NCBI GenBank assembly: GCA_037447655.1
Contig: JBBHKE010003109.1
Span: forward strand, 1 to 42,387
Direction: 5' to 3'
From: Zygnema cylindricum
Lineage: Eukaryota; Streptophyta; Zygnematophyceae; Zygnematales; Zygnemataceae
DNA length: 42,387 nucleotides
How positions within the stretch are numbered: the first letter of the stretch is position 1; every line of letters starts with the position of its first letter. A program made the position numbers and the translations under genes. Below the pieces are notes generated by a model. It had not been told where the DNA came from. It saw nothing but the letters and a program-made list of their open reading frames with translations, and did no database searches. Below, one piece after another: positions 1 to 42,387 of this stretch.

Positions 1-716
1 AGTGGTTTTACAAAAACGAAGGGGTTCTTTTGTACTTTTGGGAAGAAAAACAATAATAATTGCCTAGATGGAAAATGTGCTTTTTTGTTTCTTAGAGAGG
101 GCACTACTCTAGGCTTTGCCTTCACTGAAATAGAGTCGGTATAGTAAAGGATCAATTATTCAGTGGGCAATAATAATAAGTGGGAAAATCGCTGTAATTT
201 TGGCAAATATTTTGAGTATTTTTTTGTTTCTCCTTTCTGATTATCCTTTTTTTGGTGCCTTGTGAGTATTCTGTGAGTGGTCTAAGTGTGCATATTAGTG
301 TGTGTTAGTACATTTTTTTTTGTGTCTGATTTCCTTTTTGTGCTAATGTTTTAGTTATTTGTTTAAAAAATATCTTCATTACCCACATTGTTTTGCTGTG
401 TAATGTGTAATTGTTTTTTTATGCTTCATAATAAAGTTGATGGTGTTTCTGTTTTGTATTCTTTCTTTCTTTTTTCTTTGTTTCTGGTTGGATTTTGGAG
501 TTTTGTCTTTCAATTACCTCTTAAAAGATGACTTTGACCAACGGACCCCGAGAAAGGACAGGAGGTCCTATTGATTTTTTTTTACTCTATTTAAAGAAAA
601 ATACATTTGAAACACCTCACTTCTCATTTTTTCTTAAATTGCACGTGCGGAGGCTTTCTTTTCTGTCTTAGTTGATTCCAAAAGTGGCAAGCTGATACGT
701 TGGGTTGAAAAAGCTA
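1..716. other. AT-rich spacer, no gene recognised
   Basis: Very T-rich plus strand with poly-T runs and no ORF of convincing composition. It could be intron or 3' flank of a gene outside the window, but nothing in it supports a specific call. Confidence 0.5.
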
Positions 717-933
717 CACCGTGAATTGCTATTAGTGTTAATGTTTTTTTTGCCACTTGAAATATCTTTTCCCAGTACATACATGTCGGATTGTGGATCT
801 TACGGTTGCTATTGAAAAGTAACATTTTCAACTTCCTATCGGTGATCTTAAGTTGAAAATCAGGCCAATATGTATGGAGAAGAGATGTTTTAAGTGGCGC
901 AAAAATTATTAACACTAACAGCAATTCACGGTG
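717..933. mobile_element. 217-bp foldback MITE, mariner-like (TA flanks)
   Basis: The ends are inverted repeats starting CACCGTGAATTGCTATTAG and ending in the near reverse complement, each flanked by TA (715-716 and 934-935). The pairing continues inward for about 75 bp with scattered mismatches (left GCCACTTGAAATATC against right GATGTTTTAAGTGGC), so nearly the whole element folds into one long hairpin. TA flanks and lack of coding capacity fit a Tc1/mariner-type MITE. A second member of the family is at 3403-3921. The minus-strand ORF crossing it (634-1002) is probably incidental. Confidence 0.75.
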
Positions 934-1775
934 TACTTCTAAAGGATCTTCGGAAGGTTTGAATTGCATGTGATAAACGACTATGGTGTATGATATCATC
1001 ATTTACCTCAACATGCACCCATATGAACTGAAATTAAGTCATGCCTGGTCTTGATAAACTGTTTTTACTGTTGTTTATTGTTAATAGTTCAAAACCTTGA
1101 AAAGTAAGGACGTACTGACGTGTTGTCAAATGTAAAGTGCATATTATAAATGCCATTTCTGCACATTTTATTGCTTTAGTGCATATAACATGGTGGGATA
1201 AAACCGCACTTTTAATTTGTGGGTTAGACTATGATTTATTTAATCCTTGCATGGATTCTACTATTTTACGAGCAGTTGAAATCAAAGAACAAAGTGTACG
1301 AACTATTTTAATATTTTATCCTATACACACTTTCAAAGAACAAATGGCCCGGTTGTTCTGTTCCGTGCGGTTTCGTTTCCGTCTCAACTAAGTAAATTAT
1401 TTAAAAATCAAAACTAGGTTCGGAAAGTCCAAACCAAACCAAACAGATGGAATCCACCAAACCGAAAAAGCTCCAGCCATTTGACTAGTTAACAATCTTA
1501 AAAATATGCTTAAAATTCCCAGGAAAATATTCATAATGTATTAGTCATTTTTCATGTACTAACATTTGTATACCAACCAGCCCGTCGCTGTTCAGAGTTG
1601 GTGAATTCGTGTAGTTAACATAGTATTAAAATTGATTACACACAATTACGTTTTACGATGTGGCTTGTTTTAAGCCATGTAGTCACAGCTTCAAAAACTA
1701 ATTTATGATTTTTGGTCGAAAAAACAACACCCAGAAGTAGAGTGATCAACTTAAGTACACGCTAAACGTTATTGG
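934..1775. other. AT-rich spacer, no gene recognised
   Basis: Mixed AT-rich sequence. The 84-codon ORF at 1137-1391 has no recognisable motif and no splice or repeat support. Confidence 0.4.
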
Positions 1776-2334
1776 CATAGTTCAAAAGTAGGCGTTTTTA
1801 TGGTAGGCCTTTGGTAGGCGCACAAAACTTGGCACAAAACTCAGGTAAGCATACTGTATTTGTGTGCGTTGTGCACACTCCTGTACGAACGTACGAATCT
1901 GACGTATCATCATAGTACAGCGCACGCCGCCGGACGAATATTTTTAGCGAACTGACACGGCATAGGATGACATTCCGCGGGAAAAAAAACCCGGAAAAAA
2001 AAAAACGCGGACGTAAGTCCTATCGTAAATTGTGTTATGGGCTTTTCATGTGATCTTCTTAGATCGCTGCTTTGATCAGCGACCGTCCGATTGTCTAAAT
2101 CTGACGGTTTAAATTAAAAATACCTCAAAACTCACGGAAAAATAAAAAATTGTCCGAATGTTTTTCAAAATTTAGACATGACGCTTAATTCTCTACCGAT
2201 CGATGTGCAACTCAACCCTGTTCCTATTATTTTCATTTTGCGACCAATACAATATGGGTCTTAAGGCCATATTGTATGTTTTGCGTACAATAAGCATATT
2301 GTATGGGCCTACTTTCACCTACTTTTGAACTATG
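1776..2334. mobile_element. TIR element family 1, copy 1 (TA-flanked, non-autonomous)
   Basis: The left end reads CATAGTTCAAAAGTAGG and the right end CCTACTTTTGAACTATG, a perfect inverted pair. If TA is the target duplication, the element starts at GTTCAAAAG. Subterminal palindromes (ATACAATATG, CATATTGTAT) near 2250-2305 form hairpins. No transposase ORF is visible. The segment 2024-2334 is repeated, in both orientations, inside the element at 7538-8239. The segment 1861-1998 has an inverted copy at about 8263-8398. Confidence 0.7.
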
Positions 2335-2370
2335 GTTTAGACATTCGAGTGCCCACTAGAGAGTACTAAA

Positions 2371-2736
2371 ATTGATACCTTGTTAGGACGTGGGGCTTTT
2401 GATCGCGAGTCTGGGTTTGCAGCCCGAATCCAGGCCTCTCTTCCAGTCTCTGCACGTGGTTTGGGTTTACTATCGACGGCCCGCTATGCTCCCGCTGCCT
2501 ATTTGGGAAGATGGTGCCTTGTTGCCTCCACTATTGTCTCTCGTTTTTTGGCTGGGGACACTACTATTCTTGCTACCGTTGTACCCCGAGTTTCGGATGG
2601 TGTGCTCGCATTCCAACGGTCCTTTGCATCTCGTTCTCTTACTCCTGCTGCTATCGCGGATATGCCCAGTTCTTTCCACTCTTGTTTCGACATCAGTTGC
2701 ACGTGTTCAAGAATCTATTACGAAAATGTACCCTAA
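2371..2736 (+). pseudogene. Fragment of a non-LTR (LINE-type) reverse transcriptase C-terminal region
   Basis: An open frame of about 120 codons with more balanced composition than its surroundings. It contains ASLPVSARGLGLLSTARYA followed by PAAYLGRW, resembling the conserved block after the RT palm in non-LTR retrotransposon proteins (LPV.xGGLGLRS..x.APAAYxxSW). The frame stays open upstream of the first possible start, so this is an internal fragment, not a gene with its own start. No YADD box, endonuclease or poly-A tail is visible. Similar domains occur in host proteins derived from LINEs, so the source is not certain. Confidence 0.45.
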
Positions 2737-3402
2737 AAATCTCAAAATAAAAGCCGTCAAAAGTACGTAAAAATACGGACACTGTACGTAAATGTACGAA
2801 TAATAATTGGTTGTTTAACATAAATATTTGAGAACGCACGAGAATGTACCCTAAAATTCCTCAAACCCCCTAAAAGTACTAAAATATAATACGCAAAAGT
2901 ACGAAAATGTACGAGTACATAGTCAGGTACGCATTTAATAACATTTTTTTCATCGTTAAATGCGTATCGTGCGTAGTATACGCGCGTTCGTTTCGTGCGT
3001 ATTATGCGCACGGGACAACTATGTACGCAATTACAACGGATAAAAATGATTTACTTGCCCTAAAACCCTAAAAAAACAAAATGATTTACTTGCCTGCAGA
3101 TTCACGTGACTCAAATGTTTTTGGTCCTCAATGGCTAAAAATCTTTTTCAACCAATTCATTGGTTGCATTATAATTGTAACGATGTCATTGGCCATCAAC
3201 TTTTCCAATTATGGCAAGCGTTGTTTTTGATCGAGGGTAGTTTTCTATCTTTAATTTTATACCTCGACCTAATTAAATATGCCTTCCCCCATGTAACGAC
3301 TCATGGAACATCATCATTCGGAGTGAATCTCTATTGGATTTTGTTCTTACGCGGACAATTTTGGCATGTAACCTAAAATGGATCTTCATTTGCTCGCGAG
3401 TT
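2737..3402. other. AT-rich spacer dense in GTACG words
   Basis: Between about 2,760 and 3,030 the words GTACG/CGTAC/TACGTA recur many times in both orientations. A telobox-like CCCTAAAACCCTAAA is at 3059-3073. The 81-codon ORF at 3131-3376 has no recognisable motif. Confidence 0.45.
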
Positions 3403-3921
3403 CACCGTGAATCGCTATTAGCGTGTTGGACGCTAATTGAGGTACCCAATTTTTTTAGGCAAATTCTCAAATAGAATTAAACATTCTAAATGTTTCTGCA
3501 CGTTATTTGAGGCAGCCCATTAAATAGGATTCATGACTCCAATAAAGTGCCATTATAAATAGTGTGGTGTACGGTCTGTCACAGACGTACTTTTCTGTAC
3601 TTTTTCAAGTAGAAAAGTACAGAAAATATATTCATGCTGTCCCGTAGTCGCGCTAACATGTAATTGCGTAAATATTTTCCGGCATTCACGGATGTCAAAA
3701 AAACGCGATGGCGTACGATTTGAACAATTTCGTACATGCACATATTGTAGTGGGGCGATATTCTGCACCGAAAATTTTTGCAAAGCAGTTTACTAATTAG
3801 AATGTACGAAAAATTAGAGTAAAAATTATTTCGAAAAAAAACGACATTCCCAATTAGCGTAAATAACGCTAATTGTTTCATTACGCTGTCTATTTCATTA
3901 CGCTAATAGCGATTCACGGTG
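3403..3921. mobile_element. 519-bp MITE of the CACCGTGAAT family
   Basis: The left end CACCGTGAATCGCTATTAGCG pairs with the right end CGCTAATAGCGATTCACGGTG. The words GCTAATTG/CAATTAGC recur subterminally. The ends match those of the 717-933 element. The right flank is TA and the left is TT, so one side of the presumed TA duplication has mutated. ORFs on either strand lack recognisable domains. Confidence 0.7.
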
Positions 3922-4415
3922 TAGTTATGACAAGTGATGATCGTGGCCACTTTCTAGTGGTTCAGGAGTTGATATTCATAACACTATAATTACCTCGGAT
4001 TTCGAGAAAAACCTTTTTTTTTGACAACACAAAAAGTTTTTCCGAGCATACGTGCGTGAACTCGATTGGAAAACCAATCGCAGTCGTTTCTTTCAAATTT
4101 CGATCTCAGACCTACAAATTTACGTGACGCAATTTTTTTTGAAAACGAAACTTTCAAATGTTTGGTACATGCAATGCTGTTTGTAAATTTAAGGATTTGT
4201 TTGTATTTGTCCAATTTTCCTTACCATCACGTCATTGGTCACGTTAAATGTTTTAGCCATGTCATTGGCATTTTCCATCATTGCTTTTTGGACGGAAGGT
4301 CCAGTTTAGAAAATCCGGCAAAATTGAAGGACATGAGTCACAGGACGGAGAATTGAGTCAACGGAGAGTCACCCTAAGCCGGTCGTGAGGTGAAGTGGTA
4401 AACACTAAACAGGCT
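3922..4415. other. Spacer, no gene recognised
   Basis: AT-rich, with overlapping ORFs on both strands of weak composition. No splice, repeat or motif support. Confidence 0.4.
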
Positions 4416-5130
4416 AATTAGGGTGGACTTCCATTAGCTAAAAAGTGGGGCTTTTTACTGACGGCCGTACCGCTTCGTACAAGTTCGTACATAATTTTTT
4501 TTTTCAATGAAAACAACATTAAATAAAACTGTCCAAGGTTGTAGTCGTAAATTAGGACCGTCGGATTTAATTACACTTTTTTTCCGTGACGCCACGTCAC
4601 CAACCCTAAAGTTTGTTAAGACCGTGCACAGGGAGGACAGTTCTCGAATACAGAACGTGTAAAAATGGGCCGCGTGGAAAAGTAAAAAAAACATCCACGA
4701 TGGGCGCGCGCATATGTGCGTACACGTCGCAAGGGCCATGTGCCTTCTGCCATGGTGGCTGCGAGTCCGTCGAAATTATCTCGTCACGCTCCCACCATCA
4801 AAGTTTGCCGCCGCCTTTTTGTCGTTGCGTTTTGAAATTTTGGGTAGTACATTTAATGCGCTCTGTACGAGTCACCAATTACCTCCGCTGGTACAGATAT
4901 TATCTCCGCTGGTATAGATATTACCTCTGCTCGTACATATATTGCATTCTGACATTGCGTTTGAAGATTCTTTCAAGATTTTAAGCATCGAATATTAATC
5001 TACGTGTTACCAACCAGAATAAGCCACGCATATAAAAAGTGATTTACCAACGCGACCTAATGGAAGGCGCGCCCTTTAGTAATATTTTCCGTACAATTAC
5101 TGAAACTAATAATGGAAGTCCACCCTAATT
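4416..5130. mobile_element. 715-bp DNA transposon derivative with 21-bp perfect TIRs
   Basis: AATTAGGGTGGACTTCCATTA at 4416-4436 is the exact reverse complement of 5110-5130. Termini written as GGGTGG...CCACCC would leave TTA and TAA flanks, as in PIF/Harbinger-like elements that target TNA; the superfamily is inference. No transposase is encoded. The element contains the 21-bp triplicate at 4881-4943. Confidence 0.72.
4881..4943. repeat. 21-bp tandem repeat, three units
   Basis: Three units of the form ACCTCCGCTGGTACAGATATT, with 1-5 differences per unit, read head to tail at 4881-4901, 4902-4922 and 4923-4943. Confidence 0.8.
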
Positions 5131-6533
5131 CTAAAAAGTCAAGGTAATCATTATTTCCGTCAATTTGTACCAGGTTTGTCAAATTTTGTACAGTATTATA
5201 TTTAATGACGTTAACACGTGCGCCAATGAAAATCGCTTCTTCCTGTTTCAAGACGGCTCGATTGATTTAAAAAAAAAATGGTTGACTTTATTAATAAGCG
5301 CGATGGTAAACCATCTGATAGCCTGTTCCCACCGGAAAAATATTTCACTTCCGCAACAAATTGGCGTTCGAATAGTGTACAGATTTCACAGCACCGACTT
5401 TTTTGTTTTCATAAATTTTTGGAAAACCGTACAAACTAACTTCCTCAAAATATTGAGGGATATTGAAGTCGGGTTAAAGTAGCGTATTTATGTGAAACAG
5501 GCCAACGGTAACCCGAAAAGCTGACGTAGCCAAAACAACATCCGAACGGCTATTTCGTTGTAATCGCGCGAAAAAAGCTGCAGAACTTTAAACCACCGTC
5601 GTCGTTATACTGACGTCAAAGCGTGTGATCTGATTAGTAAGTTTGAAAATTTGCAGGTTTGATTTCGCGCCTTTAATTGATGACGTCAAAGCGTGTGACG
5701 TGTCACAAGACACCTTCAATCGGAGAAAAAACCCAAAATCTAGGTGTGAACAAGACCCGATTTCCGATGAGTTTTCGGAAAATCATCGGAATGGGCAAAA
5801 AGTTACAAATACTCCGGTGGGAACAAGCTATGAGTCCATGGGAACAAAAGGAGGTAGCACAGCAAAAACGGAAAAACTACATGTCGAGGAAGAAACAAAA
5901 ACAATAAGCAAGGCAAAAGCAACGAAAAAACGAAATGATGGCTAGTAGACGGAAAAAAACCGAATTCGGTCGCCTTGTAGAGCTATAGTCCACTGACATC
6001 TTGTATGAACTCAATTTCATTCCGTATGTATTTCCAGTACGTACAATATTAATAAAGTACTTTCTACATCTTCGCATATTAATTCCGGTACGACAAAAAT
6101 TACTAACCTAATATTGGTCGTTGTGGTTCATCAGTCCGCCAAAAATTCAAAAGAAATTAACAAAATTTTGATTTTTGAGGGCAGACGTTTTCTCTAACAC
6201 TAATAAGAGGCACATAGAAAGGCCCGACGTGACGTGTGTTGTGTGACATGTGGTAGTGCCACGTAGGTGCGGGATTTTTACTATTTTTATTTTTTCTTTT
6301 TTAAATCCTTTTGTACCTCGAGAGTTTTTTCCATGGCACTTTTTGAAATAAAGATTTTCTTTTTTATTTTGAGCAGTAGCAGTTTGAAGTACAACTTTTC
6401 ATACTTCAGTAAACCGTTTGTCGTTATCAGCGTCATTGACACTACTTTGTTTTTATTTAAACGGTTGTAAACCATCCACGTCATTTGGCACTGGATGATT
6501 CTAAATCCCACGATAAAATTTTATTGACGCTAA
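5131..6533. other. Spacer with an 18-bp direct repeat, no gene recognised
   Basis: TGACGTCAAAGCGTGTGA occurs at 5611-5628 and again at 5681-5698, 70 bp apart. It contains TGACGTCA, the palindromic CRE/ASF-1 type bZIP site. The Lys-rich 100-codon ORF at 5643-5945 starts between the two copies and has no recognisable domain; it may be chance. Confidence 0.4.
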
Positions 6534-7341
6534 GGGTACTTTCGCATGTGCTAAAGTTACAGTTATTTTATGATCGTTTTCCTCCATAACTTAGAAAAAA
6601 AAAATCCGCAACCGTACCAAAAAATACAAATTACCACCGTACAATTTGCGTTACCTTTAAACTTTATACGTATAGTAGTTTGTCGTCTAGCGCGATACAA
6701 TTTGTCGTCTACCAAATTTCGACCCACTTTCGCGTCCTTTCGACACATGTTCAAACTTCACGTCAAATCACCTCGCGAGGTGACTAGAAATAAAGTCCAA
6801 TAAGGTGAGCGAATAGGCAGACGCTGTCGCACCTGTCAATTTTTTTTTACATATTTTGTGCGCGGAGTACGAAAAAAAAACACACTGCACGTTTCCAACC
6901 CGTGCGTACTGTTTTTCGTGAGCTGATTTCCGTATAGGGGCCGTCTCTCTCAAAAACACATGTCTTCACACATAGGACGTATGAAAAACATCGGCTACCT
7001 GTCGGCAAGTGGGAAAACGAAAAATGAAATCGCATTTCTGTGCGACAGCGAAAGGTATTTCAAGGTTTCGACACGTCGACAAGGTGGCGTACAGACATTT
7101 CGAAGTCACAAAAATGGTTACACCGTGTAGAGAAACGCCTCAAATTGAAGCCGAGTGGAAGTTTTGACTCGTTTTGTGTACCGTTTCATCTGTCACAATG
7201 TTTCGTACACGTCTATGTAAGTAACTTTTTTAAGTGACAAGTTATTTGCGTTTAAATCCGAATACTCTGAAAGTTGTACGGAGAATCTTCTCTAAAAAAC
7301 AGAGTTACAAAACTAAGTTTCAGTTACATGCGAAAGTACCC
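6534..7341. mobile_element. 808-bp TIR element, TNA target (family 2), intact copy
   Basis: Termini are GGGTACTTTCGCATGT and ACATGCGAAAGTACCC, flanked by TAA at 6531-6533 and 7342-7344. A 3-bp TNA duplication with GGG..CCC ends is typical of PIF/Harbinger-type elements; this assignment is inference. A perfect 16-bp palindrome TCACCTCGCGAGGTGA is at 6768-6783. Copies of the same family are element C (39516-42387) and element D (41399-42361), which let the insertions there be read exactly. No transposase is encoded. Confidence 0.75.
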
Positions 7342-7537
7342 TAAAAAACATACACGGTAGCTCGTACGAAATGTGTACAAGAGAGTGTGGTAATGTACTT
7401 TGGTCTGTAGAAAGCTTTGCTCCAGCCAAAACTCCTACCACATAGAACTGTTAAAAGTTTGTAAACACACGGTAATGCCACGCACCACTGTCCATTTTTT
7501 GTTACGGTCGCAAGTAAGCTTGTCAAAAAGTTTGTAC

Positions 7538-8239
7538 CATAGTTCAAAATTAGGTGAAAGTATGCCTATACAATATGCCTATTGTATGTAAAACATACAA
7601 TATGACCTTAAAACCCATATTCTATGGGTCAGAAAATGAAAAGAAATAGTAATAGAGTTGAGTTGCACATCGATCGATAGAGAATTAAATGCCATGTCTA
7701 AATTTTGAAAAACATTCGGACAGAATTTTTGTTTTTCGGGAGTTTTGAGGTATTTTCTATCTAAACCGTTAGATCTGGACGATCGGACGGTCGTTGATCA
7801 AAGTATCGATCTAAGAATATCACATGAAAAGCCCATGACACAACTTAGGATAGGACTAACTGTCATATTAGCGTCTGCAATTTTGAAGGCCACACTAAAT
7901 AAAACCTCAAATTGACCACCTAGGCAATATGGGACACAGTTCAAAAGTAGGTTTTTTATGGTAGGCCTTTGGTCGGCGCCTATATCGTAAGTTGTGTTAT
8001 GGGATTTTCATGTGATCTTCTTAGATCGCTACTTTGATCAGCGACCGTTCGATTGTCCGAATCTGACATTGTAAATCATTTTTTTTGGTCCAAATGTTTT
8101 AATTGGTCCAATATTTGGTCTGGATGTTTTAATTAGTCCGAATAGGTCCGAATACAATATGGGTCTTAAGGTCATATTGTATGTTCTGCGTTCAATAGGC
8201 ATATTGTATGGGCCTACTTTCACATAATTTTGAACTATG
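7538..8239. mobile_element. TIR element family 1, inverted double copy
   Basis: The ends CATAGTTCAAAATTAGGTGAAAG and CTTTCACATAATTTTGAACTATG pair with few mismatches and sit beside TA. Internally, 7,560-7,860 is the reverse complement of about 2,024-2,330, while 7,935-8,239 resembles the same sequence in direct orientation with a deletion. The locus is therefore two family members head to head, or a long foldback. The site at 7934-7950 looks like a retained internal end. Confidence 0.65.
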
Positions 8240-8262
8240 GTATGGGAAGATACAAAAATATA

Positions 8263-8398
8263 TATTCCGGGTTTTCTTTCCCGCGGAATGTCATCCTACG
8301 CCGTGTCAGTTCGCTAAAAAATTACGTCCGGCGGCGTGCGTTGTACTATGATCATACGTCAGATTCTTACGTTCGTACAAGAGTGTGCACAACGCACA
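8263..8398. repeat. Inverted copy of 1861-1998
   Basis: Reading the minus strand gives the same order of words as 1861-1998: GTGCGTTGTGCACACTC, a GTACGAACG segment, CGCACGCCGCCGGACG, GACATTCCGCGGGAA. It lies outside the TIR element here but inside it at copy 1, so it is a separate repeat unit. It forms the left flank of the copia LTR. Confidence 0.7.
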
Positions 8399-9462
8399 TG
8401 AAACTCTGAGACCTCCATAAGTCCTCAGAGTAGACAGCTTCCAAGAAGCCTCTAGGATAATTCTGACCCCTTTGTGTTTCAGCAAAAATAACTGCCACCC
8501 TGGCACACAAAAACCCTGACCACCTGCACCCTTGTGAAGGCAAGACTCCCCTGAGTCGATAGCAAAAAGAATCTCTGAATTTTCTACCCTGAGCAATAAG
8601 TTATGGAGGGTCAAAGTTGACCTTTTGTACAAAAGCTCTCTGAGAGAGAGGGTCCTAACTCCTAATTTTTCTAAGTCCTATCTCTCTCACAGACTCTATC
8701 TACTGATGTACGGAACCAATCAGAATACAGTTCCGTACGCAAAAGTACAGCTGTCGGTGTACTTTAGGTACGGACATTGTACGACATGGCCTAAATGTCG
8801 ACACATGTCATATCCGGATTTGGTGCCATAATCTCCGGAGATTCCACGATCCAATGTAATTTCGCCACGTGTCATCCGATGTGGCGATGGCCACAAACCG
8901 CCGAAATCTTCTTCCGCGATCTCGGCGCTAATTCCGGCCGTCCGATTAAATCAGGATTTAATCGTAGCCGTAATAAATACTTGCGCGGCATTCGTTTCAA
9001 TTAAGAAATAAATGCGCGGTATTGATTTTCTGTCCGTACCGTAATCCGTACTTTACACATTACCGGATCTATGTATCCCGAACTAAGTTACAGTTAAATG
9101 ATTAATCTTACGCATACATGTTAAAATAAATATCGTACTATATACTACGTAACACTAGTCCTAAACTTAACGGCTAAGGGCTACTGTCTGTCTGCTGTCT
9201 GCCTGCCGGCCGGTAGGTACAGGGATCAAATCCTGCGGCCGGCACATATATTTTAGATAAAATAAACCATTTAACTCATATAAATTTCCCGTAAACCTCT
9301 GGATAGCCTAGGTAGCCATGGCTCTAGCTCCCTCTCCAATTTCTCAGTGACTGCGACAAGTTTGAGAGTTGGAGAGAGAAGTTAGAGGTAGACTGCCTCG
9401 GCTTCTTTCTATATTTCTATTTAGACCTAGAAAATTCTAAAAATGGACCATTAATTTCTACA
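8399..9462 (-). mobile_element. 3' LTR of a Ty1/copia element
   Basis: On the minus strand the LTR starts TGTAGAAATTAATGG directly after the polypurine tract at 9463-9470 and ends ...CAGAGTTTCA at 8399 (1,064 bp). The same start and end designs occur in the copia-type LTRs at 27,385 and 29,767 (TGTTGAAATTTAAG; ...AAGTTTCA) and in the fragment ending at 32,008. It contains a CACGTG box near 8867 and a structured hairpin at 9204-9244. It follows copia RNase H, which fixes it as the 3' LTR. Confidence 0.85.
9204..9244 (-). promoter_or_regulatory. LTR hairpin with B-box-like loop
   Basis: TGCCGGCCG (9204-9212) pairs exactly with CGGCCGGCA (9236-9244). The loop contains GGATCAAATCC on the plus strand, two changes from the tRNA B-box consensus GGTTCGAATCC. 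The same module sits at the equivalent place in the LTRs at 27,385 and 29,767 and, in a different form, in the solo LTR. Its function is unknown. Confidence 0.6.
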
Positions 9463-9470
9463 CTCCCCTT
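9463..9470 (-). promoter_or_regulatory. Polypurine tract of the copia element
   Basis: AAGGGGAG on the minus strand lies immediately upstream of the LTR start. The identical octamer precedes the LTR at 29,767. In LTR retrotransposons this purine run primes plus-strand DNA synthesis. Confidence 0.8.
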
Positions 9471-9475
9471 ATTTT

Positions 9476-10190
9476 CTAGTCAATCTTTAATTTCAGACTG
9501 CACTTCTCCCTGCAAAAAATTAGCTTAGGGGAAGGAACAGGTTTGGTCATCATATCTGCTACCATCTCACTATCTGGTCTGTACTCTAAACTAGTTATTT
9601 TGTTTTCTACTTTCTCTCTAACAAAGCTGAGTCTGATGTCCATGTGTTTGGCTTTAAAATGATGTTTAGGATTGGCTGAAATAGCGATTGCTGCCTGATT
9701 ATCACAAAAAAAAAATTGCACATCACATTAAGGTGACCAAGCTCACCAAGCAAAGACTTGACCCACATCTATTTTTTTACAGCAGAGCAAGATGCCATAT
9801 ACTCAGCCTCCATGGTGGACTGAGCAATAACTTTTTGCTGTTTGCTACTTGAACAGCAAGCCCCATCATCCACATATAATACATATCTAGAAGTGCATCT
9901 CCTCATCGGAGCATCACCATAACTAGCATCACTCCAAGTAGTGATGTCAGTATTTTTCCCCACCCAAATGCAACCATAGTTCCCTAGTTCCTATCAAATA
10001 TTAAGGAATCTCTTAGCTGCTTCCCAATCCTTCTTAGTGGGAGCATTTAGACTTCTACTCAGCACTCCTACAGCTGCAGCTAAATCCGGCCGGGTACAAT
10101 TCATAAAATAGATTAGACTTCCCACTACTTGCCTGTAAGGAATAGTCTGCATGAACTTTCTGTTCTTCAGGAGATAATCCCTCTCGATTT
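9476..10190 (-). pseudogene. Ty1/copia pol remnant: RT-RNase H connection and RNase H
   Basis: In order on the minus strand: a block near 10,140-10,000 reading YRQVVGSLIYFMNCTRPDLA then VGVLSRSLNAPTKKDWEAAK, typical of the region after copia RT; WSDASYG near 9,940; QSTMEAEYMA near 9,800; then CDNQAAIAISANPKHHFKAK, HMDIRLSFVREKVE and DMMTKPVP, the C-terminal RNase H signature of copia elements. At least one stop and frameshifts (near 10,005, 9,968 and 9,730) break it. RT palm, integrase, protease and gag are absent, lost where the pyrimidine-rich tract at 10,190 begins. RNase H would have degraded the RNA strand during reverse transcription. Confidence 0.88.
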
Positions 10191-10440
10191 CCCTCCCCTT
10201 TCCTTCTCCCTCTCCCTCTTCCCCCCCTTTCCCGTCTGCCTCTCCTTTCCCTTTCCCTCTTTTTCTCCCTCTTTCTCTCCTTCTCCTTCTTTCCCTATCC
10301 CTCTCCCTCTCCCGCTCCCTTTTTTTCTCCCTGTTTCACTTGTTCCTCCTCCCCCTTCTCTCCTTCTTCTCTCCCTCTCCCTCTTCCTCTCCTTCTCCCT
10401 CTCCCTATTCCTTTTCCTCTCCCTCTCCCTCTCCTACTCT
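10190..10440 (+). repeat. Long pyrimidine tract (CCCTCT/CTCTCC-rich)
   Basis: About 250 nt of almost pure C/T on the plus strand. It ends in ACTCTGTGCAG, a good splice acceptor, so part of it may act as the polypyrimidine tract of a gene to the right. ORFs called through it are low-complexity artefacts. Confidence 0.75.
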
Positions 10441-10569
10441 GTGCAGAACAGAAACCGCCAAAAGTTCAAATTTTTGGGTTGGTGGCAATGTTGATTTGTG
10501 TGAGTTAAAAAGACAAAAAGTTTGAATTTTTTTTTTCTATCATAATTTTCTTTTCCTAACTTTTTGCAG

Positions 10570-12622
10570 GAAGTGATTGGTACGGAATTAATGACCGTTT
10601 TACTTTAGGAGATCGAGATTCTAGTCTCTTATCTCTTTCCGGTTTCTCGAGTATGGGTCTCCATTTGAAACATGGACATGTCCATTTAACATCGGAAGAG
10701 CAATTTAAGGTACCTTCTCTCCCATAAATATCTCAGTAAATTGCATTTCTCCCCATTATAATCATTATGATCTCATTTTAAGTACATTATTCCTTATTCT
10801 TATCATATTAAACAAGTACATTATTCTCCCGTTAAATTGTCACTTTAAAAACAGATGAAGTGCTTATTGTTCCTCGTAAACTTTGTAAATTCTGTAAATA
10901 TTCACAATATAATTAGAACATTTCAAAAGTAAAAGAATCTTTCAAAGGAAACTCTCTACGAAGAAATAAAAATATGTTCATTCTGTTATGAAGACATTGA
11001 ATCATGAAAGTTTTAATGTTGGAAGAAAAAATTATAGGAAGTTAGCATTTTTTGTTAACGATTTACATTTGAAAATGTCAACACATTTTGACCCAAGGGT
11101 TTGGATAAATAGAAATGAACCGATAGAAGACATGATAGAACAAAATAAACGGTGTTGATGGAAAATTACTCTTTAATTGTTTTGAAGTCAGTTTTTTTGT
11201 GCTAATAGACTTTATTTGGAGTTTTTTGAACTCTATACTTTTGTTGAAATTACAGAAATTTGCCTTTGACACTCATTTTTATACCTTTAGGTACTCTATT
11301 AACAAATTAACTGCTTTAAAGGTTTTTTTTACCTTTTTTATGATTTTTAACTGTTTTTTTTTTTGTTTTTTTTTTAATCTTTTTCTGATTTTTTGTAAAC
11401 GTTCAGAAACTTCTTGAAATGCATGGTATTTTATCGAGAGTTGTTCGACCCCATTTTCCGTTTTGTATTTTAACCAAAAGGACATTTAATTATCCACCGA
11501 CAAGGTACATTTTTACCATTATTTATTTCTAGCATTTTATTACTATGTTGCCAAAAAAGTATCATCTCATAGGGAGTTTTCGACATAAAGGTAAGTTTTA
11601 TTTTTAATTTTTTTTCTTTGGTTTTGTTTGTTTTTTTTTTTTTTTTTTGGGATTTGCTCCTTTTTGTTTATGGGTACAAAATGGGGAATAATATGGACTA
11701 GTCTAGGAAATTTCACGATGCTTTTAATAAAATTTTTGATATGGAGGTAAGTTTTATTTTAGTTTTTTTCGTTGAACTTTATTTTTTGTTTATGGGTACA
11801 ATAGGTGGAAATACAAAAATCATTTAGAACTCCTTAGAATGATTTTAATGAAAGATTTTGATATGGAAGTGACTGTTTTTTTAGTTTTATTTTAGCTTTC
11901 TTTTAGTTTTATTTTTGTTCCATTTTGTCGGTTACCTCTTATTTTGTACGTTTTTGTTTATTCAGTTTTTTAGTAATATTTTGGCAAATTTTAAATAGTT
12001 TGTGTTTTAAAATTATTCGCAAATGACATTTATTTAATTGGAGTAATGTGGGAAATTCTTGAGGATATAATTTCTTTAAAGCTTGGAATTATACTTTTTT
12101 GATTTTTTTTTGAAGTATAGATGATGATTTGCCAAAATAGTTGTCGACTCACTGTCAAAATAACAAAGCTTTTCCCTTTCTTCGGTACAATTGTTTTTCC
12201 TTCTTCTTTTCCGTACTGAAATTAATACTGCACAATTGGGTTTTTATGTTCTTTTTTTTGTTGTTCTACTTATTTTTTTTTAAATTAGAATTGTTATTTA
12301 GAAAATGTGTTTTTTTCGTTACTCTTTATTTTATTTTTATTTTGACTTTTGTCTAAACTGAAATTGTTATTTGCACAATGTGTATTTTTTTGTGCAGGAA
12401 TTTTGTGACGTCAGGATCGGGAAAGTTTGGCCTTCTAACTGGGTCGAATTATTTAAAAAAAATGTGGGGAAAGTGGAAATTGACGCATTCGAAAAGTTTT
12501 TAAAAGAAAAAAATCGCGATTCATGTTTTATAAATGTTGACATGTTTTTAAAAAATGTTACTCTCCAAGTCGGAGGATTCACACCCAAAATTCTTTGCGA
12601 AGAAGAGTTTCCTCGGACGTAG
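10570..12622 (+). CDS. Probable multi-exon gene, unknown product (partial model)
   Basis: Exons inferred from splice sites and phase. 10570-10709: acceptor TTTTTGCAG, donor AAG|GTACC; encodes 46 codons including SDWYGINDRFTLGDRDSS and SMGLHLKHGHVHLTSEEQFK. 11407-11504: acceptor GTTCAG, donor AAG|GTACAT; joins in phase 0 and continues KLLEMHGILSRVVRPHFPF. A weaker exon 11707-11746 (donor GAG|GTAAGT) fits the phase, giving RKFHDAFNKIFDME. 12398-12622: acceptor TTGTGCAG, opens EFCDVRIGKVWPSNWVELF and runs to a TAG. The first two junctions are strong; the last two are tentative, and the 5' end is not found. A possible upstream exon at 10447-10499 has excellent splice sites but its phase does not join. 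I do not recognise the protein. The joined frame is open in a region otherwise full of stops, which is the main argument that it is real. Confidence 0.45.
11677..11880 (+). repeat. About 120-bp tandem duplication spanning a putative exon
   Basis: The sequence starting ATGGGTACAA at 11671-11680 and ending GATATGGAGGTAAG is repeated, with divergence, from about 11,791, ending GATATGGAAGTGAC. The second copy has lost the GTAAGT donor. This looks like an internal duplication of an exon plus flanking intron. Confidence 0.5.
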
Positions 12623-14375
12623 AAAAAAATCGACATCAGTTTAAATTCGTACCGAAGAAGGAAAAAAAAGGAAATACATTTTCCGCAAAGGTAAGGAGTA
12701 GAGGTCGTAAAGGTACATTTGTTAAACAAACATTCTAATATAGTTTGTCTTATTTGGGCAAAATGCATAAACTGTAAATACCCATTTGGAAGGGTTTTTT
12801 TTTTTTTTTTAAGTTTATTTAGTATTTTGATTCATTTCACGTGTTTCTCAAAAAAAGCGTTAATTTATGTAATTTTGGTGTAGAAGTTTTTTGTCTTTTA
12901 AGTACCAAAGGTTTTGAAAGTATATTATTCATCTCTTATAATGTAGATTGATAAATTTGTAAGTTATCATAATTTTCCCAAATGTTTTTTTTATTTATTT
13001 AACCGAACTGTAATTCAAATAACAAGTTTTTGGATAATTGTTTTTCGACTAATTGTTTCCGGATTTCTATGTATGCGAAAAATGAAAGAAGAAACTAATG
13101 ATTTAAGGTTTTGAAATTGATAGCGAATTGTCATAACCTCTTTCCCTCTCCCTCTCCCCCCCTCTCTCCCACTTTACCCTAATGTTAAGTTTAAATCCAT
13201 ACATTTGCATGAGTAATTGTACTGAAAGTAAAATCACTCAAAAATCAGAACCTCATAACGAGGGTAAAAGTCAAAAGGGAAACAACCTTATCAGCTGTTG
13301 TCATAGTTTGTTTTCTCATTTAGTGGCATGTGTACATATAACACACATATACTATTTGTATATAATAGAACTATTGCTGAAAATGGGGAAAAGGGAGACA
13401 TGGGGAAAAAGCGCTGAAGGGAGAAAAGGACAAATAACATGATCACAAAATGAGATTTTCGAGGACGAAAATGAAATGAAGAACAAATTCGTAAGTGCTT
13501 AAGAAAGTATACTGACTGCATGTATAAAAAGATAAATTATTGATACAATTATAGCAAAAAAAAAATAAAAAAAATGAATAACGTGATGGCAAGAAAATTT
13601 GAGAACACAATTTGCTAGTAACAGCCATGAATTGAATTGTGCGATGTTTCCGAAATTTTAATAAATCTAAAAAAAGAATATCAAAAATTTGCCGAGATTA
13701 AATACCACAACGTCATTTATTCCGATTTTATCACTTTTGCTCCTTATAGTGACAATTATAATTTTATAACCGTAAAGATGACCATGGGGAAATTTAAGAT
13801 CTATCTATTTAGGTGACAAAAAAGCAAATCAAAATACAGTCAATTTTCTTTGTGACAAGTTAACGGAAAAAAAGATAGTTAACAACATTTAACGCCATAA
13901 ATTGTCAATAGGATTGTCTTCTTTCCAGGTAGTGGAAGAAATCCAACCTGGCTTGTGTGATACGTTCATAAAATATTAACGAACGACCAATTCAGTTGTT
14001 TCTAATTGAAGTTTAATTCAAAAAAAATAAAATTCTAAACCATACAGGCCCTCTATATATACCCATTTATCCTTTACTGTGGATAATTTAAAATCGAGGA
14101 TCCTACAAATTCTGAAAATACTACAATTATTAAATACACAGCAAATCTCTTCAACTGGAGGAAATATTAAAATTTACTGCTAATATACAAATACTAAAAC
14201 GAAAACAAAAACACTAAATAAATAAAAATCCCATTTTCAAAACCCTCAGAACCCCTCGGTCGAAGAGTAATATCGTGAATCTCACCGATTTCAAAATTTA
14301 CCTTCACAAACACAAGAAACTATCTCAGTATATACTTGTCAAAAAAATGAAAATATAACAAATTTGGTGAAAAAG
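12623..14375. other. AT-rich region, no convincing gene
   Basis: A consensus donor (AAAG|GTAAGG) follows at 12690 and might belong to a 3'UTR intron or a longer last exon. The rest is AT-rich with a short pyrimidine run at 13,138-13,175. The ORF at 13182-13442 has no recognised motif. Confidence 0.4.
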
Positions 14376-14490
14376 CATAAAGAAAAACAGCGTAAAGAAA
14401 AACAATGTAAAGAAGAACAACGTAAAAAAAGGCATAAAAACAATGTAAAGAACAACACAACGTAGAGAAAAACAATGTAAAGAAAAAGAG
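14376..14490. repeat. Degenerate tandem repeat, unit about 16-18 bp
   Basis: Units of the type GCGTAAAGAAAAACAAT recur about seven times with variable spacing (GTAAAGAAAAACA, GTAAAGAAGAACA, GTAGAGAAAAACA). Confidence 0.7.
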
Positions 14491-14600
14491 TATTAACGTA
14501 GCAATGAGAGGTTATCGTTTATTCCTAAAAATTCTACAAGTTTAAATGGTGGTTTTGTACAAAACTATGTCCATATGAGATGAAGATTAGTTCGGCAAGA

Positions 14601-14606
14601 ATTTAT
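14601..14606 (-). terminator. Candidate poly-A signal of the DOMON gene
   Basis: AATAAA on the minus strand, about 500 nt beyond the stop at 15104. No other canonical signal was noted closer to the stop on this strand. The transcript would include long pyrimidine repeats in its 3'UTR, so this is tentative. Confidence 0.3.
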
Positions 14607-14614
14607 TCTTTTCC

Positions 14615-14690
14615 ATGACAAGGGGAGGGAGGGAGGGAGGGAGGGAAGGGAGAGAGGGAGGGAGGGAAGGGAGAGAGGGAGGACTCAGGT

Positions 14691-14771
<81 letters not shown>
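14615..14771. repeat. GGGA and (AG)n microsatellites
   Basis: 14615-14690 is (GGGA)-type with GAGA interruptions. 14694-14771 is a near-perfect AG dinucleotide run of 39 repeats. Pyrimidine-rich on the sense strand of the DOMON gene. Confidence 0.95.
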
Positions 14772-14774
<3 letters not shown>

Positions 14775-15103
14775 GACAAGGGAGGATGGGAGATGGAGGA
14801 GAGAGAGAGGAGGGAGGTTTGGAGGGGGAGAGGGAGAGCGAGAGGGAGAGGATAAGCGAGTAGGAGGGGAAGGGGAAGGAGGGTGAGGGGAAGGGAGAGG
14901 GTGAGGGCCAGGGCCAGGGGGAGGGGAATGAGGAATGGGGATGGAGAGCTAGAGCGAGAGGGAGAGGGAGAGGGGTGAAAGCAGTAAGGAGGGATATTGG
15001 AGAAAAAAAGAAAGAGATTGAGAGTGGCTTCAAGAGGAAAAGGACCAGCTTTCTTGTTTGTGAAAATTGGGAGGTGGTGTTTTCTGGCTTTTGGATGAGA
15101 AAC

Positions 15104-15508
15104 TCAGGTGGCTTTGGGAGGAGGATGGAGATGGGATTTGGGAGGAGGAGAGGGATGAGCTTTTGGAGGAGAGGGGTGGGCTTTGGGAGTAGGAGGAGGA
15201 CAAGCTTTTGGAGGGGGGTGGGCTTTGGGAGGAGAAGGAGAGGGATGAGCTTTTGGAGGAGAGGGATGGGCTTTGAGAGTAGGAGGAGGACGAGCTTTTG
15301 GAGGGGGGTGGGCTTTGGGAGGAGAAGGAGAGGGATGGGCTTTGGGAGGAGGAGGGAGATGGGCTTTGGGAGAAAGAGGGGAACGACCTTTTGGAGGAGG
15401 AGGAGGAAGTCGTTTTGGAGTAGGAGGAAGTCGTTTTGGAGGAGGAGAGAGTCTTTTTGGAGGAGGGGGAAGAGGAGGACGGGCGGCTTTGGGAGGAGGA
15501 GAACGAGG
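15104..15508 (-). repeat. Exon 2 coding repeat (KAHPSP/KAHPPP units)
   Basis: On the minus strand the CCCAAAGCCCATCCC-type unit recurs about a dozen times with codon-level variation, giving a Pro/Lys/His-rich cell-wall-protein-like tail. A 78-bp higher-order duplication is visible: 15145-15222 and 15241-15318 share SPPKAHPSPSPPKAHPPPKA. Length variation between individuals is likely. Confidence 0.75.
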
Positions 15509-17968
15509 CTGCGAAATAAAAGAAAAACCAAAAATGAAAATCCTCGATAACACTTGTTTAGAAGTGTGCTCAACATTTATAAATGTGTTCATTTGATAGA
15601 AACATAAATTACTTGAACAATGCCTTTCCCAAGGAAAATGAAAAATTTGTCACCTTATTCGTTTTTGTTGAAATTATCGAGCACAAACAAAGAATACCAT
15701 AAAGCTTTGTTTCGGAAAAAAAATAAACATTTTTTGTCCTTTTGTTAAAAAGTTGTTAAAAAGTTGTTAAAAAGTTGTTAAAAAGATTACACACATTAAA
15801 TCCACCTTTTCTATATCAAACATGTGAGAGGACTCTCCTCCTAAAGTACAGGGGTCATTGGTGTAAAGAATAGCTTTCAAAAAACACATATTTTAGAGAA
15901 AAAGAGAAGGTTTTTTCATGAAAATTTTGAACACGGAACAGGCACAAAGAAGGCCTCAAAGAAGCGACGTGACAACATGATACCCAATTCACAATGTCGT
16001 ATATAATGTCGAAATTGATTTGATATTTGACTTTGAAATAGAATTCGACAAAAAAATCAAATTGACTCCGATATTTTGTTTCAAAAATGATTATAAAATT
16101 CCCATTGACTTCAAAACAAAAGTTGATTGTGAGCTTAACAACAAGAATAATAACAATAATCAACAATAATAGTAATTGAATCAAATAAAAGTACTCAGAC
16201 GGACAAGATTTATGAATTCATGAATACTTCCATAATAACAAAAGGCGTTCGAGTTTCTTATTTAGGAATCGAGAAATTCACTAGATGAAGTTTGAACAAC
16301 TAAGATAGATGAAGCATCGTAAGAGATGGATATTAACAATTTGTGTTGGGTACAAAGGGGTCCACTTCCACAATTCGCATCTTCGTTTAGACACAAGGGA
16401 GAAAACCCTCTAAAAACCCTAAAACAACCCTAAAACAACCCAAGAAACCCTAAGTAGAGTCCTTAACGAAGGAATCTTGCCTAAGAAATACGTCAGCTCA
16501 ACATTAAATACAGAAGAACAATCATGCACATAACTACAAATGATGAGGTTAAATTAGAAGAGAAAGAGAGGATAGAATGAGAGAGAGAAGGGGGAGAGTG
16601 TTAAGGGTCATTTAGCGTCGGTCTCTTTTTGCCCTTCTTGGTCCCTTCCGCACTCGTCCTTAAATGCGTCGGTCCCTTCATGACGCCCTACATGCAAGTC
16701 CTTTGGGCGACGGTCCCTTTTTGATCTACGTCTGTTTATTTCTCCTTGTCTTGATTGTCTTTTATATTATTGTTTGTGTCGTCATACTTTTTTTGTCGCT
16801 TGACTCTACGTCATTACTTTAGGTCTTAATCACACTTGTACATTGCCGCCCTAAAGTAAATCCCTTAGAATCTAGACTACATTTATTAGAATCTAGTCTT
16901 AAAGTCAATCTCTTAGAATCTCGAACACATTTATTAGAATCTAGACTAGGATCCTTTTTGTTATAGTGCACCAAAGAGCGCTTAGACTCCACAGTTATTA
17001 GCACTGTGTAATTTGTATGTAAGTGACTTTCTCACTCTATGAATCATCTCAAATTCAATTCAATTTCTCTTTCAAATGCATTGATCTTTTCTTTTGTGTA
17101 TAATTTCATGGCGTCCGCCAATCCACCTCCAATAGAGAGAGACTACTTATGAAAACACACAACAACAACAAAAAAAAAACAAAGGAACACAAAAAAACCT
17201 GTAAAAAAGAGGATAAAGGTGAAAAAAATTCCGTACCGGCGGAGATAACGGACGAGGTTTTCGCGGAGGAGGCTTTGATGGAGGAGGCCGTACTGAAGGC
17301 TGACGTGGCGGCTCCACTTTTCCTGGAAACGAGGTGTTACGGAAGTCACGAAGATCGTCGTCCGTCCATCTGAACGAATGCTGATTCATCGCAGTGCCAC
17401 CGACACCTTTACCTAAAGCCGTACAAGTTCCCTTGGCGTACTGGTTCACATATTTGGCTTTACTCCCAAGCGTCACATTAAACTGAATATATATCCGTTC
17501 GGTTATAACACCATTCACATTGATCGTTTCAATGGAACACCGTTTACCAGTTACGTTCAGTCTCTTCTTGGTCGTATCGATCCGTACGGTGTACCCCAAA
17601 CTTGTCGCCGTGTACAGCTGATGTATGATTGGTCCGTTGACCGAATTGTAGCACGCGAATATCGCGGCGTCTAGCATATAATACGTCGCGTCGGCGAGAT
17701 TAAATCCGACGGCGATCCAGCCGCCCGGCTTCGTCGCGGTGGACGTGTACAGCGCCGACAAGTATTTGCGGGCGGGGGCGGCGGGATCCCATTGGAGGGA
17801 CCACGCGAGCGTGGAGTTGAACTTCAGCGGAACGCAGGTCGCGTACTTCCCGGGAACGAACTGGAAGGAGCTGAAGCATGGAAGCGTGGTCTGGGAGGCG
17901 CTAGGGACTGGAAGGAGGAGGAAGGAGGAGGCGAGGAAGAGGAAAAAGGTAATGCGAGAGAGGATCAT
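15104..17968 (-). CDS. Secreted DOMON-domain protein with proline-rich C-terminal repeats (two exons)
   Basis: Exon 1 is 17968-17237 (244 codons), exon 2 15508-15104 (134 codons and TGA), about 378 residues. Residues 1-25 form a signal peptide with hydrophobic core FFLFLASSFLLLP. Residues about 30-200 match plant DOMON/DUF568 (AIR12-like) proteins: Cys31, an AxCxPL segment at Cys45, LAWSLQWDP, GGWIAVGFN and QHSFRW near the end. DOMON domains bind haem or sugar, and AIR12-type proteins act at the outer face of the plasma membrane. Several NxT/S glycosylation sites are present. The tail is extensin-like, with PPPKAHPSP-type repeats starting in exon 1 (SVRPPPSKPPPRKPRP) and filling exon 2. The donor CCG|GTACGG and acceptor TTTTATTTCGCAG|CCT join in phase 0. 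The start context GACGCCATGATC is good. No GPI signal or cytochrome b561 domain is seen. Ligand unknown. Confidence 0.8.
15743..15785. repeat. 11-bp tandem repeat (GTTAAAAAGTT), about 4 units
   Basis: GTTAAAAAGTT is repeated without gaps across this stretch. Confidence 0.9.
16402..16453. repeat. Interstitial telomere-like CCCTAAAA repeats
   Basis: ACCCTAAAACA-type units recur 4-5 times, with an AACCCTCTAAAAACCCTAAAA start and AAACCCTAAG end. This is close to the plant telomere word CCCTAAA but degenerate, with 10-11 bp spacing. Confidence 0.7.
16857..16955. repeat. About 55-bp tandem duplication (TTAGAATCTAGA)
   Basis: CTTAGAATCTAGACTACATT then TATTAGAATCTAG is followed by a second copy CTTAGAATCTCGAACACATT then TATTAGAATCTAGACT. 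Four TTAGAATCT words lie at near-regular spacing. Confidence 0.8.
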
Positions 17969-18455
17969 GGCGTCAGGAGGGAGGGAGGGAGGGAGGGAGG
18001 GAGGGGAAGGTAGGGAAGAGAACGAGGAATGCCGGGGATGTGAATACCAGAGGTGAAAAGTTTGGATCTATACGTTTCTTAGAAGTTACGTGACTTTTTG
18101 TCGTTTTCCCAAGGCTTGTTCGTCTAACTGAATAGACTGGAGTTATTGCTAGCCCAGCTCTTGGCGTACGGAAAAGTACGAAGTGTAGGATCTTCCAGTC
18201 AAGTCAGAGCTACGTGGCATTTTAGGGTTTCAGCAAAAGCTTACCGACAACGAGTCTTGCCGTTTACGCCGTTTTTTTGTTTTGGCAATAAATGAGACAT
18301 ACCGTACAGTACTGTACTATAACCACGGATGTCACGTCCCATAGACTCATACCCACCGGAAAACCGAATACAGTGAAATCGGGCAGCTGTGTCAATTACG
18401 GAACGGAGGGTGTGTTTTACATGTAAACGTACTCTAGCGTTGTAACTCTGTTTTT
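17969..18455. other. 5' flank of the DOMON gene
   Basis: Directly upstream of the start, the minus strand carries CCCT repeats (plus strand AGGG, 17979-18004), probably in the 5'UTR. No clear TATA box was found. The remainder is unassigned spacer. Confidence 0.4.
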
Positions 18456-19268
18456 TAGGGTATGTCCCCATGTACTTGTAACTTAGCGAACTTACTTTGT
18501 ATTTTAGCGCGGATCCGGCGGACCCACTTTTCAAGTGTCCCTATGTGTAAGGGTGCGTCTCCATGTATCTAAGTAAGGGTTTTTTTCTGTCGTTTTCCTC
18601 TAAAACTTAGAGCCGTACCGCGTAAGTGACAACCGTACAAAAAAAAGAAAAAAGTAGAAGTACATTTTGCGTCATCATCGAATTTAAAATGTACTACATG
18701 TTGTCGTCTTGTTTTCTTCGACCCATTGCCACGACAAAAAACGTCATCTTCAAACTTTTCTTTAAAAAACATGCGCGATGTTTTTTAAAACAAAGTATTT
18801 TTGGTAAACAAATAATAACACGTATTCACACGTGTAAAAAAATTTCTGAAAAAATTCAAATGAATTCAAACGACGACGAAAAATACACATTTCGGTATGT
18901 TTCGTCCGTTTCTGTCCATCAAAGTACATAATTTGTTTCGTTTTGTCAGTTTTCGTTCAGTACGGATTTTTCATTTCAGGGGATCTGAAGATTCTGATGC
19001 CATTTCACGAAAACGTGAGAAATATCTGAGGGCGCCACATCAACTCGCACTCGCCGCCTCTCACCGTACAATTATGCGACGTCACGAACAATTTGGAAAA
19101 TCACAGATTGTAGACGTTGGCAACCGTCACGCGCATGTCAGCGTATACAATCGTCACACCCTTAAGTTATAATTCCGTTTTTACACAAAGGGACACTTGA
19201 AATCCGGGTCCGCTGGATCTGCGCTAAACGACAAAGTTTTTTCTCTAAGTTACATGGATACGCACCCT
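18456..19268. mobile_element. Long-TIR foldback element
   Basis: The left arm starts GGGTATGTCCCCATGTAC and continues through GATCCGGCGGACCCAC and TTTCAAGTGTCCCTATGTG. The right arm is its inverted counterpart, ending CATGGATACGCACCC at 19268, giving about 90 bp of imperfect TIR. The flanks are TTA and TAA. A second possible left end, TAAGGGTGCGTCTCCATGTA at 18548-18567, begins right after the left arm and resembles family 2 ends, so a nested or duplicated terminus is likely. Confidence 0.6.
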
Positions 19269-19590
19269 AAGAACGTATCGTAAGTTACGTTTGTGACGAT
19301 TGTATACGTCGACAATACCTGTGACGGTTGTCAACGTCTACAATCTTTGTTGTTGGACGTTATTTTTTGGAACTGCTTGTGTGACGTCGCATGTCCTACC
19401 ATGACATTGTAGACGTACCGCCTTCCACCCTGTACCGTTTCACGGTTGAAGAAGTTGCGCTTTGCCTTTGCGTCTCCTGTCCGGTCGACGTGAAATGGCA
19501 TCGGAATTTCGAGACCCCTGCAAAAAAAAAATCGTACTGGACGAAAACGGACAAAACCAAACAAATTGTGTAATTTTCTTTGTCGTATTA
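18900..19590. repeat. Inverted repeat, arms of about 250 bp
   Basis: About 18,920-19,030 (TTTGTTTCGTTTTGTCAGTT, then GATGCCATTTCACG) matches the reverse complement of about 19,480-19,580 (TTTGTTTGGTTTTGTCCGTT, GATGCCATTTCACG). Words of the GACGTTGNCAACCGTCAC type occur near the centre. One arm overlaps the 18456-19268 element. Confidence 0.6.
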
Positions 19591-19799
19591 ACTGCATACG
19601 GATTAAAACCCTTCCTATCTACATGTGAATGCGTGAACCTCCAAATGGTTCACGACTTAAAATAGTCCAATAGCGTAGCTTCGTCAGAACTGACAGCGAA
19701 TTTGTCTGTCATTTGCGTCGACGGTCCAGATGCAAAGTTACAAAAATTACATAATCAGCGTCGACGGTTGGGATGCTACTTTACGCGAAACGATTAAAA

Positions 19800-20140
19800 A
19801 TTGTCGTCGGCCGGGATTTCTGGAAATGAAAGTAGGTACGGTAGGACCAAAAGTAGTGTCCAATTTGTAATCGCCGAAATTCCGAGTAATGTAAGTCGTA
19901 CAGTGGACGTAAAATAATCGAATCCACCGTCGGCGAAAATCGCGTATGATATCTATTGTACGGTTAGTCGTGGCCGCGGGAATTCCGGTCGGCGTAAGTC
20001 GTACGGTCGAAGCGAAATAATCAAATCCGCCGTCGACGGAAATCGCGGAAATTATACGTCGTATGGTAGGACCGCAGGTACGATCCTAATCGCCATCCCG
20101 GAAATCAAGGAAAATGTAGGTCGTACGGTACACGTCGTAC
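19800..20140. repeat. Degenerate tandem repeat, unit about 103-116 bp
   Basis: Units start near 19,872, 19,975 and 20,091, with a partial unit before. Shared landmarks are CG(C)GGAAATTCCG, GTAAGTCGTACGGT, AAATAATCNAATCCNCCGTCG and GAAATCGCG. The array ends where the gag copy begins. Confidence 0.65.
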
Positions 20141-20246
20141 GGTCCTGCGAGACCCAAATAATACCCAAATACAAATTAGTGTAGCGGCTGCCCGTCCTAA
20201 CACCCAAATATAAACAACTAAAATAGCCGACAAGATGCGGCATGAC

Positions 20247-23200
20247 ACTCCTTCTCTCGTAAAGAAAGCAAATTGCATCATTTCCTTAGGTACTCCATTT
20301 TTCCGGAAACACTGCCCTTCTTTATGCCCCAGAAATCCACAAGCTTTGCACTTGGCACCCTTGGTGGTATATTTACTCCGGATCTCGTTGGAGATTTGGG
20401 CGTCATCAAACTTTGGAAGTTTGATTTGCCGCAACTGAGATTGGGACATTTTAGAGGTTTCGCTCTGTGGAGTGGGCCGGTAAGTATCCTTGGTTACCGT
20501 TGTCTTGTCCTCTCCCCTCCCTCCCTTGAACTCTTCTTGCTGTTTTGAGGTCCTTTCTGCACGTTCTTTCTCCCATTCTTTAAGTTTCAAAGCTAGCTCT
20601 GGTTTAAGTTTCCTTGTGTAGTGCTCCCACCCATGACCCGGCTGCTGACAATTCATGCAATTATAGAGAAATACCCGCTCATATGCTCCCATAGCTGGTT
20701 CTGACCCGTTGTAAGCCGCTTACTTCCCCTTACACTTCCGCAAAGCTTGAAGTTCAGCCTGTTCCTACTCATTGAAGGAGTTCTCCAGGGCGAATCCTGC
20801 AAAATTTGCTCAGGCTTTGCCGGTCACGACCTTCTTCTTTGCCTCACTGTAGACAAAGTGGTCATATAATTTCATCGCCACCAGTGAGATTTCTTTGGTA
20901 GAGGGATTGATGTCCTGAATTGCTTGTTCAGCAATCCAGATATCAACAGTTGTCAGCCTTGTTGGTCTGAATGAATTACGGGCAGCGATAAAGTATTTAG
21001 TTGCCATTGCAGGAAGGTCAATTGTGGACACTTTCGTTTTCTGACAAAGGCTTGAAAGTCGGTTGAAGAGATTCCGCGAGTCTCATTCTTCAAGCATCAG
21101 AATTCCGTGAATTCTTTGATAACTGACTCGTTCCTCTCTGTATAGAGGAGTCTCCACATGTTTAACAGAGTGGTACAAGGGTTGGGATTAGCAACCATGC
21201 GAGTTGCTGCCTGGGCTGCTTGAATGGCTTGCAGCTGGTTAACATACGCACTTCCTTATGCCTGCAGTTTCAAGTCATGTGTGAAGGTAGCAGTTACAGG
21301 GGTTGCAGCCGCTAACGCTGACTCATTCTCCGCTTGCAAGACTGCCGCATCAAGGGCTGGATCCGAGGTCTTGATGCTATGAGCCATCAAAAAAGGTTGA
21401 TGCTCCTTGTAATCTGCCAACGCCCCTCCAAAAAGGTAGTAGACCATGATGGAGAAGAGGGTTGTCTCGAAGTCATCCGTAATTGCTCCTCCCCTGTACT
21501 TATTGATTTCGGATTGTGTGAAAGACTTCCACAACAACTCTAAGTCTGAAAAGGCAATCCCCCAGCTATCTCCTGTAAAGATCCGGATGTCTCCCATTTT
21601 TTTTTCTTCCTCTACAGAATTGGTGAAGTGTGACGAGGAAGGCCCGGTAGGACTGACAAATTGAGCCGCGGAGATTACTCTGGTATCCTCTTCCTCGAGA
21701 GCGGAACCTTGTCCTCCTCCGAAAGCAGGTGCTGCTCTGATAGGTCTCGATCATACTCCCAAAAAGGAAGTACCAGAGCCGAAAAGTATTGTGGGAGGGA
21801 GGATATTCCCCACTACTCTTTTATATCCAGGAGAGTATTGTTTTTCCCTGAGAACTTGACCCACCGACGGGATGTAGAGGCGAGGTCGAGGATTTGGAGA
21901 AGGGTTGGTGGCGAAGAAGGGGACGACCGGAGGCTCTAGGGAGAAGGTGTCAGTCTCCGGAAAGGTGTCTGTCTCCTTGGTCGCCTTCTAGAGGTCTCGG
22001 GAGGAGGAGTTCCACAGTAGAGGATGGGGAACGTCTATGAGGAGGTGAGTAAGCGGGGACATGCTTCTAAGGTAAAAAAGGCGGCTCTGGAGACCCGCGG
22101 ACTGCTGCAGCGGGAGAAACAGATGGTGAAAGGCAGTCTTGGGGCTTTGTAGTAGGACCTGGTGAGGGAGAGGAATGAGGAGGAGGAGAAGATGGGAGAT
22201 CTGGAGATGCTCTGAGAGGTGAAGGGGGTGTTGACGGCATCAAGCGAATGTGAATTTTATCATCCGGTTGTAACTCCAACAAAGCCTCCACTGCCGAAGA
22301 CAACTCCATCGAGACAAAGGTTGTCTCTTCCTGGGGAATTGCAGTAAACTTAGTAGGTAAATCTGCACCCAAACCCCTCCTGTAAGGTCTTGTTGTTTCC
22401 CCCCCTTCTCGCTAAAAAGAAGGCTCTCGGCCAGGCCCGAAGGAAGGAACGTCGGTCTGTGTTCTTGCGAGAGGAGAAGTTCCCAGAGCTAGTGCTTCCG
22501 CATGCGGCTCGGTCTTCAGTGTAGGAGGGGTTTATCGCTGAGAATCCCACTTGCCCTACGGCGAGATTGCAAATAAGCATCAATTCATGTTCCCATACCT
22601 TTCTCCTTTCTATCTCCAAGGCCTCCCAATCTACAGTAGCAGGTCCGACCCCCGCCGTAGCCTATCCTTCAGATTTTAGAACCTCCACTAGTTCCTTGGC
22701 CTTTTCGACCACTTTGGTGAGATGCGCTATCCCCATCTCGGAATTTTGGGATCATTGGGTCTGGTCTGCCACCTTCCCTCGGACAAATCTTCTGGTCCCG
22801 TACCTGGAACCTCTGGAATGTTTGTTCGGATCGCCAGAACCCTCCGGCAGGGCGGTCACGAGGTGGGGTAGGAAAAGTTCTCTTGGTTGAGGGTGACACT
22901 GGAGTTGGGGATGTCTCCTCCTTGGGAAGAGGTAAAAATCTCCCCATGCTGTCGCGGTGGTAAAACCGCTTTCCTCTAAATGGATCTCGCGCCTCCCTCT
23001 TACTTACCCTTTCTCCTCGACATGGCCGCAAAGAGGTGCGCCTCCGGGGAGGTCTACTGGCCGCGGTATCCTGATAGTGAGATGGAGGAGGGCGAGAATA
23101 GAGAGCTCTTGGTGACCAGTCCTACACCGACTGTGAAGAGCCGCTCTCAGAAGAGGTGCTCATAATCTCCACCAACCCTCCCACGGGTCTAACCACCTTG

Positions 23201-23699
23201 ACTCGATATGTCCGAGCCACTCTCTATACCATATCGTTCTTCACCTTCAGCTCATAGAGGTCGTGAAGGGCAAGGAGTTCCTTACGACCTGGGCGACGTG
23301 AATTCGTCAAAACCGTGGTGTCAATCTGAATCTCGGCCTAGGGAATCTTCGATGTTGTGTGAAGCCGACCTCCTGAAGAGGACCCAAATGGGGCTCCCTT
23401 TGTGCATGCCGCTTGGGTTAGGCTCGGGGAGGCACTCTGTTCCTTTCTTGGGCTTGAGCCCCAACTTCCCTCCTTTCCTCAGCATAGGCCCTGGCGGCCT
23501 CAGACAAGGAAGGGTAATGTTTGGGAGTCAGGTCGGGAGGAAGTGGAGGAGAAGAAGCACCAGCTGGTTCCTTGATCGGAGAATCAAATACAAACTCCAT
23601 GGGTACATACTCCTTTGACATTTGAGCCTTTCCCTCCAGGACAGGCCTCTCTTGCCGACCTTGCTCTCCGAATCCATTATCCGGAGTCTCTCCTCCCAC
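20247..23699 (-). pseudogene. Ty3/gypsy gag, second (truncated) copy
   Basis: Starts MGGETPDNG at 23699 and runs through a Pro/Ser/Arg-rich N-terminal part, a middle part (MGDIRIFTGDSWGIAFSDLE; ATKYFIAARNSFRPTRLTTV) and two CCHC knuckles. The first, CMNCQQPGHGWEHY near 20,655, has lost its last Cys; the second, CKACGFLGHKEGQC near 20,340, is intact. The protein would package RNA in particles. Frames shift several times and stops occur. It parallels 34,918-38,214 almost throughout, but homology stops at about 20,247, where unrelated sequence begins, so protease and everything beyond are missing. It retains about 50 codons (EYVPMEFVFDSP to EERREVG) that the other copy has deleted. Confidence 0.8.
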
Positions 23700-25002
23700 T
23701 ATGATGACAGAGGTAACAAGAGAAAGAGAAATGAATGTAACTAGAGCTCCCTTCCAAAAAGAGATTCCAAAGTCAAAACTCCTATCCCCTGTAATCCGAG
23801 CGGAGAAGGGTTGTTTTTCAGTACTGTGTTTTGTCTATGGCAAGTCTATCGCACGTGTTCCCTCAAAACCCACTGTTTTGATCAAGGGGGTTTCAGTTTA
23901 CTCTAGAACGATCTTTCCAAAGCAAAGAGAACTCCAAACGAAGACACAAATGCACTACCACTTAGATATATATAAATAAAAATGATTGGTTTTCTAGATT
24001 TAACAATATCACCTTGCCCCAAAAAAGAGAATAAAAGATAGAAAATGTGAAATGTAGCGAAGCAAACTTAACATACCCCAGCAATCAGCGATGATAATTT
24101 AGGAAAATGCGACCCCTCTCCCGATAGTATCGTCAAAAGGTATGGTACTCCTACAACCTTCGGTGTCTGCAGCTCGGAACCGACCAGACTCTTCTCGGTT
24201 CCAAATAGCAAAAAGTCCAAAATCACCCAAAAAAGAAGATAATGCCAACTACCCGCCTGGACAGTGATTTCCACAAAAGACAGATCCAAAACCAAGATGG
24301 TAATATAGTCGAAACAACACAAAGATTTTCCAAAAGAAGGTTTGTTGGAATTTCTGAGGGTTTTCACACGAGAGAGTACAAAAAAGCAACATGTCTCCTT
24401 CGACCCCAAGTGCTTCATACATCAAAGTTTGTCAAATTGCAAGTCTAAAAGTCAAAGCTATGCTATTAACCAATGAGCGGCAAGCAAGTGTAATTGAACT
24501 GACACAAGACAAGATAATTCGTACTACACTAGGGGCAAAAAGTTCTGCTCCGGACTGCGGCTAGATCCGCGTCCAAAAGTAATTATTCGGTCCACTATTA
24601 TAAAACATAGTCCTGAAAGGGACACTAACTTGCCAGACTTTAACCTAACGTAATTAATGGACAAAAAGTCAACTGAGACTGAACTAAATTCCTACTGACG
24701 GCTACCAGCATAATCTAAATGCATATCTGGAAAGTTACGTGGCAATCCACAATGTACCCCCTACGAGGGCTGTTGGCAAATGGTTCCCTATAACGGGATA
24801 ACAATAATTGAGACGGTAAAACTTTGTTGTCTGGCCTCCATTACATACCAAATAAAGTGCGTTCGCTCAGTTTAGGAAATACAAGGACATCGTCCGGCTT
24901 GGTGCACTCACTCCTCCGTAGTTTGAAGACCGTACAGGGTAAACACTGCTCAGAAATCCTTGGTGATATAAAGGTATGCCTGAAAAGCACATGAGCTTGA
25001 CA
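23700..25002 (-). mobile_element. Ty3/gypsy LTR plus leader, internal copy
   Basis: Reads from TGTCAAGCTCATGTGC at 25002 to the gag start. It is repeated at 39515-38215 with high identity. It follows integrase and precedes a gag, so it serves as 3' LTR of the upstream unit and 5' LTR of the truncated unit. The LTR/leader boundary cannot be placed because both copies run straight into gag and no clear primer binding site was found. Confidence 0.7.
24068..24418 (-). CDS. Small conserved ORF in the LTR/leader (unknown)
   Basis: 116 codons with a hydrophobic middle (VQAGSWHYLLFWVILDFLLF). The counterpart at 38580-38834 keeps the same frame and C-terminus (KLSSLIAxVC, stop), with mainly single-residue changes. 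The two copies are recent enough that shared openness is weak evidence of function. Position before gag suggests a leader ORF or merely LTR sequence. Confidence 0.25.
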   Translation of the reverse strand: MKHLGSKETCCFFVLSRVKTLRNSNKPSFGKSLCCFDYITILVLDLSFVEITVQAGSWHYLLFWVILDFLLFGTEKSLVGSELQTPKVVGVPYLLTILSGEGSHFPKLSSLIAGVC

Positions 25003-25212
25003 ACAATCGAGCGTGCTTGATTAACGTGAAGGAAGGGCCCACAGCCCGGAGTCGTCGGCATTGGATTCCTGCAAATAAACCCTGAATGCGAATGCTTCCC
25101 AAAATGATGATCATGCCCACTGCAGCCCACACCCCTCCCATAGATATGCATGCAAAACAGGAGAGATGCTTAGACCGGGAATTGGGAGGAGGGCGAGGGA
25201 AGACGAAAGTTG

Positions 25213-25241
25213 TCCCCTCCCCCTTCCTTTCCCCCCCCCTT
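25213..25241 (-). promoter_or_regulatory. Candidate polypurine tract of the gypsy element
   Basis: A 29-nt uninterrupted purine run on the minus strand (AAGGGGGGGGGAAAGGAAGG..), 211 nt upstream of the shared-LTR edge at 25002. A PPT normally abuts the 3' LTR, so either the true LTR start is near 25,212 and the 39,515 copy is truncated, or this run is not the PPT. Confidence 0.4.
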
Positions 25242-25469
25242 GGCCAGGGGAATGGATTTAGGTCTCGGTAATCGGGCTAATATCCCGATTTCCCCCCTTC
25301 TTAGTCAACCGTAACTAAGATATAAAAACAATTACCCGCTCCATTCGCAGTTCCCTCAAAACCAGATGCTGGAGGGTAGAGGGTGTGGTTCCTTAGAGGA
25401 GGGGAGACAAGCTGAATGCCAACAGTGACCACACTGATTGCAGACCAATATGTCGTGCAACTAGGAGGA

Positions 25470-26671
25470 CTAATTGCAAGCTGATGAACTGGAAGGAGGA
25501 TTGACAAAGTAGGTTAAGTGGAAAGTGGGTTCGTCTTCTAAACCGCGAAGATGGCAGAGGGCCACATTGATCTGATTCTCTTTAATTTGTCGACCATCTT
25601 TTCCCTCCGATGTAGGAACCCGTTTGTTGGAAACCACAACCACTTTCAAAATTACTCTCCCGGCAGAAATATCTAGCGTGTCTTTCTTCTGTTGCATCCG
25701 ATATACAAAGTCCCTCGGCATAAATCCTCGCTGCCGGGGCACATAATTTCCGGTGATCTCGGTGTTGAGCCGCCTGCAAATTGCCCATGGCGAGAGGCAT
25801 CACTCGGTGGAATATCTTGGCTCTCTCGGCGATCAATTTTTCGATTGTCCCCTTGTCATTAATCTCTAGGAGGACCACCGCTTGGGCCGATGCAGCTCCG
25901 AGCAAGATGGGATGCCATCCAAATAGAATGAAGTAAGGGCTATTAGAGTGGAGAGAAGCCTGCCTGCGTAATCTGTAACCCATAGCAATCCAAGGCACTT
26001 TTCTGTCCCACTCCCCCAAATCTTTTTCAACTGCATATTTTTGTAGTGACGGCTTCACTGTTTTACACACCTTTCGGCCAAACCATCGGCTTGAGGGTGG
26101 TCATGGGTGGTGAGTCGATGGTCGCCTAGGCATTTTTCCAAGAGGTTAAAAAATTCTCCGACGAATTCGGAGCCTTGGTTGGTTAGAACTTCCGCAGGCA
26201 CCGCGAATAGTGCTAAAACCCTTTGCAAAAAGGCATATGCAATTGCCTTGAACTCCTTCCGGGGCAAAACCAGCAACTCGATCCATTTGGAAAATGTTAT
26301 ATCATGACCAACACAAAGCGGTTCCCCCGCCTGCTGGTCGGAAGAGGTCCCAAAAGATCCAATGACCACCGGTAAAACATCCCCCGGATAGGAAGCGAAT
26401 GAAGCTCTGTCCCGCCCTTTTTGTCAAAAGGTGCCTTAACTCAATCGCAGGAAGAGCAAGCCTGCACAATTCGGTTGACTTGGGTTCGCAACCCATGCCA
26501 CCAATAAGAGCCTGTAACCAGGGAAGTGGTCCGCTTTTGCCCAAAGTGTCCACATTGCCGATGGAGATTGGAAATCAGAGTTTCTCGGTCACAGGGGGGA
26601 GGAACCACTTTCCTCGTGCCGTCTGACCATTTCCAAAGGAGAACGCCTCTGTCCCAATCATACGCAGCCAT
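25470..26671 (-). pseudogene. Ty3/gypsy integrase
   Basis: Zinc-binding HHCC domain at 26671-26441: LHRQCGHFGQKRT, then QACSSCD. Catalytic core at 26369-26055: HDITFSKWIELL, LTNQGSEFVGEFF and HPQADGLAERCVK. The usual Asp in the second motif (TDxGSEF) reads Asn here, which would abolish strand transfer if genuine. The C-terminal domain at 26070-25470 has WDRKVPWIAMGYR, LFGWHP and a GPY/F-like segment (RDFVYRM ... DGRQIKENQINVALCHL). Overlapping ORFs in different frames show frameshifts near 26,440-26,370 and 26,060. Integrase inserts the cDNA into the host chromosome. Confidence 0.88.
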
Positions 26672-26728
26672 CCTGGTCTGTACTTGGGATAATTAAATTC
26701 CAGTCAAGTGGAGAAGAGGCGACCCCTA

Positions 26729-27384
26729 TTAGATAGATTGGAGAGCATCGGGGTCGTTCCAGATGTCCTTCCGTCTGGCCCCTATGGGCTCCTGCCCCTC
26801 CACGTCGGCCAAGAAAGTTGACAGTTCTCCTCTAAATTGGGGAAGCCAGATGAAAGCGGAGGATGCTCGAATGATTCCTAGACTGAACTCAGGGTCCTCA
26901 TCATGCGGAGCCTCGGTAGAATCCATGGTGGACGGATCAAGATTCTGGCTAAGTCCGTCGGCATTCCCATGGATTTCCCCTGCCCTTTGAACAATGTCGA
27001 AATCATATTCTTGCAGGAAAAGAACCCATCTAGCGAGTTTGCCGGTTAACTTACTATTTTCGATAATCCATTTCAGGGGTTGGTGATCTCTAATCAAGGT
27101 GAAATGGACTTCGTACAAATAAGGTCGGAAATGCTGGATGGCCCAAACCGCAACGAGTAATTCTCCATGATAACTGCTATAATTCCCCTCTGCCCTGATG
27201 TTGCTTCGGCTACCGTAGGCCATCACATATTCATCTTTGACATCATCGACTTGAGCCAAAACCGCTCCCAATCCAAACCTCCTCCAATCAGTATAAAGGA
27301 GGAAAGGTCTTTGGTGATCAGGCATCCAGAGAACGGGGTGCTGCTTCAGAGCATCCTTCTAGAAGTGGAAGGATATCTGTTGTT
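26729..27384 (-). pseudogene. Ty3/gypsy RNase H (3' half of the RT-RNase H region)
   Basis: Begins QQISFHF, stop, KDALKQHPVLWMPDHQRPFL and continues with YTDWRRFGLGAVLAQ, YGSRSN, NYSSYHGELLVAVWAIQHFR, DHQPLKWI, KLTGKLARWVLFLQEYDFDI and GNADGLSQ. This is the standard gypsy RNase H order, with the catalytic D (TD) and E (GELLV) positions present and the final active-site D in NADGLS. The domain is cut from its RT by the element inserted at 27,385-30,936; the frame is restored when that element is removed. Confidence 0.92.
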
Positions 27385-27579
27385 TGTTGAAATTTAAGTA
27401 TTTTATAGGTCTAGAGATTGTAAAATAAAAGCCAAAACAATGACAGCTTGCCTCTAACTCTTCACTCAAGACCCCACACTTGTCGCAGTCATTGAAGACT
27501 CGAGGAGGAGTTAAATCCATGGCTGCCTAAGCTGTCTAAAGAGGCCAAGAAGGAAAATTCGATTAAGTTACCTAAAATA

Positions 27580-27624
27580 TTTGACGGACACGGGATTTGA
27601 TCCAGGTACCCGCCATCCGTCAAA
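27580..27624 (+). promoter_or_regulatory. LTR hairpin with B-box-like loop
   Basis: TTTGACGGA (27580-27588) pairs exactly with TCCGTCAAA (27616-27624). The loop holds GGATTTGATCC (27593-27603), the reverse complement of a B-box-like word. The same hairpin occurs in the 3' LTR near 29,964-30,005. Confidence 0.6.
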
Positions 27625-28040
27625 TAAGCCGGTAGCCTTAACCTACAAGTCTAGGATTAATGATAGGATATATGAGGATTGATAAATATTTATTATGTTA
27701 CACGTAGACTAGTTCATTTAACGGGATATAGATACGAAATACATAGATACAATTTTTGTACGATTTTAATGTACTATATGAAACGGATACCTCGCATTTG
27801 TTTCGAACACGAAACAAATACCGCGCGTATATTTTCAACGGCTATAGTTGTATCCAGTTTTGATCGGATGACCACGATAGGCGCCGCGATCAAAAAATAT
27901 GTACTTTTGGTGTTTTACTGTCATCGCCATGTCATGTGACACGTGGCGCGACAACGTTGGATTGCGACAACTCTAGAGATTACGAGAACAAATCCCGATA
28001 TGACACGTGTCAACATTTTGGCCATATCGTACGATGGCTG

Positions 28041-28049
28041 TATATAAAG
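28041..28049 (+). promoter_or_regulatory. LTR TATA box
   Basis: TATATAAAG, about 30 nt after the second CACGTG box. The corresponding site in the right LTR (near 30,418) reads CATACAGAAAT and has decayed. Confidence 0.5.
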
Positions 28050-28144
28050 TACACTGACACATGTACTTTTTTATACAACACAATAATTTTATTTGTGTCG
28101 TACGTCAGTAGATAGAGTTTAGAGAGAGATAGGACTTAGAAAAT

Positions 28145-29173
28145 TTGGTTGGTATCAGCCTTTCTCCGAGAGAGCCACTTGTAGGGATTAAAAGTGAAGA
28201 AAATGACAGAAAAATATGGGAATACAAAAACACTATAGCAAAGCATCTCATACTTAGAAACGTGTCTAAGTCAAAAGCTATCACTCTTATAAACTTAACG
28301 AAGTCTTCAAAGATATGGGAAGCACTAAGTCAGATTTATAAGAGTGAGACTATTCAGAGGCATCATTTAGTAAAACAAGAAATAGATGCCTATGTTTATA
28401 AAGGCGGTAGCATGATAGAGTTTTGCAATGAAATTACTGCGCTAAATGTTGAGCTTGCTAGTGCGGGATATGTAGAATCTGAGGAGAGGAAGATTTATAC
28501 ACTATTCATGAAACTCCCAGATGAGTACGAAAACATCATTTGTCGTATGCAGGCGATGGATGCCTCTTCATGGACTTGGAGCTTTACCATGGGGATAATT
28601 CTTGTGAGGGAAAGCACTTTGGAGCTTCATAGGGGAAGTGACTGAGTGAATGCATTTACAACTGGTGGTGATTGGCGCAAGCGTGATGAGAGGAACGGCG
28701 GTGACAAGCGAAAGCGTGATGAGAGGAAGAAAGACAAAGGTAAACCTTATCGAAACTTTGGTAGAAAGAGAGGGAGAGGAAAAAAAACGAGAGCTTTGAA
28801 AAAAAGGGTTTGCTTCTTTTGTAGGGAACCGGGTCATTATATAGAGGAATTCCCTTGTTTGAAAGAACTTAGAAGTTGGAATGTGGATGAGGAGGAAGAA
28901 GGGGAAGAGGAGAAAGAGGATGAAGATATCTTAGAGCTTCTCCGCATCGGTAGTATGAGGAAGAGAGAAAAGCACACAGAAATTCCACATAAGCAACAGT
29001 GTGCTTTTGGAGGTATATTGGAAGCAAAGAGAGAGGAAATACATGAGGGAGTTCAAAATATTGAGGATAGTTTCATAGATATTTTGGAAACAGAAAAACT
29101 GGTCGGAAAGGGAGACTTCAACGGATTCCGAGGAAAGGGGACACATGAAACTAGAAAGGGTTCTAAAGGATAG
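28145..29173 (+). pseudogene. Copia-type gag (UBN2-like) with zinc knuckle
   Basis: One frame interrupted by a TGA at 28643-28645. The first part has the copia gag pattern: IWEYKNTIAKHLILRNV, SSKIWEALSQIY, HHLVKQEIDAYVYKGG, LMKLP-like FMKLPDEYENII. The second part is Lys/Arg-rich with a knuckle CFFCREPGHYIEEF in which the fourth Cys of CX2CX4HX4C is Phe. It then turns acidic (DEEEEGEEEKEDED). About 70-80 N-terminal residues normal for copia gag are missing; the frame begins inside LTR sequence. Gag assembles particles, and a gag-only element would rely on another copia element for pol. Confidence 0.8.
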
Positions 29174-29758
29174 GGGAGAAGAGGAATGTTTAATGAAAGG
29201 TATGGGGGAGGAGAAATATTTATTGGGAATAAATTTAGAAAGTGATAGTGGAAAGAATTCCATGCGAGAGAGTAAGGAAAGTTCAGAAAATGGGTTAAGA
29301 ATCATGGATAAAAATATGATTTCGGAAGATGTAGATTTTACGAAGAACTTAGTGGGACTCTTGATTTAAGGATAATTTTGGGGGGTAATGGTTTTGACAT
29401 CACTAATGGGAGTGATACCCTCTATAAAGGTGTGCATGGAAAAGGGTTAGCATCTGAGGATGTGTTGCAAATTATGGATGGAGCTGATTGTTGGAAATGG
29501 AAAAGGGAAAGTGGATTTTGGTTGGATGAAAAGGGGAAGGGGTGGATCAAATCTTTGCTCAGATTTTTGAAAAGTGGCATGCAAAATAAAATGTATGATC
29601 GACAAGATGAAATTATTTTTGGTCATCTAATACACTTTCTTAAATATAAAGGTATTCGCTTGAAGCTTCATGAAGGAAAAAGGACAAAAGAAAGGAAAAT
29701 ATATATAAATGTATTTGTTGTTTTTGAAGGGAGTTGAAAGTAAAGTAGACTAGACAAT
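29174..29758 (+). other. Internal region of the gag-only element, no pol
   Basis: Short ORFs (29145-29369; 29378-29737) are hydrophilic and match no pol domain I can recognise. The sequence leads directly to the polypurine tract. It may be captured or degenerate DNA. Confidence 0.5.
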
Positions 29759-29766
29759 AAGGGGAG
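29759..29766 (+). promoter_or_regulatory. Polypurine tract of the gag-only element
   Basis: AAGGGGAG immediately before the 3' LTR; identical to the copia PPT at 9463-9470. Confidence 0.8.
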
Positions 29767-30936
29767 TGTTGAAATTTAAGTATTTTATAGGTCTAATGAT
29801 TGTAAAATAAAAGCCAAAACAATGACAGCTTGCCTCTAACTCTTCACTCAAGTCCCAACACTTGTCGCAATCATTGAAGACTTGAGGAGTTAAATCCATG
29901 GTTGCCTAGGCTGTCTAAAGAGGACAGGAAGGAAAATTCGATTAAGTTACCTAAAATATTTGACGGACACGGGATTTGATCCAGGTACCCGCCATCCGTC
30001 AAATAAGCCGGTAGCCTTAACCTACAAGTCTAGGATTAATGATAGGATATATGAGGTTTGATAAATATTTATTATGTTACACATAAAATAGTTCATTTAA
30101 CGGGATATAGATAGGTAATGCATAGATACAGTTTTTGTACGATTTTAATGTCCTATATGAAACGGATACCTCGCATTTGTTTCGAACACGAAACAAATAC
30201 CGCGCGTGTATTTTCAACGGTTATAGTTATATCCGATTTTGATCGGACGGCCATGATAGGCGCCGCGATCACGAAATATGTATTTTTGGCATTTTACTGT
30301 CATCGCCACGTCATGTGACACGTGGCGCAACAACGTTGGATTGCGGCAACACCAAAGATTACGGGAATAAATATCGATATGACACGTGTCGACATTTTGG
30401 CCATGTCGTACGATGGCCATACAGAAATTACACCGACACATGTACTTTTCTATACGACACAGTAATTTGATTAGTGCCGTACGTCAGTAGATAGAGTTTT
30501 AGAGAGAGATAGTACTTAGAAAATTTAGTAGGTATCAGCCTTTCTCCGAGAGAGCTCTTGTACAAAAGGGTCATCTTTGACCATTCATATCTATCAATTT
30601 ACTTGACCATTTTCAGTGATTCTTTTTGCTGCGCACTCAGGGGAGTCCATGCTACACACGAATGTAGTCCGTCAAAGTTTTCGCCTTCCAGGGTAGCTGC
30701 ATTTATAAGGGAAATTCAAAGTGGGTGAATTTGTCCAAAACTCATATTCTAACTTTGCATTATGTGGTGGAACTGAGCACACAGAAAGTCTTATTTCATA
30801 GGGGTGAAACTATAATGGGTCTGTGATTGTCAAGGGGTCAGTCATTTGGGTATATATCAACTTGGAGTCGGCACTATCTAGATAAGCTTCTTTAGGATCT
30901 GCGATTTCTGTGGGCAATGGAGCACATAAAGTTTCA
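29767..30936 (+). repeat. 3' LTR, full length (1,170 bp)
   Basis: Starts TGTTGAAATTTAAG, ends AAAGTTTCA, followed by the 5-bp duplication TTGTC. The internal hairpin is preserved. The stretch 30,540-30,700 also matches the minus-strand copia LTR at about 8,520-8,660 (CTCTTGTACAAAAG, GATTCTTTTTGCT, ACTCAGGGGAGTC), which confirms family membership and that the LTR extends to 30,936. Confidence 0.82.
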
Positions 30937-30941
30937 TTGTC

Positions 30942-31760
30942 GTTCATCCCACCGCCACTCTTGGTCCTTCTGCAATAGCTGGTTAAGAGGCTGGGCGTGA
31001 CTATTGAACTCGGGGATAAACCGCCGATAGTAATTGGCCAGACCCAGAAAGGTGCGAAGTGCCGAGATGTCTTGTGGTGGGGGAAGAGCGTCAAGGGCCG
31101 CCACCTTGACCATGTGGGGACCCACAGTCTCGGAAGTCACCTCATGTCCGAGGTACATGTTTTTTTGTACCCCAAAAATGCCTTTGCCCAGGTCCTCTTT
31201 CAAGCGCGCTGCTTAGAGTGCCCGAAGAACGATCTGGATTTGCTCTAGGTTATCCTCAAAAGATTTGGAGAGTATAAAAACATCATCAATAAAGCACCTG
31301 GCACAATCGATTCCTCGGAGCGCTTCGTACATTGCCCGTTGGAATTTGGCCAATGCATTCTTATAAATCCATTCATGAAGTCTGGAACCAGCCCAAAATG
31401 TCGTTCTCTCCCAGTGCTTCGGTTCCATGGCAATCTGGTTAAAACCATTCTCCATGTCCAGACTGGAATAGATAGTGGCGCCAGCAAGAGAGTCGAATAT
31501 CTATTTCAGAGTCGGCATCGGATACCGGTCAGAGATGGTGGCCGTGTTCAGCATGCGATAATCTCCGCGGATCCGAAAATCTATAGTCTTCCTTGACGAG
31601 TCCTTCTTAGGAGGGAGAAATGTCGGGGAAGCGAACCCATGAAGTCCGATACTTTCTTAAACCAATTCGGCTCCCACCAAAGTCTGGACTTTAGCCGTGA
31701 TGAATTCCTTTTCCTTGAAACTGAGAGGATACTCCTTCTGCCAAACAGTAGCCGTTTCCT
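30942..31760 (-). pseudogene. Ty3/gypsy reverse transcriptase
   Basis: Order on the minus strand: YPLSFKEKEFITAKVQTLV, FASPTFLPPKKDSSRKTIDF, GDYRMLNTATISDRYPMPTL, SSLDMENGFNQIAMEPKHWE, KNALAKFQRAMYEALRG, CFIDDVFILSKSFEDNLEQI (catalytic DD; coding positions 31,296-31,276), then FGVQKNMYLGHEV, LRTFLGLANYYRRFIPEFNS and EWRWDERQ at the insertion site. The box reads FIDD rather than the usual YxDD/YLDD. Stops lie near 31,655 and 31,500 and a frameshift lies near 31,210, so it is non-functional. RT copies the element RNA into DNA. Confidence 0.92.
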
Positions 31761-31844
31761 CGATCAAATCAATTCGGAATTAAGTTCCTTTAAAAATACC
31801 GACATTTGTTTCTGACCATCAGAACATTTGCTTATTTTTGGCAA

Positions 31845-32008
31845 TACACAGAAAGTGTTATTTCACAGGGGTGAATCTATATTGGGGTTCTGACTGTCAA
31901 GGGGTCAGTCACTTGGGTTTATATTAACTTGGAGTCGGCACTATCTAGATTAGCTTCTTTTGGATCTGCATAGTCTGAGGGCTAATGGAGGTCTCAGAGT
32001 TTCATAGT
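31845..32008 (+). repeat. Copia LTR 3'-end fragment
   Basis: Matches 30,768-30,936 (ACACAGAAAGTNTTATTTCA, GTCAAGGGGTCAGTCA, CTTGGAGTCGGCACTATCTA) and ends GGTCTCAGAGTTTCA at 32,008, the same terminus as the LTR at 8399. It lies between the methyltransferase and RT regions. It is a remnant of an earlier insertion or a truncated LTR. Confidence 0.75.
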
Positions 32009-32199
32009 CCTCCGGCTAGGACTCTACTGCTTACAACTTGTGCCAGGTTGTCGCCATCAGAGCTGCCGCCCCCCCCACTGGGAAAACCTATGGTGGTGAA
32101 ATGTTAATTTTTCTTCTCTTTTCTCTCCCCCCCTCAAGCTGCAAAGTTGGGTGCATCGCTAACAACTAAGGAGCTTGAAGGGATTCTGGGGACTTGAGA

Positions 32200-33130
32200 C
32201 TGGAAAAGGCGTGTGCATGCTTGAGTACCTATGTGATCGAATTCAAGTCCATACTCTGCCTAATTAGGTTGCTTCTCTAAAGGTCCAAAATACCTGGAGC
32301 TTTTGTGGTGCCTTTATGAAATCCCATGGCTTCTTCCCGTGTCAAAAATCATTCCCGCTGCTCCTTTTCGATAAGCGTGACTATGAGGGAAAAAAACCAA
32401 AGTCGGGAGTGCTCTCCGTGGTAATCTCGGTTTGTTGCACCGAAAGAAAAGAGAGCGGTCTGGTCGCGTCACAAGGGTGGCCATCCTACCTTCCCCAAGT
32501 ATTTGCTGCACCGAATTTTGCGGGTCAGGAATTTGCTTGTCCAACAATCGTTGCAGTACTGGAAGTGGGATCATATTTGTCCAATATGCCCTTACTCTGT
32601 GTGCACGGGATCCCATCTGTAAGGTGTCGAAAAAACCAAAGGAGCTCCTAAAATTTGGGTTACGTGATTCTAGCTGTCCGCAACCTGTTTCCTTTTATCA
32701 TCTCCCGGGTTGACATTTTCCAGAACGTACCCCACCGGTGTGTTTTGGAGTTGTTGAACCCACGTGATTAATTCGATCATCCGGTGAAATGTTCCACTTC
32801 TGCGGTCTTGATGCCCTTTTCCTTGTCCCGCTAGGGAGTATCCTTGACAAGGCCAGCCTGCCAACACCAAATCCACTCTTCCCAAACTGGCTAGATGGTG
32901 CGCCATGATGTTTTCTACATTTTGGGAAAACTTCGGTGAGCTTTGGAAAAAGCTGTCACTGGAAGCCGTTGAGGATATAGGTGATGAAGTTGATGGAGGC
33001 GGTGTTCGCTGACAGCCCGCGCCTCGGGTGATATTTCCACGGCTGCGTATGACTCAACCAGATATCATGTTTTCAAAACTGCTTCCAAATCAGAACTAAT
33101 TCCCGAAAATAGAGATAAAATACGTAGTCC
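32200..33130 (-). pseudogene. C5 cytosine DNA methyltransferase domain within gypsy pol
   Basis: Conserved motifs of C5-MTases appear in order. Motif I: LRILSLFSGISSDLEAVL (33,126-33,075), followed by YAAVEISPEARAVSEHR (motif II-like acidic site). Motif IV: VDLVLAGWPCQGYS (PCQ, catalytic Cys; 32,875-32,835). Motif VI: YVLENV (ENV at 32,720-32,712). Motif VIII: GSRAHRVRAYWTNM (32,613-32,572), then a target-recognition-like region ending near SHAYRKGAAGMIF. Motif X-like: GFHKGTT and MDLNSIT (to 32,232). This family transfers methyl from S-adenosylmethionine to cytosine C5. Stops at about 33,050 and 32,915 and at least two frameshifts make it inactive in this copy. It lies after the protease and before RT; motif I is in the same frame as the linker ORF ending 33,242. 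Presence is well supported; subfamily is not assigned. Confidence 0.87.
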
Positions 33131-33241
33131 GGAATCGAGGACTGCCAATGACACCACTTATCAATTAAACTCCTCGTTACCGGACTTGGGTTTGGAAGCA
33201 ATTGACAGTGGTGTAGAAACGGCTTCCTTCAATGTTAAGGC

Positions 33242-34170
33242 TTAAAATGCCTTATCCACTCCCCGCCGGAGTTTTGCTACCTGCAATATTTTATTCTTAT
33301 ATTCCTCTCCCACCGCTTGGAAATTGGGAATTGCTAGATTTCTTTGGCGATATCTGTAGAACTGCCAAACAGTTTTGTCGGAGATGATGTTGTGTACACC
33401 GGGTAGCAACCAAAAACATGGACATTTGTCTTCCCCTGGTTTCATAAGTCCAAAGGAACCACCACTTTGGTTGCTTCCGGAATTTTGGAGTCCCGAACTG
33501 TACATTGTTCCTTCCACACGCTCAAACTCATATTCAGCTGGGTCCAAGTGGCCATTCCCAACAGAATTTCGAATTTGGTCCCTTCCACCACCAAGAAGGG
33601 AAGCTCAATTTTCACCCGTTGGCCTCCGTCATCAGAAAACTCAATTTCCATGGCCTTGATTATTCCATGGAAGGGTTGACTGCGGCTGCTTATGGTGCTT
33701 AAGCAAATACTACTTGGGCAGATTTCGGGTCGTTGTTCCTCGGGGATTTTCTGCAAAGCGGAGGTGGTGATGAGGTTGGGGAGCGCCCCGGTGTCAACCA
33801 AAGCGTCTTCGTATCCCTCGTACGCGTTGAGCTTGAAGTTCTCGGTTCGGTTCTGTATAAGGGCCACACATAAGGCCTTGTAGTCCCTATCCACTATAGG
33901 TGTTTTCGGATCGTTGGACAAAAATACTGCGGTTGGCGGAGTGGTCCTGTCGACCTTTCCCTTTCCCGAGTGGATCTCCTTTCCTAATGCCTCAATGAGG
34001 ATTTCTTCGGGCAGGTTGTGGGAGGATGCTAAAGTCTTTATGTGAGTGAGGGCATATGGCATGAGGTGTCGGACTAGCATAACAGTCGGTTTCGAGGAAA
34101 GAATAGTTTCTTTCGGTGAAGATGCTGATGAGTTCGGTTCCTGCAGATCCAGATCCTGTCTTTCTTTCAC
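33242..34170 (-). pseudogene. Retropepsin-like aspartic protease and linker
   Basis: 34170-33442 encodes a segment with YEDALVDTGALPNLIT, the active-site D-T-G, and a later ILLGMATWTQLN block corresponding to the conserved (I/L)LG near the protease C-terminus. A frameshift near 33,470 passes to 33547-33242 (SFGLMKPGEDKCPCFWLLPG to LRRGVDKAF), which leads, after a stop, into the methyltransferase in the same frame. The protease would cleave the Gag-Pol polyprotein. Confidence 0.8.
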
Positions 34171-34339
34171 ACTCTCAGAGCCGGAATTTGGGATGGGAGG
34201 TGTTTAAGGAGTGTCATTCTCCGGGTGTTGAACCATATATTTCTCAAACCAATCTTGATTGTCATTTTTCTCTCATTCTAGTGACTCTTTCTCTTTTTCT
34301 TGTTTCTCGTTCTAGTAATTTTCGAAACCGAGAGGCAAT

Positions 34340-37300
34340 TTAGGTTTGGGAGGAAGAGTTGGTGGGTGATTGGGTTTGATTCCTAAGCCAATGTCGCTGT
34401 TTAGCATAATTGCCCCGGGAGTAATTGACAAAGGCCTTGTAGCTTTGTAGTTGTGATCCCTCTAACTCATTTTCTGCCTGTCCTGTCTTTGCATCGAGGT
34501 GGAATGGCGGAGTTGGCGGCGGTTGTCTTCCATCCCAACATTCCAAGCTCCGGACAGGAAGGGTAGGGCATGGTGGGCATTTGAGGTTCCAAATCCCAGC
34601 CCAATAAGTCGTCATCGTTGGCACCCGCTGTGCCTTGAAGCTCAAGCTCCGGGAGCTTCAATAACATCCCCTGTTTTTGCTTTCGGAGTCCTTGTGCTGT
34701 TGTGAGAGTAGCAGGCCGGGAAGAAGATCCTAAGCGGAGGGCAGCCAACTCTACAGCCATTGCGGCTAGCTGTTGACTCTGCTGCTGTATGATGATCTCG
34801 GGCGTAAGCCTTGCCGAAGCAACCGAAGTTCGCTCACGTCTCTTCGGCGTGGGCATAAGTTGGCGCCCCCACGAGTAAAGAAGTTGGAGTGGGAAAGGGT
34901 TAACCGTTGTTTCTACTTCTCCCGTAAACAAAGCAAATTGCATCATTTCCTTGGGTACTCCATTTTTCCGAAAACATTGCCCTTCTTTGTGCCCCAGAAA
35001 TCCAAAAGCTTCGCACTTCGCACCCTCGGTGGTATATTTACTCTGGATCTCGTTGGAGATTTGGGCGTCATCAAACTTTAGAAGTTTGATTTGCCGCAAC
35101 TGAGATTGGGACATTTAAAAGGTTTCGCTCCGTGGAGTGGGACGGAAAATATCATTGGTTACCGGTGTCTTGTCCTCTCCCCTCCCTCCCTTTAGCTTTT
35201 CTTATTGTTTCAAGGTCCTTTCTGCACGTTCTTTCTCCCATTCCTCAAGTTTCAAAGCCAACTCCGGTTTAAATTTCCTTCTGCACTGCTTCCAACAATG
35301 ACCCGGCTGCTCACAATGTATGCAATTATAGAGAATACCCGCTCATCTACTCCCATAGGTGGTTGTGCCCCGCTGTCAGCAACTTGCTTCCCTTTAAGTT
35401 TCCGCAAAGCTAGAAGTTCAGCCTGTTCCTCCTCATTCTAGGAGGTCTCCACGACGAATCCTGCAAAATTTGCTCGGGCTTTGCCGGTCACGCCCTTCTC
35501 CATTGCCTCACTGTGGACAAAGTGGTCATATACTTTCATTGCCACCAGTGAGATTTCCTTGGCGGAGGGATTGATGTCGTGAATAGCTTGTCCGGCAATC
35601 CAGTTATTTAGAGTTGTCTGCCTTGTCGGTCCGAATGAATTACGGACAGTGAGAAAGTATTTAGTTGCCATTGCTGGAAGGTCAATCGTGGACAGTTTCG
35701 TTTTCTGACAAAGGCTTGAAAGTCAAGTGAAGAGAGTATGGGGAGTCTCGTTCTTCAAGCATGAGAATTCCGTGAATTCCTTGATTGTTGACTCGTTCCT
35801 CTCTGTATAGAGGAGTCTCTAGATGTTTAGCAGAGTGGTATAGGGGTTAGGATTAGCAACCATGCGAGTTGCTGTCTGGGCTGCTTGAATCTTGCAGCTG
35901 GTTAACATAGGCACTTCCTTGTGCCTGCAATTTCATGTCATGTGTGAAGGTAGCGGTTACAAGGGTTGCAGCCGCTGCCTCTAAGTTAGCCTTCGCTTGT
36001 AGGACAGCCGCATCAAGGGCTGGATCCGAGATCTTGATGCTAGGAGCCATCAAAAGAGGTTGACGCTTTTTGTAATCTGCCAACGCCCCTGTAAAAAGAT
36101 GGGGGACCATCATGGGGAAGAGGGTTGTCCCGAATTCATCTAGAATTGCTCCTCCCCTTTACTTATTGATTTCAAATAGAGTGAAAGACTTCCACAGCAA
36201 CTCGAAGTCTGAAAAGGCAATCCCCGAGCTATCTCTTGTAAAGATCCGGATGTCCCCCATTTCCTTTTCTACCTCTACAAAATTGGTGAAGTGTGACGAG
36301 GAAGGCCCGGTAGGACTCACAAACTAAGCCAGGGAGATGACTCCTGTATCCTCTTCCTCGGGAGCGGAACCGTGTCCTCCTCCGGAAGCAGGTGTTGCTC
36401 TGATAGGTCTGGATCCTCCTCCCAAAGAGGAAGTACCAGCGCCAAAAAGAATCGTAGGAGGGAGGATATTCCCCAGTACTCCTCTATATCCAGGAGAGTA
36501 TTGTTCTTCCCTAATAACCCAATCCACCTATGGGATGTTGAGGCAAGGTCGAGGTCCTTGGGGAAGGGGTGGTGGCGGAGAAGAGGACGACAGGAGGCTC
36601 TAGGGAGAAGGTGTCTGTCTCTAAAAAGGTGTGTGTCTCCTTGGTCGCCATCTAGAGGTCTCGGGAGGAGGAGTTCCAAAGCAAGAGGATGAGGAACGTC
36701 TGTGAGGAGGTGAGTAAGCGGGACGTGCTTGTAAGGTAAAACATGGGGCTTTATAGACCCCCAGCCTTCTGCAGCGGGAGAAACAGATGGTGAAGGGCAA
36801 TCCCGGGGCTATGTAGTAGGACCCGGGGAGGGAGAGGAATGAGGAGGAGGAAAAGATAGGAGATCTGAAGATGCTCAGAGAGGTGAAGGGGGTGTTGACG
36901 GCCTCAAGGGAATGTGAATTCTCTCGTCCGATGGTAACTCCACCAAAGCCTCCACTGCCGAAGACAACTCCACCAAGACAAAGGTTCTCTCTTCCCCGGG
37001 AACCGCAGTAGACTCACAAGGTAAATCAGCACCCAAACCCCTCTTGTTAGGTCCTATTGTTTCCCCCCCTTCGCGCTGAAAAGGAGGCTCTCACCTAGGC
37101 CCGGAGGAAGGAACATCGGGTTGTGTTCTTGCAAGAGGAGAAGTTCCCAGAGCTGGTGCTTCGGCCTGCGGCTCGTCTCCGGTGTACGGGGGGTTTGCCC
37201 GATGAGAATCCCACTTGCCCCACGCTGAGCTTCCCGAATAAGCATCAATTCCTGTGCCCATTCTTTTCTCCTTTCTATCTCGAAGTCCTCCTAATCTACG

Positions 37301-38214
37301 TTGGCAGGTCCGGCCCCCGCCGTAGCCTGTCCTTGGGTTTTAGAACCTCCACTAGTTCCTTGGCCTTTTCAACCACTTTGGTAAGATCCCCTATCCCCAT
37401 CCCCAAAATTTTGGGATCATTGGGTCTGGTCCGCCACCTTCCCTCGGACAAATATTTTGGTCCCGTACCCGGAACCTCTGGATCAGTTCGTTCAGATCGC
37501 CAGAGCCCTCCAGGAGGGCTGTCACGCGGTGGTGCAGGAGCTAGTTTGTGGGTTGATGCAGACACAGGAGTTGGGGAAGTCTCCTCCTTGGGAAGCGGTG
37601 CGAATCTCCCCTTGCTGTCACGGTGGTCAAACCTCTTCCCCCTCAATGGATCTCGTGTTTCCCTCTTGATACCCCCTTCTCCTCTACGAGGCCGAGAAGA
37701 GGTACCTTCCCGGGTGGGTCTTCTGGCTGCGGTGTCCTGAGAGGAAGATGGGGGAGGGCGAGAATAGGGGGCTCTCTTGTGACCTGTCCTGCACCGATTG
37801 TGAAGAGCCGCTCTCCGAAGAGCTGCTCAAAGTCTCCACCACCCCTCCCACGGGTCTAACCACCCTGACTCGATCTGTCCGAGCCACTCTCTGTACCAAC
37901 TCCTTCTTCACCTTCAGCTTATGGAGGTCGTGAAGGGCAAGGAGTTCCTTACGATCTGGGCGACGTGGATCCGTCAAAACCGCGGGGTCAATCTGAATCT
38001 CGGCCCGGGGAATCTTGGATCTGGTGTGAAGCCCGACCTCCGGAAGAGGACCCAAATGGGGCTTCTTTTGCGCCTGCCGCTTGGGCCGGGCTTGAGGAGG
38101 CACTCGGTTCCTTTCTTGGGCCTCCTGTGACATTTGAGCCTTTCCCACTTGGACAGGCCTCTCCTGTCGACCTTGCTCTTCGGATCCATTATCCGGAGTC
38201 TCTCCTCCCCCCAT
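34340..38214 (-). pseudogene. Ty3/gypsy gag, first copy (complete extent, decayed)
   Basis: Starts MGGGETPDNG at 38214. N-terminal Pro/Arg/Ser-rich region (38214-37054 in pieces), MGDIRIF segment near 36,260, ADYKKRQPLLMAPSIK (36,080), ATKYFLTVRNSFGPTRQTTL (35,670), a CCHC knuckle CIHCEQPGHCWKQC near 35,320 (complete) and a second CEAFGFLGHKEGQC near 34,990 whose second Cys is Phe. The C-terminal part (34,850-34,340) is Gln/Leu-rich (EIIIQQQSQQLAAMAVELAA) and absent from the other copy. Multiple frameshifts. Compared with 20,247-23,699, about 150 nt after codon 27 is deleted. Confidence 0.82.
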
Positions 38215-39515
38215 GATGACAGAGGTAAAGAGACAAAGAGAAATTAATGTAACTAGAGCTCCTTTCCAAAAAGAGATTCCAAGGTCAAAGCTCCTATCCC
38301 CTCTAATCCTAGCGGAGAAAGGTTGTTTTTCAGTAATGTGCTTTGTCTACGGGAAGTCTATCGCATGTGTTCCCTCAAAACCCACTGTTTTGATCAAGGG
38401 GGTTTCAGTTTACTCCGGAACAGTCACTCAAAAGCAAAGGGAACTCTAGATGAAGACACAAATGCACTACCACGTAGATATATATAAATAAATATGATTG
38501 GTTTTCCAGATTTAACAATATCACCTTGCCTCATAAAAGAGAATAAAAGATAGAAAATGTGAAATGTAGCGAAGCAAGCTTAACATACCTCAGCAATCAA
38601 CGATGACAATTTAGAAAAAGGCGACCCCTCTCCCGATAGTATCGTCAAAAGGTATGGTACTCTTGAAACCTTCGGTGTCCGCAGCTCGGAACTGACCAGA
38701 CTCTTCTCAGTTCCAAACAGCAAAAAGTCCAAAATCACCCAAAAAGGAAGATAGTGCCAACTACCCGCCTGGACTGTGATTTCCACAAGAGACAGATCCA
38801 AAACCAAGATGGCAATAATTTCGAAACAACACAAAGATTCTCCAAAAGAAGGTTTGTTGGAATTTCTGAGGGTTTTTAAAGGAGACAGTACTGAAAAGCA
38901 ACCTGTCTAGGTCGATCCCAAGTGCCTTATACATAAAAGTTTGTCAAATTGCACGTCCAAAAGTCAAAGCTACGCTATTAACCAATGAGCGACAAGCAAG
39001 TGTAATTGAACCGACAAAAAACAAAAGAATCCGTACTACACTAGGGGCAAAAAGTTTTGCTCCGGATTGCGGCTAGATCTGCGGCCGGAAGTCATTATTT
39101 GGTCCACTATTATAAGACAAAGTCCTTAAAAAGACACTAACTTGCGAGACTTTGACCTAACATAATTAATGGACAAAAAGTCAGCTGAGACTGAACTAAA
39201 TTCCTACTGACGCCTACCAGCATGATCTAAAAGCAAATCCGGAAAGTTACATGGCAATCCACAATGTACCCCCCACAGGGGCTGGTGGCAAATGGTTCCC
39301 TATAACGGAACTGCAATCTTTGAGACGGTAGAACTTCGTCGTCCGGCCTCTGTTAGGCACCAAGTAAAGTGTGTTCCGCTCAGTTTAGGAAATACAAGGA
39401 TCTCGTCCGGCTTGGTGCACTCACTCCTCCGCACTTTGAAGAGCGTACAGGGTAAAAATGGCCCAGAAATCCTTGGTGATATAAAGGTATGCCTGAAAAG
39501 CACATGAGCTTGACA
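38215..39515 (-). mobile_element. Ty3/gypsy 5' LTR plus leader
   Basis: From TGTCAAGCTCATGTGC at 39515 to gag. Homologous along its length to 25002-23700. The outer edge directly abuts element C sequence, as expected for insertion into it. The internal LTR end and primer binding site are not resolved. Confidence 0.7.
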
Positions 39516-40290
39516 TCTATACCTTGGAAAAAAACGAGAAAATCTCGTACCAAAAAATTTAAATTACCACCGTACAAGTTGCGTTACCTTGAAACTTTAA
39601 CTGTATTGTAGTTTTTTGTTTAGCGCGATGTAACTTGTCGTCTAGCGCGTTTCGACCCACTTCCGCCTTCTTCCAGCTCATCTTCAAGCTTTAAATAAAA
39701 TCACCTCTCGAGGTGATTTTAAATAATTTTCACGACGTGAGCAAATAGGCATATGATTTCGCACGCGTTGGAGGTTTTTGACAATTTTTGTGCGCGGAGG
39801 ACCAAAAAAAAAACCCACCGAACATTTCCAGCCTGTGCATGAATTTTTTTTCGTGCGTTTTTTTCTGTATAGGGGTCGTAGAGGGGTCTCGACCAACGGA
39901 CGTCGTTTCGCAAAAGTGAAGTCTGTGAAAGCGCCTCTCTCTCTCTCCCTCTCCCACGACCAAGTCTATCTCACTGTTCTTGCAACGAAAAACGTCAATA
40001 ATGGTATCAAATAAAAGATCTCTGAAAACGATTTCTTTTGACTATCTTTGGGCGTATTTTGATGGCAAGTAGAGTGAGAAAAATTAAAAAAAAATACAAT
40101 CAAGAAACCATGGCGGAAAAGATTTAGAATTTGTGACATCGGCGTTGTCATAGTTGAGCGTGACGTGCGTGACGTCATAATGTCACAAACCTTAAACATC
40201 TGCAATGCCTCCACGTCGACAATGTAGCGTACAGACATTGCGAAGTGACAGAAACCGTACAAAGTGCGGGTAGACGTTTGATATTGAAGC

Positions 40291-41292
40291 TGCAATTCTG
40301 TGTCCCCTATTTAGACAGCAGAATCCAAGAAGCATCTAGGTAGTTTTTCCCTAACCGACTTTCAACTAGAGCACCTACTACTCAAACAGGCAAATAGACA
40401 ATTTGACTGCACCCCTATGCAATCTGGACTCCCCTGAGTCCATAGCAAAAAAAATCACTGAAAATGCCCAACCAGGCGATTTATTATCAATTGGCAAAGA
40501 TGTCAATATTTATGCAAGCTTGTTGGGAGAGAGGCGGCTACCTCCTCAATCCTCTAAGTCTTAAATTCCTCTCACAACCCCTATCTACTGATGTACGAAC
40601 TAATCAGAAGATTGTACAATATAGAAAGGTACTAGGGCCGATGTACTTTCTGTACGGCATATGTACGACAAGGCCACGGAGTGGATGCCTGTCTCCTTCA
40701 CACTTGTCCTCGCCCTCCCCGGGTTTCCGGCTTCCCAATGATATCTTGACACGTGTAGATAAGTCATGTCACGTCCGAAAACCGCCAAGGCGGTCATTCT
40801 GGGATCTCGGCGATGATGAGGGTCGTCGGATCCAGACCAGCTTTTAATGTTAGCCATTCAAAATAACATATGTCATGTACATTTGTTTCGTGCGTACTAA
40901 AAGACTCAACTAGTTTTTGTGTCCTCAATTTGTTATTCCGTTAATCGAATTAATGATCTAGCTAATGTTTAAATAGTTATCAAACCCTATGTATCCTAAC
41001 GGACTACTAAGACGGATCGGTAAGAGCTGACGGCTACACCTCGCTCTGTCGGTCGGAGGTTCGAGTCCTGGCGGACTCAACCTTTTTGTTGAGAGTGACG
41101 TAGGTCACTCTTTAGTCCGCCTAAAGAGCTGAGGCAGCCATGGCTCCACCGCCCTCTCTCTCGTTCAGTGACTACAACAAGTATGGGGGCTAGAGAGAGA
41201 AGATGGAAGCAGACTGCCTACGCTTTTTCTTTTAGCTATTCTAATCAATAAAGACCTATAAAATATCTCCCCTAAATCTAGTGATTTCAACA
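40291..41292 (-). mobile_element. Solo LTR of a copia-type element
   Basis: Minus-strand start TGTTGAAATCACTAG, end GAATTGCA, 1,002 bp, flanked by perfect GAAGC duplications at 40286-40290 and 41293-41297. Landmarks shared with the other copia LTRs: TTTTATAGGTC, the GAGCCATGGCTGCCT segment, a B-box-bearing structured module, ATCAGTAGATAG and GACTCAGGGGAGTC. No internal region. It formed by recombination between the two LTRs of a full element. Confidence 0.9.
41013..41121 (+). promoter_or_regulatory. tRNA-like segment and branched hairpin inside the solo LTR
   Basis: GGTTCGAGTCC at 41058-41068 is a perfect tRNA B box, preceded by an A-box-like GGTAAGAGCTGACGG. The following GGCGGACT (41070-41077) pairs with AGTCCGCC (41114-41121), enclosing CAAC/GTTG and GAGTGAC/GTCACTC hairpins. 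Acceptor and T-stem pairing is poor, so it is not a functional tRNA gene. It is antisense to the LTR. Confidence 0.55.
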
Positions 41293-41398
41293 GAAGCCGA
41301 GTGGAAGTTTCGCAACATTTTGTGTACCGTATATTTGTCACATGTTTCGTTGCATATCTACGGTTAACACTTTTGAAGTAACAAGTTATTTACGCTTA

Positions 41399-42361
41399 GG
41401 GTATTTTCGCATGTAACCGAAACTTATCTTGTTACTTTGTTTTATAGCAAAGATTCTCCGTACAGCTTTCAGAGCATTTGTATGTAATGAAATGAAATTG
41501 TAACTTTTGATTGTGACGGACGTAGACGTGGGTGTAATTTGTGACGATTGTAGACGCGTACAAAACTCGCGACAATTGATGATGTTTACAAAATAGAGAC
41601 GGTTGTAGACGTCTAGCTACTTGTGACATTGTAGATGTTTAGAGTTCGTGATATTTTGACGTCACGCGTACTTATGAAAGCGTCAACGTCACAAATTCCA
41701 AAACATTCCGCCATGGTTGCCCGATTTTGTTTTTTCGTCCATTCTCACTCTACTTGCCACCAAAATAGGCTAAAAGACTGTCAAAAGAAATATTTTTTAT
41801 AGATCTTTCATTTGATACGTTTCTTGCCTTTTTTCATTGCAAGAATTGTGAGATATACGCGTTAGTGGGAGAAGGAGAGAGAGAGAGAGGCGCTTTCACA
41901 GACTTCGCTTTTGCGAAACGGCGTCCGTTGGTCGAAACCCTTTCCACGGCCCCTGTACGGAAAAAAACGCACGGAAAAAAGTCACGCACAGGCTGGAAAT
42001 GTGCGGTGGGTTTTTTTTTTGGTACTTCGCGCTCAAAAATTGTAAAAAACTTCTGGCACGTTTGACAGCATATGCCTATTCGTTTACCTTGTGGAACTTT
42101 ATTTAAAATCACCTCGCGAGGTGATTTTATATAAAGTTTGAAGATGAGCTGGAAGGACGCGAAATCGGGTCGAAATGCGCTAGATGACAAACTGCTTCGC
42201 GCTAGACGACAAATTGCAGTACATTTAAAGTTGTAAGGTAACGCAACTTGTACGGTGTCAATTTCATTTTTTTGGTACGGCTGCGGATTTTCTCATTTTT
42301 TTCTAAGTTATGGAGGAAAACGACATAAAAAAACTGTAACTTTAGCACATGCGAAAGTACC
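41399..42361 (-). mobile_element. Element D: family 2 TIR element nested in element C
   Basis: Termini GGGTATTTTCGCATGT and ACATGCGAAAGTACCC, flanked by TTA on both sides (41396-41398, 42362-42364). In opposite orientation to element C. Contains the perfect 24-bp palindrome AAAATCACCTCG/CGAGGTGATTTT at 42105-42128. A 118-codon minus-strand ORF (42190-41834) shares VSTNGRRFAKxKSVKAPLSL with a frame at 39778-40014 of element C, but it lacks transposase motifs. Confidence 0.8.
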
Positions 42362-42387
42362 CTTACATCGGAATGCTCTGAAAGTTG

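Follow-up and report, generated by a model that had tools for sequence, protein, structure and literature searches.

Why retroelements should bring along the very type of enzyme by which they are silenced has been a puzzle since 2018. For the locus described here, the question is whether its DNA cytosine methyltransferase (MTase) is a part of the retroelement or a stray piece of a host gene. The window, that is, the whole stretch of DNA analyzed, consists of 42,387 nucleotides of Zygnema cylindricum (contig JBBHKE010003109.1). A preliminary description placed an MTase inside a Ty3/gypsy polyprotein, between the protease (PR) and the reverse transcriptase (RT), and named the lack of a DNA_methylase profile match as grounds for abandoning this reading. 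The placement is right. PF00145 is matched with E=1e-8 (35.4 bits, cut-off 22) in the open piece 32673-33053 of the minus strand, with PR upstream and RT downstream (Table 1).

The translation of the minus strand from 33127 to 32223 contains LSLFSGI, GWPCQGYS, YVLENV, and AHRVRAYWTN in this order, spread over three frames. We take these to be motifs I, IV, VI, and VIII of a C5 MTase. They are recognizable and correctly ordered, as had been described, and a motif X-like end is present in a further frame. Motif I had also been described as in frame with the protease-side linker. This holds for the nearest part of the linker only; the protease and the UAG at its border are in another frame, and two stops lie shortly upstream of motif I.

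The window MTase is 70-72% identical in amino acids to that of L011, a locus of the same assembly. At the DNA level, the window is 85% identical over 1285 aligned columns to its sibling L034, the nearest among the loci compared, and positions 32094-36434 are 66% identical to L023. Judging from the profile match and the similarities to L011 and L034, the MTase signal is more than chance. The preliminary description had further considered that the domain could be an insertion at this locus, missing from other copies of the element. The sibling alignment crosses the domain unbroken, which speaks against such an insertion as far as copies all chosen by their MTase match can tell. Measured against L011, the MTase reading of the window is broken by 4 gaps that shift the frame and by 7 stops. 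The corresponding numbers of gaps and stops are 0 and 1 in PR, 0 and 5 in RT, 1 and 2 in RNase H, 5 and 3 in integrase (IN), and 5 and 11 in the upper gag. Because of these lesions, the window copy is dead.

Table 1. Features of the retroelement locus in the window, in order of position.
Feature	Position	Strand	Basis or remark
Family A LTR cutting the lower unit	19597..20247	-	Alignment to fetched loci
Second unit in tandem; its LTR starts at 25002, and another broken gag (22411-20288) comes next	20288..25002	-	
Integrase: H2C2 zinc domain, core, C-terminal part	25585..26692	-	71-83% to L011
RNase H	26732..27358	-	PF17917 E=6e-30; 85% to L011
Nested copia-type element	27385..30562	+	LTRs 27385-28183 and 29767-30562, 92%; separates RT and RNase H
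Reverse transcriptase and upstream linker	30937..31826	-	PF00078 E=2.4e-7; 78-86% to L011
DNMT3-like cytosine methyltransferase domain	32223..33127	-	Pseudogenized; Pfam and alignment to L011
UAG stop at the protease/MTase border, then CAAUUC	33334..33336	-	Border alignment of family B
Protease region (retropepsin-like, DTGA...ILLG) and linker	33337..34143	-	68-70% to L011
Main-copy gag, broken	34953..37099	-	Homologue of the 716-aa gag ORF of L011
5' repeat unit: LTR (start TGTCAAG at 39515), leader, gag	34913..39515	-	87-90% identical to 20248-25002

The order of the Pol domains, PR-RT-RNase H-IN with the integrase last, is that of Ty3/gypsy elements. Direct LTRs, which are also expected of Ty3/gypsy, are seen in the locus L009, and the window has long direct repeats (34913-39515 and 20248-25002), each of which contains an LTR plus a broken gag and not an LTR alone. 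The locus is read as a tandem arrangement: LTR-gag-PR-MTase-RT-RNase H-IN-LTR start (25002)-second gag, cut at 20247. No internal sequence of family A is matched below the family A LTR. The homologue of the window protease in L011 matches PF13650 with E=2e-4 and 22.3 bits, under the cut-off of 24.3. No clear target-site duplication is seen at L009 or at the window repeats, and no tRNA primer site was recognized in a look by eye. In the nested copia-type element, whose LTRs measure about 800 bases, gag (PF14223, E=5e-17) is the only coding part seen, and the element is probably non-autonomous. Gag-only Copia families are mentioned for Ectocarpus and some plants in the text of PMC12477816. Relatives of the copia-type LTR are found at 8494-9495 of the window and in several fetched loci. 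Two other repeats are seen here. An inverted repeat, with arms at 39516-40207 and 41627-42314 (about 690 bases each, 80% identical), begins exactly at the 5' LTR end; this element, at 39516-42314, is foldback or MITE-like and touches the retroelement, and relatives of the repeat are seen at 6531-6944. A direct repeat of about 163 bases (85%) is present at 30779-30941 and 31846-32009, one beside each end of the RT pieces.

In the same assembly (352,776,454 bases, 2689 contigs), 123 of 782 candidates were scored as PF00145 matches, all above the cut-off; they may include host methyltransferase genes among those left unread. Twenty loci of 10 kb were fetched from these matches, all chosen by the MTase match itself. 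The MTase is that of an element in all 20, and RT follows downstream on the same strand in 17 (the exceptions being L022, L025, and L027). Together with 20 short places, the MTase is element-borne at 40 of the 40 places closely read. There are two families: A, of the L009 type, and B, including L011, L012, and L021-L023, with L020 and L027 as a subfamily. Based on sequence comparison, the window element belongs to family B. The order gag-PR-(UAG)-MTase-RT-RNase H-IN of this family is established. L009 is a single open frame of 2395 aa with the order gag-PR-MTase-RT-RNase H-IN-PHD, in which Pfam detects PF00145, RVT_1, RNaseH, integrase, and PHD, while zf-CCHC scores 20.0 bits (cut-off 20.8) and two CCHC knuckles are seen by eye. 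Its LTRs are identical at 931 of 931 bases, indicating a recent insertion, and L009 is apparently very young. No LTR match is found for L010 within the stretches compared. The PHD score of L011 is 17.5, below the cut-off of 24, and the PHD of L009 has no match in the window by tblastn.

The MTase domain is not a one-off capture, since many copies exist and some have long unbroken frames. It could be imagined that a chance piece of a host DNMT gene is carried in this one copy and is meaningless for the element, as the copy is pseudogenized and its MTase belongs to DNMT3, a host-like class. This idea is very improbable and is refuted by the occurrence of homologues in many copies, even if the fetched loci were selected for the MTase. 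The domain lies in open Pol frames with RT behind it, it is found also in proteins of Klebsormidium, Closterium, and Marchantia, and the alignment to the sibling runs through it.

Among PDB sequences, the best match of the MTase is DNMT3A (1.2e-14), and HhaI (3.5e-5) and DRM2 (1.4e-3) are matched as well. The motifs follow one another in the usual order, without the DRM type of rearrangement. The AlphaFold model of the relative P0041 has a pLDDT of 91.9, and a Foldseek search with this model has DNMT3-family entries in 50 of the 50 matches listed. P0041 shares motif order and predicted fold with the catalytic domain of DNMT3A/B/C in PDB (Foldseek E=2.6e-19, TM 0.71/0.80, 24% identity). By sequence and predicted fold, the enzyme is of the DNMT3 type, in line with the label given to the Klebsormidium nitens element in 2018. 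Unlike DNMT3A/B/C, it sits in a retroelement polyprotein, and Pfam finds no PWWP or ADD in the frames of L009 and L011.

Of the 60 rows with letters at the catalytic position, 59 retain the Cys (P0009 has Tyr), and the ENV and AHRxRxxW motifs are kept in most MTase rows. DNMT3L has lost such motifs. At the Pro of motif IV, 31 of 60 rows have Glu and 29 have Pro, with the Cys kept in all 31 Glu rows; the motif of L009 is GWECQG. On a tree built without these columns, Pro and Glu are related by 6 changes. As Glu is seen in around half of the rows, some of the enzymes may be altered in catalysis. These repeated replacements would fit a Pol domain that has ceased to be an enzyme and serves in DNA binding or as a structural part, much as DNMT3L does beside DNMT3A. 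This is unlikely, given the conservation of the Cys, ENV, and AHRxRxxW, and given that the dN/dS values of MTase and RT are close to each other. Between L011 and L012, dN/dS is 0.14 for MTase, 0.17 for PR, 0.09 for RT, and 0.11 for IN. With decayed copies included, the MTase medians are 0.34 in family A (12 of 55 pairs usable) and 0.25 in family B (6 of 15), where pairs with dS <=0.05 or saturated were dropped and every MTase pair of the window was thereby removed. KnitGypsy-Dnmt3, reported from one charophyte, Klebsormidium nitens, also has its MTase domain under selection, with Ka/Ks < 0.2 in the text of de Mendoza et al. 2018 (PMC5890265). Purifying selection on the element MTase is seen in the present ratios, although the medians are above that value. 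For the K. nitens enzyme, the same text describes the activity test in yeast as inconclusive (PMC5890265), and the absence of shown activity is a further point in favor of a non-enzymatic role. The reading as a DNMT3-type enzyme is preferred here.

At the border between PR and MTase, a stop codon is present in all 28 distinct readable places of family B, the window included. The count is based on 32 rows, that is, 28 distinct places and 4 duplicates, all with TAGCAATTC. TAGCAATTC (TAG, then CAATTC) is seen at 24 of the 28 places and TAGCAATTG (TAG, then CAATTG) at one. TAGTAATTC, TAACAATTT, and TAAGAAATC are seen once each; these three places have TAG TAATTC, TAA CAATTT, and TAA GAAATC. Thus UAG-CAA-UU occurs at 25 of the 28 distinct places, and the base that completes the next codon is C or G, not A. 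The subfamilies are diverged from each other, the protease of L020 and L027 being 45-46% identical to that of the window. The MTase loci L007 and L029 have no match to the border. In family A (L009) and in P0033 of K. nitens, the border is read through without a stop.

The consensus for readthrough in plant viruses is given as UAG_CAR_YYA in the text of PMC3542737. UAG-CAA-UU of family B is close to this type I (tobamovirus) signal, although UUC departs from YYA at the last base. The RNA fold 3' of the UAG is clearly beyond shuffles in 2 of 6 sequences. We infer that the stop of family B is bypassed by readthrough. Alternatively, the stop could be a plain ORF border, with MTase-Pol produced by internal initiation or from another mRNA; the last base and the downstream fold indeed fall short of a full match to known signals. 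This alternative has a minor but real chance. The frame continues across the stop in L011, L012, L021, L022, and L027, and no Met between the stop and motif I is common to the two family B subfamilies. Besides, CAATT follows the stop in 26 of the 28 distinct places, though the third positions of the next codons vary. These three observations favor readthrough over a plain border.

A protein search with the MTase region lists 40 matches, 39 of them at 2e-110 to 1e-25 and one at 6e-6. The named sources among them are Klebsormidium nitens, Closterium NIES-53/54, and Marchantia polymorpha, and most are environmental contigs. PHD is listed in 23 of these 40. The MTase precedes RT in 9 of the 40 and lies between RNase H and integrase in 14; another 8 are pieces ending after the MTase (with PR in 7), 8 are pieces of the RNase H-MTase-IN kind, and 1 is unplaced. 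The MTase alone retrieves at least 40 further proteins, the lower six at 9e-5 to 4e-4. The best 120 of 3173 matches to the RT region include P0138 and P0173 of Marchantia, with PR-MTase-RT-RNase H, and, from Haematococcus, a protein in which a short match to the MTase falls between RNase H and integrase. The highest identity among the homologues listed is 77% (RT part). The land plant Marchantia polymorpha has proteins of the gag/PR-MTase and PR-MTase-RT-RNase H layouts (P0003, P0010, P0014, P0138, and P0173). P0008, P0012, P0016, P0018, P0174, P0193, and others form a mostly environmental gypsy clade with RNase H-MTase-integrase and a terminal PHD, and P0172 of Haematococcus falls inside this clade.

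In the RT tree of 33 rows (9 own loci, the window, and 23 proteins), the two layouts part at one branch (99). The MTase tree has 55 rows (9 of the 20 own loci, 44 of 80 proteins, the window, and 1 more row). The agreement of these RT and MTase trees on sub-clades is established, and the window is placed with family B at 99 in both. Their backbone is weak and changes in a larger RT tree of 109 rows, from which RTs below 200 aa, models with RNase H before RT, over-long RT-RNase H spans, and 25 proteins (23 of Cordylochernes, one of a frog, and one unnamed) were left out. In the larger tree, the RNase H-MTase-IN layout is confined to one clade of 24 rows (99), of which 21 have the MTase, 1 has a fragment, and 2 are without it. 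The rows with the PR-MTase-RT layout do not form a single group, and family B lies nearer the other side (89). A single capture of the MTase is not shown, because this tree splits the PR-MTase-RT layout in such a way. Among the 104 non-animal rows, 48 have no MTase in the ORF. In most of the 48, the ORF begins no more than about 130 residues from RT, and an MTase further upstream is possible in these. The ORF of P0163 has room for an MTase, and none is found in it.

The explanation considered probable as a whole is a dead family B copy with a DNMT3-type MTase inherited in Pol, which is reached by readthrough, methylates the cDNA, and is accompanied by a PHD finger that steers integration. Ribosomes on family B RNA would mostly halt at the UAG, yielding Gag-PR, and would sometimes read through it, yielding MTase-Pol. 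The MTase would travel in the particle together with RT and integrase. From the conserved stop in front of the MTase, a low dose, bound to the particle, is predicted. It can be hypothesized that the element methylates its own double-stranded cDNA or the new insert, mainly at CG. The candidate benefits are a disguise of the cDNA, damped transcription in the host, and shielding from nucleases. The PHD finger behind the integrase in unbroken copies might read histone marks and steer or tether integration.

The enzyme might instead act in trans, with the host genome or competing DNA (other elements, viruses) as its substrate. PMC6338049 suggests defense against DNA viruses in general terms in its text. 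Action in trans is not likely, as an MTase made inside Pol would probably be present in few molecules held in particles. As for traces of methylation, C-to-T change in the repeats of this genome, including those of the window, is raised at CG and CHG over CHH. This is a sign of plant-type methylation by the host. At first look, 4 of 5 MTase pairs had CG exceeding CHH at p<0.01, as against 0 of 5 pairs of other repeats. A faster CG decay of MTase elements than of other repeats was dropped on a fuller non-overlapping set, where the CG log odds over CHH are 0.50 +- 0.04 for MTase repeats (26 pairs) and 0.43 +- 0.11 for others (13 pairs). With a wider identity band, the CG log odds are 0.29 in 29 MTase pairs and 0.43 in the same 13 others. 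The CHG excess is larger in non-MTase repeats than in MTase repeats. CG decay in MTase repeats does not exceed that of the remaining repeats compared within this genome, so no lasting mark of self-methylation is apparent in them.

More broadly, it can be speculated that DNMT3-type MTases have long been a core component of a large Ty3/gypsy clade of the green lineage, reaching from charophytes to liverworts, often with a PHD reader on the integrase. They might go back to a single capture that preceded the K. nitens lineage by a long time, with later shifts of place within Pol, between PR and RT or between RNase H and IN. One family would make the MTase only via a leaky UAG that sets the dose per particle. 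This scenario is tentative, with somewhat less than an even chance.

The kind of element is already known, because a paper of 2018 (PMC5890265) describes the one of K. nitens, and the charophyte precedent mentioned in the preliminary description is correct. The window is a dead member from a genome rich in such elements. According to the text of that paper, KnitGypsy-Dnmt3 is likewise a DNMT3-related, non-rearranged MTase in the Pol ORF of an LTR Gypsy element. KFL_009030040 of K. nitens (P0033, presumably one of these elements) is homologous, with 42% identity over 63% of the query, and has the same order PR-MTase-RT-RNase H-IN. The copy, its pol position, and its family had been thought possibly new; the position at least is shared with P0033. 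The repeats of KnitGypsy-Dnmt3 are described as DIRS-like (PMC5890265), whereas L009 has plain direct LTRs. Family B also differs from KnitGypsy-Dnmt3 in the stop before the MTase, and the integrase of the present elements has a PHD finger behind it. None of the words PHD, protease, and Marchantia appears in the main text of PMC5890265. In the open text of the literature, apart from subscription papers, figures, and supplements, no gypsy element with PHD and MTase, no stop before the MTase, and no Marchantia members were found.

Other retroelements with a cytosine MTase belong to other classes: the text of PMC5890265 describes DNMT-bearing DIRS-like and LINE elements in Symbiodinium and calls the retroelement MTase captures independent. 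According to the text of PMC12344493, retrotransposons of streptophytes and dinoflagellates harbor some of the DNMT3s, and that of PMC12477816 reports a DNA transposon of an alga with another methyltransferase, of non-C5 type. In the MTase- and RT-region searches, P0031 and P0140 are the only listed proteins with a chromodomain (PF00385) besides PHD. Chromoviruses are chromodomain Ty3/gypsy elements, with this chromatin reader behind the integrase. The present elements likewise have a reader behind the integrase, a PHD finger instead of a chromodomain. The host, the stop layout, the PHD finger, the second MTase position between RNase H and IN, and the liverwort members are apparently new. With a genome in which all closely read places are element-borne and at least one is apparently very young, what was a case of a single alga becomes comparable and assayable.
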